Source of the DNA: a virus
Length of the DNA: 51,547 nucleotides
Reading direction: 5' to 3' (one strand)
IMG/VR virus record: IMGVR_UViG_3300044799_000342
Span: 1-51,547 of that record
In this document: one piece after another, positions 1-51,547 of the stretch
Layout of the letters: the number at the start of each line of letters is the position of its first letter
How positions within the stretch are numbered: the stretch's first letter is position 1
The notes under the pieces: model-generated
The model's database searches: none
The model's input: the letters and a program-made list of their open reading frames with translations, nothing else
Told to the model about the DNA's origin: nothing
Program-made: the position numbers and the translations under genes

Positions 1-127
1 GGCGGCCACGTCTTTCAGCCGTAGGGCGTCAAGGTAATCGATGGGCGCCAGTTGCATATTCGGTTATGGGCCAGCCCCTACTACAAGACCGATGGATCGT
101 AGCGGAGCATCTCGCCGAAGCGGTGGG
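1..127. repeat. 127-bp direct terminal repeat (left copy)
   Basis: Bases 1-127 are identical to 51421-51547. The gene order is continuous across the join: the gene starting at 51477 has its first codons duplicated at 1-57, and the tail tube gene end at 81-127 is duplicated at 51501-51547. This marks a closed circle or circularly permuted genome. The length of 127 matches a common maximum assembler k-mer, so it is more likely an assembly overlap than a biological terminal repeat. Confidence 0.95.
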
Positions 128-719
128 CCGCCGGCTTGGCCGTGTCGGCCATCACCATCATCCGCACCTGCAGGTTCCAGGCGTCGCCGTAGGGCATGGC
201 CAACGGCTGGGCCTCCACCACCTGCACCTTGTGGAACTGGAAGGCCACGAAGTCGCCCGTGTCCTCGTCGTAGACCCGCGACAGGAATACGTGGAAGAAG
301 GTGTTCTGCGGCAGGTTGCCCAGGGGCATCTTCTCCGTTTCCTCGGCCACGTTGTGCACCACGGTGCCGCCGCCCAGCAACTTGGTCAGGATCGCCAGCG
401 GCAGCATGGCCTTCAGGGTGAAGTCCAGCTCGAAGTTGTCGCGCCGCTGCATGTTGGCCACGATGCCGGCGGCCGCGCACTTCACCACCGTTTCGGTGCG
501 GGCGTCCTTCAGTGACAGGTTGTCGTAGCAGCCGATTTCGAACAACGGGTTGGCGACGGTGCCGCTCATCCCGTAGTAGAAGCCGTCGCTGTCGGGGTTG
601 TTGTTGTAGGTGGCGCCCCAGTCCTGCATCCAGATATTGGGGCCGCCCTCAAGGTAGATACCCTCGGCGTTGAGAATCGGGCCGACTGGGGTTGCCGTGC
701 CGGTTCCTAGTGTGGGCAT
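81..719 (-). CDS. major tail tube protein
   Basis: A 212-residue protein that starts MPTLGTGTATPVGP. It has the size, beta-rich composition and position expected of a siphovirus tail tube subunit: after the tail-terminator-like gene and before the two tail assembly genes and the tape measure across the circular junction. The start is clear, with GAGGAGGGAAAC directly before ATG. Its 81-base leader carries the recurrent GTCGACCAT element at 774-782, consistent with its own late expression signal. The assignment rests on context, length and composition; no diagnostic motif was seen. Confidence 0.75.
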   Translation of the reverse strand: MPTLGTGTATPVGPILNAEGIYLEGGPNIWMQDWGATYNNNPDSDGFYYGMSGTVANPLFEIGCYDNLSLKDARTETVVKCAAAGIVANMQRRDNFELDFTLKAMLPLAILTKLLGGGTVVHNVAEETEKMPLGNLPQNTFFHVFLSRVYDEDTGDFVAFQFHKVQVVEAQPLAMPYGDAWNLQVRMMVMADTAKPAAHRFGEMLRYDPSVL

Positions 720-773
720 GTTTCCCTCCTCAAGCCGGCGCGGGCGCGACGCCGATGGTTTGCTTCTGCCTCT

Positions 774-782
774 ATGGTCGAC
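774..782 (-). promoter_or_regulatory. recurrent late element GTCGACCAT, copy 1
   Basis: The plus strand reads ATGGTCGAC. The element lies in the 81-base gap upstream of the tail tube gene. It is one of six copies of this 9-mer, all in the same orientation relative to transcription, five of them intergenic. Its function is inferred from recurrence and position only. Confidence 0.5.
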
Positions 783-800
783 AGTGGCGCGGAGGTCGTT

Positions 801-1217
801 TTAGATCTCGACGGTTGTGGTCGCAAACACGATCTCGCCGCGCCAGATCGTGTCTTCGCGGACGGGGTAGCTGGTGATTTCGGGGCGCAGCTCCATGCTG
901 GTCAAGCCGGTGCCTGCCAGGCGTTTCCGCTGGATCGCGTCACACATGAGGCCCAGCAGTTTCAAGCATTCGTCGCTGCTGTCGTCCTTGCTGAGGGCGA
1001 TCAGCCTGCCGCCCAGGGCAAGGTTGGCCTCGGCGCACTGGCCGTTGCCCTTGGGGCTGTGGCCGGTGAGGGAAAGGCGGATCGCGGGGTAGTTAAATGT
1101 CGTGCCCCGCCATCCCGCCTCCTTGATGCTGGTCGCGTCGGTCAAAGCGGCGACCAGCGGGGCATCGGCTTTCAACAGGGCAATCACGGCGGCTTGGATC
1201 ACGTCGGGTGACAACAC
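801..1217 (-). CDS. tail terminator-like protein
   Basis: A 138-residue protein (starts as GTG-TTG, MLSPDVIQAAV) in the slot where siphophages carry the tail terminator: after the HK97 gp10-like gene and before the tail tube. The N-terminal helix followed by beta-rich sequence ending in FATTTVEI fits small tail-completion proteins of the DUF3168 type, but the match is by pattern only. The GTG start abuts the TAG of the upstream gene, with GGGAGG 6-7 bases before it, so translation is probably coupled. Confidence 0.6.
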   Translation of the reverse strand: MLSPDVIQAAVIALLKADAPLVAALTDATSIKEAGWRGTTFNYPAIRLSLTGHSPKGNGQCAEANLALGGRLIALSKDDSSDECLKLLGLMCDAIQRKRLAGTGLTSMELRPEITSYPVREDTIWRGEIVFATTTVEI

Positions 1218-1643
1218 CTACGGCCTCCCCGTGTGGGCGGCCAGGGCCGCCAGGCCGATCCGCAACTGGGCCAGGAACACCTGTGTCGCCTCCCCTTTAC
1301 TTTCCTCGAAGGCCGGTTTGAACCACGGTATCGTGGCGCCCTTTGCCTGCGAGATCGGGCCTGGGTGCTTGCCCTCGATGTAGGGCTCCTCCTCTGTATA
1401 GACCGCGTAGTCGACGGTGGGGCCGATCTGCACCACCTGCTGCTTGCCCCGCCAGAACGGCTCGTCAACCGTGATCCCGCGCATCATGCGGCCCGTGAGA
1501 ACCAGCGCCGCCGTCTGCGCCTTCTGCTTCACGATCAGGCCGGCCTTGCGCAATCCCAGGGCGTTGTTGGCATCCAACAGGCGCGCATTGTTCCGCGCGT
1601 TGTACGTCCGCCGCACCCGATGGTAACCTGGCCCGCCGGCCAC
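1218..1643 (-). CDS. HK97 gp10-like head-tail/neck protein
   Basis: 141 residues, basic N-terminus (RRTYNARNNAR). It contains the pattern LTGRMMRGITVDEPFWRG...VQIGPTVDYAVYTEEE, typical of HK97 gp10-like tail-component proteins (a helix, then 'tG.l...i', then 'V..G....YA.y.E.G'). It starts GTG, overlapping the TAG of the preceding gene (TAGTG), with GGGAGG upstream. It probably joins the connector to the tail during assembly. Confidence 0.7.
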   Translation of the reverse strand: MAGGPGYHRVRRTYNARNNARLLDANNALGLRKAGLIVKQKAQTAALVLTGRMMRGITVDEPFWRGKQQVVQIGPTVDYAVYTEEEPYIEGKHPGPISQAKGATIPWFKPAFEESKGEATQVFLAQLRIGLAALAAHTGRP

Positions 1644-2011
1644 TATTCCTCCCGATCCGCGTAATCCGAATGGACGGCGGAAACTTGCACGTGGGATCGC
1701 GGATGACCGACCGGCAGGCTGGATCGCTGGACAGCCGTGATGCGCAACCGCTGGCCGGCCCAGGGGCCGTCGCGGGGAATGGCGATGTCTTCGGAGCGCA
1801 CGTCGGGGTACTGGTCGGGCCAGAGGATGATCTCCATGCTGCGCACGGTCTCGATGCCCTGCACGCGCAATGCCAGCGGCACGCGGTCGTTGGCGATCCG
1901 CGCCCCGACGCTGGCATAGCGGATCGCGTCCGTGCGAACCGCGCCGCCGACCGTATCGTCCGTGCCCTCCACCTGCTGGTAGATGTCCAGCGTTACGTCG
2001 ATGCCCTGCAC
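1643..2011 (-). CDS. head closure / head-tail connector protein
   Basis: 122 residues with repeated short beta strands (VTLDIYQQVEGTDDTVGGAV... RLRITAVQRSSLPVGHPRSHVQVSAV), typical in size and position of the stopper/head-closure protein between the adaptor and gp10-like genes. It starts GTG at 2009-2011 with CAGGAAAACGAC upstream. The 36-base gap before it is AT-rich for this genome (TAATATAAG) and may hold a weak promoter. Function comes mainly from context. Confidence 0.55.
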   Translation of the reverse strand: MQGIDVTLDIYQQVEGTDDTVGGAVRTDAIRYASVGARIANDRVPLALRVQGIETVRSMEIILWPDQYPDVRSEDIAIPRDGPWAGQRLRITAVQRSSLPVGHPRSHVQVSAVHSDYADREE

Positions 2012-2047
2012 GTCGTTTTCCTGCTTATATTATTCGCCAAAAAGCGA

Positions 2048-2773
2048 TCAATCGAACGCCGGCCGGCCACGGAAGGCCACCATGCGCCGCACCTGGTACT
2101 TGCGCAAGAGGCGCGCCGCGTAGTTTGCCTCGGGACTTGACCCGATCACGGTTTTGCTCAGAAGACCACCGGTTTCGCTGTAGTCCATGCTGCGCCAGCT
2201 GTTGACGAAGCCGCTTCCCGCGCTGGCGCCAGCGGTCTGCATCAGTTGCTTATATTCCCGCGCCAGGATCGCCAGGGCCATCTTGACGGTGCCAGGCATG
2301 TCGGCCAGCGTATCCCACAGGCCCGCCACGTAGGTCACGTCCACCCAGGCCGGCTTGTTCTGCGCCGCGCAGCAACAACCGCCGCAGAACGCGACACCTT
2401 CGTGCCGCACCTCTACCTCACCGGCCAGGGGCCGGTAGAGCAACATGCAACCCGTGATGGTGTCGGTTTCGCAGTTGCAACTTTCCAGATCGTGCACCAC
2501 CTGCACCAGCGTGATGCTGCGCACGTGGGTCTTCTTGAGTTGCAGGAAGCGGAAGTTGGTATCGTAGTCCAGCCAGCCCTGGGGCCAGATGTGCCGTTCT
2601 TCGGCCACCGTGCCGGTCAACAGATTGGTCGAAAGGAACGTCTCGGCGTCCTCCTGGGCCATGCCCCAGGCCATGTCTTCCTGGGCTTGGGTGCCGGTAA
2701 GGAAGCCGACATTGTTCATTTCGGCCTGCAGGGCCGCAATCACGCCAGGGTCGGGAACGTTTACAACCGTCAT
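2048..2773 (-). CDS. head-tail adaptor (connector) protein, Cys-rich
   Basis: 241 residues from the ATG at 2773, which overlaps the TGA of the upstream gene (ATGA). It is mostly helical, with central beta strands and PxWVDVTYVAGLWDTLADMPGTVKMALAILAREYKQLM, resembling the HK97 gp6-type adaptor family ('v..ay.aGy..lp..lk.a...l...l'). Unusually it carries a cysteine cluster (CNCETD...GCM...FCGGCCCAAQ), about eight cysteines within 45 residues, which could bind metal or stabilise the virion. A longer frame reaches 2932, but its N-terminus is basic and lies inside the upstream gene, so the internal ATG is preferred. Confidence 0.65.
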   Translation of the reverse strand: MTVVNVPDPGVIAALQAEMNNVGFLTGTQAQEDMAWGMAQEDAETFLSTNLLTGTVAEERHIWPQGWLDYDTNFRFLQLKKTHVRSITLVQVVHDLESCNCETDTITGCMLLYRPLAGEVEVRHEGVAFCGGCCCAAQNKPAWVDVTYVAGLWDTLADMPGTVKMALAILAREYKQLMQTAGASAGSGFVNSWRSMDYSETGGLLSKTVIGSSPEANYAARLLRKYQVRRMVAFRGRPAFD

Positions 2774-4101
2774 GGCGTCACCTTCGTCCACGCTGTATCC
2801 GCCGCGCCGGTCTTGAACCACAGTTCGCCTGCTGCGCCGTTCGTGCGACTGTACTGGGCGCAAAGCGGCCCAGCCACGCCCGCGCCAGCACTCGGATCGG
2901 CCGTTCCGAACATGGGGCTGATCAACCGCCAATCGGTGTCGAGCACGCCGACTTTCTGATAGAGGAGACGGGTATCTGTGGACATATAGAGCGAACCTGG
3001 TAGGGCGAAATAACCGAGCGGCTTGCCCTGTGTTAGTTCATAGACGCCATAGTTTCCGCCAATGATGTTGGTGTTGTCGACGGCGATATAGAATCCAGCG
3101 GCGACCGGCACGTCGCGCGAACCCAACGCGCCGACGAAGGTAATATACATGCTCGTGGAAAGATCACCGGTGACAAGGACGTTGCCAGCACCAATGCCAG
3201 GCAGAGCCTCTAGCGCAGTTTGAACAGTGGCCGCGTTGGCATCCCAGGCCAATGGCGGGCTGTTGCCCGTTCCGTTCCCCAAGGTGAAGGTGCCACCCGT
3301 AGGGGGGCCTTGAGCCGCGCCGAAGCCGAAGACTTCATCGTCTGCGGCGTTCGCCGCGGGATCGCCTGGCCCCCAGACTAGGTAGACCTGACTCCCCGCG
3401 CCACCGTTAGCCTTGTCATCGCGCTTCAAACAAAGGTAGCCGTTCCGTGGCACCGATATCTGCCAGCCGAGCACAGCGTTGCAGTCCCAGGCGCTACGTC
3501 GTGAATAGGGTGGCGTTATGCTAAGTTCGAAATCGTGAGGCTGAAATTGGAGAGTACCTTCTTGGATATCGTCCCCAGGAGTCTGTGGGGCCACAGCAAC
3601 GGATATAAAGACCGAGGCGGGATCGACGAAGACGCCATCGGCGTGACCAGCGTTCACCTGGTGAACGAGGCCGACGGAATGCCAGCCGCTGTCGTCGGCC
3701 TTCCGCGCATAAAGCCGCCGATCATCTGATGCACCGTAGCTATGGGCGACGGGCCGCGTGTCCAACCACAGCGTTCCAGGCGGCTGCGAGCCAGGGTCGG
3801 TGTCCTGCATGAGCAGGTTGGCTCCAATCCCGCCCACCTGCACGTCCTCCTCGTAACGCGGCGTCATACCTGCGCCGCTGAAGTAGAGGCGGACAGATTG
3901 CGGCGTGTCGAGCCAGAAGCCGTACTCGCCGAGGCTGCCAGTCGTCAGAGGGTTCGCAAGCGTCGCGCCCGATGTGGGATCGGCGTAGAGCGGCTGCGCC
4001 ATGGGCGTCGAGGTGCCTTTTTCATAGATCGCGACGTTCGCGCCAGGGAGCGCATCTCCATTCTGCTTTTGGAGATAGGCGAAGTAGTGGGCTCGCGGCA
4101 T
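2770..4101 (-). CDS. virion structural protein (fiber/decoration-like)
   Basis: 443 residues from the ATG at 4101, with GAGGAGG 7-8 bases before it; the longer frame to 4173 starts inside a terminator hairpin and is rejected. The N-terminus (RAHYFAYLQKQNGDALPGANVAIYEKGT) resembles the domain that attaches exposed fibers. Around residues 290-345 there is a module of the form GTFTLGNGTG...PLAWDANAATVQTALEALPGIGAGNVLVTG, a repeat widely found in phage structural proteins. The C-terminus has LWFKTGAADTAWTKVTP. It sits at the head-tail connector block, directly after the glycan island, and could be a target of that island. Exact role unknown. Confidence 0.6.
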   Translation of the reverse strand: MPRAHYFAYLQKQNGDALPGANVAIYEKGTSTPMAQPLYADPTSGATLANPLTTGSLGEYGFWLDTPQSVRLYFSGAGMTPRYEEDVQVGGIGANLLMQDTDPGSQPPGTLWLDTRPVAHSYGASDDRRLYARKADDSGWHSVGLVHQVNAGHADGVFVDPASVFISVAVAPQTPGDDIQEGTLQFQPHDFELSITPPYSRRSAWDCNAVLGWQISVPRNGYLCLKRDDKANGGAGSQVYLVWGPGDPAANAADDEVFGFGAAQGPPTGGTFTLGNGTGNSPPLAWDANAATVQTALEALPGIGAGNVLVTGDLSTSMYITFVGALGSRDVPVAAGFYIAVDNTNIIGGNYGVYELTQGKPLGYFALPGSLYMSTDTRLLYQKVGVLDTDWRLISPMFGTADPSAGAGVAGPLCAQYSRTNGAAGELWFKTGAADTAWTKVTP

Positions 4102-4120
4102 GGTGGGCCTCCTCACCATA

Positions 4121-4129
4121 ATGGTCGAC
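4121..4129 (-). promoter_or_regulatory. recurrent late element GTCGACCAT, copy 2
   Basis: The transcribed strand reads GTCGACCATTATGGTGAGG and runs into the ribosome binding site of the gene at 4101. It lies immediately after a terminator-like hairpin, which is where a new transcript would be expected to begin. Confidence 0.55.
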
Positions 4130-4136
4130 TTAAAAC

Positions 4137-4171
4137 GCCAGGGGCCACGCACCGTCAACGTGGCCCCTGGC
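4137..4171 (-). terminator. intrinsic terminator at end of glycan island
   Basis: A perfect 13-bp stem (GCCAGGGGCCACG / CGTGGCCCCTGGC) with a 9-base loop, followed on the minus strand by GTTTTAA. It lies 26 bases after the stop of the last glycosyltransferase gene and just before the next late element. Confidence 0.75.
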
Positions 4172-4197
4172 AATCCGTTGCCCTCATGGGCTTGGAA

Positions 4198-5076
4198 TCA
4201 GAGTAGGAAAGGCTCGTCGTACTGCAGCAGGTCGCCGGCCTGGTGCGACAGGATCAGTTGACCCTCGTTCACCTCGATGCGCGATAGGGCAATCGGCTCG
4301 CGCCCCACCACCGCTATGGCGGCGGGGTCAAACGCCACGGCCAGGCCGGCCTTGCGCAACTGCAGGCAGTAGTACATGTCGGCGAAGGGCCGGTTGCCAA
4401 ACGGATCGCTGGGGAACGGGCCAAGGGTGCGGAAAAGGCTGCGCCGCGTCGCCATGAAGTTCACCGGCACCCCCTGCAAATCCTGACGCGGGTAGATTTT
4501 CGGGTTATCGGGCGACCAGCCAGGGAAGCGCACGTAGGGCTGCATCATAGCGCCTACCACATAGCCGGCGGATCGGATCGATGGGCACGGGTAGCCTGGC
4601 GGTTGGCAGTCGATGTCCCACACGGCCAGGCCGCCGACGGCGCCCACTGTCTCCGGCTCCATGGCGGCGGCCAGGGCCACCCAGGCACCTTCGGCCAAGA
4701 TCGCGTCGGCGTCGACGAACAGGATCAGCGGTGCCTGTCCATGCTGGGCCGCGCGGTTGCGGGCCTCCCAGCGGTCACGGCCGCTGCGGTCGAGGCGCAG
4801 GTTTTCCTCCCGCGCGATCCGCGCCAGTTCGGTGTGTAGCGGCGACAACTGGACGGGGATCGCGTCGGCCAGGGTGATGGTGGCGTCTTCCGGCAGTTGC
4901 CGGCGCAGGGCGCCCAGGCACAGGCCCAACCGGTCGATGGTGGTGAACGCCGTCACCACGGCATCGACGCTGCCGCGCATCGGCAAACCCATGGCGGAAT
5001 GGGTTGGCGCGCCCGTTGCCCGCGCCTCTGCCCTACGTCGCGCCCGCTGGCGGCTGGGGCTTTTCCGTGATCGCAT
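4198..5076 (-). CDS. GT2-family glycosyltransferase
   Basis: 292 residues. A Rossmann start (VDAVVTAFTTIDRLGLCLGALRRQLPE), a segment DRWEARNRAAQHGQAPLILFVDADAIL with the metal/sugar-nucleotide D-x-D motif (VDADA), then GAVGGLAVWDI and a late aromatic/acidic stretch (FADMYYCLQLRKAGL) match inverting GT-A glycosyltransferases of family 2. AGGAGG lies six bases before the ATG at 5076, inside the previous gene. The first 28 residues are strongly basic, so ATG 4992 is an alternative. It is the last gene of the island and is followed by a terminator. The sugar and acceptor cannot be read from sequence. Confidence 0.8.
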   Translation of the reverse strand: MRSRKSPSRQRARRRAEARATGAPTHSAMGLPMRGSVDAVVTAFTTIDRLGLCLGALRRQLPEDATITLADAIPVQLSPLHTELARIAREENLRLDRSGRDRWEARNRAAQHGQAPLILFVDADAILAEGAWVALAAAMEPETVGAVGGLAVWDIDCQPPGYPCPSIRSAGYVVGAMMQPYVRFPGWSPDNPKIYPRQDLQGVPVNFMATRRSLFRTLGPFPSDPFGNRPFADMYYCLQLRKAGLAVAFDPAAIAVVGREPIALSRIEVNEGQLILSHQAGDLLQYDEPFLL

Positions 5077-6244
5077 TCAGGGCCTCCTCTACAACGTCAA
5101 GGGCCTTATCCCAGGTGCGGCCGCGTGCCCAGGCGAGGGCCATGTCAGCGCGGCGCCTGGCCCGTTCCGGCTCGCTGCGGATGGACTGGATCGCCAGGGC
5201 GGCCTGCATCGGCGAGGCAAAGCGGCGGGTCTGGTTGCCGAAAGGATCGATGTAGCTATACTCCGCCGGCACCAGGTAGCCGCGTTCGTCGGCGAGGTTT
5301 TCGGCCATGCCGCCGGCGTCGGTGGCCACCACGGGCAAGCCGCAGGCCATTGCCTCCATGACGGGTAGGCCCAGGCCCTCAGCCTTCGACAACTGCAGGT
5401 AGCAATCAGCGCCCCAGTAGATCTCGCGCAGTTGGGCGTCGGTCATGCCGGCGTTGCGTTCGAACTGGAAGAACTGCGTCTGGTTGTGCAACTGAAAATA
5501 CTGGTTGAGGTTCCAGGTCTGAAAGCCGATGTGGGTCGGCCGGCGTTTGGTTTTCACCACCAGCCGCACGTCGTCATAGCGCGGGCCGCGCAGGATCGGC
5601 CGCTTGTCGCTGGCGGGCGGCCACACGAAGCGATGGCCGAGCAGCAGGGCCGCCGTGGCCCACATGGCCGGCAGGTTCTTGCGCTCGTGGTTGTCGCAGA
5701 CCGAGAAGATAACAAAATTGTTATCCCAGTCCTCCCGCTTGCGCACTGCCGCCCGCTCCTCGGGCGTGGGCGGGCGCCAGAACTCGGTATCGATCCCCAC
5801 CGGCAGATGGCGCGCGGTCAACCCGCAATCCTGGCACAACTTGGTGGCCCATTCGGTTTCTAGCAGGGCAGCCCCCATGCGGTCGATGACGGTTGTCCAT
5901 TCGCTGGGGTGGATCAGCGGGTCGCTTTCCAGTGGGAAAATGCCGGCGTAGGGCACACCCCACTCCATCACCTGCTGCCAGGTGCAATGGTCAACGATGT
6001 CGCCGATCCCCAGCAGGACATCGGGCGCATAAGCGGTTTTGATCATGTTGACGTGCCGCAGGAGGGTTGCCGGTTCGCTGGGGCAGGCGTGCACCGGCAG
6101 GCGGTGCTCCTGGCCCTGGTAGTTCAGGGCAGCGATCACGACATCATGCCCGCGCTGACCCAGGGCGCCGCAAACCGCCTGGGCGATAGTGGTGTAGCCG
6201 CTGCCGCCGGCGACGTTAAACTCGGTGATGCAGGCGATTTTCAT
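5033..6244 (-). CDS. GT4-family glycosyltransferase
   Basis: 403 residues of the two-domain GT-B fold. The N-terminal MKIACITEFNVAGGSGYTTIAQAV is the usual opening with the glycine-rich turn; the C-terminal domain has VIFSVCDNHERKNLP and the EX7E signature in SKAEGLGLPVMEAMACGLPV, followed by VVATDAGGMAENL. This predicts a retaining GT that uses a nucleotide-activated sugar. GGGAGACGGCC precedes the ATG. A 239-base intergenic region lies upstream, so this gene and the next may be transcribed from their own promoter. Confidence 0.88.
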   Translation of the reverse strand: MKIACITEFNVAGGSGYTTIAQAVCGALGQRGHDVVIAALNYQGQEHRLPVHACPSEPATLLRHVNMIKTAYAPDVLLGIGDIVDHCTWQQVMEWGVPYAGIFPLESDPLIHPSEWTTVIDRMGAALLETEWATKLCQDCGLTARHLPVGIDTEFWRPPTPEERAAVRKREDWDNNFVIFSVCDNHERKNLPAMWATAALLLGHRFVWPPASDKRPILRGPRYDDVRLVVKTKRRPTHIGFQTWNLNQYFQLHNQTQFFQFERNAGMTDAQLREIYWGADCYLQLSKAEGLGLPVMEAMACGLPVVATDAGGMAENLADERGYLVPAEYSYIDPFGNQTRRFASPMQAALAIQSIRSEPERARRRADMALAWARGRTWDKALDVVEEALNAITEKPQPPAGAT

Positions 6245-6483
6245 GGCCGTCTCCCGTTGCTGAAATTGTTACATTTCTGCCCTTGACCATAAGACGCAAC
6301 GTTGCTACGCTGCTCAGCGCGGCTTCCGGCCGCGATGACGGACGGACTGAGTTACCCCCCTACTACTGAGACCTTGGTAGATCTCTTAAGACGATCTGGT
6401 AACATAAGGGTGGTGATCAGTCCTTCCGTCCTTCATACGATAGTAACTACTCCCCCGCGCGTAGCGCGCGCGAGGCGTGCCGG
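6245..6483. other. 239-base intergenic region with inverted repeats
   Basis: The largest gap inside the glycan island, and AT-richer than its surroundings. Visible structure: a 10-bp palindrome GCAACGTTGC near 6295-6304 inside a plus-strand promoter-like pair (TTGACC, 17 bases, TACGCT); a GC-only hairpin (CGCGCG CTA CGCGCG) just after the stop of the upstream GT2 gene; and an imperfect long inverted repeat pairing about 6340-6360 with 6408-6432. It may hold a plus-strand gene (6335-6487), a structured leader for the GT4 gene, or both. Confidence 0.45.
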
Positions 6484-6487
6484 TTAA
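6335..6487 (+). CDS. possible small plus-strand gene (50 aa)
   Basis: An ATG frame reading MTDGLSYPPTTETLVDLLRR, then SGNIRVVISPSVLHTIVTT and a basic tail. It is the only plus-strand frame in the window that does not lie opposite a well-supported gene. The composition looks protein-like (amphipathic helix, then strands). A promoter-like TTGACC-N17-TACGCT lies 25 bases upstream, but there is no ribosome binding site. Its end overlaps the stop of the convergent GT2 gene by four bases. It could also be chance. Confidence 0.25.
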   Translation: MTDGLSYPPTTETLVDLLRRSGNIRVVISPSVLHTIVTTPPRVARARRAG

Positions 6488-7353
6488 GCCAACCCTCGCC
6501 GGTCGAGTTCCAGCGCCAGCAGTTCGCGCTTATCCGCCCACTTCTCGATCAGCAGGCGTTCGTGGTCGGCCGCGTGGTGGAGGCCGATCTTGGGATCGTT
6601 GGCCAGGGCCTTCTGCCAATCCTTCTGGCTGCGGTGCACCACCACGGCTAGCCCGCAGCGTATGCGGAAGCCGGCGGTCTTGATCTGCAGCTGCAGGTCG
6701 GTTTCTTCATGCCAGTGCGGGTTGAAGCGCGGGTCGTACTGGAAGACCGGCCAACCGTCTAGGCCGCGCAGGTTGCGCCAGGCCCAGCAATAGCCCATCA
6801 CCAGGTCGGCGTAGTCGCCTGGCAACGGCCGGCGGTCGTCAAGGAAGTTGGGCGCCATCCAGGGGCCGGCCAGGAGGCCCGCCCAGTTCAGGTAAAAGCC
6901 CTCCTGGCCGGCGGCGCCCACCTTGGCATCGGTGAACGCTTCCAGTAGGAACTTGTCCCAGCCAAGCCCCACCTCAACGTCGTCGTCCACCTGCAGGATG
7001 AACTGGCCGCGCGCGATCATGATCCCGTGGTTGCGGGCACAGACGCCCTCGTGGCTGGGTAGGTGCATGGTGGTGTAGCGGCGGTCTTCCGCATGTACCC
7101 TGGGGTGTAGTTCTTGGATCGCCCTGCTGGTGCCGTCGTCGCTGCCGTTGTCGATCACGATCAGCTCGTAGTCGGGCACGGGCGTGGCCGTCTTGGCCCA
7201 AATGCGGTTGATGCAGGCCAGCACGGTGTCGCGCCGGTTATGCGTCAGCAACACAATGCTGAACAGCAGGTCTTGCGGCGCGGGTTGCCGGCGACCGCCG
7301 CCGCTGGTTTCGCCGTGTTCTATCCGATGAGCGTTTCCTTGTGCCGTCGCCAC
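6484..7353 (-). CDS. GT2-family glycosyltransferase
   Basis: 289 residues from the GTG at 7353, which has GGAGG seven bases upstream; the frame extends to 7695, but the extra part is an Arg-rich shadow of the methyltransferase gene. Family 2 features in order: SIVLLTHNRRDTVLACI, the nucleotide-binding VIDNGSDDGTS, an acceptor loop SHEGVCARNHGIMIARG, and FILQVDDDVEVG with the DDD metal motif. It overlaps the upstream methyltransferase by 34 bases, so the two are likely co-translated. Probably transfers a sugar from a nucleotide donor to the island's glycan. Confidence 0.85.
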   Translation of the reverse strand: MATAQGNAHRIEHGETSGGGRRQPAPQDLLFSIVLLTHNRRDTVLACINRIWAKTATPVPDYELIVIDNGSDDGTSRAIQELHPRVHAEDRRYTTMHLPSHEGVCARNHGIMIARGQFILQVDDDVEVGLGWDKFLLEAFTDAKVGAAGQEGFYLNWAGLLAGPWMAPNFLDDRRPLPGDYADLVMGYCWAWRNLRGLDGWPVFQYDPRFNPHWHEETDLQLQIKTAGFRIRCGLAVVVHRSQKDWQKALANDPKIGLHHAADHERLLIEKWADKRELLALELDRRGLA

Positions 7354-7874
7354 TGGTTTTCCTCCTGCCAGGCCGCCCAGCTGGCGGCCGTCTTGATCGG
7401 GCGCAGCAGCACCCACAGGTTGCCGCGCCACGCCTGTTCGACGATGCCAAAGTGGTGCGGTGCGATCCCGTAGTCGCTGAACCCTTCCACGAAGCCAGGC
7501 TCCCAGTAGAGGAAACTGGTTTCGCTGAACGTGTGGCAATGGGTGGGGTCGCCGTGGGCGCCGGCGCTGGCGTAGTAGGGCACCACGATCTCCACCCAAG
7601 AGTCGGGTCGGCAGATGCGCCAGATCTCCGCCATGCAAGCAATCAAATCTGCGATATGCTCGAGCGTTTGGTGGGCGATCACGGCCGTGGCGCATTCGTC
7701 TTCCAGCGGCCAGGGCCGCACGTTCAGATCGTGCACCAGGTCGACGCCGTCCAGTCCAACGCGATCGATCCCGAAGTACCCCTCATTCTTGTGATTACCG
7801 CAGCCCAGTTCGATGCGCCCAGGCCGCGCCCGCGTGGGCGTGGGTGGTGGGTGCTTGCCGATCAGTTGGTTCAC
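7320..7874 (-). CDS. class I SAM-dependent methyltransferase
   Basis: 184 residues. Motif I is IELGCGNHKNEGYFGIDRVGL; a DLNVRPWPLEDECATAVIAHQTLEHI segment gives the acidic residue and the 'LEH' after motif IV; IWRICRPDSWVEIVVPYY is the usual post-motif strand. This is the compact methyltransferase type (Methyltransf_11-like) often found in surface polysaccharide clusters. The neighbouring GT2 gene overlaps its end and another methyltransferase lies just upstream, which suggests O-methylation of sugar residues. Confidence 0.82.
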   Translation of the reverse strand: MNQLIGKHPPPTPTRARPGRIELGCGNHKNEGYFGIDRVGLDGVDLVHDLNVRPWPLEDECATAVIAHQTLEHIADLIACMAEIWRICRPDSWVEIVVPYYASAGAHGDPTHCHTFSETSFLYWEPGFVEGFSDYGIAPHHFGIVEQAWRGNLWVLLRPIKTAASWAAWQEENQWRRHKETLIG

Positions 7875-7914
7875 GCCAGTTTCCTCGCCAGGGCCATATA
7901 TTGCGTCGGTATCC

Positions 7915-8457
7915 TCACAAGGGCTTCCTTCCGTGTCCGAACACCCCCACGGGGTACTGCCAGTCCTGTTCGCTGGGCGGCGAATTCCTGGGCCGGCCCA
8001 CGCCCTCGGTGGCGATCACCACGTCCACCAGGCCGGCGCGCCGCAACAGGTAATCAAGGCCGCTGGGCGTGGTGCGCCCGTAGTCGCCGCTTTGCCCCTT
8101 GTCGATCTCGGCGTCGTGCAGCGGGAAGGCGAAGCACCAGGTAACGATCAGCAGGCCGCCAGGGCGCAGCGCCAGGGCCATGGTGTCAATCGCCGCCCAG
8201 GGCTCTTTGATATGTTCCAGCGTTTCACAACAAACCACTGTGGAAAACTGGCCATTGAACCGTTCACCGGCGTGGAGAACGTCGGCCACCAGGTCGACGC
8301 CAGGGCCGTCAACCAGGTCGATCCCCAAGTAGCCAGCCTGGGGGAACAGCGGCCGCACCGTGCCGTTGACGTTGCGGCTGCCCACCTCGAGCACGGGCGC
8401 CGAGGCGCCCTGGCTCTGCACCACCATCGTCACCCAGTCCGAAACTGCACGCCGCAT
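7915..8457 (-). CDS. class I SAM-dependent methyltransferase
   Basis: 180 residues from the ATG at 8457 (AAGGGGATCAGAT upstream); an upstream ATG at 8544 lies within GC-rich hairpins and is rejected. Motif I is VLEVGSRNVNGTVRPLFP, followed by YLGIDLVDGPGVDLVADV, FSTVVCCETLEHIKEPW and LALRPGGLLIVTWCFAFPLHD. Same general type as the gene at 7320-7874 but clearly divergent from it. It is preceded by a pair of hairpins that may attenuate transcription. Confidence 0.82.
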   Translation of the reverse strand: MRRAVSDWVTMVVQSQGASAPVLEVGSRNVNGTVRPLFPQAGYLGIDLVDGPGVDLVADVLHAGERFNGQFSTVVCCETLEHIKEPWAAIDTMALALRPGGLLIVTWCFAFPLHDAEIDKGQSGDYGRTTPSGLDYLLRRAGLVDVVIATEGVGRPRNSPPSEQDWQYPVGVFGHGRKPL

Positions 8458-8502
8458 ATCTGATCCCCTTCCTGGGGCGCTACGGTGCCCGACACGGCCC
8501 CT

Positions 8503-8541
8503 TGCCCCCTGGGGGCAGTAAAACCCTCTGCCCCTGGGCAG
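8503..8541 (-). terminator. double GC hairpin, terminator/attenuator-like
   Basis: On the minus strand CTGCCC-AG-GGGCAG (8541-8528) is followed by AGGGTTTT, then a second hairpin TGCCCCC-A-GGGGGCA (8517-8503). It occupies the 117-base gap between two methyltransferase genes. The first hairpin plus T-run is terminator-like but short. Confidence 0.45.
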
Positions 8542-8574
8542 CATGGCGGTGTCCTTGCCACCGTGGAAAGAAAT

Positions 8575-9486
8575 CTAAGGCGCGGGCGTCGGCCCCCTGG
8601 CCCGTTTCCACGCCCCGATCCCAAAGTGACCGTCCGGCGGGATCACCGCGTCCCACCCCATGCCGGCCAGCACGGCGTCAAGCCCCTGCTGCAGTTCCGC
8701 GCTTTCGGGCAGGTGCGTGGGAAACGGCTTGAAACTGTCGTGGGTCAGGATCAGCACGCCGTCCGGCGCCAGGGCATCGACGAACTGCTGCAGCAGGCCC
8801 ACCGGATCGGGTACGTGCTCAACCACGTCGAGGGCGCACAACGCGCCCCACCGTGCCGGAAGGTCATCAGCGGCAAGAATGGGCACCTTTAAGGCTTCGA
8901 TGTCGGCTAACATCTTCTTCCAATCGGCGAGCCAGTCCCTTATTGCCGTCTCCGGCGAAACGCAAACGTGGATGTGGCCTGGTGGGTCAAAGCCAGCCTG
9001 CAGCAAACCCTCGCGTTCAAACCGCCAGGCCGCGAAATTGGCCGTTTCGCCCAGGTCGGCATACGCCACCTGGTAGCCGGCGCGGGCCAGGAACAGGGCT
9101 TGCTGCCCGATCCCGCCGCCGTAGTCCAGGATCGGGCCGTGGCCGTGAAGGTGTGTCACGTATTGGTGCACGATATTGGCGCGGTGATCGCCGGCCCACA
9201 GTTCGGGCGGCGGACCAGCGCCCCGCAGCAGTTCGAAGATCATGCCGAAGTTGGTGTGGTAGAACTGGCGGATCGCCTCGCGGTCAAGCAAGGCCGGAGC
9301 CTGCAGATCATGCCAATCAATGCCCGCCGCCAGGGCCACGTCCTCCCATTCCAGCTCAAGCAACTGGGCGGCGTCTACACCCACCGCGATGTAGCGGTCG
9401 AAATCCCTGCGCGGCAGGCCAGGCCAGTATTCCGAGCAAAGTTCCCACGCATATTCGAGGGCCGGATCAGGACTGGTGGGGTTCAT
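8575..9486 (-). CDS. SAM-dependent methyltransferase with portal-like insert
   Basis: 303 residues from the ATG at 9486 (AAAGGCGGTCAAT upstream). The methyltransferase core is GPILDYGGGIGQQALFLARAGY (about residues 117-138), YADLGETANFAAWRF, ALDVVEHVPDPVGLLQQF (218-235) and DGVLILTHDSF. Between motif II and the DVVEH motif, residues 168-204 align without gaps to residues 208-244 of this phage's own portal protein (20 of 37 identical by eye, including DWLA.WK.MLA and LKVPIL). The N-terminal 110 residues are helical and of unknown role. It is transcribed with the island; target unknown. Confidence 0.78.
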   Translation of the reverse strand: MNPTSPDPALEYAWELCSEYWPGLPRRDFDRYIAVGVDAAQLLELEWEDVALAAGIDWHDLQAPALLDREAIRQFYHTNFGMIFELLRGAGPPPELWAGDHRANIVHQYVTHLHGHGPILDYGGGIGQQALFLARAGYQVAYADLGETANFAAWRFEREGLLQAGFDPPGHIHVCVSPETAIRDWLADWKKMLADIEALKVPILAADDLPARWGALCALDVVEHVPDPVGLLQQFVDALAPDGVLILTHDSFKPFPTHLPESAELQQGLDAVLAGMGWDAVIPPDGHFGIGAWKRARGPTPAP

Positions 9487-9682
9487 ATTGACCGCCTTTC
9501 TGCAGTTGCTTTTGCCGGTGCAGTTGGTCGCGCCACCGCTTCGGCAGTCGCCGGCGCTCGGCGCGGGGCAGTTTGCCAAAGGTGCAGCCCGCGCACATGA
9601 TCTGATCGCTGCCCAGGCCCTTGGCGCTGAACTCCTCGGGCAGCAGGGCGCCGCATTCGCAACAGGTGAACACCTTGGTCAA
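9467..9682 (-). CDS. small zinc-ribbon protein
   Basis: 71 residues from a TTG that overlaps the TGA of the upstream gene (TTGA), with GGTGAGG before it. Two Cys pairs (CCECG and CAGC about 19 residues apart) form a probable four-Cys zinc ribbon, followed by a highly basic tail (RAERRRLPKRWRDQLHRQKQ) that suggests nucleic-acid binding. It overlaps the start of the methyltransferase gene by 20 bases. No specific family recognised. Confidence 0.6.
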   Translation of the reverse strand: MTKVFTCCECGALLPEEFSAKGLGSDQIMCAGCTFGKLPRAERRRLPKRWRDQLHRQKQLQKGGQYEPHQS

Positions 9683-9939
9683 GGCGGCCACCTCACCCAG
9701 CCGGCCTTGGCCATCTGTTCCTGGTCGAGCGATCCCAGGGTAATGCCAGCCGCCAGGCAAATGGTGAAGACGTGCACGCCGGCGTCCTGCAGGGCCTTGT
9801 GCAGCGCCGCCACGCCGTCGTAGATCTCCCAGGTATCGTCCTGGGTGGTGCGGGCCACCAGCACGTCGCCGTCCTGCAGCCGCAGGCGTTTCAGGGCAAC
9901 CTCAAGGCCCTCGATTTTAACCGTGGCGGTGGGTGCCAT
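9679..9939 (-). CDS. hypothetical protein
   Basis: 86 residues from the ATG at 9939. Beta-rich N-terminus (TATVKIEGLEVALKRLRLQDGDVLVARTTQDDTW), then an alpha-rich second half (GVAALHKALQDAG). The upstream extension to 10167 reads as Arg-rich shadow and is excluded. It ends in the TTGA overlap with the zinc-ribbon gene. No family recognised; it is co-transcribed with the glycan genes. Confidence 0.55.
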   Translation of the reverse strand: MAPTATVKIEGLEVALKRLRLQDGDVLVARTTQDDTWEIYDGVAALHKALQDAGVHVFTICLAAGITLGSLDQEQMAKAGWVRWPP

Positions 9940-9943
9940 GGCG

Positions 9944-10219
9944 TTAACGCGACGGATCGGGTGCCCGCTGGCAGTCCTCGCGCGGCCCCGCCGGTGCCTC
10001 GGACACCTGGCCGGTGTTCGCCTGCACTGCGCTGGCTTCCACCACCACCAGTTGCGCCTCATCGAACCATTGTAGATCGACGGGCACCGGCTCCTTTTCC
10101 TTGAGGACACGCGGTTGCACGCCGATTCGGACGCAGCCGTAGAGCCACTCGGTTCGGCCGGTGGCAATTCCGGTGCAGCCAGTGATGGTGTCCCTTACGT
10201 CGTCTCCCAGGTTGATCAC
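9944..10219 (-). CDS. conserved phage protein of unknown function
   Basis: 91 residues from a GTG overlapping the TGA of the upstream GT gene (GTGA), with AAGGGG before it. The N-terminal half, with VRDTITGCTGIATGRTEWL, then YGCVRIGVQPRVLKE and WFDEAQL, matches from memory a small beta-barrel-like phage protein that is common but uncharacterised. The C-terminal 25 residues are Pro/Ala-rich. The four-base overlap indicates translational coupling. Confidence 0.6.
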   Translation of the reverse strand: MINLGDDVRDTITGCTGIATGRTEWLYGCVRIGVQPRVLKEKEPVPVDLQWFDEAQLVVVEASAVQANTGQVSEAPAGPREDCQRAPDPSR

Positions 10220-11199
10220 CAGCGTTCCCCTTTCGCTGCGCGCTGCAGCAATGCCTCTATCCTGTCGGCCGACGCGGCCGGCGAGAACGTGGTTTCCACG
10301 TACTGCCGGCAAGCGGCGGGGTCAATGTCTAACCAGCACCGGCGCGCAAGGCCGGCGATGAACTGATCATCGTCTTTCCACAGGAAGCCGGTTCGCCCGT
10401 GCACGATGTATTCGGGGTTGGCCCCGTGGTCGTAGGCGAACACCGGCGTGCCGGCGGCCATGGCCTCAAGCATCACGGTGCCGGATGGTTCCTGCGGCTC
10501 CGAAGTGAACATGAGGCAGCAGGCGTTCGCCAGGTGGCGGGCCTTCTGTTCGCCGGCCAGTTCGCCGACATACTGCACGCTTTCGCGGATCAACGGCTCG
10601 ACCGTCGTGGTGAAATAACCCGCGTCCGATTGCGGCCCCGCGACAACCAGGGGCACGCCGGCGCCGACGCACAGGGCAATGGCCAGCTCGACACGTTTGT
10701 AGGGCACGATCCTGCCCAGGAACAGGGCCGGCCCGCGCTTTGCCATGGGACCACCCAGGGCGTAATCCGCCGGCTGCACGTTGATGAGGGCCACCTGGGG
10801 ATCGGCGACGCCATGCGACTGGCCGTGGTGCCGCGAACAGAAGACGGGGTTGCGTGCGTGCGCAGGCATCTTCACCCAGCCGTGGCTCTGCGTCACCGCC
10901 GGCAGGTTGGGCCACCGCGCCTGGGCCAACTGGTAAAGGCTGTGATCGAATAGTACGTCGGGCTGGCGTTCGCGCTCCATCAGGTCGACCACGGCGGTTT
11001 CGGTGTCGTAGGGCCGGCGGAACGGCGCCACCTGCACCACGCGCACGCCGTCAATGTGCGATCCCTGCAGGGCGAACAGCGTCACCTCATGGCCCCGTGC
11101 GGCTAGCGCCGCGCTGATCTCGGCGACGACCGTTTCCAACCCGCCCGTGCTGGGCGGCGGCGTGGCCAGGAAGGCCGAAGACTGAATCCAGATTTTCAA
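10216..11199 (-). CDS. GT4-family glycosyltransferase
   Basis: 327 residues. The N-terminal domain is MKIWIQSSAFLATPPPSTGGLETVVAEI with the donor-side glycine loop. The C-terminal domain has ALFLGRIVPYKRVELAIAL, a segment VGELAGEQKARHLANACCLMF, and the EX7E motif in SEPQEPSGTVMLEAMAAGTPV followed by FAYDHGANPEYIV. This is a typical retaining GT-B enzyme with a short N-domain. The start ATG overlaps the upstream stop (ATGA at 11196-11199). Confidence 0.88.
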   Translation of the reverse strand: MKIWIQSSAFLATPPPSTGGLETVVAEISAALAARGHEVTLFALQGSHIDGVRVVQVAPFRRPYDTETAVVDLMERERQPDVLFDHSLYQLAQARWPNLPAVTQSHGWVKMPAHARNPVFCSRHHGQSHGVADPQVALINVQPADYALGGPMAKRGPALFLGRIVPYKRVELAIALCVGAGVPLVVAGPQSDAGYFTTTVEPLIRESVQYVGELAGEQKARHLANACCLMFTSEPQEPSGTVMLEAMAAGTPVFAYDHGANPEYIVHGRTGFLWKDDDQFIAGLARRCWLDIDPAACRQYVETTFSPAASADRIEALLQRAAKGERW

Positions 11200-11516
11200 A
11201 GTTGGATGCCCTTCACCGCCTCGGCCATGCGGCGGGTACGGTAGGCTTTGTCCACCACCCCCGCAACGAATTGCTGGGCTTTAGCTCGCATCAACAACGC
11301 CGTGGTGGCGCTGGCTTCGGACGGCGCCTTTACCCGCGTGGTGGCCCATACCAGGCCGCCCTCGATATTGATCCAGAAATCGTTCCCATGGTTAAGAAAC
11401 CCCTGGTGCTTGAGAGCTTCGCAAAGGGTAGTCTCTTTCTCCGTGAAGTCCAGGACGATTGAAACATCATAGCAATCGTCAAGGCGGCTAATGATAATGT
11501 CCTTTATCACTTCCAC
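11196..11516 (-). CDS. hypothetical protein
   Basis: 106 residues, MEVIKDIIISRLDDCYDVSIV..., an alpha/beta composition with DFWINIEGGLVWATTRVKAPSEASATTALLMRAKAQQFV. The start overlaps the upstream RusA-like gene by 10 bases and GGAGG is present (TTGGAGGTGTGGAAGTG context). It ends in an ATGA overlap with the GT4 gene. Not recognised. Confidence 0.55.
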   Translation of the reverse strand: MEVIKDIIISRLDDCYDVSIVLDFTEKETTLCEALKHQGFLNHGNDFWINIEGGLVWATTRVKAPSEASATTALLMRAKAQQFVAGVVDKAYRTRRMAEAVKGIQL

Positions 11517-11920
11517 ACCTCCAATTGAATGAAAATCCGGCCGGCTTCACGCCCATCGTTGCCCTGGCGGCCAGGGCTGGCCACCTCAAGGTGGCGGTCG
11601 TCGTCGATCAGGCCCAAGCAATACCGTTTGCCGGTGGCCTTGGTGGCGACCTTCAAGATGTCGATGATCGGTTTCAGGGTGGCGATGCAGTTGTCGGCGT
11701 CAGCGACCTGCCGGCTGAAATAATGGATCGAGGACAGGCGGCCGCCGGTAAAGGGTCTGGCGGCCATGACGGCCGGCGGGATTTGCGCCAGGATTGCCAG
11801 CCCTTGTTCCTTGGCGTATTCCGTGCCGAGGCGCTGTTTGACACCCCAGCAGCCACGCGCGTTGGCGGTCAACTGCCTGGGCGGCGCCGCCACCCAAAAG
11901 CGGACGATTTCCCTCACCAT
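11507..11920 (-). CDS. RusA-like Holliday junction resolvase
   Basis: 137 residues. The RusA pattern is present in order: an early TANARGCWGVKQRL (the 'P..aN...hw..r' stretch), a central DADNCIATLKPIIDIL corresponding to D-x-DN-x3-K-x3-D, then GLIDDDRHLEV for the second acidic cluster (IDDD). RusA-family enzymes resolve four-way junctions during recombination or packaging. Its location inside the glycosyltransferase island is unusual, since the other recombination genes lie at 29-37 kb. It overlaps the upstream GT4 gene by seven bases. Confidence 0.75.
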   Translation of the reverse strand: MVREIVRFWVAAPPRQLTANARGCWGVKQRLGTEYAKEQGLAILAQIPPAVMAARPFTGGRLSSIHYFSRQVADADNCIATLKPIIDILKVATKATGKRYCLGLIDDDRHLEVASPGRQGNDGREAGRIFIQLEVWK

Positions 11921-12936
11921 CGTACCCCCAGTATATCGCGCAGGAACCCATCCCAGCGGTTGGCGAAGTCGGTCATGTTGGCGTTCTTCTCGGCCCAGGC
12001 CCGTGGCGCCGTGCCCCAGCGACCGGCCTTGACGCGCCCGCAGGCGGCACGGATCGCGCCGGCGTAGTCCTCAGCGGTGGCGGTGATTGGCAGGGTGTAA
12101 CCCAGCGACGACAGGCCCGCCCTGTCGCATTGTACGTCCTCGAATATGCCGGCGTTAGCCGTCACCACCGGCAGGCCCGACGCCAAAGCTTCGAGGCAAC
12201 TGTAGGCGTTGCCCTCGTGGCGCGTGGGCAGCAGGAACAGGTGGGCGCGCCGGAAGGCGTCGGGTTCTTCGCCCTTGCCAGCGCCCAGGTATTCGATGCG
12301 GTAGTCACTGCCCAGTAGGGCGGCGATGCGCGGGATCAACTTGCCGCCCTTCTTCTCATTGCGGCCGGCTGCCTCCACGATAATCCACGGCGGGCCAGGC
12401 GGCAGCGGTGCGGGGCGCGGGCGGTAGGCGGCCAGGTCGATGCCATGGTAGATCACGGCGCTGGCCGCCCGCCCGTGGTGCCGGCGCAACTCGCGCGCGC
12501 TGGCGGCGCTGCAGGCGACAGGGAAGGCGTTGGGCGCGTTGAAGGCCTCGCCCTGGCGCTGCACTTCCAACCCAGGCGTTAGGCCCATGCGGGCGTGGAA
12601 CTCGGCCCAGGTGCCGTGGATCACGGGCACCACCGGCTTGCTGCTGATCCCGATGCCCCAGTAGCCGTCGCTCACGGCCACGTCGTAGTGCACGCCGAAC
12701 TGCGGCCCGTCCATCCAGCGCCCCAGCAGCAGCGCCTTTTCGGGGTTGGGCAGTTCGGGGAAGCGGTCTCGGTGGGGGAAGTCCGACCACCCGATCAGGA
12801 TCACGCCCCAACCCTTGGCGCGCAGGGCCGCCCGCAGGTAGTCGGCGAACTTCTCCACGCCGCCCAACTCGCCGTCGTCACGCTTCAACCAACTGACGTG
12901 GGCCACGGTTAGGCGCTTATTGACTTGGGCCGTCAT
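11914..12936 (-). CDS. GT4-family glycosyltransferase
   Basis: 340 residues. N-terminal LTVAHVSWLKRDDGELGGVEKFADYLRAAL; C-terminal WIIVEAAGRNEKKGGKLIPRIAAL, then PDAFRRAHLFLLPTRHEGNAYSCLEALASGLPVVTANAG, in which E-G-N...LEAL is the GT4 EX7E motif. A short acceptor domain suggests a soluble or peripheral enzyme. It starts ATG; the upstream gap of 31 bases has no obvious promoter, so it belongs to the island operon. Confidence 0.87.
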   Translation of the reverse strand: MTAQVNKRLTVAHVSWLKRDDGELGGVEKFADYLRAALRAKGWGVILIGWSDFPHRDRFPELPNPEKALLLGRWMDGPQFGVHYDVAVSDGYWGIGISSKPVVPVIHGTWAEFHARMGLTPGLEVQRQGEAFNAPNAFPVACSAASARELRRHHGRAASAVIYHGIDLAAYRPRPAPLPPGPPWIIVEAAGRNEKKGGKLIPRIAALLGSDYRIEYLGAGKGEEPDAFRRAHLFLLPTRHEGNAYSCLEALASGLPVVTANAGIFEDVQCDRAGLSSLGYTLPITATAEDYAGAIRAACGRVKAGRWGTAPRAWAEKNANMTDFANRWDGFLRDILGVRW

Positions 12937-12967
12937 CGATGGTCACTCCAGCCATTATTCGCCCCCT

Positions 12968-13993
12968 TCACCGCGTCGAACTCGCGCGCACGTCCCTAAG
13001 ATGCCTGCGCACGGCTGACCAAATTGTCTCGGCGGTAACGTCGCGCAGGCTGCGCCCCTGGGGGCAGTGGGTGGTCTTCCCAGGCGGGGCATCGGCCTTG
13101 CCGGCGATATGATCGAGGCGCCACATGCAGGGTTCACACAGGCGTTCATTGCGGATCTCCGTACATAGCTCCGGCGGCACCCACACCTGCAGCCCGATCT
13201 TGGTGGCGCAGGTGAGCACCACGGCCGGCTTGCCCAGGGCGAACCGCAGGTTGGACAGGCCGCCCTCGGTGCACACCATGGCCTGGGCGCGGTCAAGGAT
13301 CGCGGCCGTCCAGCGCATGTCCAGTTGGCCGCTCAGGTTGACGGTAGCAGACCAGGGCGCGCCGTGCAGCCGGTGGCCGGCCAGGGTGATAGGCGTAAAG
13401 CCTTCGTCGATCAGGCCCAGGATCAGTTGCGACCAGCCCGCGTCGTTCCACATTTTGCCGGCCCAGCCGCAGCGCGGGGTGATCACGCACCAGCGGTTGG
13501 CGAAACTGTTATGGTGCCTCAACAATTCCAGCGCATCGGCCCGTTCCTGTTCGCGGATGAAGTAGTCGGCGTCAAACCGCGTGCTGCTTGACCATGGCAG
13601 GGCCAGTTGCTCGAAGTAGCGCGCCTGCAGGGGCACGTCCAGCGGCGGGCCGCCCACGCGGGCATAAAGCAGCGCGACGCCTTTGTGGTCGCCGCGCGGT
13701 ATGGGATCGTTGAAGTCGATCAGCTGGTCGATGTTGGGGTTATCCCACAGCATCTCATCGGGGCTGCCGCCACTGCCAGGTTTGTCAGGCTGGTCGTATT
13801 CAAGCCGGCGCCGGCCCCTAACGTACGTGCGGAAGATAATGCGGGAGTCCGGCTCGCGCCGTTTCAATTCCCGTAGGACTGGCGTGCTGCAGAGCACGTC
13901 GCCCAGGCCCCAGGCCAGGCTTAGGACGTAGGTTTGGGCGCCGATTGTTCTTCCACCAGTTCGAACAGGGGCCTCTTGCCGCCCGTGCAGCAT
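12968..13993 (-). CDS. GT9-like (heptosyltransferase-type) glycosyltransferase
   Basis: 341 residues. QTYVLSLAWGLGDVLCSTPVLRELKRREPDSRI is the hallmark N-terminus of the GT9 heptosyltransferase family ('v...g.GDvl..tPvl..Lk...P...i'). The C-terminal half has ITPRCGWAGKMWNDAGWSQLILGLID, TLAGHR and AQAMVCTEGGLSNLRFALGKPAVVL, equivalent to the family's donor-binding segment. Several Cys near the end (CEPCMW...CPQG) could bind metal. The start is uncertain: ATG 13993 overlaps the previous gene by 73 bases, with AGGGG close to it. Together with the PfkB/cytidylyltransferase pair at 25613-26927 it suggests use of an activated heptose. Confidence 0.8.
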   Translation of the reverse strand: MLHGRQEAPVRTGGRTIGAQTYVLSLAWGLGDVLCSTPVLRELKRREPDSRIIFRTYVRGRRRLEYDQPDKPGSGGSPDEMLWDNPNIDQLIDFNDPIPRGDHKGVALLYARVGGPPLDVPLQARYFEQLALPWSSSTRFDADYFIREQERADALELLRHHNSFANRWCVITPRCGWAGKMWNDAGWSQLILGLIDEGFTPITLAGHRLHGAPWSATVNLSGQLDMRWTAAILDRAQAMVCTEGGLSNLRFALGKPAVVLTCATKIGLQVWVPPELCTEIRNERLCEPCMWRLDHIAGKADAPPGKTTHCPQGRSLRDVTAETIWSAVRRHLRDVRASSTR

Positions 13994-14145
13994 TCGCCCC
14001 TGAATGTTAACAGCGCCGGCGCATCCTCCGGCGCGATTTCGAACTCGCGATCCTCGCCCTGGCGCAATTGGTAGACACGACCGCTTGGCAATTTGGTGCG
14101 GTCGCCGATCCGCATTGGCCCGCCGAAGCGATACCGGATGCGCAA
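13921..14145 (-). CDS. hypothetical protein
   Basis: 74 residues from a TTG at 14145 with AGGAGG seven bases upstream; the frame is open to 14469, but the extra part is a shadow. Contains MRIGDRTKLPSGRVYQLRQ and a CC-containing loop (FRGECCTGGKRPLFELV), likely a small beta-barrel. It overlaps the GT9-like gene start. Not recognised. Confidence 0.5.
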   Translation of the reverse strand: MRIRYRFGGPMRIGDRTKLPSGRVYQLRQGEDREFEIAPEDAPALLTFRGECCTGGKRPLFELVEEQSAPKPTS

Positions 14146-14155
14146 GGCGGCCCTC

Positions 14156-14638
14156 CTATCGACGCAAGCCGCCCTGTGGCTCGAAGCCGCCCTTGCCGGC
14201 GTCGTGGGTGCGCTGCAGCGGCATGCCCACCTTGGGCTTGTCGATGCCTGCAGTTGCCGCAACCGACTCGGGGCCGGCGGCCGCGTCGGTTGTTTCCTCG
14301 TCGTCCACGGGCACCGCTGCCGCCTGGGCACTGCGCAGATCGGCTTCCTCCATGGCCTGGCGGTCGGTGGCCATAAGGGTGTCGCGCTTGCCCACCAGGG
14401 AATAGGGTTGGTACACGATCTGCGCCCGTTGCTGGCTGGGGCCGGTGCCGGCGCGCAGGATCTCCTCACAGAATTCGGTGCGGATTAGTTCCCAGCCTTC
14501 GGCCGCGAGTTGATTCAACCGCGCTAGGCCACGCGCCACGGTGAAAACGCGGTAGCAGGCCAGGGGGTTGGTGGCGGGCAGTCCATCGAGGCTAGGTGGT
14601 AGGAACTCGGGCGCGGGCGTTTTGCCTTCGGATGGCAT
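14156..14638 (-). CDS. hypothetical protein, first gene of island operon
   Basis: 160 residues from the ATG at 14638 (AAAGGAGG four bases upstream). Central segment NPLACYRVFTVARGLARLNQLAAEGWELIRTEFCEEILRA; the C-terminal 60 residues are Ala/Pro-rich and low complexity. A promoter with a partial operator sits 40-70 bases upstream, so this gene is probably read first in the island transcript. No family recognised. Confidence 0.6.
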   Translation of the reverse strand: MPSEGKTPAPEFLPPSLDGLPATNPLACYRVFTVARGLARLNQLAAEGWELIRTEFCEEILRAGTGPSQQRAQIVYQPYSLVGKRDTLMATDRQAMEEADLRSAQAAAVPVDDEETTDAAAGPESVAATAGIDKPKVGMPLQRTHDAGKGGFEPQGGLRR

Positions 14639-14676
14639 CGTGCCTCCTTTGATTACGTTCGTAGGTCTTGTCAGAA

Positions 14677-14706
14677 GTTGTACTCCACGGTTAATCCCTC
14701 TGTCAA
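14677..14706 (-). promoter_or_regulatory. promoter with half operator, glycan island
   Basis: On the minus strand TTGACA (14706-14701), an 18-base spacer, then TACAAC (14682-14677). The spacer carries TTAACCGTGG, one half of the palindrome found in four other promoters. It drives the gene at 14638 and probably the whole island. Confidence 0.65.
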
Positions 14707-14716
14707 GGGACGAAGT

Positions 14717-14744
14717 TGGGGTCGGCCATTGCGGGCCGACCCCA
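14717..14744 (-). terminator. terminator-like hairpin after major capsid gene
   Basis: A perfect 11-bp stem (TGGGGTCGGCC / GGCCGACCCCA) with a six-base loop, 41 bases past the capsid stop and just before the island promoter. It lacks a strong T-run on the minus strand, so termination may be partial. Confidence 0.65.
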
Positions 14745-14784
14745 GGTGCTTTCGCTATTTCGCCGGCGCTGCCAGCGGCCGTTG

Positions 14785-16329
14785 TTACTCCGGTTGCGGG
14801 AGCGGGTGCAGCATGGGCGTGCACGGGTCAACGTAGGTGCACCCGTCGTCGATGATGCCCTCGAACGTGGCCTCGCACAACGCCTGGGCACACATGGCCT
14901 TCACCACCAGGGCAGTCACCGCCCAAATCTCGAAGGCGACAGCGGTACAGCCTGGCGTCAAGTCCTTGGCCGCCAGCGGAATCTGCGTCGCCTTGTAGAT
15001 CAGTTCCTCGCCGTTGTGTGTCAACCGCACGGGGTAGAGGATCGAGCGGAACTTCCCGCCGCCCAGGTCTTGCCGGGGGAACCTGGTGTCGCCGATCAGG
15101 GAAACCGGGCCGATCCCCGTCATGATCTGGTTGGCGAAGTGGATGCCAGGCACCACGTTGGCGTGGTCGGTGTACTGCACGAAGTTGTAGCCGTTGGCCA
15201 TGTAGCCGAGGCACAACGCCTGCAGCGCCGACGGGTGGCCCAGGATCGCCTGCGGGTGGGCACAGCCGGCCGCGATGAACTGGTCGAACTGGCCTGCCGA
15301 GAACGTGCCGGTCATGAACGTCGGGCACGCCCGCGCGCCGTTGGCGGCGGTGATCAACTGGGTGAGGCCATCGAACTCCAACGGGAAGTTGAAGGCGTCG
15401 CCGTTCACCAGCAGGTCGTCCCAGCCGTTGAGCACGTTGATCATGCCCAACTGCATTTCCTTCTCGCGAGCGCTGGCGATGGCCCCGCGCAGCATGGTGG
15501 CGGTGTCCAGTTCACCAGGGAGGCCCTGGTCGTTGAAACCGCCCACCAGCATGTTGACGCCCCAGCCCGCCGCGATGCTGGCCGCCGTGTGGCGAATGTC
15601 CGCCTCGGCCAGCGTTTTCTTCACACCGATGTGCTTCTTGTCGATGTGGGCGTTGGTGGTGCTGTGCGTCTGGTCTTCGGGGCAGGCGCCCTTGGGGAAG
15701 GCGATGCTGTTGCAGCCCGACGCGAAGTCGGATGCGGTCAGTTCCTTCCAGCTGTCGATGAGCAGGCCGGCGGTGTGCTCGGGCAGGGCGTTGTACAGGC
15801 CCACTTCCTCGCACATAACGATCAGTTCGGTGGTGTCGATGGGCGTGCCGAACTCGGTTGCCCAATCGGCCTCCACCGGCGCCGGCGAGGGCCAGATGTT
15901 GGGGTCGGTGTCGCGCAGGGCCAGGAACGCCTTGCCCAGCGCCGTCCTGATCTGCGCGCCGTCGCCCGACGCCATGGCCGTCTTGAACTCGCCGCCCAAC
16001 TGCGCGTCGAGCGCGGCCAACCTGCCCTTCTGCTCGTCGGTTGCCTGGGCGCGATCCACGATGCCCTTGGCCCAGGCCAGCACGGCGTCGGGATCGTTCG
16101 TCACGTTGGCGATATCGCGCGGGATACCGTTGCGGTCGACAGGCGGCGCGTAAACGCGTCCGCCGTCATCGGCGGCCCGCCTTTGCTGTTCCTCCACCCA
16201 CTGGGGGTAGGGAACGGTGCGGTAGGCGCCGCTGGAAATGTAGCGGCTGTCCACGCCCCTGCCGCTGCCGTACATGTCGGGCGCTACCAGCCCAGGCGGC
16301 CGCGCAAAGGGCAAAACTCTGCGTTGCAT
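14785..16329 (-). CDS. major capsid protein
   Basis: 514 residues, in the canonical slot directly after the protease/scaffold gene. AAGGAGATCACC precedes the ATG. The mid region has a long N-arm/helix (AVLAWAKGIVDRAQATDEQKGRLAAL) and the C-terminal half contains AHPQAILGHPSALQALCLGYMANG and IMTGIGPVSLIGDTRFPRQDLGGG, consistent with an HK97-fold capsid with a long N-terminal delta-like region. It has many Cys (about 11), unusual for a capsid. Monocistronic exit at the hairpin at 14717-14744 suggests high expression. Confidence 0.75.
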   Translation of the reverse strand: MQRRVLPFARPPGLVAPDMYGSGRGVDSRYISSGAYRTVPYPQWVEEQQRRAADDGGRVYAPPVDRNGIPRDIANVTNDPDAVLAWAKGIVDRAQATDEQKGRLAALDAQLGGEFKTAMASGDGAQIRTALGKAFLALRDTDPNIWPSPAPVEADWATEFGTPIDTTELIVMCEEVGLYNALPEHTAGLLIDSWKELTASDFASGCNSIAFPKGACPEDQTHSTTNAHIDKKHIGVKKTLAEADIRHTAASIAAGWGVNMLVGGFNDQGLPGELDTATMLRGAIASAREKEMQLGMINVLNGWDDLLVNGDAFNFPLEFDGLTQLITAANGARACPTFMTGTFSAGQFDQFIAAGCAHPQAILGHPSALQALCLGYMANGYNFVQYTDHANVVPGIHFANQIMTGIGPVSLIGDTRFPRQDLGGGKFRSILYPVRLTHNGEELIYKATQIPLAAKDLTPGCTAVAFEIWAVTALVVKAMCAQALCEATFEGIIDDGCTYVDPCTPMLHPLPQPE

Positions 16330-16344
16330 GGTGATCTCCTTGGT

Positions 16345-18966
16345 TTACTGGTGCGGGTCAAACTGCCCCGCACGGTGGGCGCCACGGAGGGCGAACTCGC
16401 GGATCGTCATGCCGCGTGGCGGCTGCGTCATTTGCGCAGCCCCCTCATCGAGCAGGCTTGGTTGGTGGCCCCGCCTGGGCGACGGCAAGCCGTAGCGCCT
16501 GGGCGGGGGCGGGCCGGCGGGCGGTTCCCCGTCGTCGCCCCGCGTTACCGGTGCCCCCTGCTGGATCAGCTGGCGCAATTCCTCGATCTGGCGCAGCAGC
16601 GGCGCCTGGGCCTCGGCAATCAGCGCGGCCACGTCCTCGGACGGGGGCTGCACCACGCCGGCCAGGGCTGCCGGTAGCAGGTCGAGTAGGTTTTGCGCTT
16701 CGTCAGCTGTCGCATCGTCGCGTTCGGCCAATTCGCCGATGGCGTTAAGGATGCCCCGCACGGTGCCCAGGGCTGTGGTGTCCGGTTCGCCTGGTGGCGG
16801 GTTCACGGCGCCCTCGGCCGCCCCGTCTGGCTTCACGCCGGCACCACCGGCTGCGGGATCATCCGCGCCGTCAGCGGATCGCGCTGCGGCAGCGGTTGCG
16901 AGCACTTGGTTGAGAATCTGGCCGTAGTCGTCCAGCGCCTTCTGCACGTTGGCAAGGCGGTCGGCCAGCGGTAGTTCTTCGGGGGGCGCTTCCACGTTGG
17001 CGGCGATAATGTCCATCAGCGTCCAGCCGGCGTGGTAGGCCGTCTCCATCAGGGCCTCGGCCGTCATTGCGGCCATGAGCGACTGATCGGGCGACACCTC
17101 GCCGTGGAAACGGGTGACGTAGGCGGCGCGGAAGTTCACGCCTGCCTCGACCGCTGTGCGTTTGCCGTCGCCCTCGGCCGGCTTTTGATCGGCCAGGTTT
17201 TCGCGCGCCCAGGCCAGGAAGTCGCCCAGGCTGGTGACGGCCCCTTCCAGTTGGGTGAGCATTTCGCCCTTCACCCGCCGGCCGCTACGGGCGTCAGGTG
17301 CTACGGCCTCAAGGGCCTCGGGATCGCTCACCAGGGTGGCCAGGGCGGCCTTGAAGTCCGGCAGGCCAGTGGCGCGCAGCAAGGCGCTGCCCACGTCGTG
17401 CTGGCCCTCGAACATGGCCACCGCCTCGGCCAGGGTGGGCTTGATGAACGCTTCAGATTCGAGGTCGGTCCGCAGGGCGGCGGCGGCCGCACCCAGGGCA
17501 GCCGGTTCCCACAGTTCCGGCGCCTCCTCCATGGCCCACAACTCCTCGGCCCGCGACCGCAGCGTGGGGGCTTCGCGTTTCCACGGGGCGATGATGTTGT
17601 CGTCCTTGAACTCGGTTGCCATCTTTTCGTAGTACTTGCCGATCTGCGCCTTTACCCCCTCGCGGTCGGCCTCGGGAATGATCACGCCGCCACGGGCACC
17701 CTGCACCACGGCGCCGGCCAGGAATACACCACGCGGGATCGCCGTCAGGGTGCCGTTGATCACATCGCCGAACTTCAACTTGTACGATCCGAAATCCTCG
17801 GCGTTGGCCGCATCGCGCCAGAAGAACGCCTTGCTGTACTTGGGCCAGTCGATCTTGTCCTTGTCGCCGCTGCCATCGCTAGAGGCCCAGGCCCGCACGC
17901 GCGGCAGCACCTCGGCTTCGATATAAGTACGGTCCCGGGGGCCGATAGGCAGGTCGGCGAAGGCCGTCGCAGCGCGGGCGGCCACGAAGTCGGCCGCGTC
18001 TTCCCAGGTGTTCCCCCCATCGGGGCTAACCTCAAGGTCGCCGCCGTCCACGGTGCGGTAGGTGAGGCCGTCCAGTTCTTCGCTGCGCACTTCGCCCAGC
18101 GCGGCGTCGGTGGCGTACAGGCGGTTGGCCAGTTCGTCACCCACGATGCTGGCCGCGTCTTCGCGGCGTAGTTCACGGCGCCCGTTCTTGCTGCGTTTCA
18201 TGGTGTCCTCCTCGTCGCCCAGGCCAAAATCGACACGGCTGTTGCCTGGCCTGGTGGTAAGGGCGATGTGCTCAAGTCCGCCCCGCGTGTAGGCGATGAT
18301 CCCGCAGTCCTCGATTTCAAAGGCTTCGGGATAGAACGCGATGCTGGTGCGGATCGCGCGGTGCGCCGGCAGCAACGCGGCTTCGTCAAGGGCCTTCTGG
18401 AACGCGGCCTCTGCCAGGGTGCGCGTCAGTTCGTCCGCCGCGTCCGTCAACCAGCGCCCTTCGGCCTTCAACTTGCGGCCGTCCACGTATAGGCGGTCAA
18501 CGGTGCCGATCTGGCTGAACTTGCGATAATGGGAGATCCCCAACCACACCGGCAGCGGCCCGTTGGCCGCGATTCCCGCGCCGGCGCGGGCGCACATATC
18601 CTTCTGGAAATCGATGGTCATGCGCGTACCGTACAGGTCAACCCCATCATCGCTGCAGGTTGATTTCCAGCGGGCCACGCCGGCGGCGTCGCGCCAGACT
18701 TTGCTCAGGTGACCATCGCCGGCCAGCACGTGGTCGCGCTTCTGCCACTCGCCGCCGACCTGCTTGTAGAGTTTGTTGACGGCTGCCCAAGCCGTGGCGA
18801 AGGCGTACCCGTCCTGGGTGAGATCCGTCTTGTTGGTATCCCATGAATCCCAGGCACCGTTGAAGGCGGCGGCCCATATCGTCTTGGCATGATCCGGCAG
18901 CGCCTTGACGTTCGCGGGCAGGGTATGGTCGCCTGGGCCGGTGTAGGGGCGTGTCTGTAGCGTCAT
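16345..18966 (-). CDS. ChaB-domain / prohead protease / scaffold polyprotein
   Basis: 873 residues with several regions. Residues about 20-75 (KALPDHAKTIWAAAFNGAW... AFATAWAAVNKLY) match the ChaB fold. Residues about 115-240 look like a capsid maturation protease (MTIDFQKDMCARAGAG... PVWLGISHYRKF). A further module (FGDVINGTLTAIPRGVFLAGAVVQGARGGV, then DREGVKAQIGKYYEKM) is typical of phage proteins neighbouring proteases. The C-terminal 350 residues are helical, acidic and Pro-rich, as in scaffolds. An internal ATG at 18201 (residue 256) has GAGGAGG seven bases upstream and could give a 618-residue nested product. The late element GTCGACCAT lies nine bases before the main start. Confidence 0.7.
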   Translation of the reverse strand: MTLQTRPYTGPGDHTLPANVKALPDHAKTIWAAAFNGAWDSWDTNKTDLTQDGYAFATAWAAVNKLYKQVGGEWQKRDHVLAGDGHLSKVWRDAAGVARWKSTCSDDGVDLYGTRMTIDFQKDMCARAGAGIAANGPLPVWLGISHYRKFSQIGTVDRLYVDGRKLKAEGRWLTDAADELTRTLAEAAFQKALDEAALLPAHRAIRTSIAFYPEAFEIEDCGIIAYTRGGLEHIALTTRPGNSRVDFGLGDEEDTMKRSKNGRRELRREDAASIVGDELANRLYATDAALGEVRSEELDGLTYRTVDGGDLEVSPDGGNTWEDAADFVAARAATAFADLPIGPRDRTYIEAEVLPRVRAWASSDGSGDKDKIDWPKYSKAFFWRDAANAEDFGSYKLKFGDVINGTLTAIPRGVFLAGAVVQGARGGVIIPEADREGVKAQIGKYYEKMATEFKDDNIIAPWKREAPTLRSRAEELWAMEEAPELWEPAALGAAAAALRTDLESEAFIKPTLAEAVAMFEGQHDVGSALLRATGLPDFKAALATLVSDPEALEAVAPDARSGRRVKGEMLTQLEGAVTSLGDFLAWARENLADQKPAEGDGKRTAVEAGVNFRAAYVTRFHGEVSPDQSLMAAMTAEALMETAYHAGWTLMDIIAANVEAPPEELPLADRLANVQKALDDYGQILNQVLATAAAARSADGADDPAAGGAGVKPDGAAEGAVNPPPGEPDTTALGTVRGILNAIGELAERDDATADEAQNLLDLLPAALAGVVQPPSEDVAALIAEAQAPLLRQIEELRQLIQQGAPVTRGDDGEPPAGPPPPRRYGLPSPRRGHQPSLLDEGAAQMTQPPRGMTIREFALRGAHRAGQFDPHQ

Positions 18967-18975
18967 ATCACCGTA

Positions 18976-18984
18976 ATGGTCGAC
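18976..18984 (-). promoter_or_regulatory. recurrent late element GTCGACCAT, copy 3
   Basis: Transcribed strand GTCGACCATTACGGTGAT runs straight into the ATG at 18966. The extended match GTCGACCATTAyGGTGA is shared with copy 2 at 4121. Confidence 0.55.
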
Positions 18985-19002
18985 GGCACACGAGGGGGCG
19001 GT

Positions 19003-19338
19003 TTAGAGGTCGGGGCAGTCGGGGTGGGTTAGGCGCCGCGATAGGCGACCTGCAGCCGCGATAGCCAGGGCGTCAAATAGGAAACTGGCCAGGCCGCCCA
19101 CGAATCCGCCGGTGCGGGTGGGCCGCAACGTGACGGTTCCCTTCCCGTAGGCGGCCTGGCCAAACGCGATCCACATGCCCGCGCAGACGTGGCAGTTCAC
19201 CAGTTCGCCCAGCAGGGGGTGGGTCTTGCCGGCCAGGTCGCGCACTGGCTCAAACAGGTCGGATTCGCACAGGAGCGTGGTGGCCTGATCGTTGACCAGG
19301 CCCGCCACGACAAGATGGCCGAGACCGGCCGTCCGCAC
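19003..19338 (-). CDS. DUF1360-like membrane-associated protein
   Basis: 111 residues. The pattern VNDQATTLLCESDLFEPVR..., PLLGELVNCHVCAGMWIAF, with paired Cys (CHVC) before a hydrophobic stretch and a second hydrophobic segment (GGFVGGLASFLFDALAIAAAG), resembles the DUF1360 family, which is often carried by phages near head genes. Starts GTG overlapping the TAG of the upstream gene (TAGTG). Function unknown. Confidence 0.6.
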   Translation of the reverse strand: MRTAGLGHLVVAGLVNDQATTLLCESDLFEPVRDLAGKTHPLLGELVNCHVCAGMWIAFGQAAYGKGTVTLRPTRTGGFVGGLASFLFDALAIAAAGRLSRRLTHPDCPDL

Positions 19339-19736
19339 TATTCGGCGGGCGTCTCGGCGGGCGGCGACACGGGCGGCGCAATGGCGTCAAGCGCTTGGTC
19401 GACGGCGTTCAACCGGTCGGCAGTCTCCTGAATCTGCGCGGCCGTGACAGGCACGCCGTTGGCGATCTGCGCGAGCAGGTCGGCGACCTGCGCCTGTAGG
19501 GTCGCCACTAGCGTCTTTGTCGCTGCCGTGTTGTCGGCAACGTTCTTGGCGTCGTCCTCAATGCGGGCGACGGCGTCCTGAAGGTTAGCGAACTCCTGGG
19601 TCATGCGATCCTCCTTGGCGTTTATCTCCGTGAGTTCGAACAGGATAGCAAGCAGGATCACTTCGACGCGTTCCTGGGCGTTCAGGCGGTGGCTGCCCTC
19701 GCGCGGGTCGAAGTAATCCTCGAAACGGTGGTGCAT
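19338..19736 (-). CDS. coiled-coil protein with two possible starts
   Basis: 132 residues from ATG 19736, or 88 from ATG 19604. The second start has AAGGAGG six bases before it. The first has no leader at all but lies exactly six bases after a perfect TATAAT, so it could be translated as a leaderless mRNA. The C-terminal part (FANLQDAVARIEDDAKNVAD... TLQAQVADLLAQIANGVP) is a heptad-rich coiled coil ending in a Pro-rich tail. The position between portal and protease genes suggests a minor head or scaffold role. Confidence 0.6.
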   Translation of the reverse strand: MHHRFEDYFDPREGSHRLNAQERVEVILLAILFELTEINAKEDRMTQEFANLQDAVARIEDDAKNVADNTAATKTLVATLQAQVADLLAQIANGVPVTAAQIQETADRLNAVDQALDAIAPPVSPPAETPAE

Positions 19737-19742
19737 GGCGCT

Positions 19743-19770
19743 ATTATAGGCCGTCCGGCGCGGCTGTCAA
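19743..19770 (-). promoter_or_regulatory. perfect-consensus sigma70-type promoter
   Basis: On the minus strand TTGACA (19770-19765), 16 bases, TATAAT (19748-19743). The -35 overlaps the portal stop codon. The predicted start point falls at the ATG at 19736. No operator palindrome is present, so it may be constitutive. Confidence 0.8.
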
Positions 19771-22010
19771 CGTGCCTCGCCAAACCAGTATTCCGGCGCC
19801 CCGCCGGCTACACTGGCTAGCAGTTCGGCCTTGTCGAACGTGACGTAACAGTGGCACACGTGCGGGTGCGCGGGCGGCCCCTGAATGCCTTCGTCAAAGA
19901 CACTCTCATACTGGAAGTCCGCCGCTACGGGGCCTTGGTCCATGTTGCTCTGGCAGATGTTGCAGGCCACGCCAGGGATCGCGATCCAATGCTTGCGCGT
20001 GAGGCCCACGGATGCCTGCTGCGCCAGGGCGGCGCTGGTGCTGGCAGCATTGATCTCGGTGTTGACGATGGATAGGGATCGGCCCCTGAATGTCTCGATC
20101 ACTCCACGTTGCACAGCATCTACCAGGATCGTGCGGGCAATCGACGGCGAAGAAATGCCGGCGTCGACGCCGCCCAGTATCTTTTGCGTGATGAAGAACT
20201 TGGTGCCCTCGTCCACCCGCGTCACCAGTTGCGCGCCGCGTTCGGCGATCTGCCCCAGTGTGGCGGGGTCTTTCAGCACGGCGGTGGTGACGGCAAGGGC
20301 GGGGCTGCTGACCACACCAGCGATATGCAGGGCATCCTGTATCTCCTGCGCCGATTCCAGTAGACCCTCGCCGTAGGCCAGGGACAGGCAATTCGCCACT
20401 CGTTGGCCGATGTCGGGTGTCTTCCACCAGTCGGCATGCTCAAGCAGATCGCGGATCGCCATGGCAGCGGGGCTATCCTGGGCGGCGCGTTGCTTGCTGG
20501 CCTCCTTGGTGGCGGCCGCCAGGCCGGCGTCGAGCAAATCGCCGATCCGGCCCTTGGTGACGGAGCGGGCGATCCCGTTCATCCACGGGCCGACGATCTT
20601 GCCCAGTTCGCGGGCGGCCTTGCTAGAGGTAGGGAAGGCGCGAGGCGGAATCTTGTCGCCCCGCTCCTGCGGGGCTGGGGCTTTTGGGCTGGCGCGTCGG
20701 CCCTGCTGGGCCTGGGTTTCGCCCGTGGTGGTGGGCGCCTTCTGGCCGGTTGGCTGGGTGGCGGCGCCTTCCGGTGCAGCTGGCGCGGCCGCCTGCACCG
20801 GCGGCGTCTCTACCGGCGGGGCGGTCAGTTCTTCAGGCACTTCGACGGTGATAATGCCGTCAGCGATTGCTTGCTGTAGCGCGATATGCGACGGCAGACC
20901 AGCGGCCGTCACCAGGTTGCCCAGGGCCATGGATGTTTGATTCTTGGCTGCGGCCTTGCGCACCACGTCTTCCAGTTCGATGTCGGCCCATTTGAACTCG
21001 GCGCCGTCGGGCAGCACGTCCATGTCGAGGCGCTGCTTGATCCGTTTCAACAGGTGGGCCAGCCCTTGGCGTTTCGATAGGTCGATGATCCTCGTGGCGC
21101 CGGCCACGCGCAGTTGATCGTTGAACAGGCCGAGGTCGCCGGTGTTCATGCCGAAGGCAGCGCACACCATCTCGGCGTAGCGCCTAACCAGTTCGGGCAG
21201 TTCAGCCTGGGCGGCCGAGGTGCCGAAACTGATGAACTGCGCCGGCGCGGCGGTTTCCTTGTCGCGCCCCTCGGCGGTAAGGATCGGCACCTTGAGGCTG
21301 TCGATGCCCGCCAGCATGGTTTTCCAGCTCGCCAGCCAATCGACCGCCTCGTCATGCGACATGCCCATGACGTCCAGGATGCCAGGGGGCGGGTTGTCGG
21401 TAAGGAGCGTCTGCCAGAAGCGGTCGCTGCGCAGCAATCCTTGGATCGCGGCCAGGCAGTCCATGCAGGGCGTGCGCGTCCAGCCGTAGAACCTGATCTC
21501 GGGCCTGGGCATCCACTTGATGCGCGACACTTCGGTGGCGCGGAACAACCTAGGGTCAAGGTTGCCCTGGGTGGGGTGCACCATGGCGTAGGGAAAGTCT
21601 TTGTTGTAGGTGGGCCGCAAAAGCCCGCCGTCCAGGTGCGCCGTCCAGGCCGTGCCGCCGCCGGGATAACTGCCAATCTCCCAGGCACCGCCGAAGGGCA
21701 CGGTGAGTGCGTCTTCCAACACGCGGGCGATCATGTTCTCAAAGCCGCTGCCGTCGTCTGCCTGGCCCAGCACCAGTTCGAAGTATTTGCCCTCCTCCTT
21801 ATCGTCGTCGACGATCTCCCAGTTCAGGCCGGTGATCTGCATGATCAGGGTGGCGATGCAGCTGCGCACCACGGGTGCGGCGCCGACCAGGTGGCGCCAC
21901 TGTTGACTGCTGAGGGCGATGGGATCGTAGAACGTGATGGGCGTGCGGCTGAGGAAGGCCGGTTCGCGGTAGCCCTTGCCTTTGGGTTCGGCCGGCGCGT
22001 TGGCTGGCAT
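19767..22010 (-). CDS. portal protein fused to MuF-like head morphogenesis domain
   Basis: 747 residues from the ATG at 22010 (AAGGAGCCGCC upstream; an earlier ATG at 22064 is rejected). Residues 1-410 are a portal of the DUF935/Mu gp29-like type (VVRSCIATLIMQITGLNWEI, LLRSDRFWQTLL, YAEMVCAAFGMNTGDLGLFNDQLRVAGATRIIDLSKRQGLAHLLKRI). Residues about 430-510 are a Pro/Ala linker. The last 240 residues hold a MuF/SPP1 gp7-type module with LSIVNTEINAASTSAALAQQ and a Cys/His cluster CNIC...HPHVCHCY. Portal and MuF are usually separate genes, so this is a fusion. Residues 208-244 recur in a methyltransferase of the glycan island. Confidence 0.82.
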   Translation of the reverse strand: MPANAPAEPKGKGYREPAFLSRTPITFYDPIALSSQQWRHLVGAAPVVRSCIATLIMQITGLNWEIVDDDKEEGKYFELVLGQADDGSGFENMIARVLEDALTVPFGGAWEIGSYPGGGTAWTAHLDGGLLRPTYNKDFPYAMVHPTQGNLDPRLFRATEVSRIKWMPRPEIRFYGWTRTPCMDCLAAIQGLLRSDRFWQTLLTDNPPPGILDVMGMSHDEAVDWLASWKTMLAGIDSLKVPILTAEGRDKETAAPAQFISFGTSAAQAELPELVRRYAEMVCAAFGMNTGDLGLFNDQLRVAGATRIIDLSKRQGLAHLLKRIKQRLDMDVLPDGAEFKWADIELEDVVRKAAAKNQTSMALGNLVTAAGLPSHIALQQAIADGIITVEVPEELTAPPVETPPVQAAAPAAPEGAATQPTGQKAPTTTGETQAQQGRRASPKAPAPQERGDKIPPRAFPTSSKAARELGKIVGPWMNGIARSVTKGRIGDLLDAGLAAATKEASKQRAAQDSPAAMAIRDLLEHADWWKTPDIGQRVANCLSLAYGEGLLESAQEIQDALHIAGVVSSPALAVTTAVLKDPATLGQIAERGAQLVTRVDEGTKFFITQKILGGVDAGISSPSIARTILVDAVQRGVIETFRGRSLSIVNTEINAASTSAALAQQASVGLTRKHWIAIPGVACNICQSNMDQGPVAADFQYESVFDEGIQGPPAHPHVCHCYVTFDKAELLASVAGGAPEYWFGEAR

Positions 22011-22102
22011 GGCGGCTCCTTGGCAAAGTAGGGGCGGGCAGTCCGCTTGGCGGACGGCGCCCACAGCCCGCCGGCGGGAGATATGTCCGCCCGCCCGCCT
22101 AT

Positions 22103-22111
22103 ATGGTCGAC
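22103..22111 (-). promoter_or_regulatory. recurrent late element GTCGACCAT, copy 4
   Basis: Lies at the upstream edge of the 117-base leader of the portal gene. Downstream on the transcript come two GC hairpins (GTCCGC-TTG-GCGGAC at 22041-22055 and CCCGCCGGCGGG at 22067-22078) before the ribosome binding site, so the portal leader may be structured. Confidence 0.5.
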
Positions 22112-22127
22112 GGTTGGGCCAAGGGCA

Positions 22128-22376
22128 TCATAGCATCTTTGCCTGGGCGGTGTAGGCCAGCACGCCGGGCGCCAGCCGCGCCAGCCGGTCGATCACGCCC
22201 TCGTGGAACCACCAGGTTTTCGCAGTATCATCCCAGGCGCGCAGGGCAGCGGGGATCAGCGCCTTGAGCCGGCGCAGACCCACTTCGTCGTAGCGGAACT
22301 GGACGCACCATCCTGGCGTGCCCTGGGCGTTGCCGCAGGGCCACGCCTTCTGCACGTGCAGCTGGGCGGTGCTCAC
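22128..22376 (-). CDS. small HARP-like protein
   Basis: 82 residues. The stretch FRYDEVGLRRLKALIPAAL, then RAWDDTAKTWWF and IDRLARL, resembles the small HARP-like fold ('f.yd..l...lk..g..rWd...k.W'), known from SNF2-type DNA translocases and from isolated phage proteins. It overlaps the upstream cysteine-cluster gene by four bases (ATGA). The DNA-binding role is an inference. Confidence 0.55.
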   Translation of the reverse strand: MSTAQLHVQKAWPCGNAQGTPGWCVQFRYDEVGLRRLKALIPAALRAWDDTAKTWWFHEGVIDRLARLAPGVLAYTAQAKML

Positions 22377-22735
22377 CGCATATCCCCGAAGACCTGGGCG
22401 AGGAGCGGCCCCTCAGGATCGTATCCTAATTCGACTAAGCGGTCTGCTGGCATCGACATTCGGGAGGCTTCGGGAAAGAAGGGGCAGGGCATTTCGTGGA
22501 TCACGCCATAAAGTTGGCAGGTGATCGGCCGGACGGGGTAGATCGCACACCTCTTGTCAGTGCCCAGGAAGCCGCAGGTTATCCAGTCGCGCGCTTTCCA
22601 GACGATATCGCGCTCTATCATCCAGGCCGCAATCCTGTCCGCTTCGCGGGCCGTACAACCTACCGGCCCGCAGCAGCGGCCGCAGCCGTCGCATTGGGGC
22701 ATGTCGGGAATGATTATGAGGGGATCGTAGTACAT
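22373..22735 (-). CDS. YkgJ-like cysteine cluster protein
   Basis: 120 residues from the ATG at 22735 (AAGAAGG upstream). Cys pattern CDGCGRCCGPVGC, followed by ITCGFLGTDKRCAIYPVRPITCQLYGV, which is the YkgJ/UPF0153 signature of a putative Fe- or Zn-chelating protein (eight conserved Cys). The family has no firm function. Linked by one-base (TAATG) and four-base overlaps to its neighbours in a run of small genes between TerL and portal. Confidence 0.78.
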   Translation of the reverse strand: MYYDPLIIIPDMPQCDGCGRCCGPVGCTAREADRIAAWMIERDIVWKARDWITCGFLGTDKRCAIYPVRPITCQLYGVIHEMPCPFFPEASRMSMPADRLVELGYDPEGPLLAQVFGDMR

Positions 22736-22905
22736 TATGCCTTCTTGAGGCACCACAGCATCGTTAGGATCGGCTCGCCGTTGTACTCAACCAGCACCCG
22801 CCGGCGCGGCAGGAACCGCAGGACGCGCAGCCTGGTGCCGTGGGGTATGCGCGAACCGTAGACCCGCGTCCAGCGGTCGCCCTTGAAGGTGCGGTACTGG
22901 ATCAC
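22735..22905 (-). CDS. small hypothetical protein
   Basis: 56 residues from a GTG overlapping the upstream TGA (GTGA). Basic, beta-rich: VIQYRTFKGDRWTRVYG, then RLRVLRFLPRRRVLVEYNGE. It looks like a small SH3/OB-type barrel but no family was recognised. Confidence 0.5.
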   Translation of the reverse strand: MIQYRTFKGDRWTRVYGSRIPHGTRLRVLRFLPRRRVLVEYNGEPILTMLWCLKKA

Positions 22906-23294
22906 CGGCGGGGTTTCCTGAACACGATCACGTAGCCTTCGGGGCGGTTGTCCCGCTTCTCCTGCCACACCACGTCAACGTCGTCACGGCCCACCAGGGC
23001 CAGAACGTCGGGCGGCCCCTTCGTCCATTTTACCTTCGGTGCCTGGAAGCCAGGGGGTAGGCTGCGCGGCGGTTCGTGGTAGTAGCAGCGCCAGACGTGG
23101 GCGCGCATCTGCATGGCGCGCCGGCACAGGGGATCGGGGCAGCGCGGCGCCACCGATGCCTGGTGCAGTTCCGAGGGGCGCAGGCCCACCAGTTCCGGTT
23201 CGTGCGCAAGCAGCCACAGCGTCCACGGGTTCAGCAGGCCGTAGGTGCTAAGGTAACTGCCACGATCTAGTTCAGGCGGCGGTGCGCTTGACAC
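22902..23294 (-). CDS. hypothetical protein with zinc-finger-like motif
   Basis: 130 residues from a GTG that overlaps the TAG of the J-domain-like frame (TAGTG). PRCPDPLCRRAMQMRAHVWRCYYHEPP holds a C-x4-C...C-x2-H arrangement that may bind zinc. N-terminal LSTYGLLNPWTLWLLAHEPELVGLRP. The longer frame to 23396 is a shadow of the J-like sequence. Not recognised. Confidence 0.5.
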   Translation of the reverse strand: MSSAPPPELDRGSYLSTYGLLNPWTLWLLAHEPELVGLRPSELHQASVAPRCPDPLCRRAMQMRAHVWRCYYHEPPRSLPPGFQAPKVKWTKGPPDVLALVGRDDVDVVWQEKRDNRPEGYVIVFRKPRR

Positions 23295-23401
23295 TAGGCG
23301 ATCCCCCGTTCCAGTTTGATCCGCTCGTGGGCCTCGTTTAGGGCCTTCATGGCATCGGCGTCGCCCCCCTTGTCGGGGTGCAGGTCGTGCGCGCAAGGGG
23401 A
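23294..23401 (-). pseudogene. J-domain-like fragment in frame after TerL stop
   Basis: Directly after the TerL TGA (23404-23402) the same frame continues for 35 codons to a TAG. It reads SPCAHDLHPDKGGDADAM, then KALNEAHERIKLERGIA: the HPD loop and helix III of a DnaJ J-domain, without helices I-II. There is no ATG or GTG before the HPD motif. It could be a decayed J-protein gene, a product of stop readthrough on TerL, or a gene whose start lies in TerL out of frame. Confidence 0.55.
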
Positions 23402-25396
23402 TCAGCCCACGAATTCCTGCTTGCCGCCCAGCTTGAGGGCGCCGTACACCGCGCCCGCTACGGCGTCCACCACGTCTTTGCTGCCCCGTTCGGCGTGATC
23501 GACCTTCTTGCCGCGCACCAGGTTGAGGGCCTTGGCTTCGCGCTGCAGCGGTTCGTAGGAGTAAAAGGAAACCTGGTCGGTGTTGATCAATTCCTGCAGC
23601 GTGTCGTGGCCCAGGGTGTCGCGGTCAAGGCTGAACTGCCCCACGCGGTAGCCGTCATGGCGAAACTGCTGCAGGCTATCGAGCGATTGCCAGCCGTCGT
23701 ACGTCACGCGCCCGCCCTTCACGTTGAAGTTGCGATCCTGCCAGTCGCGGATCAGTTGGCGCACGTACTCAAAGCTGATCTCGCCCTTCTCCTCGCGCCG
23801 CGCCGGTGGCCTGATCTGCAGGGCCGCGTCCAACACGATCTTGCGGGCCTTGGGGTTCGGTTCGCCGTTCACCTGGGCGTGGTAGGGGCAGCCAGGCACC
23901 GGCTTGTGCGCCATGGCCAGGCCACAGGCGTCGCGGGTAAGGCCCAGGTCGACGTGCACAAACCGCTTGCTGGGGCAGCAGGGCTTGAACCACGGTTCCA
24001 ACTGCATGGCCGCGTTGTAGGGGTGCCGGCGCTCGGGGTCGGGTTGGCGATCCCAACGGGCGGGATCGGGATAGTAGGCTTCGCGGGCGGTGGGTGGGCG
24101 GGCGCCGAAATCGCGCCAGAAGGCGCGCGGGTTGCTGTCGCCGTCGAACATCTCCCATAGTTGATCCTGGGTGAAGTTCTTGTTGGCTTCCCAGGTGGCC
24201 AGTTGCAACCCGAACATGCGCGGGTGGGCCTGTCGGCCCTCGGCGTCGACCTTCAACGCGTCTTCCAGCAGGCGCATGGCCTTGTCGCGTTCCCATTCGG
24301 GACTGGACAGCACCAGCACGCGGCCGGCGTCCTTGAAGGTAGCCGTGGTGGCGCTCATCTGGTCGTACACCGTGTCGGCGTTGTCGCGGCCCTCGGTATC
24401 CTTGAACCGCGCCAGTTCGTCGAGGATCACCATGAAACTGGTGGCGCCCACCTGGCTGGTGGCCTTGCTGTGGCCGCAACGGATAACGATGTTCTTCGGC
24501 AGCCTGATTTCCAAACCGCTGATCTGTGCCTGGGGGCGCAGTTGGGCAAACCATTCGCCGCCGGTATCGAGGCGATCCTTGATGTGCTTGAACACGTTGT
24601 TGCGGGCCTGGCGCTCGCTGGGGGCCAGGTTGACGATCTGAATCTCCTGGTTGGGTGCTAGACCGTAGTATGCCTGAGGGTCGGCCAGGGCGAGTAGTTG
24701 ATAGACCGCATACCACACCACCACGCTGCCGATCACGCCCTTTCCGCTGCGCATGCCGCACACCAGGATCAGCGTGCGGTAGTCGTTGGTGGGGTTCATG
24801 AATTCCACCAGCACGCTTTCCTGCATCGGGAAGGTGCGCCTGATGTTGCCCAGGCCGCAGTAGGCGGGATCGCTGGCGAAGGTAAGGGCGTCGACCTGGC
24901 CGCCCAGGCCGGCGCTGGTGGCCGGCCCACCTGGTGTCAGCAGGCCGGCGATCTCGGGCTGGCCGCCGTCGATCATGGCCTGCTGCATATTGACGAAGAA
25001 GGGCGGCGAATCAACCCGCACGCCCAGGGCGCGCGCTATGTCGTCGGTGGCGTCGCTTGCAATCATCAGGCCCCGCATGCGGGCCTGGGCGGTGAGGCCG
25101 GCGTTCTGGTGGTCGATCATGGCCAGGCGGGCGATCTCCCGCTTCATGCCGATGTACTGCGACAGCACCGGCAGGCCCAGCACGGCGCGCACCTCAGCCT
25201 GGTCGTGCTTATGGATTTCCACTAGGTCGTCTTGAATGAGTTTGTAGGGGGCTTGCTGGCCGGCGAGCAGCGTGGGTAGTTCTGTGAGCAACCGTTCAAG
25301 GATGCCAGCGGGCGTGTAACCCATGAGGTCAAGCTGGCGCACGTGCCGGCGGCGCTCAGCGATGTCTTCGGCGGATTTGCGGACGTAGGACGCCAT
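23402..25396 (-). CDS. terL: terminase large subunit with long N-terminal domain
   Basis: 664 residues. ATPase: Walker A CGMRSGKG at 213-220 and Walker B FMVILDE at 321-327, followed by the coupling region TATFKDAGRVLVLSSP. Nuclease: first acidic strand FVHVDLGLTRDACGLAMA near 479-496, last acidic site in SKDVVDAVAGAVYG near the end. Walker A normally falls near residue 60-80 in TerL; here about 140 extra residues precede it, including a helix-turn-helix-like run (RQLDLMGYTPAGILERLL), and no separate TerS gene was found. The ATG has no ribosome binding site; TAAAAT lies eight bases upstream. Confidence 0.88.
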   Translation of the reverse strand: MASYVRKSAEDIAERRRHVRQLDLMGYTPAGILERLLTELPTLLAGQQAPYKLIQDDLVEIHKHDQAEVRAVLGLPVLSQYIGMKREIARLAMIDHQNAGLTAQARMRGLMIASDATDDIARALGVRVDSPPFFVNMQQAMIDGGQPEIAGLLTPGGPATSAGLGGQVDALTFASDPAYCGLGNIRRTFPMQESVLVEFMNPTNDYRTLILVCGMRSGKGVIGSVVVWYAVYQLLALADPQAYYGLAPNQEIQIVNLAPSERQARNNVFKHIKDRLDTGGEWFAQLRPQAQISGLEIRLPKNIVIRCGHSKATSQVGATSFMVILDELARFKDTEGRDNADTVYDQMSATTATFKDAGRVLVLSSPEWERDKAMRLLEDALKVDAEGRQAHPRMFGLQLATWEANKNFTQDQLWEMFDGDSNPRAFWRDFGARPPTAREAYYPDPARWDRQPDPERRHPYNAAMQLEPWFKPCCPSKRFVHVDLGLTRDACGLAMAHKPVPGCPYHAQVNGEPNPKARKIVLDAALQIRPPARREEKGEISFEYVRQLIRDWQDRNFNVKGGRVTYDGWQSLDSLQQFRHDGYRVGQFSLDRDTLGHDTLQELINTDQVSFYSYEPLQREAKALNLVRGKKVDHAERGSKDVVDAVAGAVYGALKLGGKQEFVG

Positions 25397-25612
25397 CGGG
25401 CAGTATTTTACACCATCCAGAGCCTCAGGCTACAGCCGGCGAACGTGTGCTGCATTTTGCACCACAGTCGGCCTTCCGCCGCGCCCTTGTGGTGCAAAAT
25501 GCAGCAGGCGAAGAACTTGCTAAAGCTAGCCGCAGTGGATTTCGAAGGTTTTCTTAGGCATCAGGATGTCCGGCCAGCGCGGCGTTCGCGGGATTGGAGA
25601 TAGGCGAGATAT
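25397..25612. other. 216-base intergenic region before terL
   Basis: Contains the 19-bp inverted repeat, a TAAAAT box at 25405-25410 (minus) eight bases from the terL ATG, and the end of a short minus-strand frame (25561-25647). No convincing intact gene. Confidence 0.6.
25448..25506. repeat. perfect 19-bp inverted repeat upstream of terL
   Basis: Arms 25448-25466 (TGCTGCATTTTGCACCACA) and 25488-25506 (its exact reverse complement), separated by 21 bases. It sits between the cytidylyltransferase gene and terL. No T-run follows on the minus strand, so an ordinary intrinsic terminator is unlikely; a terminase recognition site, operator or structured leader are alternatives. Confidence 0.85.
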
Positions 25613-25647
25613 TCAGCACTGTGCCATGCGCCCATTCTTTCGATCAC
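25561..25647 (-). other. short protein-like frame after the cytidylyltransferase
   Basis: A 28-codon GTG frame reading VIERMGAWHSAEYLAYLQSR and then a basic tail. It overlaps the end of the cytidylyltransferase in another frame. The sequence is natural-looking but the start has no ribosome binding site. It could be the remnant C-terminus of a lost gene. Confidence 0.3.
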
Positions 25648-26104
25648 CCGTTCTGGCCTGCCCCGTGGACGACCAGGGGCCGTGTCGTTCCAGGGCCATC
25701 ACGAAAATGTGCAGCCGCTCGGCTTCGGCCCGTTCCGGCACCGCCTCGTCGGCGCGGCAGAAATAGCGGTCGGGCCTGATCCGCTGCATCACGTCGCAAA
25801 GCGAATCCGCTGTGTCAAGGCCGACAATGCGCCACACGGCCCGGAGGCCCCCGAGAATGGAACACCGATCAGGCCAGGGCAAAAACGGCCGCCCTTCGCC
25901 TTTAAGGGTCGCGACACGGGCATCGCTATCGACTCCCACCACCAACAGGTCGCAGAGTGACGCCGCTTCCTCAAGCATGGCCACGTGGCCAGGGTGCAAG
26001 AGGTCGTAGCAGCCGTTCGTGATCCCGATAGTGGGGCGAGGCTTATCCGTGCGCCGCCGCACCACGTCCTGGGCCAGTTCCGCCAGGCTAACCGGCTGCT
26101 GCAC
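25613..26104 (-). CDS. HldE-C-like cytidylyltransferase (ADP-heptose synthesis)
   Basis: 163 residues from a GTG at 26104 with GGAGG six bases upstream. IGITNGCYDLLHPGHVAML is the cytidylyltransferase HxGH motif in the form seen in HldE/RfaE ('TNGCFDiLHaGHv'). It continues VVGVDSDARVATLKGEGRP, DRCSILGGLRAV and IRPDRYF, also RfaE-like. The known reaction joins ATP and heptose-1-phosphate to ADP-heptose. The GTG lies inside the end of the upstream PfkB kinase gene, so the two are coupled and resemble a split HldE. Substrate not proven by sequence; glycerol-3-phosphate or another sugar phosphate is possible. Confidence 0.78.
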   Translation of the reverse strand: MQQPVSLAELAQDVVRRRTDKPRPTIGITNGCYDLLHPGHVAMLEEAASLCDLLVVGVDSDARVATLKGEGRPFLPWPDRCSILGGLRAVWRIVGLDTADSLCDVMQRIRPDRYFCRADEAVPERAEAERLHIFVMALERHGPWSSTGQARTGDRKNGRMAQC

Positions 26105-26927
26105 AGATTTCCTCCCAACTGACGACGGCACCGAATTCCGGTTTGCGGATGCGCAGACCAGCCGCCACGGCGGCCAGGTGCAGCGCATCCTGCCGGTTCA
26201 ACTTGGCAGCACCCAGGGCAGCGGCCACATAACTGGACAGGAACACGTCGCCAGCGCCGCTGGTGTTGAGGATCGGCCGGTTGTCCAACAGGGCCGGCAC
26301 CCGCAACACGCCACCATCGGCCACCAGTATAGCGCCGGCAGGGCCGCGCGTTATCAGCAGGCGCGTGCCGTCAAGGCCCAGGCCCGCCTGTAGAGCGAAC
26401 AGTTCCGCGTCACTGGGTTCGGGCAGCAGATTAAGGCCCAGGTCGATCCCGCTCACCTTCACCACGTCGAAACCATCCCAACCGGTGGCGGGGATCACGC
26501 GGCTGTCGCCCACCAGCCGGCAGCCAAGGCCGCGCAGGTAGGCCATCAGGTCGGCGTCGGGCGGTTGGCCCTGGTAGTCCACGAATACGGCGGCGGCGAA
26601 GCTATAGGTGCCGGCGGGCGGGCAGTTGCCGGTGGCACGCTGCGGCCAGGCATCGTCTACGCGGAATACCTGGTGCCCCTCGTGGGCCACGTAGCGCGTC
26701 TTCGAAATCTCGGCCAGGGGCCGCAGATCGTTGGGCACGCCCAGGGCGTGCAGTTGGTTGGCGACGTAGGCGGCGCAGCCTGGGGATTGCCGGCCGTCGG
26801 TAGAAACAAAAACCGGCAGGGGCGCTTCCCGCGAAAGGCGGGCGGCCTCTGCCGGTATGGTCACGTCATCGCACACGTCGCCGATAACGAGGACTGTTCC
26901 GCAACCCTCCCAGGGTGGCGGCTTCAT
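26088..26927 (-). CDS. PfkB-family sugar kinase, HldE-N-like
   Basis: 279 residues from the ATG at 26927, which overlaps the XRE stop (ATGA). PfkB/ribokinase features: N-terminal VLVIGDVCDDVTI, substrate-side SPGCAAYVANQLHALGV, and the C-terminal ATP/catalytic signature NTSGAGDVFLSSYVAAAL with the base Asp at 227. HldE kinases begin 'VlVvGDvmlD.y' and have 'GGAaNvA..l..LG', both approximated here. Shorter than the usual 310-320 residues. The predicted job is phosphorylating heptose-7-phosphate to the bisphosphate; no phosphatase (GmhB) or isomerase (GmhA) was found, so the host would supply these. Confidence 0.78.
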   Translation of the reverse strand: MKPPPWEGCGTVLVIGDVCDDVTIPAEAARLSREAPLPVFVSTDGRQSPGCAAYVANQLHALGVPNDLRPLAEISKTRYVAHEGHQVFRVDDAWPQRATGNCPPAGTYSFAAAVFVDYQGQPPDADLMAYLRGLGCRLVGDSRVIPATGWDGFDVVKVSGIDLGLNLLPEPSDAELFALQAGLGLDGTRLLITRGPAGAILVADGGVLRVPALLDNRPILNTSGAGDVFLSSYVAAALGAAKLNRQDALHLAAVAAGLRIRKPEFGAVVSWEEICAAAG

Positions 26928-27157
26928 GCAGCCTTGCCCTTTTCCCTGCGCCGCCCATCGCGCTGCCTGTAGCGGTGCGCCAGGCCCAGCAGGGCCAGGC
27001 CCAGCATTTCGGGGTGCTGGATCGGCTGCAGGCCGTTTTCCCAGCGGCTCATGGTATTGGGGCCAAGGCCCAGGTCGGCCGATATGGCAGCCTGGCTCTT
27101 GCCCCAGCGCTGGCGGAAGTCGCACAGCATTTCGGGGGTCGCCACAGCTCGTTTCAT
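26924..27157 (-). CDS. XRE-family helix-turn-helix repressor
   Basis: 77 residues from the ATG at 27157 (GGAGG six bases upstream). ATPEMLCDFRQRWGKSQAAI, then SADLGLGPNTMSRWENG is a complete XRE HTH with the recognition helix NTMSRWE. The rest is a short helical, basic tail, so it is close to a minimal DNA-binding domain. Its promoter (27178-27206) has a spacer palindrome whose CCGTGGCGG core equals the core of the early operators, which makes this the best candidate for the regulator of those promoters and of itself. Confidence 0.85.
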   Translation of the reverse strand: MKRAVATPEMLCDFRQRWGKSQAAISADLGLGPNTMSRWENGLQPIQHPEMLGLALLGLAHRYRQRDGRRREKGKAA

Positions 27158-27177
27158 GCCCACCCTCCTGACGCCCC

Positions 27178-27206
27178 ATTATGCCGCCACGGCCAGGTGG
27201 CGTCAA
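27178..27206 (-). promoter_or_regulatory. promoter of XRE repressor with operator core
   Basis: On the minus strand TTGACG (27206-27201), 17 bases, CATAAT (27183-27178). The spacer has the inverted repeat CGCCAC-CTGGCC-GTGGCG and contains CCGTGGCGG, the core of the operators at 28237 and elsewhere. Confidence 0.7.
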
Positions 27207-27508
27207 GCGGGCTGGGCCGGCCCCACCATGAAGTCGGGCAGGGGCCTATGCTGGCCGCGTGCGGCGGCCAGGCCAACGTGCCACCATTGGCCCTCGTCGT
27301 ACTGCAGGCGCCCGCCGCACACTGTGCATTGTCGGCCGCTGCCGGCCAGGGCGTCGCGCCGGCGCCCCTGCGCTAGTACGTCCTCCATCCGTTCGTCTAG
27401 CATTTCCTGCCGGCCCACCGCCTTGCCGTAGGTGAACCATATCCACGAGATGATGGCCACCACGACCAGCAGGCCGATCAGTGCGATCCCGTCGAATCCG
27501 TTAAGCAT
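27203..27508 (-). CDS. membrane-anchored zinc-binding protein
   Basis: 101 residues from the ATG at 27508 (AAAAGGAGTACCGCA upstream). One transmembrane helix (IALIGLLVVVAIISWIWFTY, residues about 8-27), then a helical segment and a CTVCGG zinc-binding pair near residue 60. Predicted to sit in the inner membrane with a cytoplasmic tail. No family recognised. Its start region overlaps the upstream zinc protein gene by 31 bases. Confidence 0.6.
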   Translation of the reverse strand: MLNGFDGIALIGLLVVVAIISWIWFTYGKAVGRQEMLDERMEDVLAQGRRRDALAGSGRQCTVCGGRLQYDEGQWWHVGLAAARGQHRPLPDFMVGPAQPA

Positions 27509-27741
27509 TGCGGTACTCCTTTTCGCTTTATCTGCACCTTCCAAACGCCGATCCTGCGCCTGCATTGCATGCAGGTCACTTCCGATAGCCGGCCTCCTTC
27601 GATCAACCAGGCGTCGCGACGCCGGTGGCTGTGGCCGCAGAGCGTCTTGAAGGCACCGGTCGAATCACAACTGATCGGCAGGTGCCACACCTTGCCGCCG
27701 CGCAGCAAAACTATCGGCACGGTGGGGTTACCTTTGGCCAT
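27478..27741 (-). CDS. small zinc-finger protein
   Basis: 87 residues from the ATG at 27741 (GGAAAGAGATGCA upstream). WHLPISCDSTGAFKTLCGHSHRRRDAWLI... VTCMQCRRRIG holds a C-x-H and C-x2-C set that may coordinate zinc; the pattern 'h.......lCG........v.vtC..C' is common in small phage proteins. The C-terminus is basic. Likely nucleic-acid or protein binding; unknown target. Confidence 0.6.
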   Translation of the reverse strand: MAKGNPTVPIVLLRGGKVWHLPISCDSTGAFKTLCGHSHRRRDAWLIEGGRLSEVTCMQCRRRIGVWKVQIKRKGVPQCLTDSTGSH

Positions 27742-27970
27742 TGCATCTCTTTCCAGCCACGCGACGGCGCCCCCGCCACAGCCGGCCGTTTGCCCGCGTG
27801 ATGTAGATGTTCCGGTGCCCGTTCTTGAACAAGTCCATCCGCTGAGCGCCGCAGGGGCAGGCGTAGCCCTCGGTCTTGGCGTATAGGTGGCCAATCTGTG
27901 CCACCACGTTGCCAGGATCGCCCTCGGGGTCGATGGGTGCCGCTGGTGCCCAGTTATGCCGGTGGGGCAT
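27728..27970 (-). CDS. small Cys/His hypothetical protein
   Basis: 80 residues from the ATG at 27970. MPHRHNWAPAAPIDPEGDP, later YACPCGAQRMDLFKNG: a His pair at the N-terminus and a CPCG motif may form a single zinc site. Basic C-terminus (LWRGRRRVAGKRCNGQR). Early operon member downstream of the promoter at 28234-28262. Not recognised. Confidence 0.5.
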   Translation of the reverse strand: MPHRHNWAPAAPIDPEGDPGNVVAQIGHLYAKTEGYACPCGAQRMDLFKNGHRNIYITRANGRLWRGRRRVAGKRCNGQR

Positions 27971-28175
27971 ATCGCGTCCGCCCTTCTGCCCGCGCAGCCG
28001 CACCGGCCTTCATGATCAGTGCATAGCACGCCCTGGCCACGACCAGGCGGCCACTGAAGTACAGCGGGAAGTGTCCTCGCCGCAAGACAGGACCAACGGC
28101 GTTGAACAGTTGGCCGCAGGCGGCGTCCGCCATATCGAACGGCGGCAGATCGGCAGGTTCGTGGTTCGCAGTCAA
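27954..28175 (-). CDS. hypothetical protein, first gene of early operon
   Basis: 73 residues from a TTG at 28175 with GGAGG six bases before it. ADLPPFDMADAACGQLFNAV, then GRLVVARACYALIMKAGAAAR; helical with no clear motif. It is the first gene after the operator-bearing promoter at 28234-28262. Confidence 0.5.
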   Translation of the reverse strand: MTANHEPADLPPFDMADAACGQLFNAVGPVLRRGHFPLYFSGRLVVARACYALIMKAGAAARAEGRTRYAPPA

Positions 28176-28233
28176 CTTCGCCCTCCTTCCGGCGCTAACG
28201 CCTGCCCAGGCCCGCGCCTGGGCTCATGGTCAG

Positions 28234-28262
28234 AGTCTAACCGCCACGGTTAGGCTTGTCAA
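28234..28262 (-). promoter_or_regulatory. early promoter with 17-bp operator
   Basis: On the minus strand TTGACA (28262-28257), 17 bases, TAGACT (28239-28234). The operator CTAACCG-CCA-CGGTTAG occupies 28237-28253, a perfect palindrome with 7-base arms between the two boxes, the classic arrangement for repression. Confidence 0.82.
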
Positions 28263-28321
28263 GTCCTGGTCGGCTCTATTTAGGGCCATTCGGGAACTAT
28301 TTTCGCAGGTTGGGGCTTCTA

Positions 28322-28936
28322 TCAGCCCCAACAGGCCCGCCAACCGGCCGAACTTGCGGGGTCGATCTGGCGAATCCAGCACGCGGCGGCCCATCCCTGC
28401 TCGAAAGGATCCCGCCAGTCCGCCCCTAGGCGTGCGCATTTGGGCCAGGTATCGTCGCTGAACTGCAGGAGTCCCTTCTGGCCGGCGTCGCTGATTGTGT
28501 CGGGGTGCCAATGGGATTCGCAAGGGATCACCACATCCAGCAGGCGGGGGAGTAACGCCGCCGGCCCACCGGCGGCGTTATAGCCGGCGGTGAAGGCGGC
28601 GGCAAGGTTGGCCGGCCCCGCAAGCGGCGGGGTTGCCGTTGGGGCCGGCGCGACCGGCGGGGCTATTTCTTCCGTTCGATCTTGTACAGCAATGGACGGG
28701 GTGCCGGATAGTGCGGCAATCCCCGCGCCTGCGCTATCGCGTTGTATTGCGTCCGCTCCAGGGCCTCGGCGGCCCGCGATTGGCGCTCCAGACGCCGCAC
28801 CATGGGCGCTTGAATTCGCAACCGCGACCTGGCTAACCACCACCCGAGCCCCATGATCAACACCGCCAGGACGATTCCGGTCAGAAGGTGATTCATTGGC
28901 ACCTCCCTTAAGGGCAACTAGCGCCAGCGCCACCAT
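28322..28936 (-). CDS. SLT-type lytic transglycosylase domain protein
   Basis: Up to 204 residues. The C-terminal 80 residues are transglycosylase-like: LLDVVIPCESHWHPDTISDA, then GQKGLLQFSDDTWPKCA and PFEQGWAAACWI, with the catalytic Glu in CESHW and the GLLQFS motif. The region before it is Pro/Ala-rich. The start is uncertain. ATG 28936 has GGAGG only one base away, and the first 90 codons lie opposite a better supported overlapping frame (28663-28896). No usual start codon occurs between that frame's stop and the catalytic domain. Confidence 0.65.
   Translation of the reverse strand: MVALALVALKGGANESPSDRNRPGGVDHGARVVVSQVAVANSSAHGAASGAPIAGRRGPGADAIQRDSAGAGIAALSGTPSIAVQDRTEEIAPPVAPAPTATPPLAGPANLAAAFTAGYNAAGGPAALLPRLLDVVIPCESHWHPDTISDAGQKGLLQFSDDTWPKCARLGADWRDPFEQGWAAACWIRQIDPASSAGWRACWG
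28663..28896 (-). CDS. small membrane protein nested with transglycosylase
   Basis: 77 residues from the ATG at 28896 (AAGGGAGGTGCCA upstream). An N-terminal transmembrane helix (LLTGIVLAVLIMGLGWWLA), then a basic and helical tail (RRLERQSRAAEALERTQYN). The layout resembles i-spanin or other lysis accessory proteins. It shares its DNA with the 5' part of the transglycosylase frame. Confidence 0.6.
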   Translation of the reverse strand: MNHLLTGIVLAVLIMGLGWWLARSRLRIQAPMVRRLERQSRAAEALERTQYNAIAQARGLPHYPAPRPLLYKIERKK

Positions 28937-28990
28937 GCCTCCAAGCAGTAGGCGCTGCCGGTGCTGGCCGTCTATTGATCCTCTCTCCTA

Positions 28991-29152
28991 CTATGGGCGT
29001 TCACATCGCCCTCCTTCCGGTGTCGGTCGGGCGGCCGGGTCAAGGTCAAACCCGTCCAGCCCCAGTTCAGCCGCCACGGCGGCCACCAGCGCGGGCGGCG
29101 CGCTCCACTCGGTCTTGCCGCTGGACTGGTTGCCGTTACGATTCTTTCCCAT
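28991..29152 (-). pseudogene. truncated phage Dam-type adenine methyltransferase
   Basis: 53 residues from the ATG at 29152 (AAGGAGG upstream). GNQSSGKTEWSAPPALVAAV, then AAELGLDGFDLDPAA is the N-terminus of phage DNA N6-adenine methyltransferases ('...EW.TP..lf..l...fg.fdlDpAA'). The frame stops 12 codons later, before any catalytic (N/D)PPY motif. A remnant left after deletion, or a small regulatory fragment. Confidence 0.5.
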
Positions 29153-29288
29153 CGATGCCCTCCTCCTTGCCTGAAAGGCCGCCTGAACACCCAGGCTAAC
29201 CATATGTGCATGCGCCGGCGCACCTTACGGTGGCCCGCGATCCTGCCCTTGTTGGTGCCAGCGCGCCGGTTGTGCGCCGTGCCATCGT

Positions 29289-31442
29289 TCAGGACAGGCT
29301 GGCCCTTGAACCAGTTGCCGTCTTCGTTACGGTGATCACCTGCGGGAACAACTCCCGTAGGTCGTCGATATGGCTGATCACCATGATCAGTCGAAATTGC
29401 GCTTTCACCGTCGCCAAGGCTTCCACCAGGCCCGTCCGGCCATTGCCATCCTGGCTGCCAAAACCCTCGTCCACTATCAGCACTTCGCATGGCGCCTGTG
29501 CCCTCCTGGCAAGCAACCGCGAAAGGGCAATCCGTATGGCGAAGTCGATCCTGAACCGCTCCCCGCCGCTGTAATTCTCGTAAGGACGGGTGCCCTGGGC
29601 ATCGGCAATGATCACGTCCAGAGTTTCGATCTGCCGCCCCGTCGTCTTGCCGGCGCGCTGCGTCGTCAGTTCAATGGTCGTCCCGCTGGCCATAAGGGCC
29701 AGCAGCCGGTTCGCCTCGTCGGTGATCTGCGGCAGGGCCGCGTCGATCAGCATGGCCTGTATCCCGCGCGGGCCAAAGGTGGCCTCAAGTTGTTCCCACA
29801 GGCTGGCGTAGTCGGCCACGACGGCCCGTGATTGGCGGGTCTGATCGGCACTCGCCCTGGTGCGGGCCACCGCTTCCAGTTGCCCCTCAAGGTTGCACCG
29901 GCGGGCGTTCTGTTCGTCCAGCGACGCCTGGCGCAGTCGCAATTCGTTGGCCCACCGGTCAAGATCGGCCTTGGCATCGCCTTCGATCTCCATGGCACTC
30001 TGTAGGGCCTTGATGCGCATGCCTCGGCCGGCCAGTTCGCTCTGGCCAACTTGCTTTGACCGCAGAAGATCGCGCTGCAACGATTGCAGTTGATCGGCGC
30101 TGGCAATTTGCTGTTCGGCCCCCGCCACAGCCGCCTTGTACTCGGGCAGTTCTCGGGCAGCTGTCCGTGCTTCCGCTAGGGCTTCACCATCAACCGCAGG
30201 CATCGCCCGCAAGTGATCCTCGGCCTCGCCCGTCGCCTGAGCGGCATTAGCCAGGGCTTTACCAGCCACCCGTAAAGCTTCGGTCGTCATGGTGCGCCGG
30301 CTTTCGAGATCGGCCACCATCTTGTCGTAGGCTTCGCCTTTCACCTCCTGGCCGCATGTTGGGCAGCGTTTCAGATCGGTCGGGGCCGCTGGCAGGGCTT
30401 GCAGGGCCGCCTCAGCGGCCGCCACGGCTCCTTCCAGCGCCGGCAGGCGGCCCTGGGCCTGGCTGTGCACTGCCTCGGCCAGCGCCCGCGCCTGGGCCTG
30501 TTCCTGTAGGGGAGCGAAGCGCGCCGCTGCCGTCTCGCAGTTGCGCAGGGCCAGCCGCAAGTTGCCAATCCGTTCCAGCGTGGGCAGGTTGAAAAGGCTG
30601 GTGGTGATCTCGGCCAAGCGGCCTTCTGTGGCCTCCATGTCGACCGTCTGCCGCCGATTTGCCTCCACTATAGCGCCCAACTCGGCTTTTAGCCCTGCCT
30701 GGCGCTGTCGGCGATCCTGTACCGTGTCAAGGGCAATCCGCGCTTCCTCCACGGCCGCAATCAGGGCCGGCCGTTGTTCCTCAATGGCCGCCACCAACTG
30801 GTCAAGGCCGCTGGCACGCTGCAGTTCTTCCGCTGCTGCTGCCAGCGAGGCGTCGGCAGCCGCCAGATCGGCCTGTGACGCCCGTAGGCGCTCGTGGGCA
30901 ACCGTGGCCCAGTCCTGCCAGGCGGTCAACCCCAACAGCGACACCAACACGTCCTTGCGGGCGCCTGGGGCCGCCGTGGTGAACTGATCGGCCTGGCCTT
31001 GGATCAGGCAAGCGGTGTGGGTGAAGGTCTTGTAGTCCATGCCGCAGGCGGCGTTGATCGCCTCCTGGGTTTCGCGGATCGTCTCGCGCGTCAAATCCTG
31101 GTAGCCAGTGTCGTAGGTCGATCCGTAAAGTTGGAAGGCCAGGGCACTCACGCCAGCGCGCCCGTCGCGTGGTAGCCGGCGCCGGCGCACCACGCCGTGC
31201 AGTTGGCCGCCGGCCTCAAACTGCACCTCCACCTCGCACTCGTCGGCGCCCTGGCGCACCAGGTCGTCGTCGCTGCGGCCCCGCGCCTCGCCCCACAGGC
31301 ACCAGGTAAGGGCGTCGACCGCCAGCGCGGACTTGCCGGCGCCGTTCTCGCCGGCCAGGGCTACCAGGTGGCAGCCGGTATAATCGATCTCCGTCGCCTC
31401 GTACGACAGAAAGTTGGTCAGCCTGATCCGTGTCGGTAACAT
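29289..31442 (-). CDS. sbcC: SbcC/Rad50-like recombination ATPase
   Basis: 717 residues. N-terminal MLPTRIRLTNFLSYEATEID, Walker A LAGENGAGKSAL near residue 30, Q-loop region ACLIQGQADQF, long coiled-coil arms, the zinc hook CPTC mid-protein (KRCPTCGQEV), then signature YENYSGGERFRIDFA, Walker B VLIVDEGFGSQD and a switch His (ISHIDDL). Works with the SbcD-like nuclease at 32388-33638 to process hairpins and DNA ends. AAGGAG lies six bases before the ATG. It has its own operator-bearing promoter 19 bases upstream. Confidence 0.92.
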   Translation of the reverse strand: MLPTRIRLTNFLSYEATEIDYTGCHLVALAGENGAGKSALAVDALTWCLWGEARGRSDDDLVRQGADECEVEVQFEAGGQLHGVVRRRRLPRDGRAGVSALAFQLYGSTYDTGYQDLTRETIRETQEAINAACGMDYKTFTHTACLIQGQADQFTTAAPGARKDVLVSLLGLTAWQDWATVAHERLRASQADLAAADASLAAAAEELQRASGLDQLVAAIEEQRPALIAAVEEARIALDTVQDRRQRQAGLKAELGAIVEANRRQTVDMEATEGRLAEITTSLFNLPTLERIGNLRLALRNCETAAARFAPLQEQAQARALAEAVHSQAQGRLPALEGAVAAAEAALQALPAAPTDLKRCPTCGQEVKGEAYDKMVADLESRRTMTTEALRVAGKALANAAQATGEAEDHLRAMPAVDGEALAEARTAARELPEYKAAVAGAEQQIASADQLQSLQRDLLRSKQVGQSELAGRGMRIKALQSAMEIEGDAKADLDRWANELRLRQASLDEQNARRCNLEGQLEAVARTRASADQTRQSRAVVADYASLWEQLEATFGPRGIQAMLIDAALPQITDEANRLLALMASGTTIELTTQRAGKTTGRQIETLDVIIADAQGTRPYENYSGGERFRIDFAIRIALSRLLARRAQAPCEVLIVDEGFGSQDGNGRTGLVEALATVKAQFRLIMVISHIDDLRELFPQVITVTKTATGSRASLS

Positions 31443-31460
31443 GGGCGTCTCCTTGCCGGT

Positions 31461-31489
31461 AGTCTAACCGTGGCGGTTGTTACTGGCAA
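31461..31489 (-). promoter_or_regulatory. early promoter with operator, upstream of sbcC
   Basis: On the minus strand TTGCCA (31489-31484), 17 bases, TAGACT (31466-31461). The spacer palindrome reads CTAACCG-TGG-CGGTTGT on the plus strand (31464-31480), with mismatches in the last bases of one arm. Confidence 0.75.
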
Positions 31490-31536
31490 TGCGGCCCGCC
31501 GCCTCTAACAACGGCGGGCCGCCACGACGTGGGTAT

Positions 31537-31827
31537 CTATTCCTGGTCTGGGGCCATCAGAAGGAAGGGCCGCTTTGCTGCCTCATTGCCCCGCGAGCCG
31601 TACTTGTACTGCATCTCGACAACCTTGAGCAGTTTACCGGCAGCGTTGCAGGCGGCGTTAACGACCTGCGGTGTCATGGTGCCCTCGACGACGGCTGAGA
31701 CGAGGGCCGACATTAACTGGGCACACTCCTCCCCCGTTCGTACTCCCGCCTTCGCGATTGCAATAGCTCGGGATTCCGAATTAGGCTCCTGATCTCCTGC
31801 AGCCACTTTTGTGCTTCCCTGACACAT
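31537..31827 (-). CDS. conserved-looking hypothetical protein
   Basis: 96 residues from the ATG at 31827 (AAAGGAAAAGG upstream). AIAIAKAGVRTGEECAQLMS, then ALVSAVVEGTMTPQVVNAAC and KLLKVVEMQYKYG: helical, similar from memory to small phage proteins found near recombination genes. It overlaps the zinc-knuckle gene by 115 bases in another frame, unusually long for this genome. Function unknown. Confidence 0.55.
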   Translation of the reverse strand: MCQGSTKVAAGDQEPNSESRAIAIAKAGVRTGEECAQLMSALVSAVVEGTMTPQVVNAACNAAGKLLKVVEMQYKYGSRGNEAAKRPFLLMAPDQE

Positions 31828-32381
31828 TCGATTTGCCTTTTCCTTTCTTGTGATCTCAACTCCCAAGCGCCATCCGGCGAATGCAGCCATCGTTGGTATT
31901 CGGCCTCGCGCCGCCGCCGCGCCCGCTCCCGTAGATAGGGTTCGATCTTACGCAACCGCTCTTGCCGCCGTGTTAGTTGGGCCTCCTCTCGACGAAATTG
32001 GCGCTGCCAGTCCCTGTGGTCTTGCCGTCGGCAACGCCAACATATCTCGTTATCGCGGTAATTCCAGCCCTTCTTGTGCTGACTCCGGTTCCATTCGAGA
32101 TTGCGAAGGTTGCGCTGGCACCACCCGCGATAACCCCACGAACCTGGGCGGGCACCGCTTTGCAATTTCAGGTCGCCGCAGACGCCACTCTTGCAATAGG
32201 AACAATGGTAGAGCATCCGGCGGCAACCGAGTCGGGGGTGATAGCGGCGCTCGACCCCGCAGCGAAGGCACCTTCGCTGCTTGCGGCAATAGAAAGCGAT
32301 ATGCCCCCATTGCCGGCAGTTGTCGCACCAAGGACAGGCGTTTGCATAATGCCTTTCACCGCCACATTTAGAACAAATCAC
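31713..32381 (-). CDS. tandem CCHC zinc-knuckle protein
   Basis: 222 residues, start GTG at 32381. Two perfect C-x2-C-x4-H-x4-C knuckles in a row, CSKCGGERHYANAC and CDNCRQWGHIAFYC, then a variant C-x2-C-x6-H-x4-C (CLRCGVERRYHPRLGC) and more Cys pairs (CSYC, CWRC). The C-terminal 110 residues are extremely Arg/Glu-rich and helical. Such knuckles bind single-stranded nucleic acid, as in retroviral nucleocapsid. The DNA is AT-richer than its neighbours, suggesting recent acquisition. It sits between sbcD and sbcC. No ribosome binding site is evident. Confidence 0.7.
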   Translation of the reverse strand: MICSKCGGERHYANACPWCDNCRQWGHIAFYCRKQRRCLRCGVERRYHPRLGCRRMLYHCSYCKSGVCGDLKLQSGARPGSWGYRGWCQRNLRNLEWNRSQHKKGWNYRDNEICWRCRRQDHRDWQRQFRREEAQLTRRQERLRKIEPYLRERARRRREAEYQRWLHSPDGAWELRSQERKRQIECVREAQKWLQEIRSLIRNPELLQSRRREYERGRSVPS

Positions 32382-32387
32382 GATTGA

Positions 32388-33638
32388 CTACTGTCCAGCC
32401 CCCATCAGGGTCAGCCCTTCATCCTGCAGCCGGCCACGGCGCTGCTCGTTGGGTTCCGATTGCGCCAGGTAGGCGCGCAGGATTTCCGCCGGCGGTGCGC
32501 CAGCCACGTCCGTGCCCTCCCAGCGGCGGTCGGCCTGGGGCGCGTTGCGTTCAATGCCCGCCACCCACCAAGCACCGGCGGCGTCAAGGGCGCGCTCGGC
32601 TTCCAGTTGGTCGAAGGCGGCCGCCTGCTCGGCCGTGGCGAAGTGCAGTCGGCAACGAACGACAGCGCCTTGGACATCGGCGCCACCCACGAAGGCGCGG
32701 AACCAATCGTTAACGGCTGCAGGTTCCGTCGTCGGCAATAGGTCGTATTCCAGCGTCCGGAACGGCCGGTCGTCCAGCAGGTGAGGCACCAGGCTGGTGC
32801 AACGCTGGCCGGCGGGTAGGCTGGGATCGAGTTCAAACGACCAGAACATCTTGTCCTGGCCCTCCTCGCCGAAGTCGATCCGCGCCATGCTGCCGCAGTA
32901 GAAGGCCGGCATGGGCGCCGGCAGCACTTTCCCCCAGTGGTAGTGGCCCATGATCGCCAGGTCACAGGGCGGCAGATCGGCGCCCGTGATCGTCGGCTCA
33001 TAGCCCATAGTCATCCACTGTTCGCTGGCGCGGTCGGCGCCGGCGAAGGCCAGGTGGCCCAGCAAGATCGTCGGCCAGGCGTCGTGCGTTCGCTTGCTGC
33101 CCAGGTCGGCAATCTCGCGCTGCAGGGCCTCATTGGCGGCCGCGATCAGTTGATCGTAGGGCAGGCCCTCGGCGTCGCTGATCAGGTGCTTCACCCGTGC
33201 CCAGGGCACCGCGATCACCCAGCAGGTCTTGCCGCCGGCCAGGCGGATCGCCCGCGTCTCGGGCTGGTTGAAACCTAAAACGCCGTAGTCGTCGCCGTAA
33301 CAGGTGATCGTGTCGATCACGTTGGCGCGGCCTGGCGTGCTGTCGCCTTCGTGGTTGCCCTGGTCGATCAGCACCACAATACCGGCGCGTTGCAGCCGGC
33401 GGATTTGCTCCATCACGGGGGCCAGGATGCGCTGCGGCGGGTTGCGGCTCTTGAACATGTCGCCGGCGAAGGCAAACAGATCGACCGGCTCCTTGATCGC
33501 CCAGTCCACGGCCTGGCCGAAGTTGCGCAGGTAGTCCTGCACGCGGTAGGGCAGGCCATCGGGGTTGTCGCCGCCTACGTTGTCGATCCCCACGTGCAGG
33601 TCGGCGCACGCGACGCCCTTGATGATGGTGCTACTCAT
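32388..33638 (-). CDS. sbcD: SbcD/Mre11-like nuclease
   Basis: 416 residues from the ATG at 33638 (CAGGAGGCACCCG upstream). Metallophosphoesterase motifs in order: ADLHVGID (D-x-H), FAFAGDMFKSRNP (GD), IDQGNHEGDS (GNHE), ILLGHLAFAG and IMGHYHWGK (GHxH). The C-terminal part corresponds to the capping and Rad50-contact region. Partner of the SbcC-like ATPase; the pair would trim ends or remove hairpins during replication and recombination. Confidence 0.9.
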   Translation of the reverse strand: MSSTIIKGVACADLHVGIDNVGGDNPDGLPYRVQDYLRNFGQAVDWAIKEPVDLFAFAGDMFKSRNPPQRILAPVMEQIRRLQRAGIVVLIDQGNHEGDSTPGRANVIDTITCYGDDYGVLGFNQPETRAIRLAGGKTCWVIAVPWARVKHLISDAEGLPYDQLIAAANEALQREIADLGSKRTHDAWPTILLGHLAFAGADRASEQWMTMGYEPTITGADLPPCDLAIMGHYHWGKVLPAPMPAFYCGSMARIDFGEEGQDKMFWSFELDPSLPAGQRCTSLVPHLLDDRPFRTLEYDLLPTTEPAAVNDWFRAFVGGADVQGAVVRCRLHFATAEQAAAFDQLEAERALDAAGAWWVAGIERNAPQADRRWEGTDVAGAPPAEILRAYLAQSEPNEQRRGRLQDEGLTLMGAGQ

Positions 33639-34270
33639 CGGGTGCCTCCTGCAGTGAGTCGTTCGATCAGCCATAAGCACTGTTCCCGATAGGCGGCGTC
33701 CCTGGCGGCGTCCCAGGCGGCGTCCCTGGCGGCGTCCCAGGCGGCGTCCCAGGCGGCGTCCCTGGTGGCGGTCCTGGCGGCGTCCCTGGCGGCGTCCCAG
33801 GCGGCGTCCCAGGCGGCGTCCCTGGTGGCGGTCCTGGCGGCGGTCCTGGCGGCGGTCCTGGCGGCGTCCCTGGCGGCGGCCCAGGCGGCGGTCCTGGCGG
33901 CGTCCCTGGCGGCGGTCCTGGCGGCGTCCCTGGCGGCGCTGAGAATCTCCTGCGCTTTGGACAGGTCCGCCCAGTCGATGCCAGCAATTGCAGCAGCGTG
34001 ATCCTTGAGTCCGGCGTGTTCAAAGAGCGCAATGATATTCGGATGTCGCTGCCGGAGTGTGAAGACCAGGAATTCACGCCGCAAGTCGCTATCGGCGAGA
34101 TGCAAGAGCGACCACAGCCTGCTAAGACCCGCTTCTATGGCCTTGTCTAAATCGGCCTCCGTGAGGTCGGAACCGTCGGGAAAGATTCGCTCGAAGATTT
34201 CCTGTTGATCTCCGCAAGCGCCCTGCTTCCGCAACCACTCGATTGTGATAGCCTTTATGGTGCTATTCAC
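33635..34270 (-). CDS. Ala-rich repeat protein
   Basis: 211 residues. N-terminal 110 residues are globular ([20 protein letters not shown]... [22 protein letters not shown]). Then about 85 residues consist of four-residue steps of the type [12 protein letters not shown], encoded by a 12-bp tandem repeat, forming a long regular helix. The C-terminus is [12 protein letters not shown]. Similar 'AARDAAW' helices are known in phage and bacterial proteins of unknown function. The stop overlaps the sbcD start by four bases. Confidence 0.7.
33694..33946. repeat. 12-bp tandem repeat array inside CDS
   Basis: About 21 units of a 12-mer near gcggcgtccctg, with variants at two or three positions (tccctg, tcccag, gtcctg). 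The unit keeps the reading frame and encodes A-(R/W)-(D/T)-A steps. Some larger blocks (about 60-90 bp) are themselves duplicated, so expansion by slippage or recombination is likely. Confidence 0.85.
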
Positions 34271-34526
34271 CCGACACCTCCTGGCGGCGTCCGTACTTTG
34301 CCACCAAATCCCTGGCCACCTTCTGGAATTGGATCATGGGCTTTAGCACTTCGCGCCATTCCTGAATGCTGGGCGCGTTTTCGAGCCAGGCCGTGGGGTC
34401 AAGGATCGGCCCCAGCACGTCAACGCGCTCAATCTGCTCGGCCATTTCCTGGAGCGGTAGGTCGACCACCACCTGCATGATCAGGCCGATCTTCATTTGA
34501 GTTGCCCTCAGTTCTTCGACAAGCAT
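34263..34526 (-). CDS. small hypothetical protein
   Basis: 87 residues, start ATG with AAAAGGAGACGGT upstream. Helical, MKIGLIMQVVVDLPLQEMAE, then NAPSIQEWREVLKPMIQFQK. It is the first gene after the operator promoter at 34569-34598 and overlaps the Ala-rich gene start by eight bases. Not recognised. Confidence 0.6.
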   Translation of the reverse strand: MLVEELRATQMKIGLIMQVVVDLPLQEMAEQIERVDVLGPILDPTAWLENAPSIQEWREVLKPMIQFQKVARDLVAKYGRRQEVSGE

Positions 34527-34568
34527 ACCGTCTCCTTTTGGCTGTTAACTCCCTCGGTTTGCCCCGCC

Positions 34569-34598
34569 AGTCTAACCGCTGCGGTTAGTTACTGTCAA
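34569..34598 (-). promoter_or_regulatory. early promoter with perfect 17-bp operator
   Basis: On the minus strand TTGACA (34598-34593), 18 bases, TAGACT (34574-34569). The operator CTAACCG-CTG-CGGTTAG covers 34572-34588. The -35 overlaps the stop region of the upstream gene. Confidence 0.82.
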
Positions 34599-35014
34599 GG
34601 GTTGTTGAGCATTTTGTTGAGGTAGGCGGCCGGCGATTTCAGATGCGGGTTGGGGATGCGGCTCTCCACCGTTTCGATGATCCGCGTGCCGTTGGGGCCA
34701 GGCCGCCCCACTTGGTGCTCCTGCCACACCATGATCCCGTCGTGGATCGCGGCCAGGATCGCCTGGGTGCCGTGTTTGCGGACGAAATGTTCAGCGCCAA
34801 ACTGGAAGCCTAGCGTCCGCCGTAAATAACGCGCCAGGCGCCGGTCAGTGGCCGTCAGCGGGCGCGGCGGCTGTAGGGCAGGGTTCGGTACTGGTAGGCG
34901 TCTCAGGGCAGGCTGTGGGGCTGCTGTGGGGTCTTCTTGTTCGTCGGGGAGTGCATACTGGGGGGCGCCGATGGACATGACACGGGGGGGCAGTTTTCGG
35001 ACCGGTTGCGCCAT
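34595..35014 (-). CDS. hypothetical protein, possible replication role
   Basis: 139 residues from the ATG at 35014. The N-terminal 50 residues are Pro-rich; the C-terminus, with TDRRLARYLRRTLGFQFGAE, then IPNPHLKSPAAYLNKML, resembles the short helical domain of phage replication-initiation proteins ('i.np..yl...l'). The similarity is weak and the role is only a suggestion. The gene lies in the recombination/replication block. Confidence 0.5.
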   Translation of the reverse strand: MAQPVRKLPPRVMSIGAPQYALPDEQEDPTAAPQPALRRLPVPNPALQPPRPLTATDRRLARYLRRTLGFQFGAEHFVRKHGTQAILAAIHDGIMVWQEHQVGRPGPNGTRIIETVESRIPNPHLKSPAAYLNKMLNNP

Positions 35015-35060
35015 GGATACGGCTTCCTTTCCGCTGGTGTAAACGGGCCTTGGGGAGATG

Positions 35061-35099
35061 ATGTGGGGCGAGCGTAAAGCCCGCCCCACATTGCGTCAA
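35061..35099 (-). promoter_or_regulatory. promoter-like site with 10-bp inverted repeat
   Basis: On the minus strand TTGACG (35099-35094), 17 bases, TACGCT (35076-35071). Arms ATGTGGGGCG (35061-35070) and CGCCCCACAT (35082-35091) flank the -10. It could be a separately controlled promoter, or a terminator hairpin of the gene at 35120. Confidence 0.5.
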
Positions 35100-35119
35100 G
35101 TCCCTAAAGTGTATATGCG

Positions 35120-35719
35120 CTAGATCGTTTCCTCCAGCGTATCCTGCTCGCGCAGGCGCGCCTCGGCATTGATCGCCAGGCACAGCGGGCAGGCCCAGTC
35201 CGGTTGCTTGTCGTGTTGACCGGCCTCGTGATCGGCGATGATCCGGTCGAGATCCTGCGCCGCTGGCATGCCGCCTTCCATCCCCAGCTGCACGCCGGCA
35301 ATGCGGAAGGCCGCGCCGCACTTTTGCCCCTGGGCGCGCCATAGATTGGGCAGGCAGGCAGCGTCCAACTGCTCGGCATCGAACTTCACCTGCAGGATTT
35401 GTGCGCCACCAGTTTCCTTGGGCTGGAAGCCGCTGATCCGGCCCGACAGCATTATCTCGAAGATGGGGGCTGGCCCCCAGCCGCGCAGAGTTAGCACCTC
35501 GCGCAGCCGTTCGAGGAAGATGGCCAGCGGTTCGGTGGCCAAGGCCACCATTTCCCCCTCCGTCCGTGCTTCGCCCTCCGGAACGGACAGATCGACGTTC
35601 TGCGTCAGTGTGTCCACCAGAGCGCCCACGTCGACGCGGCTATCGAGGTATTCCAATGCCAACCTGTAGCCAGTGGTGTCTGGATCGAGCGGCTTCTTAT
35701 TCGGTATTCCTCTGGGCAT
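35120..35719 (-). CDS. hypothetical protein, recT neighbour
   Basis: 199 residues, start ATG with AAGGAGGACTG upstream. FLERLREVLTLRGWGPAPIFEIML, then QDLDRIIADHEAG and a C-terminal CPLC motif (WACPLCLAINAEAR) that may bind metal with other Cys. Only nine bases separate it from the RecT-like gene, so both are probably one recombination unit. No family recognised. Confidence 0.55.
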   Translation of the reverse strand: MPRGIPNKKPLDPDTTGYRLALEYLDSRVDVGALVDTLTQNVDLSVPEGEARTEGEMVALATEPLAIFLERLREVLTLRGWGPAPIFEIMLSGRISGFQPKETGGAQILQVKFDAEQLDAACLPNLWRAQGQKCGAAFRIAGVQLGMEGGMPAAQDLDRIIADHEAGQHDKQPDWACPLCLAINAEARLREQDTLEETI

Positions 35720-35728
35720 CAGTCCTCC

Positions 35729-36709
35729 TTAGTTGCCCTGCAGCCGGCGCAGGTCGTTCCATGCCCCTCGGAAGTCGCTAACGTCCGCCAAATCGTTGAC
35801 GCCCAGAGCGTTGCAGATCGCATGGTGGTTCTTGAAACCCAGTTGAGTCACGGCGCGGCGCTTGAGGTCGTCGACGGTGGCCGGCGGCACGTCGACCGTG
35901 GGTAAATCATTCCCATTGTCCCCAGGTGCCGGCGGCGGAGTTGAAGGCGTTGCTGGCGGCTTTTCGTCCGCCGCCGGCATCGCTGGCGGTTGCTCGACAA
36001 ATTCACCTTCGGCAAACTCTGCCTCTGGCTCACCATTGGTTCCCTCATCAATCGGACTGTCCAGTTCCTTATCGAAGGTGGGCAGGACTACCTGGGCGAT
36101 CAGGTTCAGGGCGCGACCTTCGGCCCGTTTCATGGCCATGATCGCCGGCTGGGTGATCAGGGGCCGCACCTTCGCCTCGGGATTGCTGGCCAAGTCCATG
36201 ATCTGCGCGGGGTTGTGCGCCGCCCTGGCCGCATCCACCTGGGCTTTGGTCAACCCCAGCTTTTCCGTCTCGCGGGTACTGGGGTAGCGTTCCGATTCGC
36301 GCACCAGGCCATATTGGATCGTGGGGATCGGCGTGCTCTTGCGGTAGAGATGGCAGACCGCCAGCACATCGCCGTGGCGGTTGGCCTGCATGGCTTCACG
36401 GATCACCGGATCGGTCACGATGTTGGGTTGGATCGCGGCGAAGTCGGGGTGCCGCATCGCCAGGCGCCGCCGGCCGTCGATGGTGACGTACAGGCTGCCC
36501 TCGTACACCATGATCTCGCCCGCCAGCGGGTGCAGGCCCAGGCTGATGGCCATTGCCGCGAATTGCCGCATCTTTGCCACCGGCGGCGCCGTCTCGTTGG
36601 GTCGCAGCGACATCATAAAGTAGCGCGACATCGCCTCCTGCCGTTCAACCGTGACCGGCAGGGGCCGGTAACCCACTTCCACCAGGGCTGTCTCATTTCC
36701 GTTCGTCAT
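35729..36709 (-). CDS. recT: RecT-like single-strand annealing protein
   Basis: 326 residues, GGAAAGGAAGGCGCCC before the ATG. MRQFAAMAISLGLHPLAGEI, then MVYEGSLYVTIDGRRRLAMRHPDF is the RecT core ('f...a...GL.P...eiy......g..tv.i.idG.r.iA'). The C-terminal 110 residues are an acidic Pro-rich linker and a small helical domain (DDLKRRAVTQLGFKNHHAIC), which may bind partners. It probably works with the SbcCD-like pair. No exonuclease (RecE/lambda Exo) was found beside it. Confidence 0.72.
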   Translation of the reverse strand: MTNGNETALVEVGYRPLPVTVERQEAMSRYFMMSLRPNETAPPVAKMRQFAAMAISLGLHPLAGEIMVYEGSLYVTIDGRRRLAMRHPDFAAIQPNIVTDPVIREAMQANRHGDVLAVCHLYRKSTPIPTIQYGLVRESERYPSTRETEKLGLTKAQVDAARAAHNPAQIMDLASNPEAKVRPLITQPAIMAMKRAEGRALNLIAQVVLPTFDKELDSPIDEGTNGEPEAEFAEGEFVEQPPAMPAADEKPPATPSTPPPAPGDNGNDLPTVDVPPATVDDLKRRAVTQLGFKNHHAICNALGVNDLADVSDFRGAWNDLRRLQGN

Positions 36710-37101
36710 GGGCGCCTTCCTTTCCAGAGACTAACTACTGGCCGACTGACGGGCGCACACTCGGGCCGTTGGGCTCCCAGTGCGGGCAACTGGCGGCAGA
36801 GCCGGTGATCGCCCCAATTGTGATCGCGGATGATCAAATAAACCAGCCGATTGCGCAAGGGCGTTGGTAGGCCATTGAACTGATCCTCGCGTTGATCGGG
36901 TCGCAGGCGCAGGCCCGTCAGCATGCGATTTTCCTGGCTCGTGGCCGGCACGGCCAGACCGGCGTGGGTCACTTCCTTGCCGCAGAACAGGCTAGTGCCA
37001 CGGCGCACCACGCGGGCGCCGCATTGGGCGCACAACAGCCTTGGCTGGCCCCCCTTGCCCACGTGGGCCGCTTCCACGGCGCGGTCGCGTTCGGTTGTCA
37101 T
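36706..37101 (-). CDS. zinc-ribbon hypothetical protein
   Basis: 131 residues from the ATG at 37101, which overlaps the upstream stop (ATGA). RLLCAQCGARVVRRGTSLFC, then GKEV gives C-x2-C...C, a partial zinc ribbon. The middle (GLRLRPDQREDQFNGLPTPLRNRLVYLIIRDHNWG) is helical. No family recognised. It overlaps the recT start by four bases. Confidence 0.55.
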   Translation of the reverse strand: MTTERDRAVEAAHVGKGGQPRLLCAQCGARVVRRGTSLFCGKEVTHAGLAVPATSQENRMLTGLRLRPDQREDQFNGLPTPLRNRLVYLIIRDHNWGDHRLCRQLPALGAQRPECAPVSRPVVSLWKGRRP

Positions 37102-37244
37102 CGCAACACCCGCGTGAAGATGATGGCCAGCGCCATAAGGTTCAGCAGTATTTGAGAAAGTCGACGCATCCAAGGTTTACGGTCGGCTAGGCGAGTGGCG
37201 ATGAGGCACATGCCGCTGATTATCATCCAATCGTTAGTAGTCAT
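37098..37244 (-). CDS. small membrane protein
   Basis: 48 residues: MTTNDWMIISGMCLIATRLA, then DRKPWMRRLSQILLNLMALAI and IFTRVLR, two short hydrophobic segments. First gene after the promoter at 37345-37374, with a 90-base leader. AGAGAG precedes the ATG. Function unknown. Confidence 0.55.
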   Translation of the reverse strand: MTTNDWMIISGMCLIATRLADRKPWMRRLSQILLNLMALAIIFTRVLR

Positions 37245-37344
37245 CTGGCTCTCTCTATCGTCGCTTCCCATCCCTGGCTGGCGCGGCCCGAGAAGCTTCC
37301 TTGCGCCGTTAGCGCCGTCCATGCGCCGCCAGCCAGGGAGTCAT

Positions 37345-37374
37345 ACCCTAACCGCTGCGGTTAGGCTATGTCAA
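37345..37374 (-). promoter_or_regulatory. early promoter with perfect 17-bp operator
   Basis: On the minus strand TTGACA (37374-37369), 18 bases, TAGGGT (37350-37345). The operator CTAACCG-CTG-CGGTTAG lies at 37348-37364. It probably drives the recT operon. Confidence 0.75.
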
Positions 37375-37423
37375 GGGGGTATGTTGCTATTTTTCTTAGG
37401 GACAGGACTTGCGGGGCGGCAAA

Positions 37424-37612
37424 TTATCGAGAGACGAGGCGAAAGAGCGATCCGCCGCAGCAATCGCAGTTGGACTTTCGCATTCGCAACAGGGGTTCAG
37501 CGTCAGGCTGGACAACCTCAACCGTCTCGCCGTAGCGGCAGGCGTATTCCTTGCCGGTGCTGGGGCCGACGATGGTGCGGGGCCGGTTGCCGCGATACCG
37601 CAGGAGGGGCAT
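37424..37612 (-). CDS. small zinc-binding hypothetical protein
   Basis: 62 residues, AAGGAGAACTG before the ATG; its start overlaps the endolysin stop by one base. PRTIVGPSTGKEYACRYGETVEVVQ is a small beta-barrel-like stretch and the C-terminus has CDCCGG. The N-terminal part resembles small phage proteins of unknown role that follow structural genes. Confidence 0.55.
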   Translation of the reverse strand: MPLLRYRGNRPRTIVGPSTGKEYACRYGETVEVVQPDAEPLLRMRKSNCDCCGGSLFRLVSR

Positions 37613-38382
37613 CAGTTCTCCTTGCCGGCCAACCCTCGGATGAACTTCATCTCCATGTAGGCCTGGGTCATCAGTTGATCGTCGCCCGACAGGATCATTC
37701 CGGCCCAGCGCAGCAACAGGTCGGTCAGCGTGGGGTTGGTGGGCAGGGGCACGTTAGCCATGATTCCCTCCAAGAGAAGGTTTCGGTTGAACATATCCAG
37801 GTCAACGTAGACGCCGGCGATCTCGGTGCCGCCGTTGTACTGTTCCCCCACCAGCTGGGCCAGCGTCCAGCCTCCGTAGGGCAGGTTGGCGAAGTCAATA
37901 TCGGGGTCTTGATCCCACAGGGCGTTGACGAGTAGGCAATCCCTAAACGTGCTGGGATTGCCCAGGTAGTCGACCCAGGCCTGGTAACTGGAGTAGATCG
38001 CCCGCCGCTTACCGCCGTAGGCCGGCGTCGCCAGCAGGTCAACGGCCTGGCGCACGGTGGCCCAAGGGATGCCTGCCAACTCCACGTCCACTGGCACCAA
38101 GATCAGGGCCGCCCACAGGTCGTCCGGTACGCCGGCACGGCCCTGTCCGACATGGTAGGCACCGTCGCATGCCCACGTCACCGAGATGTAGCCCAGCGGG
38201 ATCATGCCGGCGGCGATTGCGATCCGCAGGTTTTCGATGCGGTAGGCCGGCTGTTCCGATCCTGTCCAGAGGCATTGCCACCACACCAACTCGCCGCTGG
38301 CGCGCAGTTGGGCCGCCGCCTCGGGCGTCAGCCGCGTATAACTGCCGTCTACGCCAGGAATCCAATCAGCTTGTGGGGGCAT
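37612..38382 (-). CDS. GH25-like endolysin
   Basis: 256 residues from the ATG at 38382. WIPGVDGSYTRLTPEAAAQL, then ENLRIAIAAGMIPLGYISVT, LILVPVDVELAG, AIYSSYQAWVDYLG, LVNALWDQDPDI and EIAGVYVDLDMFN follow the beta/alpha-barrel layout of GH25 lysozymes (early Asp, mid D-x-E, late D in VDLD). Likely cleaves host peptidoglycan at lysis, next to two holin-like genes. It overlaps the upstream decarboxylase homologue by 17 bases. Confidence 0.7.
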   Translation of the reverse strand: MPPQADWIPGVDGSYTRLTPEAAAQLRASGELVWWQCLWTGSEQPAYRIENLRIAIAAGMIPLGYISVTWACDGAYHVGQGRAGVPDDLWAALILVPVDVELAGIPWATVRQAVDLLATPAYGGKRRAIYSSYQAWVDYLGNPSTFRDCLLVNALWDQDPDIDFANLPYGGWTLAQLVGEQYNGGTEIAGVYVDLDMFNRNLLLEGIMANVPLPTNPTLTDLLLRWAGMILSGDDQLMTQAYMEMKFIRGLAGKEN

Positions 38383-38740
38383 AGGGCATCTCGGGCAGTT
38401 CGCCGCGTGGCAGACTTCGGGCCAGGACCGTGCCGTGATCGGCAACGAAGAACTGGGCCGTCAGTTTGATCATGTCCGCTTCGTCAAAATCCCTGCAACT
38501 GAAGACGTGGACGGCGCCGTAGGGAGCCGGTTCGTCTTTGGGGTTGAGGTGCACGGCGATGTGGGATTCGGCGATCAACTGGATCAGCATCACCTTGTCG
38601 CCGTAGGTGCCGCCGATCTGGTGGATCGCCTGCAGTCCGGTGAGATCCACGGCAGCGGCAATGAACGCCCGCGCCCGTGTGTCCGTCCAGCAGCGCACGG
38701 CATGTTCGGCTGGCGTGGTAAATTCGAGCGCCAGGAACAT
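38366..38740 (-). CDS. S-adenosylmethionine decarboxylase homologue (SpeD-like)
   Basis: 124 residues from the ATG at 38740. The core matches class 1 AdoMet decarboxylase proenzymes: LIAESHIAVHLNP with the E58-S59 self-cleavage site that would give a pyruvoyl group, His64 five residues on, and VFSC with Cys82. The Ser normally eight residues before the cleavage Ser is Met51 here, and the loop before Cys is three residues longer, so activity or substrate may differ. Full family length. A metabolic gene located in the lysis cassette. Confidence 0.75.
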   Translation of the reverse strand: MFLALEFTTPAEHAVRCWTDTRARAFIAAAVDLTGLQAIHQIGGTYGDKVMLIQLIAESHIAVHLNPKDEPAPYGAVHVFSCRDFDEADMIKLTAQFFVADHGTVLARSLPRGELPEMPYAPTS

Positions 38741-38753
38741 GGCGTTGGCCCCC

Positions 38754-38975
38754 TTAGATCGGACTCCAGTCGGCTGGCAATGCACCGGCGTCGCGCAGGA
38801 GTTTGCCCAGGGCGGCGATTGCGGAACCGAACGCCGCTGTCCAGTAGGCATCCAGGCCGAGATCCGCGCCGTGGTTGCCAGCCCAGGTCAACGCGGCACC
38901 CGCCCCGATTGCCACGGCCGTGCGACCGAACCGCAGAACGGCCCGTCCAGTCTTCGATTGTAGAAACTTCTGCAT
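38754..38975 (-). CDS. holin-like membrane protein
   Basis: 73 residues, CTAGGAGGCGAACC before the ATG. A basic N-terminus (MQKFLQSKTGRAVLRFGRT) is followed by a hydrophobic helix (AVAIGAGAALTWAGN) and a second weaker one (YWTAAFGSAIAALGKLL). The layout and its position near the endolysin suggest a holin, but similar short phage proteins exist without proven function. Confidence 0.6.
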   Translation of the reverse strand: MQKFLQSKTGRAVLRFGRTAVAIGAGAALTWAGNHGADLGLDAYWTAAFGSAIAALGKLLRDAGALPADWSPI

Positions 38976-38985
38976 GGTTCGCCTC

Positions 38986-39330
38986 CTAGATATGCCCTGT
39001 CAGTCGTCCGACGACCCAGTAAACACCGCCTCCAACGCCGCCCGTAGTGACGGCCAGACCAAAGGCCCAGACAACCACCCTCCATCCCATCTTGGCCAAA
39101 GCGAAGGCACCGGCCACGCGGGCCTGTTCGACCCTCATGGCCAGGAGGTCTTCCTTTACCTGGGCTAGATCGCCGTTGCGGCCATCGAGTTTCTTCTCTA
39201 TCCTGTCCATCCAATCCTGTTGCCCCTTGCAGAAAGTGGGGAAGGTCTTGTCGTGGAAATTGTCCACCCGTTCCTGTAGGGCAGCTACGGTTACCTCTAG
39301 GGGAAGTGGTTCATGCGCCGGCAAGTTCAA
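38986..39330 (-). CDS. coiled-coil membrane protein (XhlA/holin-like)
   Basis: 114 residues, TTG start at 39330, or the TTG at 39324 which has GGTGGAGG at a better distance. An N-terminal coiled coil (VAALQERVDNFHDKTF... RIEKKLDGRNGDLAQVKEDL) and one C-terminal transmembrane helix (VVVWAFGLAVTTGGVGGGV), as in hemolysin XhlA-type holin partners. Preceded by late element copy 5. Confidence 0.62.
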   Translation of the reverse strand: MNLPAHEPLPLEVTVAALQERVDNFHDKTFPTFCKGQQDWMDRIEKKLDGRNGDLAQVKEDLLAMRVEQARVAGAFALAKMGWRVVVWAFGLAVTTGGVGGGVYWVVGRLTGHI

Positions 39331-39341
39331 CCTCCACCGGA

Positions 39342-39350
39342 ATGGTCGAC
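39342..39350 (-). promoter_or_regulatory. recurrent late element GTCGACCAT, copy 5
   Basis: Fills most of the 22-base gap between the sigma factor gene and the holin-like gene. The transcribed strand reads GTCGACCATTCCGGTGGAGG, leading into the ribosome binding site. Confidence 0.5.
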
Positions 39351-39352
39351 AG

Positions 39353-39961
39353 TTAGCGGGGGGCCAGGCCGATGCGCATGCGGCGCACCGCGTGGCGTCG
39401 CAACTGGCGGGTTTCGTCGGCGTCGGTGCCGAACATGGCGGCGATGTTCTCGGGCGTCTCGCCGGCGTAGTCGCGCATCAGCAGCACCGCCCGCTCGCTG
39501 GCCGGCAGGGCTGCAATCGTGGCTTCCAGATCGGCGGCCACTTCGACGGCCCGCCAGGGGTCGACGCCGTGTCCTTGCCCCGCAACCGTGCCAATCTCCA
39601 ACGGGGGGGCAAATTCGTCAGTTTCGCCGCTGCGGCCCTCGTCGCAGAGTTGCGGGCGGGATACTTCGCGGAAGGCGATCTCAATAGGACGGGCCTGTCC
39701 ATTCCGGCCCAGGCGGCCGTGCCGGCGCCGGAGATCGATCGCGTGCCCTTGCAGACGGAGCCAAAGGAATGAGGTGAACTTGGCGCCCCGTCGTGGATCG
39801 TAGGCGCGAGCTGCGATGGTAGCCTGTTCCCGTAGTTCGGCCAACACGTCGTCGTGTCCCAAGTAGCCGACGCCGTGGAAAATGCCCGCACGGTGGGCCG
39901 CCGCCTCGATCATGCCGGTGACTTTGGGCGATTCGAGGAGGGCGCTTAGGGAATCATTCAC
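39353..39961 (-). CDS. sigma-70-family RNA polymerase sigma factor
   Basis: 202 residues, GTG start. Region 2: DPRRGAKFTSFLWLRLQGHA, then IDLRRRHGR (about residues 55-83), the core-binding and -10 recognition helix with F-T-S-FLWLRL. Region 4: ALPASERAVLLMRDYAGETPENIAAMFG... ETRQLRRHAVRRMR (about 150-198), the -35 recognition HTH. It lacks regions 1 and 3, as in ECF or small phage sigmas. TAATAT lies six bases before the GTG and TTGCCA 18 bases further up, and there is no ribosome binding site. It may direct late transcription. Confidence 0.82.
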   Translation of the reverse strand: MNDSLSALLESPKVTGMIEAAAHRAGIFHGVGYLGHDDVLAELREQATIAARAYDPRRGAKFTSFLWLRLQGHAIDLRRRHGRLGRNGQARPIEIAFREVSRPQLCDEGRSGETDEFAPPLEIGTVAGQGHGVDPWRAVEVAADLEATIAALPASERAVLLMRDYAGETPENIAAMFGTDADETRQLRRHAVRRMRIGLAPR

Positions 39962-39967
39962 GCGAAC

Positions 39968-39997
39968 ATATTAGGACGCCGCTGGCCGTTCTGGCAA
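39968..39997 (-). promoter_or_regulatory. promoter of sigma factor gene, leaderless layout
   Basis: On the minus strand TTGCCA (39997-39992), 18 bases, TAATAT (39973-39968), then six bases to the GTG. The predicted transcript would start at the start codon. Confidence 0.6.
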
Positions 39998-39999
39998 TC

Positions 40000-41214
40000 T
40001 TAGAACAACTGCCCATCCATCAGCACCGGCGGCGGCGTCAGCGGCAGAGTCGCCTCGCTGCATACCCACTGCAACAGCATCTCCGTGACCTGCCACGTCT
40101 CATTCTGGCCGCTGGCCATGGTTTGTACACCCGCGATGATGCTGTCGAGATCGTCGGGAGTCCACACCCCGCTAGACCTCACGAGCGATACGCCATGCAC
40201 GGCATAGGTTGCGGCCGGCGCAGGGAGGGCCAGCGGGCCGGCCAGGTTGCACAGGGAGTCCCCGTTGAACTTCGACCCCGCCGAGTAGCGGTCGATGACG
40301 GTCAAGACAGGCTTGTGAAGGATCGTCGCTCCGGCGGCCATGCCGGTTGCGGCCCGCGACTGCATGGCGGAATCCTGCAACTTAGAGACAGCACCCAATG
40401 GATCGTAGAGATAGGTCGAGTCGCCGTCGTTGGCACCCACATCATCCCAGTCCTGCCAGGCCGCTTCGCCTGAGTTGGGATAGAGCGAGAAGCCCGCATT
40501 AAGCCCCGCGCCCACGGGGTGCTGTGCCAGCACCTTGCCGATGGGCAAGGGAGTCAGATGGGGCGCATCGCCGGGGGTTGTCGACGTAAGGACCCAGTAG
40601 TCGTCGACGTAGAGGGCCGCATCCGATGGGGAAATCAACTTGATGGCGGTCGTGGCAATCGCAGCGGCCTGTGGCGTAGGGACGGCCCACTGGAGTTGAG
40701 AGGAGATGAACAGGCACTGGAAGGTGCAGAGATTTATGCTTCCCCCGCTGGCGGCCGTAAACGGGTCACTAACCCATGCGACATGCTTCAGGGTCGCGCC
40801 GTCCGTTGCGAGACCGACGGGCGACCACGGGCTGTACACGGTCTCTGCGCCGCCAGCCAGTTTGTAGCGCAACTGGAGTTGCCCGCTTGTGTTGCCGTAC
40901 AGGACGAAGCGGTCGTAGGCTGCGCCACCACTAGCATCCAGCACTATCCATTCTGCCGCAGGCGCGTTGCCGAGACACATCCAGCCCTGAGCGCAGAATA
41001 GTTGGTTACCCAGACTGGCGCTGGCATTGTCGGAGTTTCCTTGAGCAGCACCGGTGCCGACCTTGATCGCGCCCGCGCCCGTGTGGACGGGGGAAGTAAC
41101 GCGGGTGCAGTTGTCACCGGCGTGGCCGAACATGGTACGGGTGTAGGAGTCAACCCAGCCATCCCCCAGGGTATCGACCTCGCCGCCTGCAAAGCCTGTA
41201 CACGTCCATGTCAT
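40000..41214 (-). CDS. tail structural protein, possible receptor-binding
   Basis: 404 residues from the ATG at 41214 (ATGA overlap with the gene before). The N-terminal 230 residues have a jelly-roll, LamG-like look (SYTRTMFGHAGDNCTRV, later AAEWIVLDASGGAAYDRFVLYG and LQLRYKLAGG). The C-terminal part (SLYPNSGEAAWQDWDDVGANDGDSTYLYD, later VHGVSLVRSSG) is typical of distal tail proteins. Position after the tail hub suggests exposure at the tail tip. No motif gives a specific ligand. Confidence 0.55.
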   Translation of the reverse strand: MTWTCTGFAGGEVDTLGDGWVDSYTRTMFGHAGDNCTRVTSPVHTGAGAIKVGTGAAQGNSDNASASLGNQLFCAQGWMCLGNAPAAEWIVLDASGGAAYDRFVLYGNTSGQLQLRYKLAGGAETVYSPWSPVGLATDGATLKHVAWVSDPFTAASGGSINLCTFQCLFISSQLQWAVPTPQAAAIATTAIKLISPSDAALYVDDYWVLTSTTPGDAPHLTPLPIGKVLAQHPVGAGLNAGFSLYPNSGEAAWQDWDDVGANDGDSTYLYDPLGAVSKLQDSAMQSRAATGMAAGATILHKPVLTVIDRYSAGSKFNGDSLCNLAGPLALPAPAATYAVHGVSLVRSSGVWTPDDLDSIIAGVQTMASGQNETWQVTEMLLQWVCSEATLPLTPPPVLMDGQLF

Positions 41215-41714
41215 AGTGTCGCCAGCTTCGCCTTCACCGTCGCCCACTTGTAGTGGTAGAGATGCGAGCCGTCCGGCCGGACTTCCCAGCCTTCACTGAT
41301 AGCGTTTGGCCGTACCTTCCAGGCCATCGCAGTCTCGACCGCCGTTCGCTGGCCACTCATCTGGCAACCGGCTGTGAATATCGTCGCGTCAACCCAGCGG
41401 TTAGCAGAACTCCAGGTCGGGTATCTGAGGGCGACTTCGACATCGATAGCATTCGCCAAGTCGCGCATGTCGTGAATCCAGGTCAGCACGTTCGGCCCAA
41501 CACGGCCCAGGAGCATCGAGGCGTGAATGAGGTTTGCACTTTCACAGTTGGCGAACATCAGGGCGACCACATCGCCGTTCGTGGTGATGATCGATGTGAT
41601 GAAGGGCAGGGTGAACTTCTCTGCGACGGCCTCCCGCGACCAATACTGGCCGGACGTGGCAACGGCGGTAGACACCGCCGCGAGATCGTCTATTGTCGCT
41701 ATGCGAACTGTCAT
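41211..41714 (-). CDS. hypothetical protein, GNAT-like N-terminus
   Basis: 167 residues, ATGA overlaps on both sides. MTVRIATIDDLAAVSTAVAT, then GQYWSREAVAEKF resembles the first strand and helix of GNAT acyltransferases, and ANLIHASMLLGRVGPNVLTWIHDM could be the central sheet, but the acetyl-CoA loop (Q/R-x2-G-x-G/A) is not present. It may be a tail-associated protein with a degenerate GNAT fold. Unclear. Confidence 0.5.
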   Translation of the reverse strand: MTVRIATIDDLAAVSTAVATSGQYWSREAVAEKFTLPFITSIITTNGDVVALMFANCESANLIHASMLLGRVGPNVLTWIHDMRDLANAIDVEVALRYPTWSSANRWVDATIFTAGCQMSGQRTAVETAMAWKVRPNAISEGWEVRPDGSHLYHYKWATVKAKLATL

Positions 41715-43183
41715 GCTGTCGGCCTCACAGTCAGGGAGACGGTCACGTAGGTGACGCCGGTACCGGCGGTTGTAACCTTGAGTCCGTAGCGGTCTCCTAT
41801 TGCACCAGTGCTCACGTCGGGAATCCCTGTACTGCCCTGCTTGAAGGGAGTGCCGCCGATGGTGAGTCGGTGCGCCGGATTCGTCCAGATTGTCGTTGCG
41901 GTATCACTGTTGGCGTGGGCCGCGAGTTGCTGGCAGATGTCGAATATCGGCAGCGTATCGGCGGCCTCGCCGAAGTTGGTATGAACGTCAGAACTGATGA
42001 TGGTGTGGGCGAAGGGCAGCGGCGCTTTGAAGATGAGCGTTGTCCCGACCACGCTGGCGAGAATGAGCCATTCGATCACGCGGTCGTTTTGAGGGTTGGC
42101 AACGCCGCCGTAGGCCCCCACCTTATACGTGGCCCGCCCGCCGGCGACACTACCGCTGACCCAGACGCCAGTCCCTTCTTCTAGGTCGAGGATGTGCCCC
42201 CAACCCAGGGCCGCGTCGTTGCGTTCGAAGTCGACGCCCGAGATGCTGGTGGGGATCGCCTGATCGCGGCGCCCGATTCGGTAGGTGGCGCGACCCCCGA
42301 CGAAGGTGCCGCTGATCCATACGCCAACGTCTTCCTCCACGTCGACCACGTTGCCCCAGCCCAACAGTACCCCGTCATATTCGAAACTGACGCCGGAAAT
42401 CGACGTTGGTGCGGCCGGTGCAGGGTACGCGCCCACGTCGTAGCGGGCTTCGCCCCCAACGAACGTGCCCGAAATCCAGATGCCCGCCCTGGCCCTGATG
42501 TCGGCGGCGTGGCCGAAGCCGGTGTGTAAATCGTTGGCTGCCCAGTCCACGCCGCTGATCGAGGTGGCTGCCGCCGGCGCGGGATATGCTCCCACGTCGT
42601 ATATCGCTTCGCCGGCCACGAATGACCCGCTGATCCAGACACCCGTGCGGGCGCGCAAGTCCGCCGCTGCGCCCAGGCCGAGTAGGGCACCGTTGGCGCT
42701 CCAGTCCACGCCCGATATGCCGCCGCCACCACCGCCGGCACAGCCGGCGTACAGGCCGATGTCGTATGTCGGCCGGCCGGCCACCAGTTGCCCGCTGATC
42801 CACAGGCAGTTGCCAGGACGCAGGTTTACCTCTAGAGCACCCCCGATCAGTACACCGTCGTCATACCAGGCCACCGTCCCGCTGGCACCGCCGCCGCCCG
42901 TGGCGTAAGCCCCGATGGTGTAGTAGGCGCGGCCGGCCAGGAATATGCCGGAGATCCACACGCCGGCGCCGGCGATCAGGTCGGCCTTGGTGCCACTGCC
43001 CAGCAGGTTGCCGTTCCAGAACCACGAGGTGGGGGCGTTGGCGGCGGGGATGACGCCCTGGATCACGTCGGCGCGGATGTTGTCGCCGGCGGTCACGGCC
43101 TCGACGCGCCGCTTCAGGGCGCGTATTTCGACGCCCTGTTCCCGCAGGGCATCCCAAACGTCGCCGGCTTGGCCCATCGTCAT
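41711..43183 (-). CDS. tail protein with six tandem repeats
   Basis: 490 residues, GAGGACGTAGC before the ATG. A short N-terminal coiled coil (WDALREQGVEIRALKRRVEAV) is followed by six repeats of about 50 residues (from about 50 to 350) with the pattern ISGV(D/S)(W/F)..N...LG.G...D(L/I)....GVWISG.FV.G.A.Y.VGAY. The last 140 residues form a separate beta-rich domain. Likely a fibrous trimer at the tail tip, where repeat number sets length. The repeats are diverged at DNA level. Confidence 0.7.
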   Translation of the reverse strand: MTMGQAGDVWDALREQGVEIRALKRRVEAVTAGDNIRADVIQGVIPAANAPTSWFWNGNLLGSGTKADLIAGAGVWISGIFLAGRAYYTIGAYATGGGGASGTVAWYDDGVLIGGALEVNLRPGNCLWISGQLVAGRPTYDIGLYAGCAGGGGGGISGVDWSANGALLGLGAAADLRARTGVWISGSFVAGEAIYDVGAYPAPAAATSISGVDWAANDLHTGFGHAADIRARAGIWISGTFVGGEARYDVGAYPAPAAPTSISGVSFEYDGVLLGWGNVVDVEEDVGVWISGTFVGGRATYRIGRRDQAIPTSISGVDFERNDAALGWGHILDLEEGTGVWVSGSVAGGRATYKVGAYGGVANPQNDRVIEWLILASVVGTTLIFKAPLPFAHTIISSDVHTNFGEAADTLPIFDICQQLAAHANSDTATTIWTNPAHRLTIGGTPFKQGSTGIPDVSTGAIGDRYGLKVTTAGTGVTYVTVSLTVRPTA

Positions 43184-43184
43184 G

Positions 43185-46100
43185 CTACGTCCTCGGGATC
43201 AGGGCTATGCTCTCCCAATGAGAACTCGGAACGGCAAGGTTCGCCGTAATGTCTTCCCAGGTGACGCCGCCGTTAGTGGCGTCGCGGAGGCGCCAGACGG
43301 CGTGCGTTACCATGAAATACCCATCCTGGGCATAGATCACGTCGTCGATGGGATCATAGACCGCATCCCAGTTGTTGTCGGCGTACCCCGTTGGGTTAGG
43401 CACTGTCCGAACCGTCCACCCATTCCCGCTAGTCATTGATTCCATAACGGCCATGTCGCCGGCTAATCCGTTTTGCGTCGGAACGCGCAGGCCCACGAGG
43501 TGCGCCCCGTTGTTAAGCCATTGGCCCTGGGTAAAGAGAACAATGTCGCCGCCGTTCGGGTCAGTCCAACGTAATTGCCAGCTATCCCCCTTGTCGTCCG
43601 AGGCATGGATTGTGAATTGGTCGGAACTATTCTGCCGATTAGCAATGACGATCCGGCCGTTCGGTAGCATCATAAACCGCGATGCCTGGCCATCGCCCGT
43701 CATGGCGAAATTGTCGCCCGAGGCTACGGTTGGCCCCCGCTCTGTCCAACTAAGGCCCCGATTCTCCGTCATGTAAACGATCACATGACTATCGCCTGGC
43801 GTGTTCGGATAGGGATCGTGGGAAATCAGGGCGATGATGTTCTGATTAGTCGGATGGCAAAGTAGGGCTAGTGGGTAGCGGACGCCGCCAGGGTTGGTTA
43901 GGGTAGCCGCTAGATGCCAGGTAAAGGTCGCTCCCTGGGCGTCGGAATACCATATCTCGACGCGGATAGGGTGCGTAGTATTGGTGCCGCGTTTCCTGGC
44001 GGCCCAAACCCGCCCGCCAGCGTCCATTGCCACACGGGAGAAGTGGTTAGTTTCGTCTCCGGTGCAACCCCTATAGGAATTACACGTCTCGTCGCCTACC
44101 ACCGTCGCCGCCCAGGTAACGCCAGCGTCGGGCGAGCGAGCGAGTTCCCTGTTGCAGCGGTTTCCGAACGAGCAGGCCGTAGGGTCACCGAAGCCGCCAA
44201 CGTCCTCTACAAACCACAGGTCCTTAGTCAGACAGATGGGCCGCGGCCGTTCGTGGGTCGTAGTAGCCGGCAGGGCGACGTTCGTCCATAAACTGAAAGC
44301 GGAGTCGGGGTAAGAGATATCCCACGTGGTGGCACCGCCGGCGTCGTGGACAATCGCAAGGCGTCCGATGGCCGCTTGGCCAGGCGCGCCCAGGGCGATC
44401 ATCTTGGCCCGCGCGCCCGCTGGCGCGGCGGAGTAGCCCGTGGCCGGCAAAACCTTGGCTACCGTGCCGAAGCGATCCCACGTCTTGTAGATCGTGCCGT
44501 CCACCGCGCCGCCTATGTCTTCGGTGGCCACCAGGTAGGATTGGTCGATGTTTTCATACCAGGCCAGGGACAGGGCGTAGTTACCCCTGTCGGTGCCGAA
44601 GGTGGCGGGCGCCGCCGAGATGGTGCCTACGCCTGCCGCCACGTCCATCCGGTAGATTGCCGCGTCGTCGAAGCCCAGAGCGTAGTGGCCCGTGGTCAAA
44701 TCCAACTCAACCCACTTCCCACGCGTCTTGGCGAGGGCGCCTGCGTCGCCCACGGCCCGTTTCCAGTCGGAACCGTCGCCCAAGGCACCGGAGGCGCTGA
44801 AATATATGGCCGGCGTATGGGTGGCGCTGTTCAGGATGATCGCCAGGCCGTCATCGTGGGCTGCCGCGCTAGTGACGTACAGGTCGGTCGGGTAGCCGCT
44901 GGCGGCCAGGTCGGCGGCCAGTTCGCCGCCGATCACCGCGCCCGTCCATGAATGGTTAAGGGCTGCATCCCAACAGATCAACGGGTAGCCGATGCCGGTG
45001 CCGCCGAAAATCCACACGCCGCCAGCGGTGGGCGTTCCGATGCGGGCAAGACGGATACTCACGAGGCCGAACTTTGCCGCCAGGTCGTCGTATACCGCCC
45101 AGGTGGCGCCGTCATCCTGCGACCAGTAGAGCAACCCATTGCGCGTGATGGCCCATACGCGCGTGACGACGTTGATATCCCACCAGATATGTTCTATCGG
45201 ATGCCCGCCTGGCGTCGTCAGCACCAGCGTGGGCGCGGTAGCGCAGAAGTCGGTCGTGCGGTAGACCAGGCCGTCCGCCGACCCGAAGGCGCCGACGCCG
45301 AAGGTAACGCCGTCCGCCGGCTTGGCGCCGGTGCTGATGATGGTCTTACCGGCAATCACCTGATGGTTCCACGTGATCCCGCCGTCCGGCGTGGCACTCG
45401 CGGTCGTGCCGAGGGCAGTGAAGATCGACGGAATCCACACGTCAGCCGCCGTGGCCTCATACGGGATCGTCAGTGTCAGTGTATCGGTGCCGCCGTCGTT
45501 GTCTACCACCGCCAGCGTCACTTCCCACGGTGGCACCACCACCGAGGGATCGATCCGCACGGTGATCGTTTGGCCTGTGCCCGAAACCAACGGAGGCGTT
45601 TGATTGTCGCTCCACGTCCAGCTGACGATCTGGCCGTCGGGGTCGATGCTGGGGCTACCGTCGAAGGTAACGATATCCCAGGGGCGATCCCCCATGATTT
45701 CCTGTTCGACGTTGTACAGGAAGTTGGCAAACGGTGCCACGATGATCTGGCCGCCGGACTGCGGCCCGCCCAACAGCGTCAACTGTGTTTCGAAACGACC
45801 TGCCGCCAGCGTGGTGGCGACGGCCTCCACGAACCAGCGGCCCGTGACCGCCGAATAGGATGGGTCTTCAACCTGCACGGTGACACCGGACTGCACCTGC
45901 GGATCGCCGTCGATCCTGATGTCAACCTGCGTCACCAGGCGGTTTTTCACCATGACGCGCCGGCCCGCTTCCGCGCCGGCCACGGCTATCGTATCGATGA
46001 TTTCGTTGCTGTAGAGTTCGTCGTTGTAGGCTTGACTGCCATCGGGGTTCAGCACCCACGGGCTGGGCGCGTAGGCCCGTTCTTCCAGCGTCACGCTCGA

Positions 46101-46859
46101 CTGGCTTCCGTCGGGGTTGGTCTGCGTCAGCACCGCCCCGCGAACCCACACCTGGTTCTTAACGTCGCGGGCCTTGCGCACCTGGCCGCAGGCGCGGATT
46201 CGTGGCCGGCCGCTTACTACGTCGGCGGGGTAGCCTTCGGTCACGCCCGCCAAAGACATGGAGAAGTAGGTGCGCCAGGCGCCCATGCCTGGGATCGGGT
46301 CTTTGGGGTCAACCTTGATCACGCCGGTCGCCGTCTCGTACCAGCGGCCGCCGTTGACCTCGGCCAGTTTGGTTATCGCTTCGCCGTAGGTCTGGAAGGA
46401 GAGAATCTGGGGAACGACGGCACCGGCCGTCCAGTCCGGCATGTTCACCGCGTAGTGCTGCGCGCCGGACGCGGCCAGCAAATCCTCGATCAACTCCGGC
46501 ACCGTCCGCGAACCATCAACCGTGACAACCACCTTGTGGTAGGTGTTGTCCAACACCGCCGACATGCCCTGGCATTCAATCGTCTTGCCCGTGGCGTCGG
46601 CGTTGTCGGGGTGCAGGACCGTGCCGGTGAACACCCGCTGGCGGGCCGCGCCCACGAAACCCTCGTCGATGGTGACGCGCGCTCCGAATACGACGCTGGG
46701 CGGCACGGCGCCCCTGATGCGAATGCTGGCGGTCGGTACCTTCTGGATCGCGTTGGTGTGGTTGACCGAGACGAATTCGGTTAACTCGCTCCCGCCGATC
46801 ACGATCCGGTAGCTGGCGGGTTTGTAGTCGACGTTCAGGTAGAGGTTGTCTATCGTCAT
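43185..46859 (-). CDS. tail hub/tip protein with PKD and Asp-box beta-propeller
   Basis: 1224 residues from the ATG at 46859 (ATGA overlap). Residues 1-400: baseplate hub-like fold (FTGTVLHPDNADATGKTIEC, YGEAITKLAEVNGGRWYE). About 400-480: PKD domain (VTFDGSPSIDPDGQIVSWTW... VTLAVVDNDGG). From about 480 on: BNR/Asp-box propeller with SQDDGATW, SPDAGVTW, SDAQGATF, TENRGLSW and SDDKGDSW, as in sialidase-like and photosystem-assembly-like propellers. No sialidase FRIP/catalytic set was recognised, so it may bind rather than cut glycans. Candidate receptor recognition protein. Confidence 0.75.
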   Translation of the reverse strand: MTIDNLYLNVDYKPASYRIVIGGSELTEFVSVNHTNAIQKVPTASIRIRGAVPPSVVFGARVTIDEGFVGAARQRVFTGTVLHPDNADATGKTIECQGMSAVLDNTYHKVVVTVDGSRTVPELIEDLLAASGAQHYAVNMPDWTAGAVVPQILSFQTYGEAITKLAEVNGGRWYETATGVIKVDPKDPIPGMGAWRTYFSMSLAGVTEGYPADVVSGRPRIRACGQVRKARDVKNQVWVRGAVLTQTNPDGSQSSVTLEERAYAPSPWVLNPDGSQAYNDELYSNEIIDTIAVAGAEAGRRVMVKNRLVTQVDIRIDGDPQVQSGVTVQVEDPSYSAVTGRWFVEAVATTLAAGRFETQLTLLGGPQSGGQIIVAPFANFLYNVEQEIMGDRPWDIVTFDGSPSIDPDGQIVSWTWSDNQTPPLVSGTGQTITVRIDPSVVVPPWEVTLAVVDNDGGTDTLTLTIPYEATAADVWIPSIFTALGTTASATPDGGITWNHQVIAGKTIISTGAKPADGVTFGVGAFGSADGLVYRTTDFCATAPTLVLTTPGGHPIEHIWWDINVVTRVWAITRNGLLYWSQDDGATWAVYDDLAAKFGLVSIRLARIGTPTAGGVWIFGGTGIGYPLICWDAALNHSWTGAVIGGELAADLAASGYPTDLYVTSAAAHDDGLAIILNSATHTPAIYFSASGALGDGSDWKRAVGDAGALAKTRGKWVELDLTTGHYALGFDDAAIYRMDVAAGVGTISAAPATFGTDRGNYALSLAWYENIDQSYLVATEDIGGAVDGTIYKTWDRFGTVAKVLPATGYSAAPAGARAKMIALGAPGQAAIGRLAIVHDAGGATTWDISYPDSAFSLWTNVALPATTTHERPRPICLTKDLWFVEDVGGFGDPTACSFGNRCNRELARSPDAGVTWAATVVGDETCNSYRGCTGDETNHFSRVAMDAGGRVWAARKRGTNTTHPIRVEIWYSDAQGATFTWHLAATLTNPGGVRYPLALLCHPTNQNIIALISHDPYPNTPGDSHVIVYMTENRGLSWTERGPTVASGDNFAMTGDGQASRFMMLPNGRIVIANRQNSSDQFTIHASDDKGDSWQLRWTDPNGGDIVLFTQGQWLNNGAHLVGLRVPTQNGLAGDMAVMESMTSGNGWTVRTVPNPTGYADNNWDAVYDPIDDVIYAQDGYFMVTHAVWRLRDATNGGVTWEDITANLAVPSSHWESIALIPRT

Positions 46860-47215
46860 CGCGCTATGAAGGACAGGCGCACGCGGCGCGTGGCCGCCGT
46901 GGTGCCGTAGGAACCTGTCACCGCCTCCACGATTTCGCACCCCTCAAGGAAGGCCACCTGTGTAACCGGCACGGCTTCCCAGTCCGTCAGCGTGGCCTGG
47001 GTGTTCACCGTTGCCTCAAGCAAGCCCGCCCGCGCCGGCGTCAGATACATTTCGATCACCCGCCGCCGGCTGCCGATTCCCATGGTGACGATACTCTCGG
47101 CGGCCGCGCCAAGCGGTAGGCTAACGTCCGCCGTTGCCTTGGGCTGGCCCCAACCCGTGTCGGTTACGGGTTCTTCATCGCCGCTGAATGTGACGGCCCC
47201 AAAACTGGCGGTCAT
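46856..47215 (-). CDS. distal tail-like protein
   Basis: 119 residues, AAGGAGG before the ATG at a long distance. Beta-rich (TASFGAVTFSGDEEPVTDTGWGQ... RRVIEMYLTPARAGLLEATV... AFLEGCEIVEAVTGSYGT). It lies between the tape measure and tail hub, where Dit or a similar baseplate protein is expected. Overlaps the hub gene start (ATGA). Confidence 0.55.
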   Translation of the reverse strand: MTASFGAVTFSGDEEPVTDTGWGQPKATADVSLPLGAAAESIVTMGIGSRRRVIEMYLTPARAGLLEATVNTQATLTDWEAVPVTQVAFLEGCEIVEAVTGSYGTTAATRRVRLSFIAR

Positions 47216-50200
47216 CTAGCCGATTCCTCCTTTTAGTGCCGCGCCCTGCAAATAGGCCGTCCGTTGAGACTGGCCCATCGCTTCGTCGAGCGCGCGGTCG
47301 GCTTCCGCGTGCATCGCGCGGCGGATCGCATCCCAGTCGTAGCCCGAAAATGCCCAGGCGAAGTTGAACTGCGGTGCCTGCCGCTGGCCGGCGCGCAAGA
47401 TCTCCTCGCCGCCGTGGGCCATGATCGGCACGGGCGCACCAATCGGGCCTGGCACGATCCCGCCGTGTTGGAAGTCAACCAGCGGGATCGGGTTGGGCGG
47501 TATGTCGATGGTCTTGCCGATGAAGTGGCCGGCGATGGTGAAACCGAGCGAGAGTGTGTCGGGGATGAGGGTGTTGATCGCCCGAATGGCGCCGTTGATC
47601 GCTGCTTTGAACACGTCCTTGAGCGCGCTGGTGAGATCACCCAACGCGCCTGGCACGGCCTTCAGGCCGGCGATGATACCCTGGAAGATGGCATCGCCCA
47701 ACCGGCCAGCTGCATTGAAGAACGTACCGGCCAGATCGCCTATGCGGCCAGGAAGGGACGCGATTGCGCCCACCACGCTGGTGACGATGTTCCACACGCC
47801 CGCCACGACGTCATTCAGGGCACCGTCAGTCAACTGGTTGACCATCGCCCAACCCGCCCTGAAGCCCTCCACCACCTGGCCCACAAACCACGATGCCGCC
47901 TGCCCAACCGACGTGGACATGATGGCACCTACGACGTCGCCCAGGGCACCCGTCACGATGCCCACCAGACCGCCCGCGCCGGTTAGGAAGCCGGAGACGA
48001 TGCCAGGGATCGCCCCGAAGGCATCGCCGACCCAGCCAGGAATAGAGGCCAAGATGCCAGGTAGAGATGTGATCGCCTCCGCGATCCAGCCAGGGATAGC
48101 CTTGGCAAAATCCAGGATCGCGGTGCCGGCGGTCGTTAAGAGGCCAGGGATGGCCGTCAGGGCGTCGGCGAACAGGCCAGGGATTGCCTTAACACTGTCT
48201 ACGATCCAGCCAGGGATCGACGTAGCGAACCTCTGGATCGCCGTCCCCACCGGCCCCAGCAACCCAGGGATCGCCTTGAAGGCACCGCTGATCCAGCCAC
48301 CGATCAACCCGCCCAGGCCGGCGAACACGCCGCCGATCTTGTCCCACGGTATGTTCTTGAACATGCCGACGAGGGCATTCACCAGCCACGGCCCCGTCCG
48401 CGTAATCAGCATTGCGGGGATGCCCAAGAGGGCGAACACGAGCGCACCCGCCACGGCACCGGCGACGAAGCCCGCCCAGCCAGGCAAGGACGCCGCGAAC
48501 TGGGGCAGGGCCTCCGTGAACAGGGGCGGTAGGGTTTCGCTAAAGAACGTCGTAAGTGGTTGCCGGAAGGCGATGGCGAGGGCGGCAACGATTGCCGCGA
48601 CCACCAGTACAGCGAGGGCGATCCATCCGGCAACCGGTATGGCCGCTAATACTCCGGCGGCCGCGCCGAATGCTTCCGCCAGTGTTGGCCCTAGTGCAAC
48701 AACTAGGCCTCCGCCGATGGACGCCCCAAGGTAGCTGACGAAGTTGCTGATGCCCTTGATCACTTCCGGCGAGCCGCCCAGGCCGCCCAGGATGTTCCCC
48801 ATCAGGTTCGCAAACCACCCCTGTAAACCGCCGCCCGCTTCCCCCGTCGGCGTTTGCACCTGGACGCTTTGCGTCACAGTGCCCGTGATGGGGTTGAGTT
48901 TGTCGATGATCTTCGTGCCCGTGCGGACGACGTTCTGGTAGACGAAACCAGTGACGTCGGCCAGGCCGGAGATAAGCGCCGCACCTGTCCTCGCCACGAT
49001 TTGTGTGATGGTGACGGCCTTGTTGACCATCTTGGCGGCGGTCGACACGAAATCGGCCACGGTGCCGACGATATCGCCAAGGACGCGTAGCGGGAAGGTG
49101 ATGATGCTCAGCGCCAGACCGGCGATGGCCGACACGAACCCCAGGACAATGTCTACAGAGATTGCTAGAATCAATGCCGCTATCGCCTTTGCCACCACGG
49201 GGACGACGGCGCCCAGGCGGTCGAAGTTGTCGGCCGTGGATTTGCCATCGTTCAGGAAACCGGCGATTTTCTCTCCCCACTGGCGGGCCGCATCGGCGGC
49301 CTTCAGGAGCCATTCGGCGATGGCCTGCAGGTCAACGACGGTATCGCCTAGTAGGAGAAAGAAGGTGGCAAGCGGGGTCTGTGCGCCTTTAAGGTAGGCG
49401 TTGAACGTGTCGCCCGTGGTCAGCGCATATTTTATGTAGAACGCTAGAGCCCCGAAGACGGTAGTGAGCCATTGAATTGACTTCCCGACCTTGTCCCGAA
49501 TGACCGGTTGCCAGGCGATCAATTGGTTGAAGCCCTGGGTCAAAACGGGGATCAGGGCATTTCCGATCATGAGTTTCAGGCCACCCATCGCCGCCGACAA
49601 ATCACGTTGCGCATAGGTGTACTTCATGATTTGGGCAACATTGTCGGCCGAGAGAATCAGCCCCAGTTTTTTCGCTTGCGCCGTCATATCGGCCATACCC
49701 TGCGAACCCAGGTTCAGAAGTGGCAGAAGGGCCGCGCCCGACCGCCCGAAAAGCTGCATTGCAAGGCCGGTCTTGGCGGCGGCATTTTCCGCGTCGTCGG
49801 GAATGGAGTGGAAATAGTCAGAAAGGTCGTTCATCAGGTCGCCCATCGGCCGCATGTTCCCTTCGGAATCGGTCGCCTGGATTCCGATGTCGGCCAACTG
49901 CTGCGCCATGCTCTTGCCGCCCAAGGTGACGCCCGTTTCGACATCCTGAATGCCCTTGAGTTTCTTCTCGAATATGCCGAGGGACGTCGTCACGTCGTCG
50001 ATGCTTAGACCCACATGGTCGGAGGCGAACGCCCACGCTGAGGCCTGTTCGGCGGTGAGGCCCGTCTGGAGGGAGAGTTTGCGGATCGCGTCGGCGTATT
50101 GTGCCGTGTAGCTTATGGCATCAGTGACGGTTCTAACGGAGAAGATAGCTGCCACCGCGCCGCCGGCAATGGCGGCAACCTTGGCAATCGTTCCCATGAC

Positions 50201-50347
50201 GGCCGAGGTGCGGGTGCCGAAGCCCTCGGCCATTTGGGCAGCCTGCCCCGTCGCCTTGTCGACGCCGGAAAGCAGTTGGTTGGCGTCTACGCCAAGTTCA
50301 ACCAGCAGGCGTTCGACAACGTTGCCGCCGCCGAGACCTGAGACCAT
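47216..50347 (-). CDS. tape measure protein
   Basis: 1043 residues, CAGGGAGTAGCA before the ATG. The N-terminal 250 residues have the tape measure profile (FGTRTSAVMGTIAKVAAIAG, then DAIRKLSLQTGLTAEQASAW and LGIFEKKLKGI, like 'phage tail tape measure, TP901 type'). Several hydrophobic helices follow in the middle (WIALAVLVVAAIVAALAIAF). Residues about 690-830 repeat IPGW or IPGL motifs every 10-12 residues. Longest gene after the hub gene. By the usual length rule the tail would be about 150 nm. Confidence 0.9.
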   Translation of the reverse strand: MVSGLGGGNVVERLLVELGVDANQLLSGVDKATGQAAQMAEGFGTRTSAVMGTIAKVAAIAGGAVAAIFSVRTVTDAISYTAQYADAIRKLSLQTGLTAEQASAWAFASDHVGLSIDDVTTSLGIFEKKLKGIQDVETGVTLGGKSMAQQLADIGIQATDSEGNMRPMGDLMNDLSDYFHSIPDDAENAAAKTGLAMQLFGRSGAALLPLLNLGSQGMADMTAQAKKLGLILSADNVAQIMKYTYAQRDLSAAMGGLKLMIGNALIPVLTQGFNQLIAWQPVIRDKVGKSIQWLTTVFGALAFYIKYALTTGDTFNAYLKGAQTPLATFFLLLGDTVVDLQAIAEWLLKAADAARQWGEKIAGFLNDGKSTADNFDRLGAVVPVVAKAIAALILAISVDIVLGFVSAIAGLALSIITFPLRVLGDIVGTVADFVSTAAKMVNKAVTITQIVARTGAALISGLADVTGFVYQNVVRTGTKIIDKLNPITGTVTQSVQVQTPTGEAGGGLQGWFANLMGNILGGLGGSPEVIKGISNFVSYLGASIGGGLVVALGPTLAEAFGAAAGVLAAIPVAGWIALAVLVVAAIVAALAIAFRQPLTTFFSETLPPLFTEALPQFAASLPGWAGFVAGAVAGALVFALLGIPAMLITRTGPWLVNALVGMFKNIPWDKIGGVFAGLGGLIGGWISGAFKAIPGLLGPVGTAIQRFATSIPGWIVDSVKAIPGLFADALTAIPGLLTTAGTAILDFAKAIPGWIAEAITSLPGILASIPGWVGDAFGAIPGIVSGFLTGAGGLVGIVTGALGDVVGAIMSTSVGQAASWFVGQVVEGFRAGWAMVNQLTDGALNDVVAGVWNIVTSVVGAIASLPGRIGDLAGTFFNAAGRLGDAIFQGIIAGLKAVPGALGDLTSALKDVFKAAINGAIRAINTLIPDTLSLGFTIAGHFIGKTIDIPPNPIPLVDFQHGGIVPGPIGAPVPIMAHGGEEILRAGQRQAPQFNFAWAFSGYDWDAIRRAMHAEADRALDEAMGQSQRTAYLQGAALKGGIG

Positions 50348-50349
50348 TG

Positions 50350-50811
50350 CTACTCCCTGGGCGCCTCAGCCGGCGCGGGGCCGGCGGCCTTGGGCGTTAG
50401 GGCCGTGATCTGCGACATGATTTCCGTTGCGCCGCCCAGGGCGCCACGGAAATCGACGGCGGTGATCGCCGTCACCATGGCGGCGATGGCCTCCGTCAAC
50501 GGCGCCTCGCCCAGCACTTCCTGGTCGATGTCCGTCAGCAGGTGGCCCAGCGTGATCAGGTTGTCGGCCCCGAACAGGGGCAGCAACACCGTGATCACGT
50601 CGAACAGGATCGACACGTTGCGTTGCTGGGCTTCTTGGTTGGCCCCCGAAACGGTGGGCGGGTTCGTAACGATCCCCTCGATGGTGCCGCGCAACTCCAC
50701 CAGGTAGGGCGTGATCATGGCGGCGGCCTCAAGGCCGCGCCGCGCGGACAGGGGCGGGATCGTGTATTCCGTGCCCCCCAATGTGACCGAGACGGTTTCC
50801 GCTGTTGGCAT
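50350..50811 (-). CDS. tail assembly chaperone 2
   Basis: 153 residues, AAGGAGTAAGCGCCC before the ATG, ending three bases from the tape measure start. VTLGGTEYTIPPLSARRGLEAAAMI is the usual N-terminal barrel-like opening of tail assembly chaperones, with the Pro-rich end typical of them. Position directly before the tape measure supports the role. No slippery sequence linking it to the previous gene was seen. Confidence 0.6.
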   Translation of the reverse strand: MPTAETVSVTLGGTEYTIPPLSARRGLEAAAMITPYLVELRGTIEGIVTNPPTVSGANQEAQQRNVSILFDVITVLLPLFGADNLITLGHLLTDIDQEVLGEAPLTEAIAAMVTAITAVDFRGALGGATEIMSQITALTPKAAGPAPAEAPRE

Positions 50812-50817
50812 GGGCGC

Positions 50818-51477
50818 TTACTCCTTCGCTATGAAATCACTTCCCCGCACGATGATCCCCTGGGGCTGCAAACGCGCCGGCAGGGGCGGCGCCTTCCGGC
50901 GCGGGCCAGGTGGTGGCGCCCAGCGTAGCGGCGGGAACCGTTGCCGCTTGCCCTTGGCGTCGAACACACCACCGGCGATTGACCACTGGAATTCGTCCTC
51001 CTCATGCCGGATCACCACCGCTTCCTGCAGGTAACAGATCGCCTCCTCCGGCCCCAACTCAAGAATATGGTCGACTGGCCAGCCGTAGGCATGGGCCAGA
51101 CGCACGACAATGCTGGAAAGGGCGCGGTTGGGGTAGTCTTCGCCGCTGCGCCGGCCCGCCTGGGCGCCGGTGGCCACGAGGATCGGCAGGGTGCCGTGCA
51201 GGGCGTTCAGGGCCACGAGTACATCGACGGCGGCCAGGGCTTCGGCCAGGGTCGCGCCCAGCGCCTCGGGATCGGCACCGGTGGCCAGTTGCAGGAACGC
51301 CAGGATCGCGTTGGGGGCCTGGCCTTTGGTGGCGATCTCGCCAAGGGCAACCTGCAGCCGATAGTGCAGCCCCAGGCGGGCGCGCCGGACAGACAAAACG
51401 TGGCCGCCAAGCGTGATGCTGGCGGCCACGTCTTTCAGCCGTAGGGCGTCAAGGTAATCGATGGGCGCCAGTTGCAT
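50818..51477 (-). CDS. tail assembly chaperone 1
   Basis: 219 residues, starting MQLAPIDYLDALRLKDVAAS, with its start codon in the terminal repeat (also present at 55-57). Follows the tail tube gene across the circle. A C-terminal Pro/Arg-rich tail (WAPPPGPRRKAPPLPARLQP) after IVRLAHAYGWPVDHILELGPEEAICY, a pattern typical of the second half of chaperone GT-type proteins. It carries an internal copy of GTCGACCAT at 51067-51075. Confidence 0.6.
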   Translation of the reverse strand: MQLAPIDYLDALRLKDVAASITLGGHVLSVRRARLGLHYRLQVALGEIATKGQAPNAILAFLQLATGADPEALGATLAEALAAVDVLVALNALHGTLPILVATGAQAGRRSGEDYPNRALSSIVVRLAHAYGWPVDHILELGPEEAICYLQEAVVIRHEEDEFQWSIAGGVFDAKGKRQRFPPLRWAPPPGPRRKAPPLPARLQPQGIIVRGSDFIAKE

Positions 51478-51547
51478 ATTCGGTTATGGGCCAGCCCCTA
51501 CTACAAGACCGATGGATCGTAGCGGAGCATCTCGCCGAAGCGGTGGG
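51421..51547. repeat. 127-bp direct terminal repeat (right copy)
   Basis: Exact copy of bases 1-127. One copy should be removed to obtain the 51,420-bp unit. It contains the start of the tail assembly gene at 51477 and the last codons of the tail tube gene. Confidence 0.95.

Follow-up and report, generated by a model that had tools for sequence, protein, structure and literature searches.

A conserved island of glycosyltransferase and methyltransferase genes in the virion block of an uncultured phage group and its probable role in glycan decoration of the particle

Introduction

The glycosylation of virions by virus-encoded enzymes is known as a kind, and among phages it has been described from few isolates. 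In Corndog, a cluster O mycobacteriophage, gp35-38 comprise an O-methyltransferase and three glycosyltransferase (GT)-type genes within the virion operon, and a modification of the capsid is considered plausible (PMC4351075); modification of both capsid and tail tube in Corndog-type phages was reported by Freeman 2023, according to the passage of PMC11600133 that cites that work. The A064R protein of chlorovirus PBCV-1 combines two GT domains with one methyltransferase (MT) domain (PMC7019647). Among the GT9-fold protein heptosyltransferases of the TibC/AAH (BAHT) type, which modify autotransporters, TibC carries a four-cysteine iron finger (PMC4358343). Other phage-borne sugar genes include the gtrABC cassettes for O-antigen conversion in temperate phages and the HldE-like genes of cyanophages.

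The island analyzed here resembles the Corndog locus in that both have GT and MT genes in among the virion genes. It differs in bearing six GTs, three to four MTs, its own promoter, and sugar-activating genes, and in being located after the capsid gene, whereas the Corndog genes lie between portal and protease; moreover, its GT9 and GT4c enzymes had no sequence match in 50,697 phage records. With PBCV-1 it would share a system of virus-encoded GTs and a glycan O-methyltransferase, which in the chlorovirus work on the major capsid protein independently of the secretory pathway (PMC7019647); PBCV-1 is a eukaryotic virus, however, and the comparison is made at the level of the system. Corndog-type phages and chloroviruses provide working precedents for capsid decoration by virus-encoded GTs plus MTs. 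The gtrABC systems likewise rely on phage-encoded glycosyltransferases, a GT2 among them, but our island lacks the GtrA flippase, the membrane-bound GtrB, and conserved membrane segments (Pfam, homologue alignments), and it is not a moron beside an integrase. The cyanophage genes are comparable as phage-encoded heptose-1-P nucleotidyltransferase-like genes, some of them next to methyltransferase genes, although the carriers in those matches were large cyanophages.

Results

Genome layout and island enzymes

The window, i.e., the whole stretch of 51,547 nucleotides that was analyzed, is a complete phage genome of 51.4 kb with a 127-bp direct terminal repeat. According to its open reading frames, the minus strand carries all main genes, and every coordinate given here refers to a feature on that strand. 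The genes encoding TerL (23402-25396), the portal (19767-22064), a ChaB-domain protein taken as protease/scaffold by position and sequence (16345-18966), and the major capsid protein (14785-16329) are followed downstream by the island (4198-14638), a variable protein (2770..4107), and the connector genes (below 2764). The tape measure gene (47216-50347) is situated past these, across the genome ends, and together with the absence of an evident sheath it points to a probable siphovirus morphology. In most relatives a homologue of the variable protein, possibly a surface protein, is missing at this site, while its N-terminal part is common to contig G004. The island occupies 20% of the genome, in line with the fifth estimated in the original prediction, and its location between capsid and connector genes was likewise borne out.

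Nine enzyme genes were recognized with Pfam at 4198-13993, namely two GT2, three GT4, one GT9, and three class-I methyltransferases, the same set that had been named beforehand, with one GT2 assigned through its homologues. In the order of transcription these are GT9, GT4c, GT4b, MTc, MTb, MTa, GT2b, GT4a, and GT2a, accompanied by small genes. The GT9 gene (12968-13993) encodes a protein with the heptosyltransferase fold (PF01075, 27.3 bits, cutoff 22). The three GT4 enzymes exceeded their Pfam cutoffs: GT4c (11914-12936), the best conserved island enzyme (65-91% identity), has a conserved HEGNAYxxLEA (EX7E) motif, GT4b (10216-11199) an E/D-X7-E region, and GT4a (5033-6244) the motif SKAEGLxLPVMEA. 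Each methyltransferase also reached a Pfam cutoff, with MTc (8575-9489, motif DYGGGIGQQ) and MTb (7915-8457) assigned to PF13489 and MTa (7320-7874) to PF08241. GT2b (6484-7347, start codon approximate) matched PF00535 with 63.8 bits and bears an invariant QVDDDV. The weakest assignment concerns GT2a (4198-5076), whose window copy fell below the Pfam GT2 cutoff, while all five homologues tested matched GT2 (best 2.7e-10). Structure searches, as had been proposed for all nine enzymes, linked GT9 to known GT9 enzymes, but for GT2a the predicted model reached a pLDDT of just 41 and its profile matched no PDB chain. Catalytic motifs were kept among relatives, including EX7E (GT4a, GT4c), E/D-X7-E (GT4b), DxD-type (both GT2), and GKxW (GT9). 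Comparing hydrophobicity across homologues revealed no conserved transmembrane-type segment in the island enzymes; the top hydrophobic stretch (2.1) was found in our GT4b, whose homologues are without such a segment. No flippase was recognized in Pfam scans.

Regarding the small genes, the first gene of the unit (14156..14638) is present in 8/8 genomes (tblastn 28-57%) and had no Pfam match. A small conserved gene (13921..14142, own start codon uncertain) overlaps the GT9 start and is 45-90% identical in seven relatives. Two accessory genes complete the set: one (11507..11920), found in six of the eight genomes, yielded no family match when searched, and the other (9944..10312) is mobile within the unit, with homologues in four relatives, three of which have it upstream of GT9.

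Conservation among relatives

A search of viral contigs with GT9 retrieved the close relative G001 and five contigs of 58-61 kb, and searching bacterial genomes with the capsid added an eighth, a contig in a metagenome-assembled genome (MAG) labelled Elusimicrobia. Elusimicrobia was not accepted as the host, since this contig resembles a whole phage genome and may be mis-binned. The comparison with related genomes that had been suggested showed that each of the eight genomes (the window and seven contigs) has all nine enzyme genes, in identical order and at the same place between capsid and connector genes. Leaving aside the window-G001 pair, identities to the window's enzymes lie mostly at 45-73%, with MTc down to 35% in places, against 59-61% for the capsid protein and 53-56% for the portal; by this measure, the island is conserved to about the same degree as the capsid protein. 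Between the window and G001, dN/dS was 0.16-0.40 for the enzymes and 0.19 for capsid and portal, values that show purifying selection on the island enzymes. Chance or misannotation was ruled out by these ratios and because nine genes keep one order across eight genomes. A recently acquired moron was also discarded, given that the island GC matches the genome GC and its position is identical in all genomes.

A certain variation was found within this frame. Most relatives have a fourth methyltransferase gene between MTb and MTa, which the window and G004 lack, and in G004 the catalytic part of MTc is lost, leaving a 74-residue remnant. Most of the window's replication genes (SbcCD and neighbors) had no match in G004, which retained the virion block, the island, and the kinase gene described below; the island is passed on together with the virion genes, also in a genome whose replication genes lack a counterpart. 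Two distant relatives, G010 and G009 (capsid identity 47% and 54%), carry sugar/methyl cassettes that differ from the island: in G010, the capsid gene is followed by RmlD/dehydratase/NTP-transferase/GT2, and in G009, radical SAM-MT-GT4 adjoins the tail genes. That the enzymes differ while their setting is comparable suggests that a decorated particle, rather than one reaction, is what is kept. Regarding isolate phages, searches with capsid, portal, GT9, and GT4c returned no match (for GT9 and GT4c, among the phage records mentioned above), and GT4a and GT2b gave weak, partial GT-domain matches and no more.

Promoter and transcription

The predicted promoter at 14677-14706 was substantiated by comparable promoters at the same place in 8/8 genomes. 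It is of the sigma70 type (TTGACA-N18-TACAAC) and was missed by a strict scan, because that scan demands T at the final -10 position. A GC-rich hairpin (14714..14745, approximate limits) separates the capsid stop from this promoter and recurs at the same place, with differing sequence, in all eight genomes (z of -1.9 to -5.5 in the seven genomes folded). The terminator placed originally at 4137-4171 corresponds to a terminator-like hairpin after GT2a (4136..4172), but it is common to the window and G001 and not group-wide, so that a unit closed by its own terminator holds in these two genomes only. In G003 and G005, GT2a is separated from the connector gene by 46-57 nt, and island transcription may extend as far as the connector genes.

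TTGACA-type promoters also precede SbcC/SbcD, kinase-region, and other metabolic genes, and are about 2- to 10-fold commoner than in simple base shuffles of these genomes. Virion genes (portal, protease/scaffold, connector, tail) instead have a different motif just upstream, GTCGACCATTnnGGTGA. The motif GTCGACCATT was considered as the -10 element of an ECF sigma factor and rejected, with no conserved -35 element upstream. By these signals, the island forms a transcription unit of its own, and its host-type promoter belongs to the class found at DNA-metabolism genes. Its promoter class differs from the virion-gene motif, and its timing therefore need not match that of the virion genes; it is possibly active before the late genes. 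This weakens the expectation that the enzymes are made with the particle.

GT9 and sugar-supply genes

Two putative sugar-activating genes are located outside the island, near TerL. The first (26088..26927), present in all eight genomes, encodes an HldA-like PfkB sugar kinase whose family profile had as its best PDB match D-beta-D-heptose 7-phosphate kinase (4e84, E=2e-18). The second (25613..26110), present in 6/8 genomes, encodes an HldC/RfaE2-like nucleotidyltransferase (NCBIfam TIGR02199, E=3e-24, below cutoff). The conserved motifs GAGD and HxGH were found in the kinase and the nucleotidyltransferase, respectively, and both missed the NCBIfam equivalog cutoffs (TIGR02198, 63 of 345 bits; TIGR02199, 85 of 181.5 bits). 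DNA methyltransferase genes were also observed near TerL in relatives.

The GT9 profile matched TibC and WaaF equally, and nearly all top PDB matches of its model (pLDDT 67) were GT9 enzymes, WaaF and TibC included; NCBIfam heptosyltransferase models scored below cutoff. LPS heptosyltransferases carry a DTGLxH-type donor-site motif. Our GT9 lacks such a motif and has E243-G-G-L-S-N in the window, of which E243 alone is invariant. With TibC/AAH enzymes it shares the fold and an alignable KxWND...GW region. It differs in beginning at the first Rossmann strand without the N-terminal beta-barrel (model) and in its score of 23.4 bits against a TIGR04414 cutoff of 200. Close to the position of the iron finger in TibC (PMC4358343), our GT9 has an invariant C-X2-C-X5-H-X14-C (C286, C289, H295, C310), with three invariant cysteines against the four of TibC and with low model confidence in this region. 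The kinase and nucleotidyltransferase fit the GT9 fold, which suggests a heptose-type sugar; adding the cysteine stretch, a protein acceptor for GT9 is plausible as well. The sugar may not be heptose, given the absence of HldC in two of the eight genomes and of the DTGLxH-type motif in GT9.

Discussion

The best explanation, to which we assign a probability of roughly 60%, is that the island equips a protein of the phage particle itself with a methylated glycan. This reading is preferred because the island has no conserved membrane segment, no flippase, and no DNA-hypermodification enzyme accompanying it; the first two features fit cytosolic acceptors. The methylated virion glycan proposed at the outset is therefore kept, with comparative support, but the sequence does not name the acceptor protein, which could be a capsid, connector, or tail-tube protein. 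The pathway would be self-contained and cytosolic, and its product a multi-sugar, O-methylated glycan. The HldA-like kinase, and the HldC-like nucleotidyltransferase where present, would help to produce an activated heptose-type sugar, GT9 would transfer it, the GT4 and GT2 enzymes would attach further sugars from host nucleotide sugars, and the methyltransferases would cap hydroxyls of the chain. The substrates, the order of steps, a virion protein as acceptor, and the glycan as the target of methylation are all inferred from the enzyme families and their setting. The particle would likely benefit through protection or altered surface binding. A bolder form of this proposal, in which the phages make activated heptose, a TibC-like GT9 O-heptosylates a virion protein, and a capped chain is then assembled on it by five further transferases together with several methyltransferases, would constitute virus-borne heptose-based protein glycosylation in bacteria; we regard it as speculative and rather unlikely to hold in full.

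The enzymes could instead alter a glycan at the host surface during infection (LPS core, capsule, or glycolipid) and so block superinfection or the re-adsorption of progeny. GT9 enzymes classically build the LPS core, the kinase/nucleotidyltransferase pair resembles ADP-heptose synthesis, a host-type promoter would permit early expression, and the inner membrane is accessible to soluble GTs. Against this, neither a flippase nor a polyprenyl-type membrane GT was recognized with Pfam, the cassette goes with the virion block and not the replication block, and no lysogeny gene was recognized, while superinfection exclusion serves prophages most; on balance, we consider host remodeling unlikely, if worth keeping in view. 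An intracellular role, in which the pathway would yield a free or protein-linked glycoconjugate that targets, for instance, a host protein or serves as a counter-defence factor, is improbable. GT4a passes the cutoff of PF20706 ('GT4-conflict'), a family linked to conflict systems, and the promoter class is common to early-type genes, but GT4a fits PF00534 better, the other GT4s match PF20706 weakly, and nine enzymes are a large set for a counter-defence factor. That the enzymes protect the phage DNA from restriction by giving it glycosylated, methylated bases is very improbable, for although GTs glucosylate the DNA of phage T4 and relatives have the DNA methyltransferase genes near TerL, no base-hydroxylating, hydroxymethylating, or hypermodification enzyme was found with Pfam among the window proteins (small ORFs scanned in part), known DNA glycosylation uses fewer enzymes than the six GTs and three to four MTs seen here, and the genes are placed with virion genes.

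Decoration of the particle by the island would be a large version, so far undescribed, of virion glycosylation by a virus. What is new is the island's size, fixed order, own promoter, and sugar-activating genes, as well as the phage group itself, which is absent from the isolate collection. A nine-enzyme pathway with sugar-activating genes and a promoter thus marks an uncultured phage group without close isolate relatives. If the glycan is indeed placed on the virion, a complex methylated glycan coat can be a core trait that phages carry and retain. The island would then also make a compact collection of soluble GTs and MTs available for study, and it would allow one to ask what phages gain by coating their particles, be it host defence, environmental stability, or attachment.

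Methyltransferase and glycosyltransferase genes of the island

The methyltransferase MTc, encoded within the island at positions 8575-9489, contains at approximately residues 169-205 a stretch of about 37 residues that is similar to the portal protein of the same phage (WLADWKKMLADIEALKVPIL). This stretch is largely absent from the MTc of the closest relative, G001, and of other relatives, which suggests that it is an insertion derived from the portal gene. Near the upstream end of the island, the start of the heptosyltransferase-fold gene GT9 (12968-13993) overlaps the small gene s64 (13921-14142). In G001 (locus L002, approximately 11820-11920), a TGA is followed by no ordinary in-frame start codon ahead of the first strand, and the use of an unusual start codon or coupling is possible in this genome. 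The small island gene K (11507-11920) had no Pfam match and carries a D-x-D-N...DD/ND pattern, suggestive of RusA resolvases.

Flanking regions, upstream motifs and other genome features

Between the capsid gene and the island, G005 bears a tRNA-like sequence with a CCA end in the gap preceding N, the first gene of the island unit (oriented position approximately 35530-35840), and G006 contains an HNH-like sequence in this gap. The variable post-island protein of G001 (23659-25113, reverse-strand coordinates) contains short PRRGxxSWGExE-type repeats, about twelve in all. Elsewhere, the TerL gene of G004 (locus L034, 7228-9924) is interrupted near its C-terminal end by an intein-like insert (CFTGDTRIALLDG...VFVHNS). 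The window also contains an S-adenosylmethionine decarboxylase-like gene (38366-38851), present in six of the eight genomes, and, at 33643-34002, a 12-nt sequence repeated in tandem to form a long array.

The motif GTCGACCATTnnGGTGA was located on the minus strand of the window at 4113-4129, 18968-18984, and 39334-39350 (three matches observed versus 0.08 expected), and GTCGACCAT was located on the same strand at 774, 22103, and 51067. Conserved in nearly all relatives, GTCGACCATTnnGGTGA lies 15-63 nt upstream of the portal, protease/scaffold, post-island, and g81 genes, a position similar to that of start-associated sequences in the mycobacteriophages of cluster K (PMC3203893).
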